NCBI GenBank assembly: GCA_033065855.1
Contig: JAVXUO010000519.1
Span: 124,001 to 188,000 of the forward strand
Origin: Escallonia rubra
Taxonomy: Eukaryota; Streptophyta; Magnoliopsida; Escalloniales; Escalloniaceae
Direction: 5' to 3'
Length of the DNA: 64,000 nucleotides
A program made the position numbers and the translations under genes. The notes below the pieces were generated by a model, which saw only the letters and a list, made by a program, of their open reading frames with translations, had not been told where the DNA came from and did not search any database. Position 1 is the first letter of the stretch. Every line of letters starts with the position of its first letter. This document shows, in pieces, positions 1-64,000 of the stretch.

Positions 1-2645
1 TAGCAACCCAACTCAACTAAGCTTCAGTCCCAACCTTAGTTGCACGAAGCCTGGGTGGGAGCGGGAGCAGATGCGAGGTTCCGAAGCGGGAGCTTGAGTA
101 GTACAAAGGGTTTTTGGGTGGGAGCGGGGACGGGAGCGAGGTTCCCGGCGGCAGCTCACCAGAATTAGAGAATCCTGCAACAGAATCCTGCAACTAAGGT
201 CCCCAACTAACTGGGATTGGCTGTTCCTCCATTATCGACTACTGGGGAAAGTTATTTGTGTTATACATCTAGCAATCAAGTCCGCCTCCACTACTTATAT
301 CGTGTTATTATTTGAAGTCCTTGTGCACTCTTAACCACTGCCACCCCAATTGCCCACCCCCCACACCAAAAACCAAAAAAAAGAAAACTTCGTGGCAAAA
401 GTCAAGTCCTCTCACTGGGGTGGGGGGCGCATCCACCAAGTCGCATGTGATACATATGTAAATGCTCAACCGGCTCTTCCTAGTCTTCTCTCAATTAATG
501 CTATGTTAGCAAGTCAATGATCCGGTCCCACGTTGGCAGAAAATCTCCAGAACTCAATACAAATACCATCTAGCCCCACATCCTTAAGTACTATCATTTT
601 TGCCATAGCTTCCTTTGCTATTTACGTTAATAATGCTAAAGAAAGCCGTAATAGTGTCATGTAAAGAGTCATCAAGATCTCCCAACTTTTATTTTCTCCA
701 TTAATCAACTTACATCAGTAACTTACTACATCTCTTTTAGCATTAATCAGTAACTATCTGATCAAGAAGATAACTTCCACCACCAAGTATGAGTCGAGCA
801 CATTTCAAATGCTTTAGTTTCTGTTCTTGCTGTATGTTAAACCACTCTCACAGCTTCACGGTATTATTTGTGAGATTAATCCCATAATAACTGGTCAACT
901 TCTGATCTCTTTTTCTTTGTAATTCATATTAATCTACTTCTTCTCAACTGATCATGTATCTCTGTAATCTCATAAATCTTGTTAAATTGGCTAGTCAACT
1001 ACCCACTCCAATATCGCCCGCAAATCTCCAAATCTTAATAGGAAATACCATAGGGTCCCATAGCCTGAACTATTACCAGAATTTCCATAGCTTGATTATT
1101 AGTTTTGTTCACCTTCTATTCAAAGTCGACCTAACTGGAGCTATAAGCAATGAAAACACAGTCCAACCAATCTTCATTAACATCCTAGGGAACATCTTCC
1201 CATTGGCAAGGAAGCATGTTGAAGCATAGCTGCACAGCGTGACAAAACATATGATGACCCTGAGTTTCAGTGTGTAGAGATACATATAGGTGCTTCTAAG
1301 CAATCAGCACAAGAGTGGGTAAGATAGGTGCTATGGGCCAATTGGTTCCACAACACAAAAAAGTCCTACATCGCCAAACATCTCCTGTTTCAAAGCTGAG
1401 TATGGAATGCCACTATGAAGCCAAACACAATCCCAATGTCAAGGCATCAATATTAGAAACAGCTTTTTCTCCACGTGGTAGCCCGTGTTTAGAATGGCTC
1501 AAAACGGGAACAATTTTCCATTGTCTTGGCCAGACAGAGGCAACTGTGTTTGAACACTAGAGTTCTTTTGGGACTGATCAAAAAGAGGTTAGGTTTTAAG
1601 CAACGTTTAGGAATTGAAGACCAAATGGGGCAAGGATAGCTGCTGTTTGAAATAGCTGAAAATGTTTCACAGCCAATCACTGCCTAAAAACAAAAGATGG
1701 TCCACCATTATGCATAGGAGTACTGTAGCAAAACGAAAGCTACCGTATTAAGGAACTGACAGCATCAATTCAGCTATTTGAACGGAGGAATTTCAACATT
1801 TACAGCAGAAAATCAGCAGTCTGATCACAAAACAATATCCGAGGAAAAAAACAATAACAGATAAAATCAGCAGAAGATCAACTTTATTTGTCTCTCCCCG
1901 AGAAACCCATTCTCTGTCAAATTCTACACTAAATACCTAAAAACAGATAAGTGGAAACAAAGAGAACGATTAAAATAAACCCAGAAACCGTGTGCAAACA
2001 CATAAAATATACAGCAACTATTCATTATATTGTACTGGAATACACCAAAGTGAACAAGTGGAAACAAAGAGGTAATACAATTAAAGGAATCTCAGAAACC
2101 AATTTGCAGATAGCAAAACGCAGAAACCCATTTGTGAATACATAAAACAAACAGCAAGGATTCAAAAACCCAGTTGCAGAAATTCTACACTAAAATACAA
2201 CTAAAATGGACAAGTGGAAAATAACGAAGTAAAAAAAAAACCCAGAAACCCATTAGCAGATACATGCAAAGCCCTGGAACCCATTTTGCAAATACATAAA
2301 ACAAGCAGCAAAAATCCTTCAAAAATCCCACAACAGACTACACCAAGATTAATAACCGGAAAAAAAAAACTTAGAAACTCATAGGCATATACATGCAAAC
2401 CCCAGAAACCCATTTAGGAAATACATAAAACAATTGACAATCCACCAAACTCTACACTACGATACAACTAAAACTGGGCAAGAGGCAAAAAAGGGATAAC
2501 AAAATTAGAGGAAACGCAATAACCTATTTGGCAATTACAGGAGGAAAAAAAAACCCATCAAATTCTACACTAAAACCACACCCAAAAAGGACAAGTGAGA
2601 ACAAAGGGATAACAAAATTAAGAGAAACCCAGTAAGGGTGAGCAC
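1..2645. other. No recognisable gene; degenerate short repeats
   Basis: No open frame here resembles a known protein. From about 1930 to 2600 the DNA repeats itself loosely: phrases close to 'cagaaaccca' followed by 'atacataaaacaa' recur at about 1979, 2120, 2245, 2290 and 2400, and 'attctacacta' recurs at about 1921, 2180 and 2560. This looks like a decayed tandem array, possibly in an intron or downstream of the exon-like frame at 2646-2915. Confidence 0.4.
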
Positions 2646-2915
2646 CTGATAGGACAATCCAAGCTTGCTTGAACGGCCCCGGATGCCAAACATGATCGTG
2701 AAGAGGGCACACGCGATGACAAAAGTTCTCGTGATCGGAGCATTGTCTGTTAAGAGAACAAGATAGAACATGAAATACGCAGTCCAAAGACACCATGGAT
2801 GAAGGAGAAGGCAATAATTAACGACAATTTGTACGTACTGAAACCAGATGGGCCGCCGTTCATCTTCAAAAGTGAACCAACGACCTTCTAAATTTCTCTT
2901 TGCTTTTGCTCCCAC
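2646..2915 (-). CDS. Possible first exon of a small membrane protein
   Basis: I do not recognise this gene. The minus strand opens with ATG at 2915 and runs 90 codons to a possible splice donor (CAG|GTGCTC, intron side from 2645). Without splicing the frame continues to 116 codons and stops at 2565. The N-terminus is basic and hydrophilic ([13 protein letters not shown]), then come acidic and basic residues and two strongly hydrophobic stretches (about residues 27-55 and 63-75) that could be membrane spans. A third hydrophobic stretch exists only in the unspliced version. No second exon was found. It may be a gene fragment or chance. Confidence 0.25.
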
Positions 2916-4415
2916 TCTCCCTTTTGATTTATGCCTCTAATACTTTTGGTCTTCTTCTTTCACCATCTTTTTGTCACACGTCAGATTGGGCTTCTCTTTT
3001 GTCACCTCGAGTTGAGTCTGGTGGCATCAGTTTCTTCGTCCGTTCTGCTTGCGTTTTTGTAGACACGTTTTTTTCTTTCTTTCGTGACTTTAATAATCTA
3101 TTTATCGAATCAATAATATTTTTTTCCCTTGGGACTTAATTCTACGTCGGGGGTGTGTTTTTCATCGCTGAATCTTGTGTTTTCAAGTTTGATACTCGTA
3201 TTATTATTATTATAAATAAATTCATAGACAAAAAGCAAGGTCACAAATTCGGTGATATCAAGACAAAATCCTGCTATAACAAAAATTATGAGAAAAATAT
3301 AACCAATTATTTAAAAAAAAATTCTAGCCAATGGCTATCTGCCTGGAGTTTTGGATACAAGATCAATATTTTAGCAACAAATCCAATTAATCCTTCTTGC
3401 CATAGGCCCATAGCTAACCTAGAGGGGATCAGTATCCACAACTCCCGCTTCAATTAAGTGACTTTCAGATGTCTGAGAATGAAATTTGTAACACGTCAAA
3501 AAAATTTAAGATAGGAGTTCATTGTGCCGTCATTGAAATTTGAGCCCGTGCAACATATGAAGCGACTCGCAACAGAGATATTTTACCCCCAGATCACGCA
3601 GATATAGTGTTCCAAGATTTTTAAAATCGCTATTAAGAAAATTGAATGCTTGGTGATATCAATGATTTTATGAGGCCACAATCCAACTACGAACGCTCTA
3701 CAAGTTGGAGACAATGGCAACTCAAAGTTATATACTCACAAATATGAGGAGGCAATGGAGAACATATTAAGAAAAGGCTTTCACTCCACAGGATCCAAAA
3801 TGGTTGAAGTTCAAGGGTTTATATAGTGCCTAAAAGTAACTCTCAACGTTACAATAACCACACAACTCTCTCCACTGTCCACACAATTATTAGGCCATTA
3901 CTGATCTCCATAATCACACTAGTGATGCATTGTTAAGATAGGCACCATTGACACATTATTAACACATCACTACCACGTCACTAATACACTAACTAAATTA
4001 ATAACAAGTGACTAAGAGCAAAATCATAAAGTTTATTACTCCTTCTGTCCCACAAAAAATGATAACTTTAACTTTGCCAAAGATTAAGGAAGTGGTCAAC
4101 GTACCTTGTTCTTCCGGTCGTGCCCCCAATAGCTAAAACCATTATACATCCTGCCCTCACGACTTCGCATCACATTCTTGATGCGTGGGCTCAATGTCGC
4201 CCTTTACATTTCCCTATCTACCTTCTCCTTCCCTACATCTTCTCTTTGTCCAGGAACTCAACGCACAACCCAGGCTTTTTTGACGTAAAACAAAAAAGTG
4301 AATTCGGGAAATTTTGACTATTTAGGCAAACCCACTTATCATTTGGTTGCCTATAACATTAGTTACAACTTTTTTTTTTTGTTCTTTTTTTTTGGTAGAT
4401 CTTCAAGGCACTTCG
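2916..4415. other. Intergenic, nothing identified
   Basis: AT-rich sequence without a recognisable coding region. A stretch near 4037 resembles the end of a common plant MITE (see the rejected list). A (TTA)n-like run lies at about 3200-3215. Confidence 0.4.
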
Positions 4416-4930
4416 ATCTTGAAGGACATGAGAGAAGCTACCTATGTGGTTGAGGGAAAGATCCGACAAGATCATTCAAAGAAACTTCTCGTTTTGTCTC
4501 AAGGACTTACATAAGAAGAGTTCTTGAGTGTTCCGTATGCATAATGCTACACCTATAAACGCCCATGTTGAGAAAGGTCATACCTTAATCCTTGATCTTT
4601 GTTCTAAGACCGAAGCTCAAAGAGATAAGATGTCTCATATACCATATGACAGTGCTGTTGGAAATTTAATGTATAACGTGATGTGAACATGACCAAATAT
4701 ATACTATGTGGGGTTAATGAATCACTTCTAGAGCAATCCAGGAATTGCTCATTGGAGACCAGTAAAAAAGATCTTGGGATACCTTTTATGGCACTGTTGA
4801 CTATATGCTTTGTTACTGTGGATGACACGTACATTTGCAAGGCTATAGCGATGATGATTGAAATGACGGATGTCACGAGGCTTATGCATGATTAGCTAAC
4901 TCGCATAGCAATCACCTCGTCGCCTATGTC
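4416..4930 (+). pseudogene. Ty1/copia reverse transcriptase-RNase H relic
   Basis: Conceptual translation in shifting frames gives the order of motifs at the end of copia reverse transcriptase: LKDMREATYVVEGKI (cf. the 'DLGEA.YVLGIKI' block), KKLLVLSQ, then AQRDKMSHIPYDSAVGNLMY (cf. the 'YASAVGSLMYAM' block), then SNPGIAHWRPVKKILGYL (cf. 'NPG..HW.AVK.ILRYL'). Several stops and frameshifts interrupt it, so no protein can be made. It is the tail of a decayed copia retrotransposon on the plus strand; no matching LTRs were found. Confidence 0.75.
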
Positions 4931-5878
4931 GGGAGCGAGATGAGATTTAATAGTTCAACTGTGAAGAATTCCCTTGATAAAAATGTTTCCTTGGCATGGC
5001 CAAGAGGTTTTTAATTATGATTGTTTTGCAAAAATAACCCACTTTTTTCCAAATAGCCTGAAAAAGTCGAATGTGAGATCTCAGGTGGATATTTTAGAAA
5101 TTCGTCCAGTTTGAGAATCTCAGCTTAGACTCTTAGATAGCAATTAGACCAAGATTCATACGCTATTTGCCAGTAGAAAGTGACATCCTCACTTAAGTAT
5201 AACACCCTAGCATGTACATTATACTGCATGTATTTATAAGTCAAATAAAAGGGACTGAGAAATTGGTTCGTGTTTTCTAACTGTGTGAGCCCTATAGGTC
5301 ATCATTATATTGACTTTATTGTGCCCTTTGAAAATTTTGGACTGTGTCATAAAGTTGAGGTTCATTGCTGCTACTTTAGTATGTTACTTATGCCATAATT
5401 GATGCAATTTAAAGAGACATTTCGAGGAAAGCAGTCAAACCAATGCTAGGTGACATGAGAGCCAAGAAAAAGTATCTTTAACAACACATTCTTGTATGGA
5501 TGCAGTGTTTGATGATCATTGATAGCCATCATTTTTAAACTTTTTCCATAAGTGTATTATTATTATTATAAGCATATTCACATATTTGTAATTTTTTCTT
5601 GAAAACTTCAATATCAACACAGTATCGAATTGGTTGAGCATGTTTTGAGTTTTGACTCCTTGTGGATTATAAATGTTCAATCCAATGTGGCTAAGGTTGT
5701 CGGGGCATACACGAGTTTTTCAGCGTCTTGTTTTCTAGGCATGTCTCCATGTTAATTTGATGGAGACTAAATATGGGGTTGTCACCTTGTTTACATGTAC
5801 TCTTCGGTCGGAATGATCATTCACCAGTATAAAGGAGAATTTGATGTGATTGATCATGAGATGTATTGTCATTGGTGC
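4931..5878. other. No gene seen; probable remains of the copia element
   Basis: AT-rich DNA after the copia relic. It probably includes degraded 3' sequence of that element, but no LTR boundary can be defined. Confidence 0.35.
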
Positions 5879-6724
5879 CTTTTTGTAACAGCCCCAGAAA
5901 TCTGGAGCTCCGCCGCCCCGAACTCCCGGGTCGTTAACCTACCGGATCACATCAAACCTGTCAGACCTTCTCACTAACACATATTCCAAATCATATAATT
6001 CAGCATCAACTCGGATTTCTCAAAACACTAGATCACAACTGCTTAGCTTAAACTATTACAGCTTAGGTTCTTCGCAACTCAAATTTCCTAAGAACAAATT
6101 AACAGTACCGACCCTCACATGGGTCTTACTATACAGTGGTGATGGGCTCATCGGAATCTCACTCAGACTCTAAACCTCATACCCGAGCAATTTACAGTTG
6201 ATCAAAACCTGCATAAAGGAATCAAACGAAGGGTAAGCTTCAAAGAGTTCAGTAAGGTCGTACAAGGACCAACAAAAGAATTACAAAACGATTCCAAGAA
6301 TCCAACTGACGAAGATTTTCAGAATACTTCAAATGGTCAAAAACTCAATGATTTCCAAATAGGATCAAAATTCATCAGAAATAAATACCAAAACAGACAA
6401 ATACAATCACGATGGGTTCAAAACGATCAATAAAAGATAATCTTCAAAGTCATCATTCCAAAATACGATGATGGTTTTTCAAAGGATTTCAAAAACATAC
6501 ACAGCTCATCTGAGACAGTTCTTTCCAAAATACTCTAAAGATTTCTCAAAAAGATTTGAACACGAACACAAATTATTTCAGAGAATACTTTCCAGTCATT
6601 TCCGTAACAGTCACGGCAATATACAGAACATAGAAAATCAAAAATCAACGTTGATCCTGGGCGATGTAATGTCATTCCGGGAAGCTAACAGAGTGTACAC
6701 ATGCATGATGTACCAAAATAATTA

Positions 6725-8099
6725 GGGATAATATCAATTATATCCTTCAGTTTAGGGGTAAATTACAGTCAAAGACGTAAGTTTCAAAATTTTGCACTCG
6801 TATCCAAAATGTGAATATTTGGTAGCAGATATGCCCACCGTTAGGGTTCCGTGACCCTAACTAACGGTTTCTGCTAATGTGGCAATACCGTATTTTAAAA
6901 ATGGCAATACTACCCTCTCCTTCTTCCAATTTCCTATACATCCTCTCGCACAACCACTGCATCACCCCCGCATCACAACCACTGCAGAACCCAGTCAATC
7001 TGTCCCAAGAATCCCACCCCAACATCATAGCTGCACACAGATTCACAAACACACGCACACAGCCTCCGCCTTATCGTTATCACCATACCACCGCAAGCAA
7101 TATGTCTTCACCACCCCACTGCTCTACCGTACTCAAAGCAGCCCCATCACACTTCAACTCATCACCAGTTTTCACCAACAACCAGCCCAATCAAACAAAT
7201 TCAGGAAGAACTTCAAATCGGCAGCCCTACTGGCAGTGCCGAACCTCACGACGGGATCAGGGCCTTGGTCATGCCGTCTTTAAGGAGGATAGCCTTGCAT
7301 CTGCTGTTGGTGCTGGCCACCAAACACCCATCGGTCGTGGCCATGGGGACAGAATATTCCCTGTCGTCTAGGAAGAGCGGCACGGCGATGCCCATGGGGA
7401 TCTAAACGTAACCAACGGGCATCTCCCAGCACTGCCCCAAATGGAATCGTAATTGAAGCCCAACCAAAGGCAACCCATCGAGGGACTTGCCAGTGATCCT
7501 CTGCAAGGCCTCCGTCCTAATGGCGTCGGCACGGTAGTAGTCGTCGAGCTTAGATTCAAGGGAGTAGAAGGGAGTGATGGCGGCGATGATGGCCTTGACA
7601 ACCTCCTCGTCTTCCTCGAAGGGGAGAGGGGCCGATGCGACCACCGGGTCAACGACCTTCTTGTGTTTGGGAAAAGGGGCGGCGACACAAGGAGCTAAAC
7701 GGGTGTCCTCCTTACGCGCAGATGAGGTCATTGACGTCTTCCTCGTCGTCCACGGCAGATTTCTGGCGTGAGATTTAATCTCATTCTAATTTAGCTTCTA
7801 GAATTGTGGTGATTTAATCCATATGGTGGTGGTCATGGTTATTCGATGTGGAAATGGGTTTGAGACGGTGGTAGAAGGTGAATGATAATGGTGGTTCAAT
7901 CGATTTGAGAAGGGATAGAAAAAGAGAAGGGGAAGAGAGAGACGAGTGATTTGTTGTAGATGGCAATTATGTCATTTTACACGAAAATTTAACATCATCC
8001 GTATTCCGTGTGGTCAACGGACATAACTGATATAAACGCAAACATGTGTCCTCGACTGTAATTAACCCCTAAACTGAGGGATATAAGTGATATTATCCC
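6725..8099. mobile_element. Non-autonomous MULE A (Pack-MULE)
   Basis: Terminal inverted repeats of about 60 bp: both ends read GGGATAATATCA and share TCAGTTTAGGGGT and AATTACAGTC. A perfect 9-bp target duplication, AAATAATTA, lies at 6716-6724 and 8100-8108. Nine-bp TSDs and long TIRs are the hallmark of Mutator-like elements. The 1,375-bp element encodes no transposase. Its interior holds a fragment of a host HMG-CoA reductase gene, which makes it a Pack-MULE. It is nested in solo LTR 1. Confidence 0.9.
7195..7770 (-). pseudogene. HMGR: Captured HMG-CoA reductase fragment
   Basis: HMG-CoA reductase makes mevalonate in the ER-anchored isoprenoid pathway. Reading the minus strand from about 7770, the translation follows the plant enzyme: linker (KEDTRL), an acidic stretch, [60 protein letters not shown], then DGMTK, and in another frame [17 protein letters not shown]. 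It starts after the membrane domain and ends early in the catalytic domain. Defects: a TAG where the family has Gln just after MPVGYV, frameshifts around 7420-7470 and near 7245, and loss of the glycine-rich residues normally between CKAI and DGMT. It lies wholly inside MULE A, so it was captured by the transposon and is not a resident gene. Confidence 0.88.
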
Positions 8100-8108
8100 A
8101 AATAATTA

Positions 8109-9297
8109 CTAGTCTTATTGGGTACCAGCCTGCGTTCCATGCAGGGTTTAGACCAGCCTTATACTGCCTCCCCACAAAACAGATACTTAAGTCAACACAG
8201 AAAAATCAACAATATCAATGAGCATTAACATAAGCTCAATTCACCAAAATCAAATCGGATTTCAATAACCATAATATACCGAGATAAGTCATCATCGGAA
8301 TTTCAGAAGAAAATCACAAATAAACAGCAAAACAATTGCGAATAATTATCGAATTTAAGCACAACAATTCGGAAGAACGGATACAAACAATTGTCAAATT
8401 TGCTCAACATGCAATAACAAGCGAGCATCATAAGATTTCCAAATAATTGATTCAGGTTCAATATTGGGGTTTTCTAGGCAATAACATGCTGATATCAATA
8501 CATAATTCAGAGTTTGGCATTAGCCATAAGTGTATCAAAGGAGTGCTTATGAGTACGAGTTATCAAAATAAGGGTTCAGACGAAAATTCTTATCCAGGGT
8601 TTAGATATAATTCCTTACTTGAATCTACAGCTAAACTATCTAACTGGAAGTCTTTAACTTTAACCTAAACAGAATAATCGAATCATTAGAACATAGACTA
8701 TAACAAAAATATTATAACTTAATACAGATTACGGACTCACCCATACTCCCAAAATGAACCCATCTCTCCGGGTATGTAAAATTACCAAATTGCTCATCCC
8801 AAACTTATACCGCCCAAATGGCCTTCCCGTAAGTAGAATTATTAAAATAACCTTCCCGTGTGTGAATTTATGCAAAAATACCTTTTGCAGGTAAAATTAC
8901 CAAAATACCCCATCAGGGTGACAAATTACCAAAATACCCCTGGACGTTTTCGGCACCGGAAAAATCCTGAAAACATCTTAAAATACTATTTTTAACACTG
9001 AAGCCATTTTTGGGCTAAAAAGTATTTTAGAGAATTTTCGCCCGAAAATCTTGAACCGGAGTCCGGATCGCGCGCTAAAAAGTCAGTTTCGGAAAAAAAT
9101 ATCTATCTACCTCAGAATGGCACGAAAGTTTAGACGATGAATCATATCTGTAAAAGAGGGTTTCCATAAAATTTTTAGATTAAAATGATTTTATTTACTA
9201 TGCTAAATAAATCTGGAATTGCTCATAATCGGTACCCTAATTTAACATCCTTCGCGGATACCGAAAATTCCCAAACAATTTCAGAGCGTAGGTTTCA
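8109..9297. other. Middle part of solo LTR 1
   Basis: Non-coding LTR sequence between MULE A and MULE B. It contains short repeats of the type 'aaaattaccaaaatacc' around 8780-8940. No gene is seen. Confidence 0.5.
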
Positions 9298-9306
9298 TAA
9301 AAATAT

Positions 9307-10496
9307 GGGGTAAATAGGGAATGACCCCCTCTACTTTACACGTTGTGCATTTTTTCCCCCTCCACTTTAAACTTAAGTAAAAAACCCCCCCCCCCCCCAC
9401 AGTTTAAGAAAATTGGCACGGTTGACATAAATCATCCAAGTTAGCTGCGTTTTTTTGGAGGGAATGAAATAGCGCCCAAAAGGTATTTTTTTTAAGACCA
9501 AAATGACCTTCTCGTCACAAACTTCGTTCATTACCCTCGTTTCTTTCCTAACAACTTCCAGTAGCCTCTTTGATGCTCTACCAATAACCTCCCAACTACA
9601 TTTGGGTTCTCTACCCACATATCTCTACCATAATGGATCACAATGTCATGCCAAAAACGAGGAATCAACATACGGCGAGATGGCACCGGTAAGGGTGATT
9701 CCAATCGCAGTGGCGTTGACTAGACCGGTGGCATCGAGGTGGTGCGTATATCGATGGCGACGATCGGGAGGGGCCGATGGTTAGAGGTCCCTGACGGCGG
9801 CCGGTGATTGGATCTAGACTAGCGGCGGACTTGGATACGCAATCGGGACCAGTTTCGATTGCGGTGGACCGATCTGGACGAATGAGTGACGGCCGACATC
9901 GATCCGTGCGCTTTTTCAAAATACTGGCGATGCTGATGCTGGCTGTGACGCGTGAGTCGTCTGGGCTAGTAGTTGTGGCCACCGACGACGGTGCTTCACT
10001 CAGCCATCTCCAAAGTTCTTCTCTCTCTCTCTCTCTCTCTCTTTGGGTTTGATTGTTGTTTCCGATGTGTGGCTGATCCGGCAGCTTAGCGGCGACGGTG
10101 GTGTTGGCGGTGATGGCCCCGCCAGACGCCGGTGGCTATGATGGTGCACCGCTCGATCGGCGCAGAGCTGCTCGGTAGAGATATGTGGGTAGGGTTTGGT
10201 TAAAGGTAATGAGAACGCAAGATGAAAAATATGAGGGGTTAGTCTCTGGTTTTCTAGTTTTGATAGCAGGTGAAAGGGGAGAAGGCAGAGAGATTGAGAA
10301 GCTTTGGGCAGAGAGTTACGAAAAAATTAACTGGATATATGAGAAGGATAAAAATGACATTTGACATAGACCTGTTACGTCACGTTAACTGTGCTCAATT
10401 TCGATAACTGTGGGGGAGTTTAGTGCTTAAGTTTGAAATAGAGGGGGGCAAATTGCACAGCGTATAGAGTAGAGGGGGTCATTCTCTATTTTCCCC
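9307..10496. mobile_element. Non-autonomous MULE B
   Basis: Both ends begin GGGG and read AATGACCCCCTCTACT in inverted orientation; similarity runs for roughly 80 bp. A perfect 9-bp TSD, TAAAAATAT, lies at 9298-9306 and 10497-10505. The 1,190-bp element has a GC-rich interior (about 9660-10160) with short open frames but no protein that I recognise and no transposase. It may also contain captured host DNA. Nested in solo LTR 1. Confidence 0.9.
10018..10042. repeat. (CT)n microsatellite
   Basis: About eleven uninterrupted CT dinucleotides inside MULE B. Confidence 0.9.
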
Positions 10497-11468
10497 TAAA
10501 AATATTGAGGGTTACAATTTTGGACATTGTCTAATTTTGGCTCTAACAATTTACAGAAATTCGTAAAAAACTGCCTAATGAATTTCTAGTATTAACGACG
10601 AAAACAACTACTATTCAGATTTAAACACCTAGTATTTCACCCTAAAACACGCACATCTTCATCTTCATACTAACACAATTTAAATTCCCCAATTACATCT
10701 CATACCCATGGATCATCACATATATACACACCCATATATACAAGAACATACACATATTTATATCTGCATATCTTCAACCAAAATAACCCAAATTCTCCAC
10801 AATTACTAGTTCGCGATAGAGGAATTACCCTGCTAAGGTTTTTAAGTTTTCTTTCTCTTTCTTCCTCCTCTTCTTCCTCTCTTTTCCTTCTTTTTTCTCT
10901 TCTCCTTTTTCCCTCCCTGTTTCTGTGTTCTTCACGGTACTGTTCACTCACTGTTCACAAGTTTCTTTATTTGTATTTTTCACCCCACAATTTCTTTTAT
11001 AATTCCCTTCACCAATCTTATCCAACAATACTATATAATTTTATGTCATGAATCATCAGATAAAACAAAGAGGAGGTGGCATCTCCTTACACCCACTTTT
11101 CTAAAAAATTGACACATAAGGCTAAATTTTCAAAAATTACAAAATAGCCCCTCAAGTTTCAAATTTTATAAAATGACCCCGAAATTTTTAAAATTTGTAC
11201 TTTTGCCCCAAGATTCTTCTTATATTTATTAATTTAATTAAATGTCACCAAAACATACATTGTCACTCATTTTATTATTTTCATCACCAAAACATTAATT
11301 TACAATTATGCCCCCAAAGTTTTGAAAATTATATTTTTGCCCTGAGATCTTTTTAAACTTCGATACCCTACTAACACCCAATCATTTCTCAAAATTATCG
11401 TCCGTTTATTTCTTGGAGCCCAGATGGTTATTTTAATCGGTTCGCGAAGTTCGGAATATTACACTTTT

Positions 11469-11785
11469 GTACCTGAGTGGGAGATAAAGGAAATTTGGGT
11501 CTGATTAAATTCGGATACGACCCATGGGCGACCTCAGAAGGGCTCCAATAATTTGGGGGCACGAGTAAGTTATATGACTATTACTGAATAGTTTCGAAGG
11601 AACCGTTGCAGAGGTTCCTTGGCATCTTTTCTCTCACTTTAAATACGTCCATTAGTCTTAAAGGCAACAACACTTCTCTCCCTAAATCACGGAGTTTGTG
11701 CAAGAGAATGGGCTCAGGTTTTGATCTGGGAAGTTCTCAAAGTGACTCTAGTAGCCACTTCTTCCGACGATGCGAGAATGGGTCT
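11469..11785. other. No gene seen
   Basis: Short spacer between solo LTR 1 and the LINE relic. Some of it may be degraded LINE sequence. Confidence 0.4.
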
Positions 11786-12172
11786 CCCTGGCGGATCCTG
11801 TAAAATGGAACAAAGAAGGGGTTAGGGCTCCATTAATGAGAATAGAGTATGTCATAGTAGACAGTAGACAAAGATTGTTTTACTAGAATGATCCAGCTAC
11901 TAGGGAAATCGAAGCGTTGCACAATGTCTAGGAAAATGCTCCAAAGCAATCGATAAAAAGCTTTGCTCGTATCCAATTTAAGAACAATAAGGATAAAACC
12001 TCCCTTTTTTGCATTTACGTATACAATCAGTAAGTTCTTGCTAAAATGATGTTATTCGAAATGCTTCTCCTAGCTATGTAAGCATTTTGGTAAGGAGAGA
12101 TGAGAGCAGCCATCAATGGCTTTAATCGGTTCACTAAGATCTTGGAAATAATTCTGCAAATAACATTACAAA
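11786..12172 (-). pseudogene. LINE reverse transcriptase relic, downstream half
   Basis: Minus-strand translation gives non-LTR reverse transcriptase motifs in order: NVICRIISKILVNRLKPLM (cf. 'N..YKIISK.LANRLKP'), ISPYQNAYIARRSI (cf. 'ISP.QSAF..GR.I'), LKLDTSKAFYRL (cf. 'LKLDMSKAYDR') and RQGDPFS (cf. 'RQGDPLSP'). It continues directly from the fragment at 13349-13580 once the TRIM element is removed. Stops and frameshifts make it a dead copy. Confidence 0.8.
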
Positions 12173-13343
12173 TGATAGAAAAGGTGAAAGGAAAGATAAT
12201 TATATTAGAGAGCATTGATAAAATTGAGTACAATGAGGTCTTTATATAGGTAAGAGAAAACTATCCTACCAGAAACAGAAAAGAGAATTCTATAGAAGTT
12301 AGGAGAACTCTAGAATAATCTAGACATAGGACAATAGGGAAAAGGTAATTGCCATATTAATATATATAATCTAACATCCCCCCTCAAAGTCAAGTTGGTA
12401 GAAAAGAACAAGCTTGAGTTTGGAGGTTAAGTCCATAGCGGTGTCTTGATACTAGCTGCCCTATGCGAGATCCAAGTTGAGATGAATTCCATGTGTAGAG
12501 TCCGGTTATGCACGAACAGAGCATGAGTCCCGGGGTGAAGTCCGACGACCATAGAGTCTCGGGGTGAGGTCCGACCACTAAGAACAAGACAGGAGTCCCA
12601 AAATAAGGTCCAGAGAGACTAAGAAGAGAACAGGAGCCCCGGCGCGAGGTCTGACGACCATAAAGGTCTCGGGGTGAGGTCCGACGACTAAGAATAAGGC
12701 AGGAGTTAGAACAAGACAAGAGTAGGATCCATTGTAGGAACCGAACGAGAGGCATGGTAGCATGGTTGACAGCGTTGCCATCAGTAAAGGGGACGAAATC
12801 TTATGGGGGTGTAGAATTATGACTTCGACTTAAGGAAATCGACAGAGGAAACTGAAGAAGGAAACAAATTTTCTTTTTCTTATTTGAGCAAAAGAGATAA
12901 GCTAGAAGTTGATAAGGAGTAAAAGTGTGCGGTGGTTAGGGTTTCAACATAAGCGAAGATCACTGTATAAAAAGAGTAGGAAAGAAAGACCAAAATTCTG
13001 AACTCAAGAAGAAAAGAATAGCATGAAAAGAAATAAAAGCACATGAATTGGCCGGGCAAACGACAGAAGGCCGTCTGTCGGAGTTTGCGAAAATAGTTGA
13101 AAGATTCTCAAACCAGCGGATCGTATAGTTCTAATACCATGATAGAAAAGGTGAAGGAAAAGATAATTATATTAGAGAGCATTGATAAAATTGAGTACAA
13201 TGAGGCCTTTATATAGGTAAGAGAAAACTATTCTACTAGAAACAGAAAAGAGAATCTTATAGAAGTTAGGAGAACTCTAGAATAATCTAGACATAGGACA
13301 TTACGGAAAAGGTAATTGCCATATTAATATATATAATCTAACA
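12173..13343 (-). mobile_element. TRIM retrotransposon (1,171 bp) inserted in the LINE
   Basis: Two near-identical 204-bp LTRs (12173-12376 and 13140-13343) flank about 760 bp of non-coding DNA. Read on the minus strand the LTR begins TGTTAGATT and ends TCTATCA. Next to the 5' LTR is TGGTATTAGAAC, like the initiator-Met tRNA binding site; next to the 3' LTR is a polypurine tract, TTTGAGGGGGGA. The 5-bp TSD ACAAA lies at 12168-12172 and 13344-13348. Size, missing coding capacity and complete priming sites define a terminal-repeat retrotransposon in miniature. Confidence 0.92.
12525..12720. repeat. Tandem repeats inside the TRIM
   Basis: About five degenerate units around the phrase 'cggggtgaggtccgacga', with 'ctaagaacaagacaggag' linkers. 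This is the whole middle of the TRIM. The open frames across it (minus strand, 12390-12755 and 12578-12781) arise from the repeats and are not credible genes. Confidence 0.75.
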
Positions 13344-13348
13344 ACAAA

Positions 13349-13580
13349 GACGAATAGGGTGAAAGTCATCGACACTTTCAGAGGAGGCCTTTTTAGGACA
13401 TAAGGTAATATATGTACCATTGACTTCTTAAGCAAGTGTCCGAAATTTAGTAACAAGTGCACCGCTCGAGTAACAAGCGAACCCATACTCTCCCAACAAT
13501 GCTGAAACACTAGAGCATGAATACCATCTGATCCTGGAACTTTGAGTCCCCATATTTGAAAAAGAGCACTATTTTCCAAC
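13349..13580 (-). pseudogene. LINE reverse transcriptase relic, upstream half
   Basis: Minus-strand translation gives LKVPGSDGIHALVFQHCW (cf. the 'KAPGPDG....FYQ..W' block of plant LINE ORF2) and, in a shifted frame, ESVDDFHPIRLC (cf. 'FRPISLCN'). The last codon before the TRIM is followed, beyond the TRIM, by the next expected residues NVICRIISK at 12167, which proves the split. Confidence 0.8.
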
Positions 13581-14781
13581 CCTAAAAATCACAAATAACA
13601 GATAACAGATCTCAAATACTCTACACAGAACAAATAACAATCAATAATTATAATAACAAAATTATTTTATACAACAAGAATGACAGCAACAGTAGCAGAA
13701 GGAATTAAATTAAACTTAAATACAAATCCAAATCCAAACGGTTAAGGTGACGATGGAAGTGGCTGACGGTGGTGTCTACGGGGGTAAGGATGACGATGAA
13801 GGTGATTATGGCCCTGGTTTGTTGACGATGGTAGTGGACTCCGACCTGTGGTCTTGAGGTGAGAAATAAACGGTATAGGAAAGATGATGGAGTGTGGAGT
13901 GTGGTTAGCGGCTGATCTATGGACTTTAAATATATGGATATGTGGTTGACGGCTGAAAAAGAAGGCGCATCAATCTACTTCATGAATGGAGTGCATCGAA
14001 GTCTTGAGGCTGATGGTGGTAAGTGTTGATCGGTTGATCCATTGTGTGGACGATGTGTGAAGTGGAAGCTAGAAGGTTTGTGTGTGTGTGTGAAAGGGAA
14101 TGAGGGCGGCTAGGAGAAGGAAAATCAATGAGAAAGAATGAGTTTCAAAACCCTAATATCCCTTATATATAAAAGTATTTGGGTCCACCTCGGTAACTCC
14201 TATCCTACTCAAGCCGAACAGGATTTACGGGTCCATCCAGGTACGGGTAAAAAATGAACAAGTTTTCACTTCTTATACATGTACCCGAGTTTCAACGGGT
14301 CGAGTCTATCTGTGGGTATGGGTTATTTTTTGCCAGGTCTAGTAAAAATAAATCAGTGAAGTGATAAGTGTCCATGGTTTAGCCTTTCCATTACATGTTC
14401 ACTCGTAAGTAATATTGTAGCTGCAATAATCAACTCCTTGGTCAAAGGGAATTTTCTTGGAAATAAAATTATGAAAGGAGCTAATCTTTATATACTCATT
14501 CACTTTGACAATATTATTCAATTTTATATTTAAATTTAAGATTCTTGCATTATTAATGTCTAGACAACATAATTATGACATCACCGACTTGACCATGGTT
14601 GAACCCCGTTGAATCAGTGAACCATGAATCACTAAGTTTTAAGATTCGGTGTCTGGTCCAAGATTTATAACATTAGTCTACATTTGAGCATGAATTTTAC
14701 AGTGTTATGGTACAGACTATAAGAATTTGGTTGTGGGAACCATGCTCAGTAATATTGCGCATTAAATTCTTCACCCTGAGT
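13581..14781. other. No gene seen
   Basis: Mixed sequence with a G-rich stretch (13740-14110) made of GGTGG and GATGG phrases, and phrases around 14185-14340 that resemble a decayed repeat ('acgggta' inverted against 'tacccg'). No protein family is recognised. Confidence 0.4.
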
Positions 14782-15471
14782 CATAGGTACTAAGGGCATA
14801 GGCGCACCTTACGCGCAAAGGTCCTTGGAGCCCAGGCGCCAGGCGCAAGCATAGGCACATGTCTTTTCGAAGTGAGGCGAAAAAATAAAAAGAATAATAA
14901 AATCGCGTAAAAAAATTCAGAACATGATAATTTAACAAATTTTCAGCACTGGATAAAGTATTATATCCAATGAGAAGTAGTTAATCCTAAGTGAACATGA
15001 TAACGTCATCCTCATCATCAGTGACGGTTGAGGCAATAATGCTTTCTTCAAAGAGAAGCATATGCTCCAAGTCGAGGAGAGTTTCCTCGTCAATTTGATC
15101 TTCTTTGCCTACAAGGTGAAGTGAAGGAGTAGATTTATTTAAAAGAGAGTAACAATTAGTGACAGAGCGCTAGCACAATGAACAACAACAAGAAAATCGA
15201 TTAATCGGGGATTCGGATTTTTAGGTTCTTTTGTGGTTTAGATAGTGATTTATTATGTTATAAGACAAAGAATCAAAGACAATGAACGGTTGAGATGATG
15301 TCATGATGCAAAAATCAAAGACTAGATTTTTTTTTTTTGCATCTACCATCTTTTTGCGCCTTGCACCTGAGCGCCTAGCTGCGCAAGGCACACACCTTTT
15401 GGGGCTGCGCCTAGCCCTAAGCGAGGCACATTCCCTATGCCTTGCACCTTTGCATGCCTTTGATAACACTG
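14782..15471. mobile_element. hAT-like non-autonomous element
   Basis: The right end is CAGTGTTATCAAAGGCAT in inverse orientation and the left end is CATAGGTACTAAGGGCAT; 12 of the 18 bases agree. An 8-bp duplication with one mismatch (CCCTGAGT at 14774-14781, CCCTGAAT at 15472-15479) fits the hAT superfamily. Both flanks carry clusters of GGCGC/GCGCC phrases in opposite orientation. No transposase is present. Confidence 0.6.
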
Positions 15472-15479
15472 CCCTGAAT

Positions 15480-17118
15480 TGTATTTAGTGGTTGAAAGAA
15501 GTCGCCATCTTATTTAACTGAAAGGTTAAGAACAATAAAAACCCTAGTTGAACAATGTGAAATATAATATGCAAAGATCTGATCTATGAACCAAACTTTT
15601 GGATATGAGGAGTACGCTATATGAGGGTGCTTTATCCCAACACGTAGTAGTCGGTCTAAAAGTGTATAACTTTTAGTTTGCTTCACGAACATTCATGATT
15701 TAAAAGGCACTCTAAATTTTCAAACATAGTCGATTTTAAATTGAGCACCAGGTTTGAATTGCCTACGTACTTAGAGAGCGCCATCACAAGAAACCGTTGT
15801 ACTTTGAATTTATCTTACAAGAAGGGTTTAGGGTTAATTGATCAACTCAATTAGTTAAGAACAAAGAGCTTTGAGTTTAGAGAAAGGTCCAGATCACCAT
15901 TATTCGTATGCCTTTACATTCTACTACGATATATGCAGTTTTTTTATCTGTCCAGATCCCCATTATAGATTAGAAGTCCCTTTATGGAATGCGGGACTTC
16001 TAATCTATCTAAACTAAGACCTTCTCAATCAACTCACAAAAGAAACACAAGACTGACACATGAAAAAGCATGTTTTAGTGATGGGACTAAATAAACCCAA
16101 ATAAGCTAAACCGAATTGGTTTGTGACTTGGTATCACCCTCAAGTTGACTATGTATACGACGGACAACCGTTATCGAAATCCACGTAGATGAACAAAGTA
16201 TTACAAGGAAGGTTTAATAGCTATATATTGATTTTAATCAAATCTAATAAGATAAAAGAGTTTGGATATGGCAAAACATGTCTATCGACACACCCAAGCA
16301 TCCATGGCACTTCAATATAAGTATGATATTAAATCCTTGATCAAAGTAGTTATAAATATTAGATACGAAGTCTATTTTCAGGTTTAAAAACGGACCTTCA
16401 ATGCATTTTTGATATGTTGATTTGCTACATCCGCTTCAACTTCTATTTAGATGAATGAAGGTGATGAATACACGTGTACCAGATTGTACATGGATTTGTG
16501 TTTATGGGTATTCATGTACGAGAGAGAAGCTTTTTTTAAAGAGTAACAAAGACTTTGCTAAAACACAGAAAGGCAGGCTAGGCAAAAGTTTGAGCATACC
16601 CCCGTACCTTATATAATAGGCTGTGTATTTATTTCCTTAAAATAAGGATTTACAATGATCGGAGGTCTTGCTTTGGCCATAACATATTGTCTTGTCCGTC
16701 CTATGCTTTTTTTTATTTCCTTTCCAGTTATTCAAACATAAATGATTTATGAAGCCTATATTGGCGTGGGCAAGTCTTTTTGTGCCTATTTCACAAATAT
16801 TCTTATGCAAATAATTAAGATCAACACAAATTGTTATTTGTCATAAGAATCAAGTTCTTGATGGTGGATAAGAAAGTTCAAACTTGTTTGCAACGCATAC
16901 TTTATAGGGAGAAGTTTCACTGATGACAACTGATATGTTCATGGTGTTCCATTTAGTTGCTGTGAAAAAGTGCGATGAAAAACATAAGATGCAACATTAA
17001 AACAAAGTTAAAAAAATGAAAAAGAAAATAAATATGGAATGATCATCGAGATGAAATGCAGGGATTAACTTCAAGTGGATTTGAAGAAGAGTTTTAATGT
17101 TTTCAACTAAGTACCAAA
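15480..17118. other. No gene seen
   Basis: AT-rich spacer between the hAT-like element and the left copia-derived repeat. The only clear structure is the hairpin at 15966-16007. Confidence 0.45.
15966..16007. repeat. Perfect 15-bp inverted repeat
   Basis: TAGATTAGAAGTCCC is followed, after a 12-bp loop, by its exact reverse complement. It could be a minimal MITE or a remnant of one; no target duplication was identified. Confidence 0.85.
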
Positions 17119-18606
17119 TCTCCTAAATGGAGATACTTAGGCAACTTAGATTTGGGCTCCATCGGCACTCCTAAGAGCTTTTGGTAGCATATTTGGGGTT
17201 CTTAGCCTCATTACTCTTGGTTTCTTAACTTGTCCTTAGCCTAACTTTGTACTCTATACGTGTTATGCTTGTTTTAAGGAGTCAAACTTTCATTTTAATT
17301 TTGTTAAGGTCAATAGAAGAATTAAAGAAGAGGGAGGGTGACAATGGTAAATGCAGAATTTTTAGCTTTATTGCCGTATTACATCATGTGTTTTCCTCCC
17401 TCAGTGGTTGTATGAAGACCTTTCTGATTCCTAACAGTTATGGCCCAGTCTCCATGCCGTACATTAAGAAAGTTTGTGTGATCGATGACCAATCTCACTT
17501 GTCACTCTTTGATACTTCGGCAATCTATTCATCTTTGGCACAATATACGTTTTGACTTAATCTCATGACTCTTAATCAATTCAACTTGATTCATTAAGTC
17601 CAACCATCCTACATGACCGGTCAATCCTATCGAATCAACATCACTTTTATATTCCATGCCCCCTTTATGAACTTACTAGCTTACAACCTTAGCATGCGCC
17701 CAATCTTTTCATGACACTTTTGAAGATTTAAACTTGTGCGCTAAAGGTAACAACATGCATTGCATGTGACCGTTTCTGAAAACAAAATCGAATGCTTTCA
17801 ATTCAAAACTTGGTGATCTTCATCTCTTTGGGAAAAAGATGGATTCCTTTACGGAATGGTTACTCTCACATTAAATTCTAACTCAAAAATAATTTGTCAA
17901 AATGAAGGACGATATGGCTAGAGGTAAATGGTCAATTTCATTGTAATTGTTTGAGCAATCCGATTATTCTAAAACTCAAACACGTCGCTCAGACTCAAAA
18001 ACGATGCTCTTATGTGAGTCTAAACCCACACTTTTTTTTTTTTGGCTAAAGTTCCACCATGTTGCACCCTGTCACTTAACGAGGCATAACTAACACTTTT
18101 AAATCTTTTAATGACAAAAGGATATGAATGTAGCTAAAAAATATGTGGATCTAGTCTCACTGTACTCATAGTGGCCTAGGTTGTACTTGATGTTTTTAAT
18201 TGCCCTCTTGCATCTTTAAAGGCTTCCTTAGCTACACATTTCTAGCACTTGTGTCTTTCTGTTGTTTTCACTCGGATAGTTGTGTCATAATGTATTTAGC
18301 TTTCCCGGGGCTTCTAGCATATCACATGCATATGAGTTCTAGGAAATCTTAGTGTGTTATTTAGAGGTTTCCGTTCGCTTTTTGCCCACTATATTTCCAA
18401 TAAGGGCTTTCTCTGAAATTCTTCTTTCATGGTAAGTTATGTGGAATCCTTCCCCTTTTAGCCATATGACATTTGTGTAAGGGGTTTCGCTCATGATCTT
18501 CTTTTTTACCTATGTTGTGATCATATTGGGATGTTTTGTTTTTTCCTCTTGTCATGGTCATTTGTCTTAAGGGTTTCCTTAGCGTTGAAATATAAAAGTA
18601 GGATTT
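17119..18606 (+). repeat. Left copy of copia-derived dispersed repeat, first part
   Basis: This segment is closely similar, in the same orientation, to 58334-59290 and then to 60860-60985 and 62610-62780. The first 950 bp align almost base for base with the right copy. The central protease-integrase region of the right copy (59300-60855) is missing here and replaced by about 150 bp of unrelated sequence (18075-18225). A 102-codon open frame at 17247-17555 has a counterpart at 58462-58770, but the changes between them mostly alter residues, so I do not call a gene. Confidence 0.8.
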
Positions 18607-18615
18607 CATTCACAT

Positions 18616-20403
18616 TTTTTTTAGGATAAAGAGAACTGCATTTCATAAAAGTTAGTACAAAGTTGGAGTGAGAATATTTACAGCTGAGAAAACATAAACA
18701 AAATATCTCAGACACAGAGATGTAGACCCCATCCGTCTAGTCTACTGTGGCACATGATTATTGCTATAAGTTGCATAAACAAAAGACTAGGAGAACTACA
18801 ACACTTTCTTAAAACATCTTCCAGATGGACAAACACAGTCACTGGCCAAAAAGATGTTGTTCTGCCACCTGTGCAAGGGGAGAGATGAGACAAGAAAGAG
18901 CGGCAGTCCTGGAAGAGCAGCTACAATTGTGAAACAGACATATCGTCTGATAGATATCAAAATAGATGGGCTTCATGCGGACATGAGGCTCCTCATTCTC
19001 TGTCATCTGAGATCGAAAAGAGACAGAGTTAGAAAAAAGACTAACATGTATGTAATCATTCTATAAGGCCCATTGACAAGAATAGTAAGGATAACACTTC
19101 CGCCTCCTGAGCAGATGTAGATAGAAAGGAGGTTAGGTTCCAATTGATAATTTGATCATCCGTTGTGGAAGCAATCATGATTAGAGTTGTGCTTCTGAAA
19201 GATGGCTTGAAAAGAGATTGAAAGTATATGTTCGTGGTGGTAGGTGGACTATGAGTAGGATCTGAATGGTTTTCCATCCCATATGGAGGTCCAAAGCCAC
19301 GAATGTGCTGCTCATAAGTGGAAGTTGGTGGAGGCAAAGATCTGCATATTGTACTACGAAGCAATCGAACACAGTTATTGGTGAGAATGCTGGCTTGTCT
19401 TAGGATCTGGAGAGGACCTTTATTGATGGGGCGGAAAATTCTCTCGTTACGGTATAGCCATATGTACCAAAGAATATTGAAAAAGAGGAGATGGGAATAG
19501 CTGTTGCGTGTTGAAGACGGGTGAGAGGGTTTTATCCATGCGATCAACCACTCCTTAAAAGAGGGAATCGGTAAAGTTGTCAGGATACCAAGGTCACTAC
19601 CAAACCAAATTGTACGAAGACTTAGGCATGAGTAAAATAAATGTGTGGAGGTTTCAATATCCTGATGACAGAGATGGCAAGTAACATCCAGCTAGATCCC
19701 TTTATGTCGAAGATAGCTTAATTGAGGAAGACGATCCCAGAGAAGTTGCCAAATAAAGAAACGCACTTTAGGAGGGACCTGCAGCTTCAAAATTTGTTGC
19801 CAAGTAGAAGTCAAAGATCTCATGGTGGGCATTGTTGGGTGTTGATTGACATAAAGAGAGGAATAGACAGCGCGAAAACTATAAATTCCCGTGGAAGTTT
19901 CAGCCCAAAGTGGTTTATCATGACATCCGGCTTGCGAAACAAAAGTTTCTAATATGGTTTCAGCAGTGTGGTCAGGGAACAGATTTCGGAGGAGAGCATC
20001 ATTCCATTTGCCATCCGTGAGATAATTTAACACTAGTTCATCAGAAGGATACTCGTGTTGGAATTGTTGTAAATAAATAGGATCCATTGTTGCTAGCCAA
20101 TGATCTTGCCAGATCCTAATCTATTTGCCATCACCCAAACTCCATTGCAACCTTGGTAGAAGAAGATCTCGGCCTTTTAAAATGCCCTTCCATCCCTATG
20201 AGGTGTTAGAGTTTGCCCGGAGAGATAAAAAATGTCTTTTCGAGCAGTATTTTTGTTTAAAGAAGGAAGCAAAGAGGCTTGACGGCTCATTGAGGATACG
20301 CCATGAAAGTTTGGCGAGTAAAGCTATGTTGAACAGGTTGGAGTTTCAAAATCCAAGGCCACCTAAACTGGTAGGAGCACAAAGAGAAGCCCAGTTGATC
20401 TAG
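18616..20403 (-). pseudogene. 5'-truncated LINE ORF2 tail
   Basis: Read on the minus strand from 20403, the translation matches the end of plant LINE ORF2: TSLGGLGF, NIALLAKLSWRIL, LGDGK, then the reverse-transcriptase zinc-binding block (VPPKVRFFIWQLLWDRLP, then CHLCHQDIETSTHLFYSC) and an RNase H-like tail. In-frame stops occur (for example after the NSNTS and LGDGK stretches). The expected poly(A) tail appears as a T-run at 18616-18623. The insertion separates two parts of the copia-derived repeat that are contiguous in the right copy. Confidence 0.82.
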
Positions 20404-20584
20404 TGAATCCTTCTGTTTTCACATTATGTTAGTTGAGTACAAGCACCTATATATAGGTGGAGTCAATAATTCAAATCTATAGATAACTCAACATAACAAT
20501 ATTATATCCAAAGATAACTAATCACTTCTTATTTAAAAGTTAAACTTAACAATTCTAGATTAATCTAATATTATCTAACACTTA
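20404..20584. other. Short AT-rich spacer
   Basis: Sequence between the truncated LINE and the next part of the left repeat copy. It contains a TGTTAG..CTAACA-bounded stretch (about 20428-20579) that could be a small LTR, without a matching TSD. Confidence 0.35.
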
Positions 20585-21982
20585 GTAATACCCCTAAGTA
20601 GATAAGAAATGCAGGTCTCTGCCCTTTGGGTTCTGCTTAATGTCTATAAACATCCATTGTTAACATAAAAATTGAGGTTTTGCCTAGCCGATTGAGACTA
20701 CCGCCGTAATCATTGGGTCATTATCTACTAAAACTTTAACAATTTCACTCACCATAGATTTGATCTTTTTGAACCACGATTGCTAGATCCCTCTAAAGTT
20801 GAGGGCATGTAAGCAATCTTTTCCGTACACCGAATATCTTTTTTGGCCTTTCGATTGAGTTATCTATCAAGTTATCTTACGCTTGAAAATTTCTGGTCGG
20901 CCAAGCTATCACATAAGGTGATCAAGCCTAAAAGGATCGGGAAAATACCAACCGCCCTTTCTACTAGGTAGGTAATCGAGTCCTCTTGCCCTCGGCAAAG
21001 TTACTTTTCCTCTTTATATCAGGTTAGGTATTCAGTCCTTTTATGCTCGAAAAGAATGATTCAGGCCTTTCTATCAGGTAAGGTGATCGACTCCTTTTGC
21101 ACTTGGCAAAATTTCAGGTGGCCTTTATATCGGATTAGGTGATCGAGCCCTTTTGCGCTTCGCAAAATTACGTTGGGCCTTTTTATCGGATAGGTTAGAA
21201 AGTACTTTTGCACTTTGAAAAACCTTCGGTTGGCCTTTCGAGCAGGTTAGGTAGTCGAGTCATTTTGCATTCTGGTAAACTTTTTTGTCGCCCTTTCTAC
21301 CAGGTTAGGTGATCGAGTCACTGTTACAGTCTTCTCTTTGTCCAATCACTCTAGTTTGTGTTCCGATCTCCATGTCTCTGTCTAGTTTTCCCAATCTCTG
21401 TATTAGTCCTTCTAAAAAAAATGGGCATATCCTTTGTTGCATTATGCGTTTCTCGAAATCTTATGCGTGATTAGAGTCGATTATAGGTGCACAGAGATAA
21501 TAGTCCACCTTGGTGCTTGAGTTTTTACTCTTCTTAATAAACTAAGTTCTGTGCTTTACAATACCTGAAAGTTCTTTGTGTTGTCTTTCCATTGACATTT
21601 CATAAGCCTAACTCTATTAAGTATTGACTGAAACAGTTAGAGTTTATGAAACTTGTGATCAACATGATACATCTTTAATATTCTGGGTATCACATGTTAT
21701 ACTTGTTATTTGTAAGTGACTCTGCAAAAAGACGTGAAAGCAGATTTTCATAGCTTTACTACGATATAAGTTCGCTCAGAACGGACTATGGATGATAGAA
21801 AACCAAACCTTTAACGTTGACATCTATAGAGTAGTCACTGGACTTCTAGGAGTGTTAACCGGTACGAGAGAGGGCGCTGGCCGGTAATGACTTCCGAGAT
21901 GTGTGATATAGTCTGAGAACCCTTGCGTCGACAATTTTGAGGATTTTATATGCATTTGAGGGTCTAGAGTTGGTCTCCAAGC
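20585..21982 (+). repeat. Left copy of copia-derived dispersed repeat, second part
   Basis: Aligns in the same orientation with 62800-64000. It includes a tandem array at about 20930-21330: roughly seven units of about 60 bp built on 'caggttaggtgatcgagtc' followed by 'ttttgca' and 'ggcctttc'. The copy was interrupted at 21988 by solo LTR 2 and resumes after 37768. Confidence 0.8.
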
Positions 21983-24612
21983 ACTTCTGTAACATCCCGG
22001 AATTTCCGGAATGTTAACACTCGATCCATCAATCACTAAATCATAAAATCCTCAACTCAAACAAAATAAATACTACCAATCTGTCAGAGCAACTAATCCA
22101 TCGACTTAATTATAGTTGAAACATCAAGTCCAAACTAACAAATCTAAATAACAATAATGACCCACGCAGGGGTTCTAAAGACTAAGACTGAAACTTAAAT
22201 TCTCTTTCGCTCAGCTCAGATCTAGTCCACTCCCAAAACGATCTATTGTTTGTTATAACCTACGGAAAAGAAGTCAAAGGGGGGTGAGCTTTGGAGAACC
22301 CAGTAAGGTCGCACAAAGATTTAAAAATAAGAAAATGATACGGACGATTTGACATTTAAACCAATACAAAATTTTGAAGGCGGAGAAACATAGCGATTCA
22401 AACAATCTTTTTATATACAATCAAACGATAAATCTGAAAAGGGTTTTCAAAGAAAACCACAGCATTTCAATATAAACAAAGGGATGAGTATCAACTCAGT
22501 TCCCTTAAATCGATAACCATTTCTAAACACTTAAGATGCAATAAACTTAAATAGGAAACGTTGAACATGAGCAGTACAGAAGCAAAGCCACCCCGGCAGT
22601 GCTCGATACACTTACATATGCATATGTACGCTGACTAGTCCATCTAGGTACTAGTTAAACCCATCCAACAGACCATCCTTGTAACACCAACAATACAGAC
22701 CATCCTTATGGCTCCCAAGTTACTAACTCATGTCAACATTGAGAAGTAATAAATAGAATTTAAAAATGCTTTAGGATGAGCAATCAATAAACATATCAAA
22801 TGAACAATGGATTTCAAGATGAGATGAAACAGAATTCCAAACAATCGCTATAAGGCTTAATTTAGGGTTTCATGGGCAATTTAAAAACATTTTTTTTATA
22901 TCAATCAATAAAAAAATCAACATTCGATCTAGTTTGTAAAACTGTTGTTATAAGCATTTGAAAACAGAATAATGAAAATAGGGTTCGGATAGAATCCCTT
23001 ACCTCGGTCCAAGCTAAGCGATGCTATCAATCCTCGATCAAAATTTTCTGAATAAACATAGATTAGCAATTTATTTGTTAGAACATAATTTATGTCAAAA
23101 TATGCTATAAACCCTAATATCAACTACCCACTGCGTACCCACTCTCTCCGAAATCGCGCACTCAAAACGGTTCCCGCACCCGGCCAGCCTAACCGAAAAT
23201 CCTACACACTCCTTAACGTATACAGACACTCTAAAATTTATAATAATTTACATTAAAAACTTTTATAGCTTAAAGCATTAATAAAAGTCAAAATATGCAT
23301 TCTCCAAATTTTTGAATATTTCAAAATAAAATAATTTCTTTAAATACAATAAAATCTCATAAATTGCCAAAAATACTTCCAGCTGCAAACTAAGTCCCAT
23401 AATTTTATATCAACTTTTAAATATGTATAAAAATTATAAAAATATAAATCAGAAATTAAAAGGCATTAAAACTATTTTTCAAATATTCGTTTTGCTAAAA
23501 CTAATGCGATATGGAAACCATAGCAAATAAACTCCAAAAATTATCAAATTTATACTGAGTCTTTATTATACTATATAAACACTACTATAATTTTCCCCAT
23601 AACATTTTCATGGTTTAAAGACTCCAAAAGAATTTTCCAAATCTGAAATTATAGAAAATACTATAAATTCATACGATCTCAGAAAATTATAAACTTTTGC
23701 CAAAAATTCTAATATAGTCTATCGTACTATACTGTAAAGTTTCACGCAATTATAATCACTGTACACTATCTCATGGATGCATCGTACTTAACGCTAATTC
23801 GATAACCACTAATTACGTATTCAAAACCCACTTCCTTTCTTCTCCCTAACACCTCTGTCCAAACCCAGAAGTTACTGTTCACGCAGCTTCATTTTCACTT
23901 CCTTCTCCTTTATTCGCCAATTTCTATCTCCTTTCCAAGCTACTGCCTTCACTCCCTTTTCCTTTCCAAACCATAACCTTCTTAACACCCAAGTCAGTGA
24001 GGCAGTGGCTTGTTATCCAATACACATACTCAATGAACCAGCACAAAGTCCCTCCTTCTGCCTGCCTAGACCCACGACTCCATGAACCCACTACACACCT
24101 GCTACACACTACACACCCCACCTTGTACACACACATTCACGCACACAGCAACACACTTTCACGCACACCCATTCAAACACACCACATACAATTCCAACTA
24201 ACCACTTTCTCTCCTAATTTTTCTGAACCCATTTCACACACTAAATACCCACAATGCACTCTTATAACCCACATATCTATCTATAATACACACCATCCTA
24301 CACAACCTATAGTCGATGTTCCTTTCCCATTTCATCTCACACTCCAAGCATCACATACCCACTACCTTGCGACAGGAAGCCACACGGCATTCGCCGGCAC
24401 CCGCTGCGCTGCTACTCCCTCTTCTTCTTCATCGTACCACATCAGCACAATCACTCAGCCGCACCTCCATCCGTTTCTATGCCATGGCAGTCATGTGACC
24501 CCCTCTTCTTCTTCCTCATTACTCTCCATAACCTATGTACACAGCTCACTCATAAATGCATATATATATATAGGGGCCCGATCCACACCCACCGGTGGAG
24601 AAAAAAATTTTC

Positions 24613-24890
24613 TCCACCCAACCGCTTGTAATACAAGCGGTTGGGTGCTGTGTCATTTTCTCGTGGGCCCCACCACAAAAAGCCCAACCGCATGTAAGAG
24701 AAGCGGTTGGGCATGATAATTTATTTGACATGGGCCCACCATAAAAAACCACTCCACCCAACCGCTTCTCTTATACGCGGTTGGGATAAATTTTTTTTTG
24801 CCCAACCGCTTCTCTTAGAAGCGGTTGGTAACCCCTTTTTTTTTAACAATTTTTTAAAAAACCAACCGCATATAAAAGAAGCGGTTGGTG
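24613..24890. repeat. Hairpin array at left tip of MULE C
   Basis: Five hairpins, each of the form CCAACCGC + about 10-12 bp + GCGGTTGG, spaced about 45-75 bp apart (starting near 24618, 24683, 24758, 24801 and 24861). Loops and inner stem bases vary (TTGTAATACAA, ATGTAAGAGAA and others) while the outer 8 bp are constant. The constant outer stem suggests selection or recent copying. Confidence 0.85.
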
Positions 24891-24969
24891 GCTTTTATTT
24901 TGGGTGGCTCCCACACAAAAATTTTCAAATTTTTTGATTGGCTGACATAAAAAAAAAAAAAATTTCGAG

Positions 24970-25431
24970 CCGAGGCAGCCACGTGGCCTCATCCGCGCCT
25001 GCCACGTGGCCCAACCGCGTGAAGGGGCGCCGGTTGGTGCCACGTGGCCTCCTCAGCGTCTGCCACGTGGCCCAACCGCGTGAAGGGACGCCGGTTGTTG
25101 CCGCGTGGCCTACACGCGCGCTGCCACGTGGCCACCACGCGCCTGCCACGTGGCCAAACGCGGGAAGGTGCGCTGTTGGTACGATGGCGGTGCCACGTGG
25201 CCTCCTCCGCGCCTGCCACGTGGCCCAACCGCGTGAAGGGACGCCGGTTGTTGCCGCGTGGCCTCCACGCGCCTGCCACGTGGCCACCACGCGCCTGCCA
25301 CGTGGCCAAACGCGGGAAGGTGCGCCTGTTGGTACGATGGCGGTGCCACGTGGCCTCCCCCGCTCCTGCCACGTGGCCCAACCGCGTGAAGGGGCCCCGC
25401 GGGTTGCCCTCTCCTTCTGCCACGTGGCGCC
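24970..25431. promoter_or_regulatory. GCCACGTGGC / CACGCGC array, left arm
   Basis: I count 13 exact GCCACGTGGC palindromes (G-box core CACGTG) in about 460 bp, plus two GCCGCGTGGC variants. Between them are four exact CACGCGC heptamers (25113-25119, 25136-25142, 25266-25272, 25288-25294). CACGCGC is the established binding site of Arabidopsis FHY3/FAR1, the family to which the element's transposase belongs. The array lies 160-620 bp upstream of the TATA box. Likely roles are transposase binding and promoter control; this is inference. Long open frames across it on both strands are by-products of GC-rich repetition. Confidence 0.75.
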
Positions 25432-25593
25432 CCTCCCCCCCCGCCTGATGGCTCCCCGTGACTCTGTCCTTCCCTCCCCGTGACTGTCCTTTTGCAGAGT
25501 CTTTTGTTTCGCGCCAAATTTTTTTTTCTGCCACCACTCACGGGTTTTTTCTGCAGACACCCTCTTTTTTCTTCTCTCTTCCTTTTTCTTCTC

Positions 25594-25757
25594 TATTTAT
25601 AATCCCCTCCCCCCAACCATTCTTCTCCACATTTCTGCTCTGCTCCGCACTTTTTCTCCACAAACCAAAAAATTTTAGCGCTAGAAGAAGATCGGTGAAT
25701 AATCGCTAGAAGATCGGTAGATTTTTCTTCAAATACATCAAGTCACAACAAGTAAGT
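25594..25757 (+). promoter_or_regulatory. Core promoter, 5'UTR exon and donor of the transposase gene
   Basis: A TATA box (TATTTATAAT, 25594-25603) is followed by a pyrimidine-rich leader with transcription start expected near 25625-25635. The leader ends at 25751 in a canonical donor, ACAACAA|GTAAGT (GT at 25752). The next good acceptor is in the T-run just before the transposase start (TTTTTTAG ending 28072, or TTTCAG ending 28079), giving a 5'UTR intron of about 2.3 kb. All of this except the acceptor lies in the inverted repeat. Confidence 0.65.
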
Positions 25758-25849
25758 ATTTTGAATTTCCTTATACATCAAGTCAGCGTATTACACTTAG
25801 CGTATTACATTTATAGCGATTCAAAATAGCGTATTACATTACATTTATA

Positions 25850-26809
25850 GACAGCTTTTTCACGGATTTATAAAAAATAGCTAGAGCGAGATTTTGCCAA
25901 AGTACAAAAAAGAGACCCTAGTTATTCTGAAAGCATCTGTATCAGGTAAAAATTCCAGATTTTTCCAAGCACTGTAGAGGGGCTAACTGATACGGGGAAC
26001 CGTGTACCTTCGCAGTCTAATTTAAAATACCAAGCTAGCGCGATTTCGCGCGAAACTTTTACAAGAACCCTAGGATGTTGGGAAGTTCCATTCCCCAGGA
26101 TTTCGCGCCATTCCGGAGCCGTTTGCTATTTTTTTGCCCGAACGGCCCTTTCAGCGCTCGCCCTTTAATTAGACAGCTTTTTCACGGATTTATAAAAAAT
26201 AGCTAGAGCAAGATTTTGCCAAAGTACAAAAAAGAGACCCTAGTTATTCTGAAAGCATCTGTATCAGGTAAAAATTTCAGATTTTTCCAAGCACTGTAGA
26301 GGGGCTAACTGCTATGGGGAACCGTGTACCTTCGCAGTCTAATTTAAAATACCAAGCTAGCGCGATTTCGCGCGAAACTTTTACGAGAACCCTAGGATGT
26401 TGGGAAGTTCCATTCCCCAGGATTTCGCGCCATTCCGGAGCCGTTTGCTATTTTTTTGCCCGAACGGCCCTTTCAGCGCTCGTCCTTTAATTAGACAGCT
26501 TTTTCACGGATTTATAAAAAATCGCTAGAGCGTGATTTGGCCAAAGTGCAAAACAGGGACCCTAGTTATTCTGAAAGGATCTGTATCAGGTAAAAATTTC
26601 AGATTTTTCCAAGCACTGTAGAGGGGCTAACTGCTACGGGGAACCGTGTACCTTCGCAGTCTAATTTAAAATACCAAGCTAGCGCGATTTCGCGCGAAAC
26701 TTTTACGAGAACCCTAGGATTTTGGGAAGTTCCATTCCCCAGGATTTCGCGCCATTCCGGAGCCGTTTGCTATTTTTTTGCCCGAACGGCCCTTTCAGCG
26801 CTCGCCCCG
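25850..26809. repeat. Three 322-bp tandem units, left arm
   Basis: Units begin at about 25850, 26172 and 26494 with 'gacagctttttcacgg'. They contain the phrases 'ctgtatcaggtaaaaa', 'gggaaccgtgtacc' and 'cgcgatttcgcgcgaaa'. They lie inside the predicted 5'UTR intron of the transposase gene. Confidence 0.88.
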
Positions 26810-26924
26810 GACACCGGTTCGCGATTTTTGCGCGAAAAATCCGTAAAGTACTTTTTAGGCCAATGATGAACTCACGAAGCGTAAAGTAGAATTTCGAGGC
26901 ACCTTTGAGATTTTTCCTGATGCC

Positions 26925-27970
26925 AGGGGCATTTCGGTAATTTGCCACCCCGCGAGGGGTGTTTCGGTGTTTTTCCCGCGCCAAGTTTTTAATTACACAG
27001 TTTTAGTCCAGGAATGTAATCACAGAAACTGAAATGTTGTTTTGAAGCTGGTTCGGGGGCGTTGGGGTGATAGTGAACCCCCGGGGGCATTTCGGTAATT
27101 TGCCGCTCATCGGTGACTATTTTGCTAGGAAGGATCCAGCCTCATGATACATGCCTTAAAATAACTTTTAGTTCGGCAAAGGGTGTCAGACACCCGAAAA
27201 CTTTTATTGCCCCGGGTGAATTCAGGAACTTGTGACGCACCGGCGATGACTGCCAGGGGGTATTTTGCACAAGTAGCGGGTGTTTTGGTAACTTTCCCCC
27301 TTTAAAATTTTTCCTGATATATTGGGTATATAATTGACGTAATACATTTAAAAACTTGACTTCAAAGCGGTTTTGAGGTCTTGGGGGTGTAGGGGCCGTC
27401 GGGGGGTATATTGCTATATAACCACGTTGGCGCTACATTCAGTGAGAACTGGCGTAATTAACCGTTCGGAGTGGTGGGAAGTGAGGATTTGTTTTAATAC
27501 ATTTAAATAATGACTATTGCTAATGTGTTGGTAAGCTAGGTTAAACATCCAGATATGTTCGTTACCCCCTGGGGCATTTCGGTAATTTGCCGCTCATCGG
27601 GGGCTATTTTGTTAGGAAGGATCCAGCTTAAAGGGCCATACCTTAAAATAACTTTTAGTTCAGCAAAGGGTGTCAGACACCCGAAAACTTATTTTGTCCC
27701 GGATGAATTCAGGAAGCTTAAAATGCCGTTTCAAAGCACTCGGAACGATTTTTTGATGCCAGGGGGCATTTTTCGTTAATTCGCAGCCCCGAGGGGGGTA
27801 TTTTTGTAATTTTACAGCGTTAAGTTTTTTAAAGGACTTCTTAGTCCAGAAATGTAAGCAAAGCACCTAAAAGGTTGTTTTCAAGCTGATTTGGGACGTT
27901 AGGGTGATAATGAACTCCCCGGGGGCATTTTGCTAATTTGCCCCCGTCGGGGGCTATTTTGATAATTTTA
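26925..27970. repeat. Dispersed 'GGGGCATTTCGGTAATTTGCC'-type motifs
   Basis: The phrase 'ggcatttcggtaatttgcc' occurs near 26930, 27083 and 27573, and a variant occurs near 27920. Longer blocks around it (27075-27240 and 27565-27720) are copies of each other, including 'gtgtcagacacccgaaaac'. These are internal duplications at the inner end of the arm. Confidence 0.7.
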
Positions 27971-28087
27971 CATTATACAAATCAGCTTAAGCAATTACGT
28001 TTAAATAATTTTTATTCTTCTTTTATTTAATTCTATGACTTGTTGATAATCGTATTGGTTTTTATTTTTTAGATTTCAGTGCTCGAT

Positions 28088-30379
28088 ATGGATGCAACTG
28101 GAGGGAATATTTTTTGTGAAGGTTCTGATCCACCTTACTTGGGTCAAATTTTCCAAACACTGGACGAAGTCGAAGCATACTACAGAGCATATTCGAAATC
28201 GATGGGTTTCGGTATTAGAACTAAGACGACTAGAAAACGGGTGAATACCGATCAAATTGGTGCAAGGTTATTTGAGTGTCATAGAGGAGCACCGTATGTA
28301 CCCCCCGTCGTTCAGATCAGTGACGAAGGGACAACAAGACAAAGAAAACGGGACACATTTCCGGGTACCGGGTGCAAAGCCCATGTGTATGCAGTACACC
28401 GGAAAAATGAAAACCATTGGGTTTTGACGGCTGTGGAGTTGAGCCATAATCATCAGTTTTGCACCCCTAGTATGATTGGTCAAATTCATCAACACCGAGA
28501 AATAAGCGCGGCACACAGACAACTGATTTCAACAATGGCCGACGCTAAAATATCACCTTCTAAGATGATGGGGGTTTTCTCAAGCCAGGCTGGGGGGATT
28601 GACAAGTTGACTTTCAACGACGTTGACCTTCGAAATCAACTCCGTGCTCAGAGGAGAGAGTCTTTCGGTCAGATCGATTCTCAAGCTACACTTGATATCT
28701 TCAGGTGCCTTCAGAGTGAGAATTCTGGATTTTTCTACAGTCTCCAAGTGGATGATGAGGGCCGCATTAGTACTATATTTTGGGTGGACCCCTGTTCTAG
28801 AGCTGCTTACCAAAATTTTGGGGATGTTGTGACGTTTGACACCACATACCGCACCAATAAGTACTCTATGCCTTTTGCTCCGTTCACCGGGGTGAACCAC
28901 CACTATCAGTCAATCTCATTTGGCTTTGCCCTGCTTAGGGATGAGACGGAGGAGTCATTTACGTGGTTATTTGAAACGTGGCTTCAAGCAATGTATCATA
29001 TTCCTCCAAAGACCATCATCACCGACCAAGATCTGGCAATGAAAAATGCAATCGCTAAGGTCCTTCCAGATACTCACCATGGCCTGTGCACGTGGCACAT
29101 AAGCAACAAATATCCCGAACGGCTTCACAATGAATATGCAAAGCATCCGGAATTCAAGACTGACTTTAATACATGCGTGAAGAAATCGTTGACGGTAGAC
29201 GTGTTCGAGGAGAGGTGGGCCGCGTTAATGGATGACTACGGTTTGCACAATCATGGATGGTTAAAATCGTTGTATGAGATCAAGACACAGTGGGTCGGTG
29301 CGTACACCAAGAAGTTTTTTGCAGCCGGAATGACTACGACATCGAGAAGCGAAGCTATGAATTCATTCTTCGATGGGTACGTAGGCCAGTCTTCAAGTAT
29401 AGCGGAGTTTGTACTAGAGATGCAGAAAGCCCTTGAGAGGCAATTGTACCGTGAGAGAGAAGCCGACGCGGCTACAGTTTACAAAGAAAGATCCATACTA
29501 CTTTGTTCACCATTGGAGGCTCATGCGGCTCAAGTCTATACGAAGGAAATGTTTCGACAGTTTCAAGAGGAACTATTAAAGTCGAATCAATATGGCATGA
29601 CAAAGTTGCACGAGTTTTCCACCAGAGATCTCAAGGTTTATGCTTTGACAAATGTGACGAATTATGCCAATCCGTGCTCTTCGTCGGCTCCGAGGAACAG
29701 AAGACATTTTACCGTAGCTAAATGTATGGACACCGGGTTGGTAAATTGCAACTGTCAACTCTTTGAGCATAAAGGTATACTTTGTCGACATGCGTTGAGG
29801 GTTTTGAGCGCCAAGAATGCAACTCAAATCCCTCCACAGTATATCTTGGAACGGTGGACGAAGGAAGCCAATAGAGTCCACGGTCACATTCCTTACGTGC
29901 CCAGTGTTTCAGTTGATTTCAGGGAATCTGAGGCGCTGCGATATAATCATCTTTGTAACATCATGCACGGTTTATCGATGGATGCAGCGTCAACATTTGA
30001 TGGGTACACTTATCAAGTTGAAGCAGCCGCACGGGATCATGCTAAGCATGCACAGTTTAGGATGGCATTACCAGAAAGCCGGGACCCTCGACCGACTCCA
30101 GCCGGTAGATTCAATCGAGCCAAACAGCCAGTCATTGACGGCACTAGCATGCAAGGTGAGGAGGACGACATTTTTGATCCCATTATTTCTCAAACAAAAG
30201 GGCGAAAACGAGAAATCCGCATGAAGAATCCGATTGAAAAAGCAACGGGTCAAAAAAAATTGCGAAAGTGTGCGTTGTGTAATAAGATGACTGATCATGA
30301 CAAGAGAAACCATTACAAAGTGTTAGGTATGGAACCTGGAAGTATGGTCGAGGAGGACGATGAGGAGGAAGAGTGTTAG
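28088..30379 (+). CDS. MULE transposase, FAR1/MURA type
   Basis: DDE transposase expected to cut and move MULE C in the nucleus. The first ATG, at 28088, gives 763 residues; the numbers here use that start. Domains in order: FAR1-type DNA-binding region (about 20-125, with conserved Cys and HNH-like Cys/His at its end), MULE transposase core with D251 in FDTTY, D313 in ITDQ and a candidate E422 in SRSE, and a SWIM zinc finger C554-x-C556-x9-C566-x-H568. Near the C-terminus are a small C-x2-C-x5-H-x4-H knuckle (728-742) and an acidic tail. No stop or frameshift interrupts it. It lies inside long inverted repeats and faces the PMD-Ulp1 gene, so it is a transposon gene rather than a domesticated FAR1/FRS host factor. 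Transcription probably starts at the arm promoter near 25594 with a 5'UTR intron. Confidence 0.95.
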   Translation: MDATGGNIFCEGSDPPYLGQIFQTLDEVEAYYRAYSKSMGFGIRTKTTRKRVNTDQIGARLFECHRGAPYVPPVVQISDEGTTRQRKRDTFPGTGCKAHVYAVHRKNENHWVLTAVELSHNHQFCTPSMIGQIHQHREISAAHRQLISTMADAKISPSKMMGVFSSQAGGIDKLTFNDVDLRNQLRAQRRESFGQIDSQATLDIFRCLQSENSGFFYSLQVDDEGRISTIFWVDPCSRAAYQNFGDVVTFDTTYRTNKYSMPFAPFTGVNHHYQSISFGFALLRDETEESFTWLFETWLQAMYHIPPKTIITDQDLAMKNAIAKVLPDTHHGLCTWHISNKYPERLHNEYAKHPEFKTDFNTCVKKSLTVDVFEERWAALMDDYGLHNHGWLKSLYEIKTQWVGAYTKKFFAAGMTTTSRSEAMNSFFDGYVGQSSSIAEFVLEMQKALERQLYREREADAATVYKERSILLCSPLEAHAAQVYTKEMFRQFQEELLKSNQYGMTKLHEFSTRDLKVYALTNVTNYANPCSSSAPRNRRHFTVAKCMDTGLVNCNCQLFEHKGILCRHALRVLSAKNATQIPPQYILERWTKEANRVHGHIPYVPSVSVDFRESEALRYNHLCNIMHGLSMDAASTFDGYTYQVEAAARDHAKHAQFRMALPESRDPRPTPAGRFNRAKQPVIDGTSMQGEEDDIFDPIISQTKGRKREIRMKNPIEKATGQKKLRKCALCNKMTDHDKRNHYKVLGMEPGSMVEEDDEEEEC

Positions 30380-30489
30380 GGTTAATGTTTCAGTTGTATA
30401 ACGAATAACTTTTCTAATGTTTAAATTTGTGATTTGATTTGTTGAATCTTTAATTTGTGATTTGGTTTGTGGATTATTGAAATTTTTTG

Positions 30490-30960
30490 AATGGCATATT
30501 CGCGCACGCTTTAGCGCCCAATTCATAGGTTCCTGAAAAATCTTTTAATTTGTTTTGTTCATTGCACTTTAGTCACGCTTTAGTGGCCACTTCATAACTT
30601 TCGAAAAATCTTATAAATTTTTTTGTCGCGATTTTTCCGCTCATTGCACATGAGGCGCGCTAGTTATCCCATTCTTATGTATTTCGGCGAAAAACGAGAC
30701 ACGTTATTTTTTCGGTTTTCCTATGAAGGGCCTATTCGGGCACACTTTAGGGGCCAATTCATAACGCTCGAAAAATCTTGTAAATTTTTTTCTCACTTTT
30801 TTTCCGCTCATTGCACATGAGGCGCGCTAATTAGCCCATTCTTATGTATTTCGGCGAACAACGAGACACGTTATTTTTTCGAATGCGTCATATGAAATGT
30901 ATATTCGCGCACATTTTAGCGCCAAATTCATAGCATGCGAAAATTTATGTACATTTCTTT
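30490..30960. repeat. Tandem repeats between the convergent MULE C genes
   Basis: About three degenerate units of roughly 170 bp. 'ccgctcattgcacatgaggcgcgcta'-like phrases begin at 30637 and 30804, and 'cgcacnctttagcgcc'-like phrases recur near 30500, 30740 and 30910. They fill the 610-bp gap between the two stop codons and probably supply 3' ends for both genes. Confidence 0.75.
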
Positions 30961-30990
30961 TTGGTACAGTTTGTCGTAACATCACAGCAG

Positions 30991-33843
30991 CTAGCCACAC
31001 ACGTCAGGATAATGGTAATGAAGTCGTCTGGCTTCATTCTTTTTCAGTTCCCAGGCTATCCTATACCTAAACGTCAAGGCATCCTTCCGGGTCCACGAGG
31101 AGTGTTTGAGCACTTCCGATCGAGCAATGTAGTCCATGTACTTGAGGACGTAAATCCCGCAATCGTTACCGTTATATTGCTTTGGTCGGTCCTTTATCAT
31201 CACGACCGTCCAAGGCTCCCCCTGTGGCCGTCCGCACGCTATCGAGAGGACAGTAGTCTGCATCCAACAATAAAATCGCGAATCAAGCCTATGAAACAAC
31301 AACAATATACTATGAGCCAAGGTCAAAAAATTAAAACTAACCACTAAAGTGATGTAGTCGTCGTACATCTGTGCCAGCAGCTGTCCGGGCTCGTCCTCCC
31401 TTAGGCTATCGTATATGTGAACCGTTCTGAACGCTGGATGGAGAACTAATAGGAACCAGTGGTGCCCATGAAGACAAGGTATCATGATAAGGTTCGCATC
31501 AGCAGCGGGACATTGATACTCTGCGTTCATCATGGATAACATGTTTCGACCTGGTTTCCAATTACTCATGTTGCCCCCTTGCTTCCATTGATGGAATTCC
31601 CGGATCGCTAATTCCACAAAATGAGTGGGATACATGTTAAGCTTACAGTATTCAGAACGGTTAAATTTATGCTCTCTAATCCGGAGCAGATCTATATAAG
31701 CGTTGATGACAAAATTTGAGAGATCTGTCTCCGGCGCCAACAGTCTGATATCCGAATGACCTAGTCCTGTCCCAAGAGGGAAGTCTGTTGCACTGACAGG
31801 CTCATGCCCGAAGTAGTGCCGGTCGATCCAAGCCATCTTCTCCGGCCTCAATGGCTTCGTCGCTTGTCCTTTGTTCGACCGGAAACTTGGGCGCGAGGCA
31901 TGGTTTCCTACTTGGGGAACCTGACTCTGGCACAGAGAGTCGTATGCGTAAGGAGGAGGGCGACTATACGGCTCCCACACCTGACTCTGGGGCTGATAGT
32001 CGTACGCGTCAGGAGGAGGGCGACTAGACGGCTCCCACACCTGACTGGAAGTTCCGTAGTCGTACGCGTCAGGAGGAGGGCGACTAGACGGCTCCCACAC
32101 CTGACTGGAAGTTCCGTAGTCGTACGCGTCAGGAGGAGGGCGACTAGACGGCTCCCCTTGGTAACCCCGGTACGCAAGACTAAAGTTTTGAACATCAGTC
32201 TTGTACCTCTCAATGGACCTCTTAATATTGTCAGGAGCCTGCGCGACAAACCAGTCAAACGACTCCAGCTGCTTGAAAACGTCAGTGGCCTGGTCAACCT
32301 AACAAACATGCATAGAAAATATGGCAAATCATTTCATTTGATGGTCGATACGCGTGTGCAAATAAATTATCAAACAACACTAGCATGACTTACAATGGCC
32401 AATGCCCAGAACTGGTCATAGACCTCACGGGGCGCATACGATTTGGTCCTCACTGGGGCAGGGCGAGTCACCCGCGTGCGCGTCACCCTGAGAAACCACT
32501 GTAAGTAGTCCTCAGTACTGGTGCCGTCGTGCTTCATCGATACAAGGCTGTCATACGTTTCCTGCCAGGTATTCCATTGTTGCACCTCGTCACCCAACAC
32601 AGTCAAGGCATTAACCACCTCGAAGTTCAGTGCTCGACCACCCCTGTATGGCCGCATGTCTACAGCGGGTTTCGGAATCCCTTGTGGACAGCTAGCTTGC
32701 TTCATAACTCGATCGGGCATCTGAAACTCACATTCTTCGAAGTGAATCAGCGGCACCCGAACCAAACCTGCAAGCACGTACGACACCGGAAGTTGCCACC
32801 ACAACTCATCCAACAGATGCATCACCTTGTCATATGGCTGCCACGCCACCTGGTATGCATCCAGCATCTCTAGTTCCCCCCGATAGAACTGTAGATGGTT
32901 GTGAGGGTCTACCCGTCTCCTCCTCCGGTTGGTCGGAGGCCCCCAGGCCCACACCCTAGGCCACGTCTCATCGGAATCTACCAACGGTTGTGGACGACCC
33001 GTGGGTAGCCTCTCGTAAGACCAAACCTGTGAACGCAAACATTATATGGAATTAGTAATGAATCCCGAATATATTGACTAAGGATCCGGATAAGAAAATA
33101 AATGCTCATACCTGTAATAGAGTCAGGCAGGCGGCAATGGACTTGGCACCGAATCTCGTAGCCTTATGCAGTGCTCGATATAGGTGCGCAAGGACAGCTG
33201 AACCCCACGAGTACGAGTATACCTCGTCAAGATCCTCCAATAACACCATATACCTCGGATGCACCGTGTTTTTCGAATGCGTCGGAAGTAATATGGCTCC
33301 AATAATGTACAGAAGGTATGCCCTCGTATACGTCACGAAATCCTGACGAGTGTATTCATCCGGTAGCACGCCATACTGCTCTCTCAGCCATTTAAGCTTG
33401 ACGCCGTTTGTTGTAAGAGCTGCCCTTGGAATTCCCGGAAAATAATGCCTAGCCATATTCGCTACGGATGCAGACGGCACGCTCAGAGTAACGGGTCTGC
33501 CGTGACATGGGATTCCAAGTATATATCCGACGTCCTCTAACGTAACAGTCATTTCACCAAACCGGAAATGAAATGAGTTCGTCTCGCTCCTCCATCGTTC
33601 AACTAGAGCGGATATAAGGCAATCGTCGTGGCGATACCATTTCCCGCAATCGGTGAACAGGCTTAAATTTTGACCGTGTATAAGGGCTTTTTGTTCCTCG
33701 TTTAGTACCCACTCTTCAATTCCTCTTGTGGTTTGAATTGTTTCCAAAACACCCCTATCGACACCGTCAAATACGTGCCTCGCGACGTGGTCATCGTCAT
33801 CGTATAGGATTGATGTATCATGAGGTCCGGGGTTGAAATCCAT
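30991..33843 (-). CDS. PMD-Ulp1 fusion protein (plant mobile domain + C48 peptidase)
   Basis: Four exons: 33843-33112, 33026-32394, 32298-31342, 31257-30991. Introns are 85, 95 and 84 bp, all GT..AG and phase 0, giving 862 residues. Exons 1-2 encode a plant mobile domain (about 60-430): LISALVERWRSET, TLEDVGYILGIP, and LLQ|VWSYERLP rebuilt across intron 1, matching the family's LLQVWAWERFP. Residues 503-581 are four 20-residue repeats (core EPSSRPPPDAYDY). The C-terminus is an Ulp1-type SUMO protease with H735 (HHWFLLVL), D752 (IYDSL), Q801 and C807 (NGNDCG), so catalysis is plausible. It occupies the mudrB position of the element. PMD and Ulp1-like genes are each known from MULEs; its job in transposition is unknown. 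Confidence 0.9.
31925..32165 (-). repeat. 60-bp coding tandem repeats in the PMD-Ulp1 gene
   Basis: Four consecutive 60-bp units, exactly in register with codons, encode the Pro/Tyr-rich 20-residue repeat between the PMD and the protease. The two units furthest upstream in the gene are nearly identical; the one nearest the protease is the most diverged. Confidence 0.93.
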
Positions 33844-34654
33844 ATCTATAAGAACAAAATATAATCGTAAACCAACATATCAGGTTATAATATTTACATT
33901 CCAAACCAACATATCTGGATCTTTAACCTAGCTTACCAACACATTAGCAATAGTCATTATTTAAATGTATTAAAACAAATCCTCACTTCCCACCACTCCG
34001 AACGGTTAATTACGCCAGTTCTCACTGAATGTAGCGCCAACGTGGTTATATAGCAATATACCCCCCGACGGCCCCTACACCCCCAAGACCTCAAAACCGC
34101 TTTGAAGTCAAGTTTTTAAATGTATTACGTCAATTATATACCCAATATATCAGGAAAAATTTTAAAGGGGGAAAGTTACCAAAACACCCGCTACTTGTGC
34201 AAAATACCCCCTGGCAGTCATCGCCGGTGCGTCACAAGTTCCTGAATTCACCCGGGGCAATAAAAGTTTTCGGGTGTCTGACACCCTTTGCCGAACTAAA
34301 AGTTATTTTAAGGCATGTATCATGAGGCTGGATCCTTCCTAGCAAAATAGTCACCGATGAGCGGCAAATTACCGAAATGCCCCCGGGGGTTCACTGTGAC
34401 CCCAACGCCCCCGAACCAGCTTCAAAACAACATTTCAGGTTCTGTGATTACATTCCTGGACTAAAACTGTGTAATTAAAAACTTGGCGCGGGAAAATTAC
34501 CGAAACACCCCTCGCGGGGTGGCAAATTACCGAAATGCCCCTGGCATCAGGAAAATTCTCAAAGGTGCCTCGAAATGCTACTTTACGCTTCGTGAGTTCA
34601 TCATTGGCCTAAAAAGTACGTTACGGATTTTTCGCGCAAAAATCGCGAACCGGT

Positions 34655-35624
34655 GTCCGGGGCGAGCGCTGAAAGGGCCGTTCGGGCAAAAAAATAGCAA
34701 ACGGCTCCAGAATGGCGCGAAATCCTGGGGAATGGAACTTCCCAACATCCTAGGGTTCTCGTAAAAATTTCGCGCGAAATACCGCTAGCTTGGTATTTTA
34801 AATTAGACTGCGAAGGTACACGGTTCCCCGTAGCAGTTAGCCCCTCTACAGTGCTTGGAAAAATCTGAAATTTTTACCTGATACAGATCCTTTCAGAATA
34901 ACTAGGGTCCCTGTTTTGCACTTTGGCCAAATCACGCTCTAGCTATTTTTTATAAATCCGTGAAAAAGCTGTCTAATTAAAGGGCGAGCGCTGAAAGGGC
35001 CGTTCGGGCAAAAAAATAGTAAACGGCTCCGGAATGGCGCGAAATCCTGGGGAATGGAACTTCCCAACATCCTAGGGTTGTCGTAAAAGTTTCGCGCGAA
35101 ATCGCGCTAGCTTGGTATTTTAAATTAGACTGCGAAGGTACACGGTTCCCCGTAGCAGGGTAGCAGTTAGCCCCTCTACAGTGCTTGGAAAAATCTGAAA
35201 TTTTTACCTGATATAGATCCTTTCAGAATAACTAGGGTCCCTGTTTTGCACTTTGGCCAAATCACGCTCTAGCTATTTTTTATAAATCCGTGAAAAAGCT
35301 GTCTAATTAAAGGGCGAGCGCTGAAAGGGCCGTTCGGGCAAAAAAATAGCAAACGGCTCCGGAATGGCGCGAAATCCTGGGGAATGGAACTTCCCAACAT
35401 CCTAGGGTTCTCGTAAAAGTTTCGCGCGAAATCGCGCTAGCTTGGTATTTTAAATTAGACTGCGAAGGTACACGGTTCCCCGTAGCAGTTAGCCCCTCTA
35501 CAGTGCTTGGAAAAATCTGAAATTTTTACCTGATACAGATCCTTTCAGAATAACTAGGGTCTCGTTTTTGTACTTTGGCAAAATCTCGCTCTAGCTATTT
35601 TTTATAAATCCGTGAAAAAGCTGT
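34655..35624. repeat. Three ~322-bp tandem units, right arm
   Basis: Mirror of the left units, with unit ends near 34973, 35303 and 35624. The middle unit carries a small duplication (about 9 bp at 35155-35165). Confidence 0.88.
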
Positions 35625-35733
35625 CTATAAATGTAATGTAATACGCTATTTTGAATCGCTATAAATGTAATACGCTAAGTGTAATACGCTGATTTGTATA
35701 AACCTAACATTGAATTATAAGGAAATTCAAAAT

Positions 35734-35898
35734 ACTTACTTGTTGTGACTTGATGTATTTGAAGAAAAATCTACCGATCTTCTAGCGATTATCCACCGAT
35801 CTTCTTCTAGCGCTAAAATTTTTTGGTTTGTGGAGAAAAAGTGCGGAGCAGAGCAGAAATGTGGAGAAGAATGGTCGGGGGGGAGGGGATTATAAATA
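35734..35898 (-). promoter_or_regulatory. Core promoter, 5'UTR exon and donor of the PMD-Ulp1 gene
   Basis: Mirror of the left promoter: TATTTATAAT on the minus strand (35889-35898), a leader to 35740, and donor ACAACAA|GTAAGT (GT at 35739-35738). The acceptor TTCTTATAG ends at 33846, two bases before the ATG at 33843, giving a 5'UTR intron of about 1.9 kb. Confidence 0.65.
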
Positions 35899-36028
35899 GA
35901 GAAGAAAAAGGAAGAGAGAAGAGAAAAGAGGGTCTCTGCAGAAAAAACCCGTGAGCGGTGGCAGAAAAAAAAGACTCTGCAAAAGGACAGTCACGGGGAG
36001 GGAAGGACAGAGTCACGGGGAGCATCAG

Positions 36029-36408
36029 GCGCGTGGGGGAGAGGGGCGCCACGTGGCAGAAGGAGAGGCAACCCGCGGGGCCCCTTCATGCGGTTGGGCC
36101 ACGTGGCAGGCGCGGAGGAGGCCACGTGGCACCGCCATCGTACCAACCGGCGCACCTTCCCGCGTTGGGCCACGTGGCAGGCGCGTGGAGGCCACGTGGC
36201 AGGCGCGTGGAGGCCACGCGGCAGCAACCGGCGTCCCTTCACGCGGTTGGGCCACGTGGCAGGCGCGGAGGAGGCCACGTGGCACCAACCGGCGTCCCTT
36301 CACGCGGTTGGGCCACGTGGCAGGCGCGGAGGAGGCCACGTGGCACCAACCGGCGCCCCCTCACGCGGTTGGGCCACGTGGCAGGCGGGGGAGGAGGCCA
36401 CGTGGCAG
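36029..36408. promoter_or_regulatory. GCCACGTGGC / CACGCGC array, right arm
   Basis: Mirror array with 11 exact GCCACGTGGC palindromes and three CACGCGC sites on the minus strand (36029-36035, 36181-36187, 36203-36209). It lies upstream of the TATA box of the PMD-Ulp1 gene. Confidence 0.75.
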
Positions 36409-36489
36409 CCTTGGCTCGAAATTTTTTTTTTTTTTTTTTGTCAGCCAATGAAAATTTTTGTGTGGGAGCCACAAAAAAATAAAAAATCC

Positions 36490-36785
36490 ACCAACCGCTT
36501 CTTTTATATGCGGTTGGTTTTTAAAAAAATTATTAAAAAAAGGGGCTTACCAACCGCTTCTCTTAGAAGCGGTTGGGCAAAAAAAAATTTGTCCAACCGC
36601 TTATAAGAGAAGCGGTTGGGTGGAGTGGTTTTTTGTGGTGGGCCCATGTCAAAAAAATAATCATGCCCAACCGCATGTAAGAGAAGCGGTTGGGCTCAAA
36701 AGAAAAAATGAGTGCTTTTGTGGTGGGGCCCACGAGAAAATGACACAGTACCCAACCGCTTGTATTACAAGCGGTTGGGTGGAGA
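36490..36785. repeat. Hairpin array at right tip of MULE C
   Basis: Mirror of the left-tip array: the same CCAACCGC..GCGGTTGG hairpins beginning near 36491, 36551, 36594, 36667 and 36753. Confidence 0.85.
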
Positions 36786-36820
36786 AAATTTTTTTCTCCA
36801 CCGGTGGGTGTGGATCGGGC

Positions 36821-36823
<3 letters not shown>

Positions 36824-36864
<41 letters not shown>
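36824..36864. repeat. (TA)n(TG)n microsatellite at the MULE insertion site
   Basis: A TA run followed by TG repeats immediately outside the right end. The left flank has a shorter TA run (24561-24572). It hides the exact target duplication. Confidence 0.9.
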
Positions 36865-36865
<1 letters not shown>

Positions 36866-37768
36866 GCTGTCTTGGCAGCCATGCCTTCACACTTGCACCT
36901 TACACGTATATTTGCACATACCCAAATCTCCCCACTCTCACACAACACCCATCAAAACCGTGAGCCCTCCCTTCTTGCTGTCGAAAACACACGCACACAT
37001 GCACCCCAACCTCACGTACACATATGCATATACGATACACACAAAACCCACGTAATACCCCTCATTCCTTCACCTGTACACACAAAATTCCCTGTAACAC
37101 CTAACATAAACGCAGCCCCAGTCCCTTCTCCTAGTTCTTGTCCAGTACATATATATTCCCCAATACCCATTTCACGGCAAGGTCTCTTCCCTTGCTCTAA
37201 AACCCACAAGATAGTCGTAGACACATATAACATCCCAGAGGTAATTGATTTTGGAGAGAAGGTAGAAATCTTACCTAAAGGTTTCGCTGGAAAAGTCTTC
37301 TGCCAAGCTTTCTTCGTCTCTCTCCCGTACTCTCCTCGTACTCTCCTCTACCGTCTTTCCAGATGGTTGAAATTTTAGGGTCGGCTGATCAATACTCTAT
37401 AATCTATATATAATAACCCTAGTTGGAATATAACCAAAAGCCCACCTTAATTTCCATTAACCGCTCAAATTTTCACCCAGAAACTTTTATTAAGGCGAAG
37501 AGGTCCAAAAATAATTATCTACAAACAGTTAATGCACTAGAAAATTATTAACGGGTGTTTTGCACTATCTCATGTCACAAATCGTCACTAATAATAAGCG
37601 CATCGATAAAAAATAAATTCACCGCCAAAAGTATACATAATGCTAAGTATTTTTTTAAAAAATAACATCGTTAAAAATTGCTAATTAAAATATCGATGCT
37701 TAAAAATATATTTCTCGGCTAAATTTTATTTTATTAATCCGTTAAAAATATCGGGGTGTTACAACTTC

Positions 37769-39119
37769 AATACTATAAGCTAGGGTCTTAGGATCCATGC
37801 TCGTAGGAGTTCATCATACACCACTGTGACACTCCGTCAAGGTCATAAACCTTAAACCACCTAACCATTCTCCAATCAACTTCACATCCACAGACGGTGA
37901 CGAAGAGCGAAGCAATCAATTTTCCTTAGGAACTTGAGTGCACTCCTGTTGATCAATCAAAATGCAAGCCATCAAGGTTTCTACATCATGATAACATAAA
38001 CTTTGTCCTCTAAAGGTTAACCATGTAAAATCATGTGCTCAGTGTTTCATAATTGTTATTTCTTATCAAACGTGGTATGTGATTGAATTGGTAAGGTTGT
38101 TGATTAAAATCGTATGATCTAGTTTTTTTTACCTTTGTAACTCATGTCGAACATGTTATATATGTGATTAGGTTGAGGATTATTATGCTATGACCATTGA
38201 TTGATTATACTTGTTCAATCTCATTCCCCGTGGTTTTAGTATTGTGCTTGTATTTGGTAAGCTACTTTTTTTTTTTTTTAAAAAAAACTTCTTTTTCAAC
38301 AGTATGTTTAAATCAAATATGTTGCTATTTCATAGTTTAAATCTCTTTTGATTATGAAGTCAAATGCTTTTTCCTAAACTCTAAGGGCTCCTTGATATAA
38401 ATAGAAGTTATGTCGAACTGCATGACATCTGATTCCGATAGTCCCTTCGATAAGCAGGCAGCTTGGGTCTTGTGCTCATATTCAACTTCATTTTATTTGT
38501 TTCCGTTGCATGTTTCTGTTACTCGACAAATCGTACTAGTTTTTTCACGTGTCACTGATAAGTCTCTCTTTTCTTTTGAAAACACGATAATCATAACTTA
38601 TAATCGTCAGATACGAAAACGAATCTAGGATTTTTGCACGCCATTAGTCCATTTGTGATTGAGGAGTCGAGAGTTTTGGAGTTTTCCCTCCTTTCTAAGA
38701 AATCCAATGGCGAACCCTGTGTTAATGAAACTCATACATTTCACCTTGTGTTAATGAAACTCATACATTTCACCTTCAGGCGCCGGTCCTCACAGTTTAT
38801 GATCTGTGCTTCTAGCTTATCCGAACGGAGACCTGTATCTGAAACAAGAGCTAGTTTTGCTAGTATATATAGATTCAGGTTTGTACTGCAACCTTTTGAA
38901 ATCTTTTAAACAGGGAAAGTTGAAGTTAGTCCTGCCAGTGTTCTTCTGAAACTCTACATTCTGCTGTAGATTATACATCCTACTGCATTTCCTGGTACTA
39001 CCCTGATTCAAGCACTGCTGCTTTATTATCATCTCCTACATGCAGCATGTGTGCCAAAGTCATTCTATTCTATTTACCGTTAGGAAAAAAGAGGCATCTC
39101 TACTATGAACTGTGTTGTG
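37769..39119. other. Continuation of the left repeat copy, then spacer; no gene
   Basis: Sequence past solo LTR 2 should continue the copia-derived repeat for an unknown distance, because the right copy leaves the window at the matching point. A precise 29-bp tandem duplication lies at 38719-38747/38748-38776 (starting GTGTTAATGAAAC). The last few hundred bases are the 3' flank of the F-box gene. Confidence 0.45.
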
Positions 39120-40670
39120 CTATTCCATAATTTGTGCTGGCCAGAGGCGCTTCCACGTTAAGATATCCTCTTCGTGGTGAAGCTTTCTGATTCCGCCATA
39201 AAATCCACCTGCTTCGTCGCCTACTTCACGGTGCTCCTTCCTGTTTATCTCCCCTTGTCTCCATTGTGAAGCTAGCGTGTACTGCTTGAACTCCAATACA
39301 ACAGTGTCTGAAAGTAGGAAATCATAGCAGAAATGTAACAAAACTGCAAACAATAAAGTTATTTTCCAACCTTATATTTTCTTATCATCTTGCTATGTGG
39401 CATGCTAATAAGAGTAGATTTGCTATACCATGAAGAAAAGAAGTATTCATCTGTAAAAGAAAGCAGGCCCAAGAAGCCTGACTTCTTATATATCTCAGGC
39501 TGCATTGAAAGAAAATAAGGAAGCAGAACACTTGAGCCTCAGAAGTTGGAAAGGTTTTAAGGAAAGGATATCTAACCAAGTCCAGCTAAACCTCAAACCA
39601 TTTTCTAATGCATAAGAAGCCTGACTTCTACTCGTATCCCCATAGAAATGTTCGAAATTAAGAGTCAAGCTTTTCGACTCATATTTTAAATTGTGTCATC
39701 GGGCACTCACATATGTATGAACTATGAAGTTCACTTTGGAGTGACATGAATATATTGAATACGATCTCTTTTGTTCCTCAATCAAGGAGCATGAGTCTGC
39801 TTTAAGTGCATTTTCTGTATAATTAACATGGCAGCTCAGCTCATTCAGGTACTTAGGAGAATTAACCAATTGACCTAAATAGTCAAATTCAGAAATATGC
39901 AAGCCTTGATTATCATTTCATTTCAGATAACGATACACTAGAGGGGTAATTCATCTACCAAATGGAAATTTGGGTGTAAGATGTTGTTCTCACCATTGAA
40001 GTGACACCGACAATGAAGCTCGTTCCCGTCACATGGTTCCAAGTGGCCAACAACTCCATACCACCAACCTACAGTACAATATAAGCATAGGCTTAATATC
40101 ACACATTACAAGTGCAAATTGCATGCCTATCACCAGATACCCAGTAAATAAACTGTTCTTCGACTCTCAGAAGAAGGTGTTCCACAACATTCCAGTACTT
40201 GCTGAATAGTGATTTCTTTTGTGCAAAGTGATTTCATATTCTGTTTTGAAATTTCTTTTCCTTCTAATGAATTGAGAATCCTGCAAGTTGGCGTTTCAAT
40301 TAACTAGTTCTTGATGGACTAGACATTTATGGGGTTCGTGTTCTTTCCTTTTCGACCAGAGCAATAGTAAATTGGTCTCCAAAGGCTTTTCCAAAATGGA
40401 TTAACATATGTTTGTCTCTCTTTGAAACACAAATGTATTTGCTGAAATAAAGCTATTTTCCACACTGCTTCTGGCTATTTCCACACTACTTTGGTTGCTG
40501 TAGGCCAAAATCTTATTGCTATTTATAGACAAAAAGGGTCTGGAAAGAGGCCATGTAGTGGGGAATAGGCCCCCCTCCTAATTAGGTAAATGTATGTTTT
40601 ATAACTACAATCTGAGAGGATGCTACACAATAATAAGATGACTCACCATAAGGGCAGTTCTTGTTTATTC

Positions 40671-41374
40671 TGTTGAAAGATTTAGGCTTTGATTTATATT
40701 TTCTACAACAAAATATTAGCAATATCAAGATATTAAACGTAGCAAAATAATTGAAAGTAATTCTATATGAACTCTTGATAAAATTATGTAATCTAAATCA
40801 GTAAAAGGATATAAAATAGCTCGTCCTTGAGAGTCGTGACAGAGTCACTGTCCTAAAGACGTTATCGCCTCCCTACGTGCAGGTGTTGACGGCAGATAAT
40901 GTCTCCAAGATAAAACCCATTGACGCAGCTATGTCTCCTCCATGTGCACGTCCACAGGAAGACGGTATGAACCAGTCCACGATCACGTTGCCCAAGTATA
41001 AAATATGAAAATAGCTATAGAGGAAAAACATTGTGATAGTAAAGTATAAAACACTAAGTATGGAAGCATAGTAGCTTCTTTTCTTCTATGTCACACCCTA
41101 TGGCCTTATATACTTGGCCAATCAAAATCCATTTATTGGTTACATAAGTAAGATTAAAAGCCTTTGTAACTCATTGAATAATTATAACCATTCTCAATAA
41201 TGCCAAATAATAAGGTATATTATATACACCATAAACACATTTGAGTTAATAATATTCATTATTGCATTTGTAACTCCTTTCATAATTTACATGTAAGTAA
41301 ATACATAGAGCCATAAATTGCAATATAATAACAATGCTATAATGTACATTTTATTTTATTAAAATATTCCAACA
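40671..41374 (-). repeat. 3' LTR of the F-box-disrupting element
   Basis: 704 bp, paired with 45268-45971. It differs from its partner mostly in the first 55 bases. Confidence 0.93.
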
Positions 41375-41639
41375 ATCCCCCACTATTTTGATAAAATAAA
41401 ATGATAATTTAAAATACTTAAAAAGTAACTAATGAAATATTTATAAAGTCTCACAATTCCAAAAAATTTAAAGCATTTAAAACCATATCAATGAACATCA
41501 TGATAAACTCATAAACCTCCTCTCTCTCTTTTTTTTTTTTAATTTATTGAATATTTTTCTCTTTCGTAAAATAAAGCCATGGTTTATAAACTCATATAGT
41601 AATAAAATATATATAAAAAAAATATACATAAATAAGATG

Positions 41640-42260
41640 GGCGACTTGTACTGTGTAATAGGTGTTGGTGCCTTCCGGGCTTGAACCAACACTTAGTGTT
41701 GACAACTTCCATTTGAGAGAGCCGTAATGGACTACGCCTTGAATTAGGTCCCTTGGCCAAACTTCAGTTGTCACACACACAATACAGATATGGGACTTAG
41801 TTCGCGGGTTAGCGCTATTAATGGCCATGCGCTCTTATCTTGATTCTCATGAGAGTCTTTAGGGAATGGCCCATAGTTCCCACAGTCGCGGCCTCACGAC
41901 CACTCTCACTTAGGTGAGTCCTCCAAGGGTACGTGTGACATGTACCTTGCGAAAATATTCGCCTCGGGCTCATTCAGGGAAATTCCCTTCCTGGACGTCA
42001 CACTAAGTAGCACGAGCACCGTACGAAAGGGGAGGAGACACTCTCCTATTAACAAAATGGTGCTACTTTTTATCACGAGTCACGCTCTACGGGTTGTTTC
42101 TACCCATTGAACCTTCTTCATGGGATCTCCAATCACAAAGGATGGGTTACTCCCGCTGGTGACTCCCTGTGGGCTCACCCCATCCGCCTCAGGTGAAAAA
42201 GGATCTAGCCTCTGTGCTAGTCCCGAGGCAAGTTGCGCAACTTTTATAAAGCCTCTATAA
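41640..42260 (-). other. GC-richer internal block of the LTR element
   Basis: This block stands out from the AT-rich interior. Read on the minus strand it has broken frames (for example SNPSFVIGDPMKKVQWVETT then a stop). I do not recognise a protein. It may be a conserved non-coding or decayed gag-region segment of this retrotransposon family. Confidence 0.4.
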
Positions 42261-44761
42261 TTTATTTTCTCTTCATCGATGAAGTATCACAAGTCTGCAG
42301 AATTTTAAGGGCCCAATAGTGCACATGGAAGCAACATTATGAATCTCATCAAGTAAATCACATTTCAATGGTAACATCCACTTTGCTTAGCATCAAATAT
42401 GATACTAGCTAGTCAGTAGTCTCACTACTAGGAATCAAACCTTTGATCAGTAGTCTACTACTAGGAACTAGTCTTCAACATATTGTGACCAGTAGTCTTT
42501 CACCCACTAGGAGCCACATTTTCCTCAACATGCGTCATGCTTTGCATAACATAATCTCACATCAATAGCAACTTCACAAAAATCCTCTGATAAGTTTCAA
42601 GAATTTTCAATTCTCAAGCTTTGCAAAAGTTAGATAAAATCCATGTGCAAATATAGTTTCGAATTTGCAATCATATGATAAATAATTGGGTATCCAGGAT
42701 TTAAAGTACCAAAAAATTCAACGCACCTCGTATTCAAAAAATCAAAACTTAGATACCATTTGAAATAGATACCATAACAATAAATATCAAAATAGCCAAG
42801 ATAATCAGAAGTCAAAGATTTCGGTTATTATGATTTAACATCTTTACCAAAGTATAATTTCAATTACTAAACTTCGCAATACTTTGCAAATTTTTTTTTT
42901 TTTCTCCTTCCACATTTTAAGCTCAATTATGCAGAAGAGCTATACATGCCCAGAGATCCAAACTAGCAAAGCTAAGTGCAAGAAACATAAATATATGCAT
43001 GAGATATATCACATAATCTCACTACGCATACACGCATGCGACATGCTAAAATAGACTTAAAATTAAGAACATACTATATATAGATGTTCTTTATGTCGCT
43101 AATTTTCTTTGTGTATACATAACTCGAGAAATCATAATTATCTTCAAATCATGTACCCCCACATTTCGCAGTCATGTATTTATCAAAGAATTTAACATTG
43201 AAATAAGAATTTCCATAATTTCATCAAACAATTTATTTCATTGACACACTCAACAAAATAAAATCAGCTTCAAGTTACTTGTTTTACAAAAGTCGATAAT
43301 CCCATGAAAATTTTTTCTCTTGAAAGAGAACTCCACAAACATTGACTTTAGGTGATTTACAAACTATAACTCTATGTGTAAAATCTCAAAAAATTCCTTT
43401 TTTTTTTTTTTTCAAACCAAAACCATGTGTCAAAAATTAAAAAGGAATAAGTGTAAGTAGTACTCAAAATACAACTACTTACAGACAAACATAATAATTT
43501 ACAAATAAAGGCATCTGAGTTATTGTCACCAAATATTATGTCCTGAAAAGGTCATAACATGGTATCACTAAATCTAAATATGAAGTTTTTATTTACTTTA
43601 GTATAAACCTTTTGAAAACTATTTAATTTATTTCCAAAACCGATTTTAATGAAGCCCCCTTTTTTTTATAATATTTTACCAAAAGAAAAGTGTCCCTTTT
43701 ATTACACCGCTATAAACTATTTTTAGGTGGTTGTGAAAACGAAATTGTCACGTAATTTTAAACATTACAAATTGAGCTCATTAGCCCAAATTTAAAGTCC
43801 ATGTAAAATTCACATAAATATTTCAAACAAGACTGAATAGACACATGTTGTCTTACAGTAGTGCCTTGATACGAGAAGTCAAATCAATTACCTTTTTAAC
43901 CGTTACGCTACCAAATTTAGTAACTCAAAAATTCCTTGCATGTAATTAGCAAGGAACCCACACTATGTCACTTAGTGTCGATTCAAATAAATATACCAAG
44001 ATCTACAACTTAGCACAAGCACAAAGTAGTAGAAAATCCTTAATTTTTCCTTTGCAATATGACTGCATTTCATATTACTTGATTAACTTGTGAAACTAGC
44101 TACCAACTCTTGATAATCTTACATCTTTGTAGGGATGCTACTCTTTTTATAAAAAAATTTAAAACTATTATTAGTCTTCTAATCGGCATACCGAAATAAG
44201 AATCCTAATAGTAATTAAACACAATGAACCTCATGCGGTGTATAATCCAATTTTTTATTTCATACGTTTTTATCGCTCTAAAACATAACTCATAAAGGTA
44301 TTGCATATTTTCTTACTCATTTTATTTCCATATATATGCAAGTATCAAATATTTAAATAACTGATTATAAATTAGAACATACCTCAATGTGATATGAAAA
44401 TATCACTTTCTCATCCCAAATTTATACCCTTAGAAGATTTTCAAGACCAACATAATTGATCTTTTGGAGCAAGTAGCAAGGGTCACCATGCGACCTTGGT
44501 ATCCCCTGCTTTTTAAAGCCTTGTACCTCTACCATTACACAGAGATACAAGGGCAAAAATCCAAGCAGTGCCTTGAACATCAACACTGGCCTTTCCATTT
44601 AATATGAAATTCAATCTCCTTCCAATCTTTTTCAGAGTCAAATAAGTGGCCCATCATGCTAGGCTCTGTTGATGAGTTGATCTGCCATTCCTTTTGGTTT
44701 CTTCAGCCATGCCTTTGTCTGTATCCTTGGTTTCGTTACTGTCCCTCTCCTTTTCCGGCAC

Positions 44762-44885
44762 CAAAACTGAAGCTTTAGTCATCAGTTCCCTACAGAACTT
44801 TGCAGGATCAACATTCTTTCCGGCCCACCCAGAGACACCGTCAGCAACGGCAATAACTCCCCCATTGAAGGAGCTCACGAAGAAG
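44762..44885 (-). pseudogene. Captured fragment of a PP2C phosphatase (PBCP-like)
   Basis: Translation [20 protein letters not shown] followed by NVDP, RELMTKAS and VLV matches the N-terminal catalytic block of the plant PP2C clade that includes the photosystem II core phosphatase [16 protein letters not shown] carries the metal-binding Asp of PP2C. Only about 42 residues are present. The frame then runs through unrelated lysine/glutamate-rich codons to a stop at 44654. It is joined head-on to the L5 fragment in a different frame. Confidence 0.82.
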
Positions 44886-44906
44886 GATGAGTTCCAACAG
44901 ATACCT

Positions 44907-45071
44907 AAAGCGCACAACAAAGCGATACTTCGGCACGTTGTACTTGTTCTTATCTTGATTGATCAAACGAATCCTGGCACGATAGTCAGTCTTTCCATTT
45001 TCTCCTTCTCTTAAACTTAACCTGGACCGCTTGAAGTAGGCCTTAGACTTTTGGAATTTGACAAACACCAT
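44907..45071 (-). pseudogene. RPL5: Captured 5' part of ribosomal protein L5 gene
   Basis: Starts with ATG at 45071, preceded by what looks like the native 5'UTR, and reads [15 protein letters not shown], then a short out-of-frame patch, then [20 protein letters not shown] and PKYRFVVRF, the start of cytosolic 60S protein L5 (eL18/uL18-type 5S rRNA binder). A one-base loss and a later one-base gain shift and restore the frame within residues 15-27. The homology stops at 44907, where the PP2C fragment begins. An in-frame read-through gives a short chimeric tail (FRYLLEL..). Confidence 0.88.
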
Positions 45072-45267
45072 TGCTGAATATGGGTGTGACGAGAGAGAGG
45101 TGCTGGAATGAAGTTTTCTGTACCCTCTTTTTCGCACAAAGAGGAGCAATAGGTTGTGATGGAGCCGAAAACAGGAATTACCATTTCCAGCTTCCAAATC
45201 TCTCTTCACTTCTTCAAAAAATAAAATTTTAAAACTATACAAATCAAAACCAATAACGTCTTTAGAT

Positions 45268-45971
45268 TGTTGGAAAATATAGGCTTTGATTTGTATTTTC
45301 TACAACAAAATATTAGCAATACCAAGATATTAAACGTAGCAAAATAATTGAAAGTAATTCTATATGAACTCTTGATAAAATTATGTAATCTAAATCAGTA
45401 AAAGGATATAAAATAGCTCGTCCTTGAGAGTCGTGACAGAGTCACTGTCCTAAAGACGTTATCGCCTCCCTACGTGCAGGTGTTGACGGCAGATAATGTC
45501 TCCAAGATAAAACCCATTGACGCAGCTATGTCTCCTCCATGTGCACGTCCACAGGAAGACGGTATGAACCAGTCCACGATCACGTTGCCCAAGTATAAAA
45601 TATGAAAATAGCTATAGAGGAAAAACATTGTGATAGTAAAGTATAAAACACTAAGTATGGAAGCATAGTAGCTTCTTTTCTTCTATGTCACACCCTATGG
45701 CCTTATATACTTGGCCAATCAAAATCCATTTATTGGTTACATAAGTAAGATTAAAAGCCTTTGTAACTCATTGAATAATTATAACCATTCTCAATAATGC
45801 CAAATAATAAGGTATATTATATACACCATAAACACATTTGAGTTAATAATATTCATTATTGCATTTGTAACTCATTTCATAATTTACATGTAAGTAAATA
45901 CATAGAGCCATAAATTGCAATATAATAACAATGCTATAATGTACATTTTATTTTATTAAAATATTCCAACA
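45268..45971 (-). repeat. 5' LTR of the F-box-disrupting element
   Basis: 704 bp, paired with 40671-41374. Read on the minus strand, transcription would run from here through the captured gene fragments. Confidence 0.93.
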
Positions 45972-47317
45972 TATTCTCCACTGGGTCTCAATGTGATCCC
46001 CGGGTCTTAATTCGTTCAGACAATCAGAGACATGAACATGTGCAGGAGTATCAACAGCTGGTGCTCTTAGCCTACTCCACTCTATATTGTCCTCCACCGT
46101 TGGCCTCCCGTGTGATGAGTATCTGCATTATCAAATTTGACATCATTACAAAAAACTTCTTGATACAAGCTTATTAGTCTTCCGAAATTCATACTGGCAT
46201 CAAACTAATAGCCGGAATAAACAACTTTTGTTTCTTTCCAAAACTTCGTCAAAATCACTGCCAGAAACAGCACATAAAAAGGCCCTGAATGGACTTAATT
46301 TTTGTTACAATATATCTTTACCTTGCCTTAAAGGTGTCTGTGGCAGAATCATAGCTAAGCTCAGCATCATAACATGACAGCATATAGCCAACATTCCCAT
46401 TCTGCATATTAACAAATATGAAATCACTTTGAGTTGTTGGCTAAAACCAAAAAACCAATCATAGACAACTTTTCAGTATATTGCTAAGAAGAAAATGATG
46501 TTGGCATGAGTGTTAGCTACACATGATTGTACCATATGCATCAGCAGTTGGACCAAGATTAAGTTGTTAACACAAGCTTGTAATAAACCCACAGAAGAAA
46601 ATGATGTTGCCAGAGAAGCAATAGCTGTACAAGGTTTTACTGCATGCATCAAGGGTTGTACTTTAATTTGGCATATTTTGGTTAGAAATCGCAGCCTATG
46701 ACGCTCGAAGCAGAAAGAGGCCTATTCCTTTTCATACCTAAACTTTAAGAAGTCAGTTCCAAGTGTAGTATTAAATCTAAGTACATTACCTCGCGATTAT
46801 AGACCTGAGCTGGGAACAAGAACTTGCCACCCTCAAGAGAGAGGTACCAAGCCATGATTGAATCAGCAGGCAAGGAATAACTACTCTGTTCTCCATTACC
46901 ATCCACCTTCAATCTGTCGCTTGAAAAAGGTAATAATTTTGAAACAAGCCCGCATAGTCCTTTTTCCTTTGAGCACTCCAACATAGTTTTTCTCTTCCTC
47001 AAATCAACTTCGATTTGCCATTTCCTGTAAGCAGCGTCACCAGTCAGTTTACCCCACTTCTGTTTCATGTGTTTTCCCCATAAGTGGTCACTCCTGCACC
47101 AGTCCCTCAAAGAACTGCACGCTCCTGCCATGCTGCTTAACCCTGCTGGTGAAAGCCTTTCAAGGATGCACTCCAATGCCAAATCTGGTAAATCCAACAG
47201 AGACGCCTCTTCTTTCTCCTCCAATCTCTGTACTTTTGGGCTAGCACTCTTCTTCATTGATGGCATGAAGTTGGCAATTCTAAAGATCTTGAACCAAGAC
47301 ATTAAAAGAAGAGACAT

Positions 47318-50265
47318 TTCTCTTAGGTAGTAGAAGTAGTTGGAAAGTACTAAGTAGGATGAAAGAGAGGAAATATATCAAGAAGAAAATCATTGGATTG
47401 GAACTACTCTCAAACTGGTTGATTTGAGGTTTTGAGCTAGGAAAGCAAAGAAAAGCTCACGGGAAGAACTGATGCAAATAAGGCAATGGTGATCTGCAGC
47501 TACATAAACAAGAAAAAGGTGGAGCTAAATTTGTACTATCTGTTCAGGAAGGACAAGACATCAAGAAAAAAGAAAGGCATTGGATTGGAATTATCTTGAA
47601 ATGGGTCTCATTCAAATGGGACTATATTGGAACTATGGAAGTACCAAAGCAAGTTTGGGAATGTGGTGATGTTGAGCTACATGTATACAAGGAAAAGTGA
47701 AGCTGAAATCTGTAGCTTTTTTATGAGGACAAGGAGAGGTATATAAATTGAAGGTTTGAAGGTTTTCAAGGATTTTGGCTAGATTGAGGGAGTTGGTAGT
47801 TACACCACCACCCCCTATAATGATGAAACAAACAACTCCCACCAAAGCTACTACTTATAAATGTCTGGAGAGGATCTATGTACAGTTAGTTTTGGCACCA
47901 GTCACTTTGGCGGAACCATGTTGGTCTTGGTGCTTTTGAGAGACAGGCGTTGGCTAAAGAGTGGAGGATTTGATTGGTAAAAGTGGAACAAAAGCTGACC
48001 CATATAGTGATTCATTTGCTATTAAAGAGAAATGCCATATTTTTCCAACATTAATTAACGTACTTTAGAGACAATAACTGCTTAAAAGTTAGAACCCTCT
48101 GGATTATACATTCGTTCTTAACAACGACAGAGACGTTTCAAAAAGTTTTATAATTGTATGTGCAAATTTCTTATTTTTGATCCTTGCCTTAAACTCTTTT
48201 GTGGGGCACGACTTTTATTTTCTAGATCTATGCAATACGGAGTATAAAATTTTGTAATATTTCATTGTTAATTAGAAAGTACGTCCTCCAATTACTTCAC
48301 TATGAAAATAAGTAAAAATTTACGAAAACCATTACAACCTAAAAGGTAATACCCAAGGTCCCAAACGGGTACCCTTGGAAAAACAAAGAGATACCGCATC
48401 CATGCCGATGATCCCGAGAAATGGTTAAGGTGATTTTAGAAAAAAAGTAGAGTAAACATAAGAGCTGCTCGTGTTTAGGTACCAACTTAAAAGGCAACCG
48501 AAATGCATAAACTATATATAATGTACTGAACTCCCAATAATACACGAATCATGAATTTGACAGATTTGGAACATGAAATAGTGAAGAGTGATCTGCATCC
48601 AAGAGTTTGTCCTGGCCATTTTTGTCCCTCTGGAGAAGAGTAAGAGAAGGACGTTTGTCTGATTGATGACCTGCTCTGGGCTTTGAATAAGAGAATTTAA
48701 GGACCAAAGATGGCCACCTGATATTTGCCTAACTCCCAACAAACTTCACCATCCCATAAGGACCACAGACACCATCATAAATGAACTTGCAGCATCGATA
48801 TGCCAATGTCGAGTGCAAAACACCACACATCACATTCTTGCCCTTCTTTGCTTTTAATTTTTCTTGACTTTACAAGGTGCATTATTAGTGATCAACCTGT
48901 TTCAATGTTCAATTGTTAGTGTCCCCAGCCCAACCCATTGGAATCTTCTCCTTTGTTGGACAATTATGATATGTTAATTGGTGCCAGAGGAGTCATTTGC
49001 CAATTACAGTTGGGCAGGTCTATAGGTCATTGGACCTCCCATACTTTGGCAACATTCCTGAGGAGGCTACGAGATTTTTCTGCTTCTAGCTTTTAAATAT
49101 GGTATAATGTACTCTACACTCTGAAGTTTGGAAAAAGTTTTACTGACTACCCCAACTTTTACATATTAACTTCTAGAACTTTGAAGCTTCATTTTTATAT
49201 TTTTATTGCGATCGATGAAAAAAATAAGTGAAGATTCGTTAATTAAAGTCTGAATCATCTTAAACTCGTCCTTCTACCACATTATGTGGCCAAAATCACG
49301 TGGATCTGTACTCCGCCATGCCACTATCAAAACCCTTCATGTCACCTCGTTACTCATAGGATATTAAACTAAACTCCTAGCACTTTCATCGTAACATCAT
49401 CGTCGCCTATTTTGGACCAGCAAATTAGAGATCAAACTCGGCTTCAACCTACCACCACTATCATCATCTTAAAAACCGTCCAATCCGGTATGTTGGTTAA
49501 GCGTGGCTGAAGTCAATCGAATTCTCAAGTCAAGCCCTCAACCCCGTGATCAACTTTGAGATGCCATCTTGGGCCCTCTTTAAGTGATTGTAGATGTAAG
49601 TAATCAAAGACCTCTACATAGACAAACTTGGAAGGTAAGGTTATCGTTGCTAGAGGTGATTTGGGTGGTTGTGGATTAGTGTGGATTTTCTTGTGGTGGT
49701 AAAGGGAATGTGTTGGGCGTGGTGGTTGGTGATTTCAGTGGTGTCTTGACGATTAAGTTTGAAGTCAATCAGTGATGCTCTTGTATATGATCATCATTTC
49801 AAATCTATCAGCAATTCATGTTTGTGTAACTCCGGTGGAGGGTGGTAAAATCACGGATTATGGCAATGAAGATAACCTAGATTTGAATTGAGGGTGTCAC
49901 CCATCATTTTGCGTCAATTGCAATGATAGGTAAACCGCGGGATTTCAAGAACTAATGTGTAAAACAAAAGGTTTGTGATGTAATCTTTGACAATTTCAAG
50001 GTTCGGAGTGCAATTAAACCCATATTAAATTTAGGCAATTTCAAGGTTTGTTGCATTTGGTGATTCACACTCGGTCCAAAGAGTAGACCAATCAGATGAC
50101 AAGACATGCATGAGATGATTAATGTCCTACTATAGCAATCCTTTTTCGAGACGTGTCAAAAAGCTTCATCTTTCATTAGCAAAATATTTCGAAAAGTAAG
50201 AGACTCCTGAAGCGGTCTCTATGACTAATTTTGCATGCAAAGCTGGATCTCAAAATCTATGGTTT
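47318..50265. other. 5' flank of the F-box gene and spacer
   Basis: The first several hundred bases should hold the promoter and 5'UTR of the F-box gene (minus strand). Partial repeats such as 'aaggcattggattggaa' occur near 47388 and 47576. Beyond about 48000 nothing recognisable was found apart from AT-rich DNA and a 'GGTGG'-rich patch near 49680-49750. Confidence 0.4.
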
Positions 50266-50381
50266 GGTTTGGAAGGCTCTAGGAATAAATGTGTTGAGCT
50301 AGATCCCAATTATCTAAGGTTTGGAAGGCTCTAGGAATAAATGTGTAGAGCTAGATCCCAATTATCTAAGGTTTGGAAGGC
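50266..50381. repeat. 52-bp tandem repeat, 2.2 copies
   Basis: Units start at 50266, 50318 and (partial) 50370 with 'ggtttggaaggc'. The first two differ at only a couple of bases. Confidence 0.9.
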
Positions 50382-50433
50382 TTCATGAATATATGTTTAA
50401 CGATTTGCTTTGTAATTCAGTTCTATATGCACA

Positions 50434-50500
50434 ACGTGTGTGTGCGTGTGCATGCGGGTGCGTGTGTGTGCGCACGCACGTGCGTGTATGTGTACATATA
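50434..50500. repeat. GT/GC-rich microsatellite
   Basis: Alternating purine-pyrimidine tract of TG and GC dinucleotides (Z-DNA-prone). Confidence 0.8.
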
Positions 50501-50792
50501 TGTCCTAAAACAGCTGAGAAAGTTTTAATTATCCCACTTTTTAGCCAAAATTTTCTACTATTTAGCAAAAATAAATTATTTTCGAGTAGGTTTTTTTAGC
50601 TGTAATTGTAGGGCTTGTTTGCACTCAGGCTTATCATTTAGTGTCAGACAAGGGGTTTTAGTTTTTACTGATAAATAAAACAATGAAACTAGGGCGACAG
50701 TTGACGCTGTGCTTTTAGCTCTTCCATGGTTATCACAGCATCTCCATCAACATATTATTGTTCTTGTTTCTCACTTAGGTTTACTTGTGCAG

Positions 50793-51002
50793 ATACAACA
50801 TCATGAAGTGAGAAATGGTTCTTTTGACCATCTTTTGTGTTACATATATAGTACTAGTCAAGACATACATTCCTTGCATCTTGCCCGAGGCAATGAAGTT
50901 GTTGCGCAGCTATCTTCAGAAATTACATTTTTTGCTTCCAACCCAGGACATATTTTGAAGCAAGAACGGATATCTAGTGATCAACCTGTTCTCCTTGACT
51001 GA
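50793..51002 (+). CDS. Possible last exon of an unrecognised gene
   Basis: A good acceptor (TTACTTGTGCAG) precedes a 69-codon open frame ending in TGA at 51002. An earlier acceptor at about 50740 is also possible. The peptide is hydrophilic with normal codon use (EVRNGSFDHLL, LARGNEVVAQLSSEITFFAS, HILKQERI, DQPVLLD). It reads like a conserved C-terminus, but I cannot name the family and found no upstream exons. It may be a captured or translocated gene tail. A T-rich stretch follows. Confidence 0.3.
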   Translation: MQHHEVRNGSFDHLLCYIYSTSQDIHSLHLARGNEVVAQLSSEITFFASNPGHILKQERISSDQPVLLD

Positions 51003-51572
51003 TTTAGATTGCTATTACTACAACCTGGGGTATTTTGTTGTTTTGATCTCTTTTGTATCATGTTTTCACCCTACCCATGTATACTTTTTTTGGTAGCATT
51101 TTGTTGTAAAGCTGGATATCAGGTTCTGTTGTAAGACGATTTTTATTTTGGTATACATGTCTTAATTCACTCGGAAAAAAACTGATACGTAAGACATCGT
51201 TGCTTTTATGGTTGTTTACTGTAGTATTTTCTACACCCCTTTCATTTACTAAAGGCTAAGGGTCCAAATGATGAGGCCATGGATTGTTATCACTATCTGT
51301 ATTCTTGGATCGAAATAAAGTTATTTTCCATTCTGTTATTTTCTTTTCCAATGGAGTCTTGGACCCTCACCAATAATAATATTTAAAAACTCTCTATGAG
51401 TAGTTTTACTTTCTCGAATTTATGTTTCGAATAGCGAATCTTATCTAATTTGAGTGACTTTATACCAAATCCAATAAGTATTCAGAAATACGAACCCAAA
51501 TATTTTGTTTAACTAATTGGAAGTTTTCAACGCGAGTAATAATTAGGATATTTCGGATTATTCGACTTTTTT
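51003..51572. other. No gene seen
   Basis: AT-rich sequence between the exon-like fragment and LINE 2. Confidence 0.45.
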
Positions 51573-53190
51573 CTTTTTTGGTTAAAAGGATATTTCATTA
51601 AATGAAAAACAGGGAAAGAGCTATACATCAATGTTCTTATCTTCTTCCAAGTTAAACAAAAGGCTGGATGAAGAAGGAACAAAATCAAAATGATTGTGAA
51701 AGAAAGCTAAAGCAACAAGATTATGAGTAGCTTTGTTTGCAAGTCTATGAGTATGAACAAAGTCCTAGCTGGGTAGTTGCAATAGTAGGCTTTTGGAATC
51801 TTCAATGATGCTTCTGATGTTCCATAAAGGAAATGACTGATTTGTGATCATCAAGATGATTGATTCCGCATCTCCTTAAAAAATAACGCATTGCTTCTGC
51901 TGGTTTAGGGCCGTATGGATCACTAACAGTGTTACCAATCCTTCTGTTATCTCCCTTCTATAAACTATGATTGTATTTCCAAATTCTAATTCCTCGGCTG
52001 AGTAAGGGCAAAGTATTGCTATACATGCTTTATCTCCTCGAATTGCTACATCAAACTTAATTTTACTCCAACCTATCACACTTGTCGATCGCTGATAAGT
52101 AATTTTGGGCTACATTGATGATGTTATTTGCCAAAGATATGGGATTGATTTTTTTGTTCCTTGCCATCCAATCCAAGTCCAATAGAGTTGCAAAACTAGT
52201 GTACCTGATTTGGTCTTCAGAAGACAGTCCTGGGAGTTTTAATATAAAATTCAGCCATTGGATCTGGCATTCCATGCCTTGAGGGGGATGAAAACCTGTA
52301 GGGGAAGCAACCCATAATAGTCTGGTCATATTACACGATATGAACAAGTGTGTTGTTGTTTCCTAAGGGTGAGCTCAGAGGTGACAGCTTGGGTCAATCT
52401 CTAAATTATAATTAGCCATTTTTTTGTCGGAGAGGAAGGGTGTTCCAAGCAATTCTCCAAATCAAGGTTTGGAGCAAACTTGAGCCATTGACTTTGAGAT
52501 ATGCAGATTTTGTAGTGAAATTGCTTTTTTTGTTAGGGGTCTAAGGTATTATGTCTTGGGTTTGTCTTGATGGGATTTGGATTTTCTTGATTGCTTCCAT
52601 GGTGGGAGAGACGAATAACATTTGCATCTTTGACAAATTCTAGCTTCTATCAAGGGGATAAATAAGATCAGCGACCAGTAAGATGTTGGGATTGTTTACC
52701 ATGGTTTGTGCTGGCTTAAATCCTTCTTGGTTGATTTACCATCCCAGCTGATATTGCCCATTTCTTTTTCAAGAAGTTTCTGACATTTGCAAAATCCTTT
52801 CCAAGGTTTGGGTGAGGAGTGACCAACCTAATTTGGCTACGAGAGCCATATTAAAGTTCTGCATTCGCTTGAAACCTAATAAAAAAGGTCGATTTTAGAA
52901 TGCATATGGAATCACATGCCTTGGGATGATAGTGATGTTTACCATCATTCTTCCCCTACCAAAATTGACTAACGCGTTTGTTCAGCTAGTTGGTAATTTT
53001 TTGGGGAGCACGAAAGTGGACATTAGATAAATGAGGATTGCCATGGCACTCACTTTGATTAGGGTAGCTCGTCCAACATGGGAAATAAGTCTTGATTTCC
53101 AACTTGCTAGCCTTTTCTCCACTATTTCAATTATTCCGGCAAATGCTTTCTTCTTTGACTGCTTTGTGAATAAAGGCAGGCCTAAAACTT
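51573..53190 (-). pseudogene. Second LINE ORF2 tail, decayed
   Basis: From 53160 on the minus strand the translation reads VEKRLASWKSRLISHVGRATLIK (cf. 'L.GWK...LS.AGR..LIK' in plant LINEs), then AMAILIYLMSTFVLP, and much later WMARNKKINPISLANNI and WSKIKFDVAIRGD, the RNase H-like end of ORF2. Many stops and frameshifts are present. The left end is T-rich, as expected for the 3' end of a minus-strand LINE. It is a different copy from the LINE at 18616-20403. Confidence 0.75.
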
Positions 53191-53576
53191 ATAAGAAGTA
53201 AACTTAAACGTAACTCCTAATTTAACTGTCATTTAATAGAACATAATTTTGATTTTCCATAAATAAGGCATTAATTCATACACTAAATGTAAATATACTC
53301 AACCCAAAATGGCTTAGGATTAACTCCTAATTTAACTGTCATTTAATAGAACACACTACATGTTTGGTTTTAACAATTTCAAATTCATTTAAAAAACTGT
53401 AGTTAAAATCAAATCTAAGTTTGATAAGATGAAAATATTTTACTAACTATTTCGCCAGACGCGTGACTAACTTATTTTACTAAAGTTTAAGATTCATATT
53501 ATTGAATGTGACAGTAAACACTTATACGTAATTCTTAATTTTTTTAAAAGATAATGACATTATCAACTTTATTTTT

Positions 53577-53595
53577 GCACACGCATCGCGTGTGC
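53577..53595. repeat. Perfect 8-bp hairpin
   Basis: GCACACGC-ATC-GCGTGTGC, a GC-rich hairpin in very AT-rich DNA, at the left edge of the Helitron-like block. Such hairpins occur near Helitron 3' ends, but no CTRR follows it on the minus strand. Confidence 0.8.
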
Positions 53596-53730
53596 CACGG
53601 TGACTCGTATATATAAAGCTGAAACCTTTGTTTCAAATTGCGACACGTAGAATTTTTGGAACTCTATCTTTGCAACAAGTAAGACTTTTTAAGAATTTTC
53701 TTCTTCTGTCACGTAAGCTTCAACTTTGCA

Positions 53731-54100
53731 TGTGATAGTCTCCTAACTTAATTGGTTTCTTTATTTAGAGTCCAACTCTTTTAAATTAGATATATAAAAT
53801 TCAAGAATCATATATGTTTTGGTAGTCTTTTCCTTTTCTACTCTATTTAACTCTTTACTATAATTTATTATTAAATTCAAAGGTATAATTTATCCAATAT
53901 TTTTAAACTTTATCATGTGGTAGTCCGCTAACTTAATTGATCTCTTTATTTAGAATCTAACTCTTTTGAATTAGATATATTAAATTCAAGAATCCTATTT
54001 GTTTTGGTAGTCTTTTCTACTCTATTTAACACTTTGCTATTATTTATTATTAAAACATTCGTAGGTATAATTTATCCAATATGTTTAAACTTTATAAAAC
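53731..54100. repeat. 185-bp tandem duplication
   Basis: Two diverged units (about 53731-53915 and 53916-54100) share 'ctaacttaattg', 'tctttatttag', 'ttttggtagtctttt' and 'ggtataatttatccaat'. Confidence 0.8.
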
Positions 54101-54149
54101 TAAGAAACTAATTATACACCTTCTAAAACTCTACCCAATCAATATACTT

Positions 54150-56830
54150 ATCTATTAGGCCTTAATTTTGTTTTTAAAAACCTCAAAAGTACTTTAAAAT
54201 AATAATATGAAGTCTAAAAAATGTAAAGTACGAAAATCATACCCTACTTACTAATTCTTTAGTATGATCATTGGCCCGACTTTTGTAAATCTTATAAAAT
54301 TAAAAAAATCAAATCTACTTCTTTTAAAGCTCTACGTATCCGAAAAGGCCTCAATTTGGACTACTAACTTCTTAAAAACACTTAAAGCAAATAAAATAAA
54401 ATCTCGCAAATGTAAACAACAAAAAATCATGTATAAAATTAATGATTAATCTTTACAAATTAAAAGGTAAGCTTTTCTTAGCGTATATTTTCTTTTTTAC
54501 CTCTTTTGTTATGCAAAACATCATCCTATTTTATTTTGGTGTTTTTTTCTTTTTCACTCTTACTTATTAGTGCTTACTATGATTTGTTATAAAAAATTCT
54601 TAGGTAATTTGTCCAATTTTTGTAAATCTTATTGAACTGGAAAAACCAATTCTAAAACTCTATCTAATTTGGATCTATACATATTAGGGCTTTGACTTTG
54701 ATTATTAGCATCTCAAAAATACTTTCAAATAGAAAAATAAAGTCTCACAAAAGTAAAATACGAAGAATCATGTATAACATCTTATAAGCACTTTAAATAA
54801 ACAAAATAAACCATACGCTGTAAAATACAAAAATGATGTATAAATATTAAGGATTAATACTTCAGAAGTTAGAAAGTAAGCTTTTTTTTTTTAGCATTTT
54901 CCCCCTTCACTTATGTAAAAGATCATCCCATTTGTTTTTGTAGGTATAATTCATCCAACTTTTATAAACCTTATAAAACTAAGAAATTAGTTCTATATCT
55001 CTAAATTTTCATCTAATCTATATACACATGTACTGGGCCTTAACTTTGATTATATATTAACACCTCAAAATCACTTTCAAACAGCAAAATAAAGTCTCAC
55101 AAATGTAAAATACAAAAACTCATGTACGAACGTCAAAGATCAAGATTGCACAACGTATCAAAATAGCTATTTATAAGCAAAAATATAATAATTAGTAAAG
55201 TTTAAACTCCAAAATAGAAACCAAAAAATACTCCAAAAAATGCAAATAAAAAACACTACAATAAAAATGACTTATAACTTTAAAAGTACGTAAAAAAATG
55301 CAAACATCAGTATATCTTCACAAATTATTTTTAGGTGAATAACCTCAAATTGTAAAATATAAATCATGTACTCTCTGAATGCACAAAAAAAAAGAAGCAT
55401 AAATCTACGTGTACAAGTCATAAACACGTTCAATCATCAATAAACTAACTTTTACTATAATAGTTAGTTAAATTGCTAGCACCTTAACGAACCTCAACGA
55501 GAAAGAAACATGATGGTATGAGAGAAAAGATTATATATTAAAATAAATATTGTATCTCACAAGCAAGAGAATTTCTATACTATACTTAATCATTAAACTA
55601 ACCCATTAGGACTTAACATTGACTATTACCGGCTAAAATTTTCAACAAGAAAGAACCATAAAATCTACAGAGCAAAACAAAGTAAGTTTAAGATAAAATT
55701 TTTGTAATTTTACAGAGTTCCATTCTAATCTATCATACAAAATGTAGGCATAATCAATTAATTCGTAATAATTTTAACTTCATTTACATGTAAAACTTTG
55801 TATACAAGACTATGTCTTTTTGACGAGCAATACATCAGATATCAACTTAAAAATTAAGTATTTCAACTACAACAATGTGTGCCATTTCTCTTTAAAATAA
55901 AGTTTGAAAAAATATTATTCTAATTTGACAATGTTTTAGCACTTCGCATTATTAATTGGTTAACTTACTAGAATTTAATTTGATTAGTAGCACTTAAGTA
56001 GACTTTAAATATGAAAAATATTTACAATGCTACTTCTTAAGTTTTTACAATGGTTTTTAATAAACATTTTTAATAAACATTTTGGCCGAAGTTTTGTAAA
56101 CCTTAACTATAAAACTAGAATATCAATTTTTCATATCTTAAATCTCTATCTAATCAATCTATACATTCTTATTAGGCCTTAAATTTTTACTAATAACACC
56201 TTAAAAGTACTTAAATATAACAAAATCAAATCTAACAAATGTATACATGAGAAACATTAACCATCTTTTCCCTTTAAGGAATATACAAAACTTAAAAGTA
56301 TTTTTGATATATCAAATAAGAGGATAGTTAAAAAATTAGTTTTAATTATATAACATCAAACTTTTTTATAAGTCACATTCACTAATAGAAGCCAAAAAAA
56401 AAAGAAGAATCAAACCTAATATGACTAAAATTTCAAAAGTACTTTAAGATATAAAAATAGCAGGCTACTCTACAAATTAATTTTTAACTAAGTAACCTCA
56501 CATTCTAAAGGTTCACCTCATCAACTAATTAAATTATTAGGATTTAATTTGATAACTAAAGCTAAAATAAAATTTAAATACAAAAAAATTGTTTCCAATA
56601 GTATGTGAAATAAAAAACTAAACCAATATAGCTCATAAGTCCAAAATTATAATCACTTAAGCATATTATCTAATATAAACTCAATCAACCATTTACGGTC
56701 CATGTGAGAATAAGCATAATCATCAATCTTTTGCAAAATTTGTATTAAACACTATGACAATTTTAGGATAAATTTAATTAACTAATAACTGTAAAATGTA
56801 CATATTAGGCCTTAAATTTCACTATTATGA
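54150..56830. repeat. Degenerate ~350-bp repeat family
   Basis: The phrase 'attaggccttaa' or a near variant recurs at about 54154, 54345, 54683, 55033, 55615, 56171 and 56804. Each is preceded by 'tctatctaatctata'-like DNA and followed by 'cacctcaaaagtacttt' and 'aaataaagtctcacaaatgtaaaata'-like DNA. It is a decayed tandem family, with spacings of about 190-600 bp. Confidence 0.65.
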
Positions 56831-58333
56831 AAATCATATGTGAAATTTTAATATTAATACTTCACAAGATAAAAGATTTCTTCTTTTTTAATTGTTTAAC
56901 CTCAATATTGCTAAGTGTTACATGGGGTAAGAATAATCTTCACTTTATAACTGTTTAACCTCAATCATGTGCAAAACTTTTGTAAAACACTCTAAAATTT
57001 TTATGATGAATTAAAATAATCATTAGTACTACATTGTACGCATATGTTTAAATTGATTGTCTTAGAAAATCTTCAAAAATACATCAAAACGGATGGTTAA
57101 AAAATCATCAAATGTGACCTTCAAGAAAACAATTAAACAATGATTTTGCCAATACATAATGCTCTATAATCTCTTTTTATAGTTAATATAATATTTTTAA
57201 GGGGTGTTTATTTGAAAGTAAGTGAAATAGCTCCATGTGCTTTATTTTCTATTACAAAGTTTCACGACATGTTATTAGTAAGTTATTTCAGCCCTTTTTA
57301 CCTTCTTTTATGAGTTTTAATGCAAATGACCCTCATTTGTATTGAATTTAATAATAGTCATCAACTATATCAGAATCATCAATAAAATGAGAATGTTGAT
57401 CAATGATGTGAACTGTAAAATGGAAGAGAAGAAAATGTCTATATTTACTTAGATGGAATATTGATAAAAATTTCATTCAACGGTTAATAAGTAAATAAAT
57501 AAAAAATATATATAGATATGTTTGATTTCTTGAATGTGTAAGCTCGCTTTTTTTTTGTACAAAACTAAAATCAGTGCTAACATTACTTTAAAATAGAGTA
57601 AAATTATAATTTGATGTGCAATAATTGGTTATTTGTTGCATGCTTTACTTTTTGAATGCATTATTCTGTATGTTTTAATATTAATATTATTAATAATTTT
57701 GAGTATATATAAAAAAAATTGAACGATTACAAAACTATATGCAAATGTGCCCACTAATTACAAATCTAAATTCAAAGCCAATAAAAATTTTATAAGACAC
57801 AAAGTAATATTTTTTATTTTTTGTATATGTGTAAGTACGATAAGCTAGGTATATGAGCAAAAGTTTTTCTTCATTTGACATTTCTTTTACTCAAATCACG
57901 TAGTAAAATATTATTTCTAACAATACATGTTACATAATAATTAAAGGAGGACATACATGATTAGAAAATTAGAATGTTAGTGAAAACTAAATACATTTTC
58001 ACTTTCATAGTGGTTTTAGATACATTGATATAATCTATTAGCATAGTGATGTACCAAAATGAGATACATTTTCAGTATTTTACACAGTTTTTGTCAATAT
58101 GATTCTAATTGTATTAAGTAGTGGCTTATTTGATTCATGAAATCTATATTCATAAGTAATCTCGATTATTATGATTTATTATGTATATATGCATCGATGC
58201 AGCGAAAGTCATTATATTTGTTCTTTTTTTTTAATTTAAAGCATTATTAACTATATTATAATATATGATTAATGAAAAAAAATATTATATCTCAACCTAA
58301 CAAAATTACATAATGCACGGGTCCATTAGCTAG

Positions 58334-60985
58334 TCTCCTAAAAGGTGATACTTAGGCAACTTTGATTTGGACTCCGTCGGCACTCCCAAGAGCTTTTGGT
58401 AGCATATTTGGGGTTCTTAGCCTCATTATTCTTGGTTTCTTAACTTGTCCTTAGCCTAACTTTGTACCATATACGTGTTATGCTTGTTTTAAGGAGTCAA
58501 ACTTTCGTTTTAATTTTGTTAAGGTCAATAGAAGAATTAAAGAAGAGGGAGGGTGATAATGATAAATGCAAAATTTTTAGCTTTATTGTTGTGTTACATC
58601 ATGTGTTTTCCTCCCTCGGTGGTTGTATGAAGACCTATCTGATTCCTAACAGTTATGGCCCAGTCTCCATGCCTTATATTAAGAAAGTTTGTGTGATCGA
58701 TGACCAATCTCACTTGTCACTCTTTGATACTTCGGCAATCTATTCATCTTTGGCACACTATACGTTTTGACTTAATCTCATGACTCTTAATCATCTCAAC
58801 TTGATTCATTAAGTCCAACCATCCTACATCCATGACCAGTCAATCCTATCGAATCAACATCACTTTTATATTCCATGCCCCCTTTATGAACTTACTAGCT
58901 TACAACCTTACAACCTTACAACCTTAGCATGCACCCAATCTTTTTGTGACAGTTTTGAAGATTTAAAGTTGTGCGCTAAAAGTAAGAACATGCACTACAT
59001 GTGACAGTTACTGAAAACAAAATCGAATGCTTTTTATTCAAAACTTGGTGATCTTTATCTCTTTAGGAAAAAGATAAATTCCTTTATGGAATGGTTACTC
59101 TCACATTAGATTCTAACTCAAAAATGATTTGTCAAAATAAAGGACAATATGGCTAGAGGTAAATGATTAATTTCATCGTAATTGTTTGAGCAATCCAATT
59201 ATTCTAAAACTCAAACACGTCTCTCAGACTAAAAAACGATGCTCTTATTTGATTCTAAATCCACACCTTCTTTTAGGGTGAGGGTGGGGGGGTGGTGCTA
59301 AAGTTGCACCACGTTGCACCTTGTCACTTAAACCTTCTCTTATGTTCAACAATAGCTTTGACAGGTAACAACTCTTTGACCGTTAGTTGGACTTTAGATT
59401 CTGCTTGCTCATACCATATGACCCCGAATAATTTTTTTTTGGATACATACATGTCATGTAATGCCGGGATTGTTCTAATGGGTTACAATTCTAATTGTAA
59501 AGCCATTGGAATAGGCACCATAAAAGTTAGGACATGTGATAGAATTGCTATAACTTTAACTGAAGTGCGAAACATTCATGAACTAAGAAAGAGCCTAATT
59601 TCTATAGGAATATTAGATTCGTTGGGTTATGGGTTTTCTGCATAAGGTGGAGTTCTGAAAGTCACTAAAGGCGTTCTGGTCATTATAAAAGATTAGAAAT
59701 TGGGTGACCTGTATAGGACGGTTGGTAATTGTATTACATGTGGAGTAGCAATTACTATTCTTACAAAATTCATTATTGATAGTACAACTTTATGGCATTT
59801 GAGGCTTGGGCACATAAGTCAACGTGGTATGTCATCACTTTATCAAAGAAATTTGTTAAAAGGTATAAACTCATGTAAGTTGGATCTGCAAGTACTGTGT
59901 GTATGGGAAACAATGCAGAATAAGTTTTAAGATTGTATCATCTCGTACCAGTAAGGGTGTTCTAGACTATGTCCATTCAGATGTTTGGGCCCGTCTCCAG
60001 TTTCTTCACAAGGTGGCATGTGCTACTTTGTCAGTTTCATTGATGACTACTCCAGGAAGGTGTGACTTTAATTTATGAAGCATAAATCTGAAGTATTTAA
60101 CAGTTTCAAGCAGTGGAAAGCACATGTTAAAAATTAGACGGATCGAAAGTTAAAGTACTTCAGAACTGCCAATGGCATGAAATACAAAGATACAAAATTC
60201 TTGGAGTTTTGTAAGCGGGAAGGCATCACCCGTCACTTCACAGTTAAAAAGAACTCCACAGCAAATTGCAGTCGTTGAGATAATGAATAGAACTCTATTG
60301 GAAAGAGCTAGATGGATGAGGCTACATGCAAATTTGCCAAAGAGCTTTTGGGCTGAGGCAGTTAACAATACTTGTTATATCATCAATCGATCGCCTACAA
60401 TAGCACTTGATGGAAAGGTACCTGAAGAGTTTGGGACAGGTAACCTAGTTGACTTTTCTTTGTTAAGAATTTTCGGTTGTCATGGTTATGTCCACATATA
60501 GTATGAGGAGCGTTCAAAATTGGATGTAAAATTAAGGAAGTGCACATTCGTTGGTCATGAAGCCGGTGTTAAAGGTTATCGGCTATGGGATCCAGTTGCT
60601 AAGAAAAGGATTGTTAGTTACGACATTGTCTTTGACGAATCCTAGATGATGATGAAGAAAAATGCCGAGAAGCCTGAAGTGGTTCAAAATTGTGGTAAGA
60701 AGTTGATCAAGAGTCCATGGAAGACCCGGTGCAACACCAGGACGAGTAGCAAAGTATTGCCTAAGGCAAAGAGAAACGTATCAAAAAGGCTCCTAACTAG
60801 TATGGTTTCTTTTGCAGGCAGTGGAGATCTGTCTTATAAAGAAGCAGCTACACCTTTCTAGCACTTGTGTCTTTATGTTGTTTTCACTCGGATAGTTGTG
60901 TCATAATGTATTTAGCTTTCCCGGGGCTTCTAGCATATCACATGCATATGAGTTCTAGGTTGTTACATCTTTTAGGAAATCTTAG
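58334..60985 (+). repeat. Right copy of copia-derived dispersed repeat
   Basis: Same orientation as the left copy at 17119. Unlike the left copy it retains an internal protease-to-integrase region. It is interrupted by a Harbinger-like MITE and a MULE, then resumes at 62609. Confidence 0.8.
59300..60645 (+). pseudogene. Ty1/copia protease-integrase relic
   Basis: Translation in order: aspartic protease-like SWTLDSACSYHMTPN; GAG-pre-integrase LWHLRLGHISQRGM; integrase FVSFIDDYSRKV, then RTANGMKY where the catalytic Asp of the usual TDNG motif is Ala; EFCKREGI; MNRTLLERARWM; LPKSFWAEAVNNTCYIINRSP; and the post-integrase VGHEAGVKGYRLWDP. Stops follow the protease (59643), lie at 59694 and elsewhere, and a frameshift lies between 59930 and 60283. 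The reverse transcriptase is missing. The copy is dead. Confidence 0.85.
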
Positions 60986-61430
60986 GTAGCGTTTAAAAAT
61001 ACTTCCAGTTTTGGTTTTCTGTTTCCAAAAAAACAAAAACCAGTTTACTTTTTTTTATAACAAAAACAAATGGGTGTTTGATTACCCAGTTTTTATGTTG
61101 AGTTTTTTTTTCTTTTTGGTGTTTGATTACCTAGTTTTTATTTTGAGTTTTTTCTTTGGTGGTGGTTTGCGGTGGCGGTTGTAGGATATGGCAATGCGGC
61201 CGGCCGGTCGACGGTGGTCGCCGGCAGTGGACAGTGGTTGTGGTGGTGGTTTCAAAATAAAAATCAAAACTGAAAATCCAAAACTCCAAATGAGAGTTTT
61301 AAAAAATAACCCTTTTTAAAAAACTGGTTTTTAAAACTGAAGAAAAAAAAACTGTGTCAAACGCGTTTATTTTCTCCGGTTTACAAAACTGGAGTAAAAA
61401 TTGAAAAAATAAACGATTTCAAACAGAGCC
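60986..61430. mobile_element. PIF/Harbinger-like MITE
   Basis: Flanked by TTA on both sides (60983-60985 and 61431-61433). The ends are GGTAGCGTTTAAAAAT and, inverted, GGCTCTGTTTGAAATC. The interior is inverted-repeat rich, with 'ccagtttt' and 'aaaactgg' phrases. The 445-bp size and 3-bp TTA duplication fit PIF/Harbinger. It is absent from the matching place in the left copy (18344). Confidence 0.7.
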
Positions 61431-61448
61431 TTAATATTCTAGGTTCTA

Positions 61449-62599
61449 GGGAAAATTGCGTAAAATACTCTCGTGGTTTGGGCCATTTGCAAAAAGACTC
61501 CTCTTGTTACAAAAGTTGCAAATAAACGTCTACTATTGCAAAAGTGTTGCAACCAACAGTTTTCGTAACGAGATGAATAAATTGTCCAAAATACCCCTGT
61601 ATATAAATCAAATGTCTCGAGCAGAGAAGCAGCGCCACCACCCCAGCCACACCGCCGCCGCCTGCCCTTCATCAACACAAGCCCAAGCCCTCTCTCTCTT
61701 TGTCTCATAACCACGCAGCCCTTACCACCACCACGCAGCCCCTACCACCATCACCCAGCCATGCTCGTCATTTCCACAGATCAAATTTACCCAAACGAAT
61801 CTGAGCTCAAAGATTAGGCAATTAGACAAGGGGTTGTGCGATTTGGGCGGTTGAAACCTTAGATCTAGGTTTTCAAATCGCAATGTGCGATTGAAACCCT
61901 ATATCTGTAATTTGGGTAAATCAGATCTGGGTTTGGGCGAGGTTGTGCGATTAGGGTTCGAATTGTCGGTGGCCAATGACGGGATTGGGGCCGTAGTTGG
62001 TGGCGGCGGGATTGGATGACGCAGATGGTGGAACCGATTATGGGAGTTGGTAGCGGCAGGATTGGATGACGTAGATAGTGGCGCCGGTTATGGGAGTTGG
62101 TGGCGGCGGGATTGGATGACGCAGATGGTGGCGCCGGTTATGGGTGGCAGACGAGGTGGTAGAGGCGGGATATGAAGTGACTTACATCGACGGTGCTCGG
62201 CGACGGGGCTAGCAATGGCACACGGCAACGGGGCGGGGTGGCGGCAGAGAACGACACAAGGCTGGGTAGTGGCATAAAGGGGGCGATGGTGGTATAAATG
62301 CGCGGTGGTGGTGGATGGGGATTGGTGATGGTGGCGGGAAGGATTATGGCTAGCGGGGGCTGATAGCGGCAGGCAATCGGGGGAGAAGAAGAAATATAGG
62401 GTATTTTTGTCATTTTGTTGAATTAATCTCTACCAAACGCACTATTGAGGAGCGTGAATATCACGTGCCGTTAGTTTGAACGAATTTTTTGACGGTTGCA
62501 ACACTTTTGCAATCATAGGTGTTTATTTGAAATTTTCGTATCAGGAGGGGTCTTTTTGCAACTACCCCAAACCACAGGGGTATTTTACGCAATTTTCCC
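61449..62599. mobile_element. Non-autonomous MULE D
   Basis: TIRs of about 100 bp: both ends begin GGGAAAATTGCGTAAAATAC and share GTGGTTTGGG and TTGCAAAAAGAC, ending in TTGCAAAAGTGTTGCAACC (within the arm). AATATTCTA lies directly after the right end (62600-62608) and 7 bp before the left end (61433-61441). The GC-rich interior has short open frames but no protein that I recognise. It is absent from the left copy of the host repeat. Confidence 0.85.
61997..62146. repeat. Three 50-bp tandem units in MULE D
   Basis: Units begin 'ttggtggcggcgggattgga' at 61997, 62047 and 62097. The middle unit is the most diverged. Confidence 0.88.
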
Positions 62600-62608
62600 A
62601 ATATTCTA

Positions 62609-64000
62609 TTCAGAGGTTTCCGTTCGCTTTTTGTCCACTATATTTCCAATAAGGGCTTTCTCTGAAATTCCTCTTTCATGGTAAGTTATGATGGAATCCT
62701 TCCCCCCTTAGCCATGTGACATTTGTGCAAGGGGTTTCGGTCATGATCTTCTTTTTTACTTATGTTGTGATCATATTGAAATGCTCCCCCCCCACCCCGA
62801 GTCCCTAAGTTGGTAATAATTGCAGATCTCTATCCTTTGGGTTCTGCTTAATGTCTTTAAACATCCATTGTTGCCATTATCTACTAAAACTTTCACAATT
62901 TCTCTCACCATAGATTTGATCTTTTTGAACCACGATTGGCTAGATCCCTATAAAGTTGACGGCATGTAAGCAATCTTTTCCGTACACCAAAATCTTTTTC
63001 AGCCTTTTAATTGAGTTATCTATCAAGTTATCTTACGCTTGAAAATTTTCGGTCGGCCAAACTATTACGTTAGGTGATTAAGCCTCTTACGATCGGGAAA
63101 ATACCAATCGCCCTTTCTATCAGGTTAGGTGATCGAGCCCTCTTCCCTCGGCAAAGTTACTTTTCCTCTTTATATCAGATTAGGTATTAAGTCCTTTTAT
63201 GCTCGAAAAGAATGCTTCAGGCCTTTTTATCAGGTTAGGTGATCGAGTCCTCTTGCACTTGACAAAATTTCAGGTGGCCTTTGTATTGGATTAGGTGATC
63301 GAGCCCTTTTGCGCATGACAAAATTACATTGGGCCTTTTTATTGGATAGGTTAGAAAGTACTTTTGCACCTTGAAAAACTTTCAGTTGGCCTTTCGAGCA
63401 GGTTAGGTAGTCGAGTCATTTTGCATTCGTGCAAACTTTTTTGTCGACCTTTCGATCAGGTTAGGTGATCGAGTACTTATGCGTAGGTCCGACCTTTTGC
63501 CAGTCACTGTTACAGTCTTCTCTTTGTCCGATTACTCCAGTTTGTATTCCAATCTCCATGTCTCTGTCTAGTTTTCCCAATCTCTGTTTTAGTCCTCCTA
63601 AAAAAAATGAGCATATTCTTTGGTGCATTATGCGTTTCTCGAAATCTTATGCATGATTAGAGTCAGAGTATAGGTGCACAGAGATAATAGTCCACCTTGG
63701 TGCTTGATTTTGTGCTTTACAATAACTGAAAGTTCTTTGTGTTATCTTTCCATTGACGTTTCATAAGCCTAACTTTATTAAGTATTGACTAAAACAGTTA
63801 GAGTTTATGAAACTTGTGATCAACGAGATACATCTTTAATATTCTGGGTATCTCATGCTATACTTGTAATTTGTAAGTGACTCTGCAAAAAGACGTGAAA
63901 GCATATTTTTATAGCCTTACTACGATATAAAGTTCGCTCAGAACAGACTATGGATGATAGAAAACCAAACATTTAACGTTGACCATCTACATAGTAGTCA
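62609..64000 (+). repeat. Right copy of copia-derived repeat, last part
   Basis: Aligns with 18370-18530 and then 20590-21830. Includes the 60-bp 'gttaggtgatcgag' tandem array (about 63060-63480). The LINE found in the left copy is absent here, which dates that LINE after the duplication. The repeat runs off the end of the window. Confidence 0.8.

Follow-up and report, generated by a model that had tools for sequence, protein, structure and literature searches.

A MULE located in a (TA)n microsatellite of Escallonia rubra pairs a FAR1-type transposase with a PMD-Ulp1 fusion gene

A Mutator-like element (MULE) of 12,251 bp was located at positions 24573–36823 of a 64-kb window of Escallonia rubra DNA (GCA_033065855.1, contig JAVXUO010000519.1, positions 124,001 to 188,000, forward strand); the window is the whole stretch that was analyzed, and all positions refer to it. 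The element lies in a (TA)n run of a repeated host sequence, shares a promoter-like feature set between its two arms, has multiplied recently and harbors an open FAR1-type transposase gene, tail to tail with a gene joining a plant mobile domain (PMD) to a Ulp1-type protease domain with a conserved active site. It is probably autonomous. We interpret it, with middling confidence, as a recently active MULE of the microsatellite-targeting kind in which PMD-Ulp1 would serve as a SUMO-protease-type helper, probably counter-silencing like VANC. This helper reading is supported by the intact genes, the conserved active site, the constraint seen against the divergent family C, the TA flanks, the empty sites and the motif arrays. 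The initial annotation had described an intact-looking 12.25-kb MULE with inverted repeats of about 3 kb enclosing a FAR1-type transposase gene and, tail to tail with it, a PMD-Ulp1 fusion gene, both open and spliceable, and this was borne out by the arms, the Pfam domains and the frames kept across copies.

BLAST of the window against itself paired positions 24552–27563 with 36844–33904 at 90.2% identity. The part of this match beyond 24573 and 36823 is (TA)n flank, which places the termini at these two positions and delimits a left arm at 24573–27563 (+ strand), where other copies end at the same point, and a right arm at 33904–36823 (− strand). Terminal inverted repeats, a characteristic of MULEs, are therefore present with a length of about 3 kb. 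Both ends read GGGGCCCGATCCACACCC with TA flanks outside, namely a 13-bp run directly left of 24573 and a 29-bp run at 36824–36852. Due to these flanks the target duplication of the window copy is hidden; the one element outside TA for which both ends were seen (C2908) shows a 9-bp duplication, TAGTTGCAT, at both ends. The insertion point is empty in all three flank relatives of 96–98% identity, a comparison from which two relatives of 74–76% identity that reach the site (C2854 and C2772) were left out. Each of the three already holds a (TA)n run, of 14, 28 and 10 bp, respectively.

In 29 of 37 terminal views, TA runs of 8 bp or longer lie at the terminus, compared with 0.25% of the surrounding window, and (TA)n flanks also occur at the four readable termini of divergent subfamilies and on either side of family C. 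We infer from these flanks that the (TA)n target is chosen by the window-type transposase. Alternatively, the link could be a by-product of survival, with insertions elsewhere having been purged, or of microsatellite growth beside the element. Growth of a run after insertion is possible: the two flanking runs of the window add up to more than the run of any empty relative, and empty sites of MuTAnT had on average fewer TA repeats than occupied ones (excerpts of PMC4486113). The remaining 8 views, which do not touch an 8-bp TA run, also argue against target choice. However, a run pre-exists in every empty site examined, and the enrichment over the baseline and the flanks of the divergent subfamilies and family C likewise speak against a by-product, which we consider very improbable. 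Stacking without nesting was seen as well: a family C end lies across a short TA run in L047, a family C sequence of 100% identity over 1314 bp ends 186 bp from the terminus of the window family (A) in L004, and C-like ends (about 72%) occur near L008 and left of subfamily B.

Based on its (TA)n flanks, the element was grouped with the MuTAnT/SaTar-type MULEs. According to excerpts of PMC4486113, MuTAnT/AutoMuTAnT from Medicago truncatula shares a Jittery-like MULE transposase, GGGG terminal bases, (TA)n flanks, 9-bp duplications outside TA and foldback modules in the TIRs, a likeness by description. AutoMuTAnT is 4.9 kb long with one five-exon transposase gene, whereas the element of the window has 12.25 kb, arms of about 3 kb and a single-exon ORF. 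SaTar / AgS-MULE and ArS-MULE (guayule, rice; excerpts of PMC5907723) are also (TA)n-targeted and stacked side by side, uninterrupted, but are mostly non-autonomous elements of 0.4–1.7 kb plus defective autonomous elements, among them one that measures 5.3 kb and has TIRs of 400 bp. Neither Ulp1 nor PMD, both present in the window element, is mentioned in the text of either paper.

The transposase is encoded by one ORF at 28088–30379 (+ strand, 763 aa) with FAR1 DNA-binding (E 4.8e-13), MULE (PF10551, E 6.4e-33) and SWIM domains according to Pfam. Its D-D-E spacing of 62 and 109, counted by hand, is JITA-like; excerpts of PMC9569675 give D337, D399 and E509 as the JITA catalytic residues. DBD_Tnp_Mut (PF03108) was absent from the Pfam matches of the window transposase at E up to 1 and occurs in a different MULE from this genome (L081). 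Maize MuDR has two convergent genes between its TIRs, and the layout initially annotated as a copy of MuDR holds as an analogy only, since the missing PF03108 match sets the window transposase apart. The region between the two stop codons (30380–30990) contains a 167-bp tandem repeat, and the stop-to-stop gap, measurable in 24 of 30 copies, varies between 445 and 1114 bp, mostly in 167-bp steps.

The arms look like mirrored promoters, each composed of inverted motif pairs, a G-box array, a TATA box and a leader exon followed by a very large first intron. Matching terminal modules at 24618–24888 and 36491–36778 contain five inverted pairs of CCAACCGC each, which may serve as binding sites for a protein of the element; the motif occurs 28 times in the two arms. 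Its first copy, as [C/G]AAYCGC, has the same position in all five subfamily termini compared, and subfamily B carries CCAATCGC in place of CCAACCGC. The left array (24978–25428) consists of 13 GCCACGTGGC palindromes and four CACGCGC motifs, the right array (36029–36406) of 11 and three. GCCACGTGGC, which we take to be a perfect G-box, was observed 24 times versus 0.03 expected in the whole window. A putative core promoter with the TATA-box context TTCTCTATTTATAATCCCCTCCC is located at 25589–25611 (+ strand), and the right arm carries the same context. It is unchanged in eight of eight A-family arm loci (L001 being the window itself) and has no close match in divergent subfamilies (5–9 mismatches), B having its own TATA sequence, TCTATAAAATCC; this difference weakens the helper reading. 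The predicted first intron of the transposase gene (25752–28072, + strand) has its donor, CAA/GTAAGT, at 25752 and its acceptor AG at 28071–28072. The donor context is the same in eight of eight A arm loci, has one mismatch in five of six divergent-subfamily loci and was not found in the sixth (L077). The first intron of PMD-Ulp1 is predicted at 33846–35739 (− strand). A 322-bp tandem repeat is present three times within the left arm intron (25848–26807), and its counterpart three times within the right one (34660–35627). This apparent mirroring of promoter, leader and first intron and the (TA)n targeting are additions to the first reading of this DNA.

The PMD-Ulp1 gene comprises four exons on the − strand. 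Exons 1 (33112–33843) and 2 (32394–33026) encode the first and second half of the PMD, exon 3 (31342 or 31345 to 32298) a linker with 60-bp/20-aa tandem repeats and the N-terminal part of Ulp1 with His and Asp, and exon 4 (30991–31257) the C-terminal part with the active-site Gln and Cys. The introns are GT-AG and were predicted from sequence alone, giving a single spliced protein of 861/862 aa with matches to PMD (E 1.2e-68) and Peptidase_C48 (E 8.6e-16) in Pfam. The Ulp1 domain was aligned to human SENP2 (1tgz, E 3.1e-8) with matching positions of the active-site residues His, Asp, Gln and Cys. Thirty copies including the window's own gene (L009) were compared, a set skewed to good copies because it was picked as best protein matches. 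All 30 have retained those splice sites that the comparison covered, together with the exon frames; no stop occurs in 27 across the compared part of the CDS (last 420 nt of exon 1 plus exons 2–4), and the linker differs only by whole 60-bp units. Asp, Gln and Cys are conserved throughout and His in 29 copies, so that 29 retain all four residues. The helper reading is weakened by the copy that lost His and by changes beside His in L014 and beside Cys in L016.

Family C (L080 and L082) shares about 52% identity with the window family in the transposase, 46% in the PMD and 32% in Ulp1. In it the same two genes lie tail to tail, the flanks are (TA)n and all four active-site residues are kept, which makes the gene pair an old unit inherited together. 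Synonymous sites have reached saturation (pS 0.75–0.85) at a pN of 0.31–0.53, indicating long purifying selection on all three domains. The TIRs of family C are only about 250 bp long, and giant arms, initially seen as the mark of a distinct lineage, do not define it. The dN/dS values between A and B lie only moderately under 1 (transposase 0.46, PMD 0.45, Ulp1 0.72), and the B copy is frameshifted, with one stop apiece in its transposase and Ulp1 alignments; both findings weaken the helper reading. Host gene pieces are often captured by MULEs, and capture of Ulp1 has been reported in several grapevine MULE and CACTA families (excerpts of PMC2528002), which would agree with PMD-Ulp1 being a transduplicated host gene and a functionless passenger. 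This already disfavored explanation is extremely improbable given the long-term constraint with synonymous saturation, the active-site residues kept in two families, the splice sites retained by all 30 copies and a promoter-like arm that mirrors the one of the transposase.

The family is multicopy and young. The terminus had 226 matches across the genome, the best 59 scored transposases (window included) are 97–100% identical with 51 of them open, and the tail-to-tail arrangement was shown in 24 of the 30 PMD-Ulp1 copies. Single-copy presence with orthologous flanks or broken frames, named by the initial annotation as evidence against an active element, was not what the Escallonia rubra genome showed. 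In the gene bodies, transitions affect 26 of 391 CG columns versus 19 of 1761 A/T columns, which indicates that the copies were methylated at some time; the CG excess in the arms is weaker and not significant (13/364 versus 29/1529, p 0.07). These methylation-type mutations weaken the helper reading and would be expected of a silenced relic that is intact in looks only. Such a relic is distinctly unlikely, as the near-identical and mostly open transposases and the empty sites at the three near flank relatives argue against it.

In the mechanism proposed for the helper reading, each arm would drive one gene from TATA box through leader exon and giant first intron. The transposase would recognize the terminal CCAAYCGC inverted pairs, cut the element out and insert it into (TA)n, producing a 9-bp duplication. 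Directed to chromatin as a protease of the SUMO type, PMD-Ulp1 would lift or block silencing of the element by the host, comparable to VANC for VANDAL MULEs. Its PMD end may attach to the DNA of the element or to the MAIN/MAIL1 machinery that the host uses for silencing, and its Ulp1 end may remove SUMO from a factor involved in silencing or in transposition, with the subfamily-specific motif arrays as candidate address labels. A role in counter-silencing is supported by VANC, which is likewise MULE-encoded, is anti-silencing and binds short, tandemly repeated motifs that vary between TEs (excerpts of PMC5735166), and by the Ulp1 domain that some VANC genes contain according to a review (PMC13317346, in part). 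A Ulp1 (C48) domain, by which KI-MULE / VANC-KIU are recognized, is present in the second gene. The VANC domain is DUF1985 (excerpts of PMC13317346 and PMC5735166), which exon 1 matches with 29.4 bits (E 8.7e-7). This adds support, but the kinship is weakened by the Pfam cut-off of 35.1, which the match does not reach, and by weaker matches in two other PMD genes of the same genome (E 0.064 and 0.0049). In the same excerpts, KAONASHI / KI-MULE and VANDAL-VANC share a second MULE gene, in some with a Ulp1 domain, and VANDAL-VANC (PMC5735166) also short target motifs in tandem arrays varying between related families; they are described as non-TIR MULEs, in contrast to the window element with its TIRs of about 3 kb.

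SUMO proteases act in DNA repair, and a partner gene kept tail to tail over deep divergence fits any helper role. PMD-Ulp1 could instead be a mudrB-like transposition helper unrelated to silencing that de-conjugates or matures the transposase or a repair or integration partner. Maize lines lacking mudrB yielded no new insertions of MuDR (quoted in PMC9168764, in part). However, the published AutoMuTAnT, a TA-targeting element of a related kind, has one ORF, that of the transposase (excerpts of PMC4486113), and host PMD proteins act in silencing (excerpts of PMC5418596 and PMC8616336), and we regard such a helper as somewhat unlikely. A more far-reaching form of the counter-silencing reading is offered as a doubtful speculation: PMD-Ulp1 might be a sequence-addressed de-SUMOylase, a VANC-parallel weapon built on the PMD of host MAIN/MAIL1, its labels being arm arrays that switch by subfamily (CCAACCGC together with the G-box array in family A, CCAATCGC in subfamily B), and the burst of A might have followed capture of a G-box array recruiting host bZIP/bHLH activators.

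PMD-Ulp1 joins two puzzles in one protein, the repeated uptake of Ulp1-like genes by transposons and the role of the plant mobile domain, and may be a tool for escaping plant defenses. Over divergence that reaches saturation it has stayed beside a FAR1-type transposase, and its families contain near-identical copies that may still move, which provides a natural system for asking whether SUMO-dependent silencing is a target of transposons. In addition, FAR1-type transposases together with the ends of their own elements can be compared with the domesticated FHY3/FAR1 light regulators. The combination of TA targeting, Ulp1 and PMD in one MULE was not found in the literature searched; each part is already published separately, in TA-targeting, Ulp1-bearing Jittery-like and PMD-bearing MULEs. 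Ulp1 and PMD had each been noted initially as known from MULEs, which holds, and PMC2528002 and PMC5418596 (both in part) give these parts more precedent than the initial annotation implied. In some families of grapevine Jittery-like MULEs, ULP coding sequence lies downstream of the transposase; the two multicopy Jitvine families measure 11.9 and 14.4 kb, and Ulp1-bearing MULEs of melon are cited (excerpts of PMC2528002). PMD and microsatellites are not mentioned in the text of that paper, and its Table 4 gives no TIR or duplication length for Jitvine. Grass and Amborella MULEs also contain a PMD, for which the authors speculate on anti-silencing (excerpts of PMC5418596); there it is fused to the transposase, whereas in the element of the window it is fused to Ulp1 in a separate, opposite gene.

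A FAR1-type transposase opposite a PMD-Ulp1 gene inside inverted repeats of about 3 kb had been proposed in the initial annotation, and this arrangement was borne out by self-BLAST of the window and by domain matches. The whole MULE (24573-36823) ends in GGGGCCCGATCCACACCC on either side, with (TA)n outside, and its arms are 90.2% identical in the self-BLAST. The transposase ORF (28088-30379) is a single exon of 763 aa with FAR1, MULE and SWIM domains. Its D-D-E spacing, counted by hand, is 62 and 109, which is close to the 62 and 110 of Jittery derived from residues in the accessible text of PMC9569675. Between the arms and tail to tail with this ORF lies the four-exon PMD-Ulp1 gene, whose product of 861/862 aa combines a PMD (E 1.2e-68) with the catalytic domain of Ulp1 (E 8.6e-16). 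Human SENP2 aligns with the Ulp1 part, and the active-site residues are in place. The sole PDB match of the PMD part, a lysozyme chain (E 1.4e-5), was set aside as implausible. A 167-bp tandem repeat at 30574-30881, between both stop codons, differs in copy number among elements and might act as a terminator in both directions or represent a further motif array.

The search for further copies proposed in the initial annotation was carried out in the host genome (566 Mb, 3222 contigs) and showed that the family is young and multicopy. The 24-base terminal pattern, with at most one mismatch, occurs 226 times (110 + 116), compared to no occurrence of the reversed control. Among 100 places listed, 27 convergent terminus pairs lie within 20 kb, 20 of them at least 10 kb apart and seven shorter, on the assumption that each pair represents a single element; derivatives with different ends would escape this count. 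All 59 scored transposase matches, which are the best candidates and include the window, cover the whole length or almost all of it with 97-100% identity, and 51 are free of stops. The 30 fetched PMD-Ulp1 regions are likewise the best matches, window included, and thus a biased sample. Splice sites are covered and frames kept in all of them, and 27 harbor no stop in the part compared (the last 420 nt of exon 1 and exons 2-4). Exon 3 measures 897, 957, 1017 or 1077 nt, which indicates that the linker varies solely by whole 60-bp units. The Ulp1 active-site Asp, Gln and Cys are present in 30/30 copies and the His in 29/30. The transposase end was seen tail to tail with PMD-Ulp1 in 24 regions and was not found in the fetched stretch of the other six. 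Contigs C2699 and C2505 carry the same insertion with an identical flank, so some contigs of the assembly may be allelic or duplicated, and the number of copies may be overestimated. Within the family, dN/dS was 0.30-0.83 for PMD and 0.39-1.38 for Ulp1 where defined, values based on too few changes to be used.

The MULE resides in an LTR-like repeat of about 3.5 kb (21988-37763; TGTAACA...TGTTACA, 5-bp duplication ACTTC). Empty sites, which the initial annotation had suggested seeking in other accessions, were found within the host genome. Three relatives of the flank 23600-24560, at 96-98% identity, reach the insertion site (two more distant site-reaching relatives were left out), and none of the three contains a MULE there: their left and right flanks are joined by (TA)n alone, with lengths of 14, 28 and 10 bp. 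In the paralogous tandem block on contig C1462, some 41 kb downstream, the LTR-like repeat itself is lacking. This indicates that the repeat inserted first and the MULE second. The tandem block at locus L039 was rejected as an empty site of the MULE, as it lacks the larger repeat and therefore dates the repeat. The tandem segmental duplication (17119-21837 versus 58334-64000, running on into L039) is about 88-90% identical, and its copies are each broken by different insertions. At 40671-45982, two 715-bp direct repeats, 98.7% identical and 3.9 kb apart, are possibly the long terminal repeats of a recent insertion.

Most of the termini viewed adjoin (TA)n. The 37 terminal views comprise 36 loci, of which L001 is the window's left end and L002 and L003 have identical flanks, and the right end of the window. 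In 29 of these views the terminus adjoins a TA run of 8 bp or longer, and in 23 one of 16 bp or longer, compared to 0.25% in the rest of the window. The eight exceptions include locus L067, where the TA run is long but interrupted, and both ends of the copy on C2908, which carry a perfect 9-bp duplication TAGTTGCAT. The same (TA)n target is described for MuTAnT in the accessible text of PMC4486113. Ends of the divergent family C, represented by an element on C1503, also occur nearby: one adjoins across a short TA run at L047, one lies 186 bp from the element terminus at L004 with 1314 bp identical, and C-like ends (~72%) are found near L008 and left of the subfamily B element on C2367. These TA-flanked elements ending close together resemble the stacking of SaTar MULEs in guayule and rice, as far as described in the accessible part of PMC5907723.

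From the tip inward, each arm consists of the conserved terminus, five inverted CCAACCGC pairs, a GCCACGTGGC palindrome array, a TATA-box context, the donor CAA|GTAAGT, 322-bp tandem repeats and an acceptor just before the start codon. The left arm contains 13 GCCACGTGGC palindromes and the right arm 11 (0.03 expected by chance in the whole window), and the arm loci L001-L008, across all eight of which TATA-box context and donor are identical, have 11-15 each. CACGTG is known as the G-box. On the simplest reading of this layout, each of the two genes would have its promoter, leader exon and first intron in one arm, with the two arms mirroring each other. Divergent subfamilies retain the donor context in five of six loci but not the TATA context. 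Subfamily B has genes and inner arm in common with the window's element and its own TATA-like TCTATAAAATCC, whereas its array is built of CCAATCGC, one base off CCAACCGC, and GCCACGTGGC and CACGCGC were not found in it. CACGCGC, a FHY3/FAR1 site according to the accessible text of PMC13306707, was dropped as a general transposase site because the window's element contains seven and the B element none; its presence may be incidental to the G-box array. The B ends and one end each of C774, C1546 and C1298 share GGGG...ACCGGTGG...CCACC[C/G]AAYCGC and all adjoin (TA)n, in a comparison that omitted C1297 (contig end) and C1848, C677 and C2267, where no terminus was recognised. As only two copies of CCAATCGC are present in C774 and in C1546, the motif array is unequally developed among subfamilies. 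Between A (the window's family) and B, dN/dS was 0.46 (transposase), 0.45 (PMD) and 0.72 (Ulp1), values biased upward by transposase frameshifts and one stop each in the transposase and Ulp1 alignments of the B copy.

The gene pair has a long history. A PMD search of the genome identified family C (C1503, L080 1-9901 and L082, about 60443-69950), which has a FAR1-type transposase 52.2% identical over 740 codons to that of the window; identities are 51.0% and 40.4% for the PMD exons and 27.6% and 43.3% for Ulp1. Its genes are tail to tail with (TA)n at both ends, and its TIRs are only about 250 bp long. Compared to the window's element, synonymous sites are saturated (pS 0.75-0.85) and non-synonymous ones less so (pN 0.31-0.53), and the protease retains His, Asp, Gln and Cys. 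This indicates that both genes have long been under selection, and from these alignments they appear, most simply, to have been selected together. PMD-Ulp1 as a passenger gene was therefore rejected as the main reading, given this constraint and the splice sites kept in every fetched region. Among the PMD matches listed, 43 share a score of 168.7 bits, compared to 168.9 for C1503, and are probably family C copies.

In the proposed mechanism, the transposase would read the terminal inverted CCAACCGC pairs and PMD-Ulp1 would be a nuclear SUMO-type protease. For the latter, a counter-silencing role is favoured over that of a transposition helper, because MAIN and MAIL1, PMD proteins of the host, function in silencing (accessible parts of PMC8616336 and PMC5418596), VANC, the anti-silencing protein of VANDAL MULEs, is a MULE-borne precedent, and a TA-targeting MULE with a single gene has been described (PMC4486113, accessible text). 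The targets of VANC are short, tandemly arrayed motifs that vary among related TEs, a variation likened to the motif switch between A and B (PMC5735166, accessible part). As a test of past methylation, the mutation spectrum was analyzed in 21 gene regions and seven arms, excluding L003 as a duplicate of L002 and L013-L021 as another subfamily. CG transitions occurred in 26/391 columns versus 19/1761 A/T columns in gene bodies, and in 13/364 versus 29/1529 columns in arms, where the excess is weaker and not significant (p 0.07). The excess in gene bodies indicates that copies were methylated at some time, which speaks against counter-silencing.

The components of the element have been published separately: TA-targeting MULEs (PMC4486113, PMC5907723), Ulp1 in Jittery-like MULEs (PMC2528002) and PMD fused to the transposase of MULEs (PMC5418596), each according to the accessible text. 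A fusion of PMD and Ulp1 alongside a FAR1-type transposase was not among the matches listed in the literature searched, which comprised mostly papers free of subscription. The words Ulp1 and PMD are absent from the accessible text of PMC4486113 and PMC5907723, and PMD from that of PMC2528002. On C1933 (L081, 3-5615) a PMD gene follows, in the same orientation, an 820-codon frame with MuDR-type transposase domains; together with the FAR1-type pairs, this indicates that PMD partners two types of MULE transposase within a single genome. A cluster at C922:1278226-1296817 comprises four PMD matches, all of them full length and open, with the best PMD scores among the matches listed; they are possibly the host's own MAIN-like genes.
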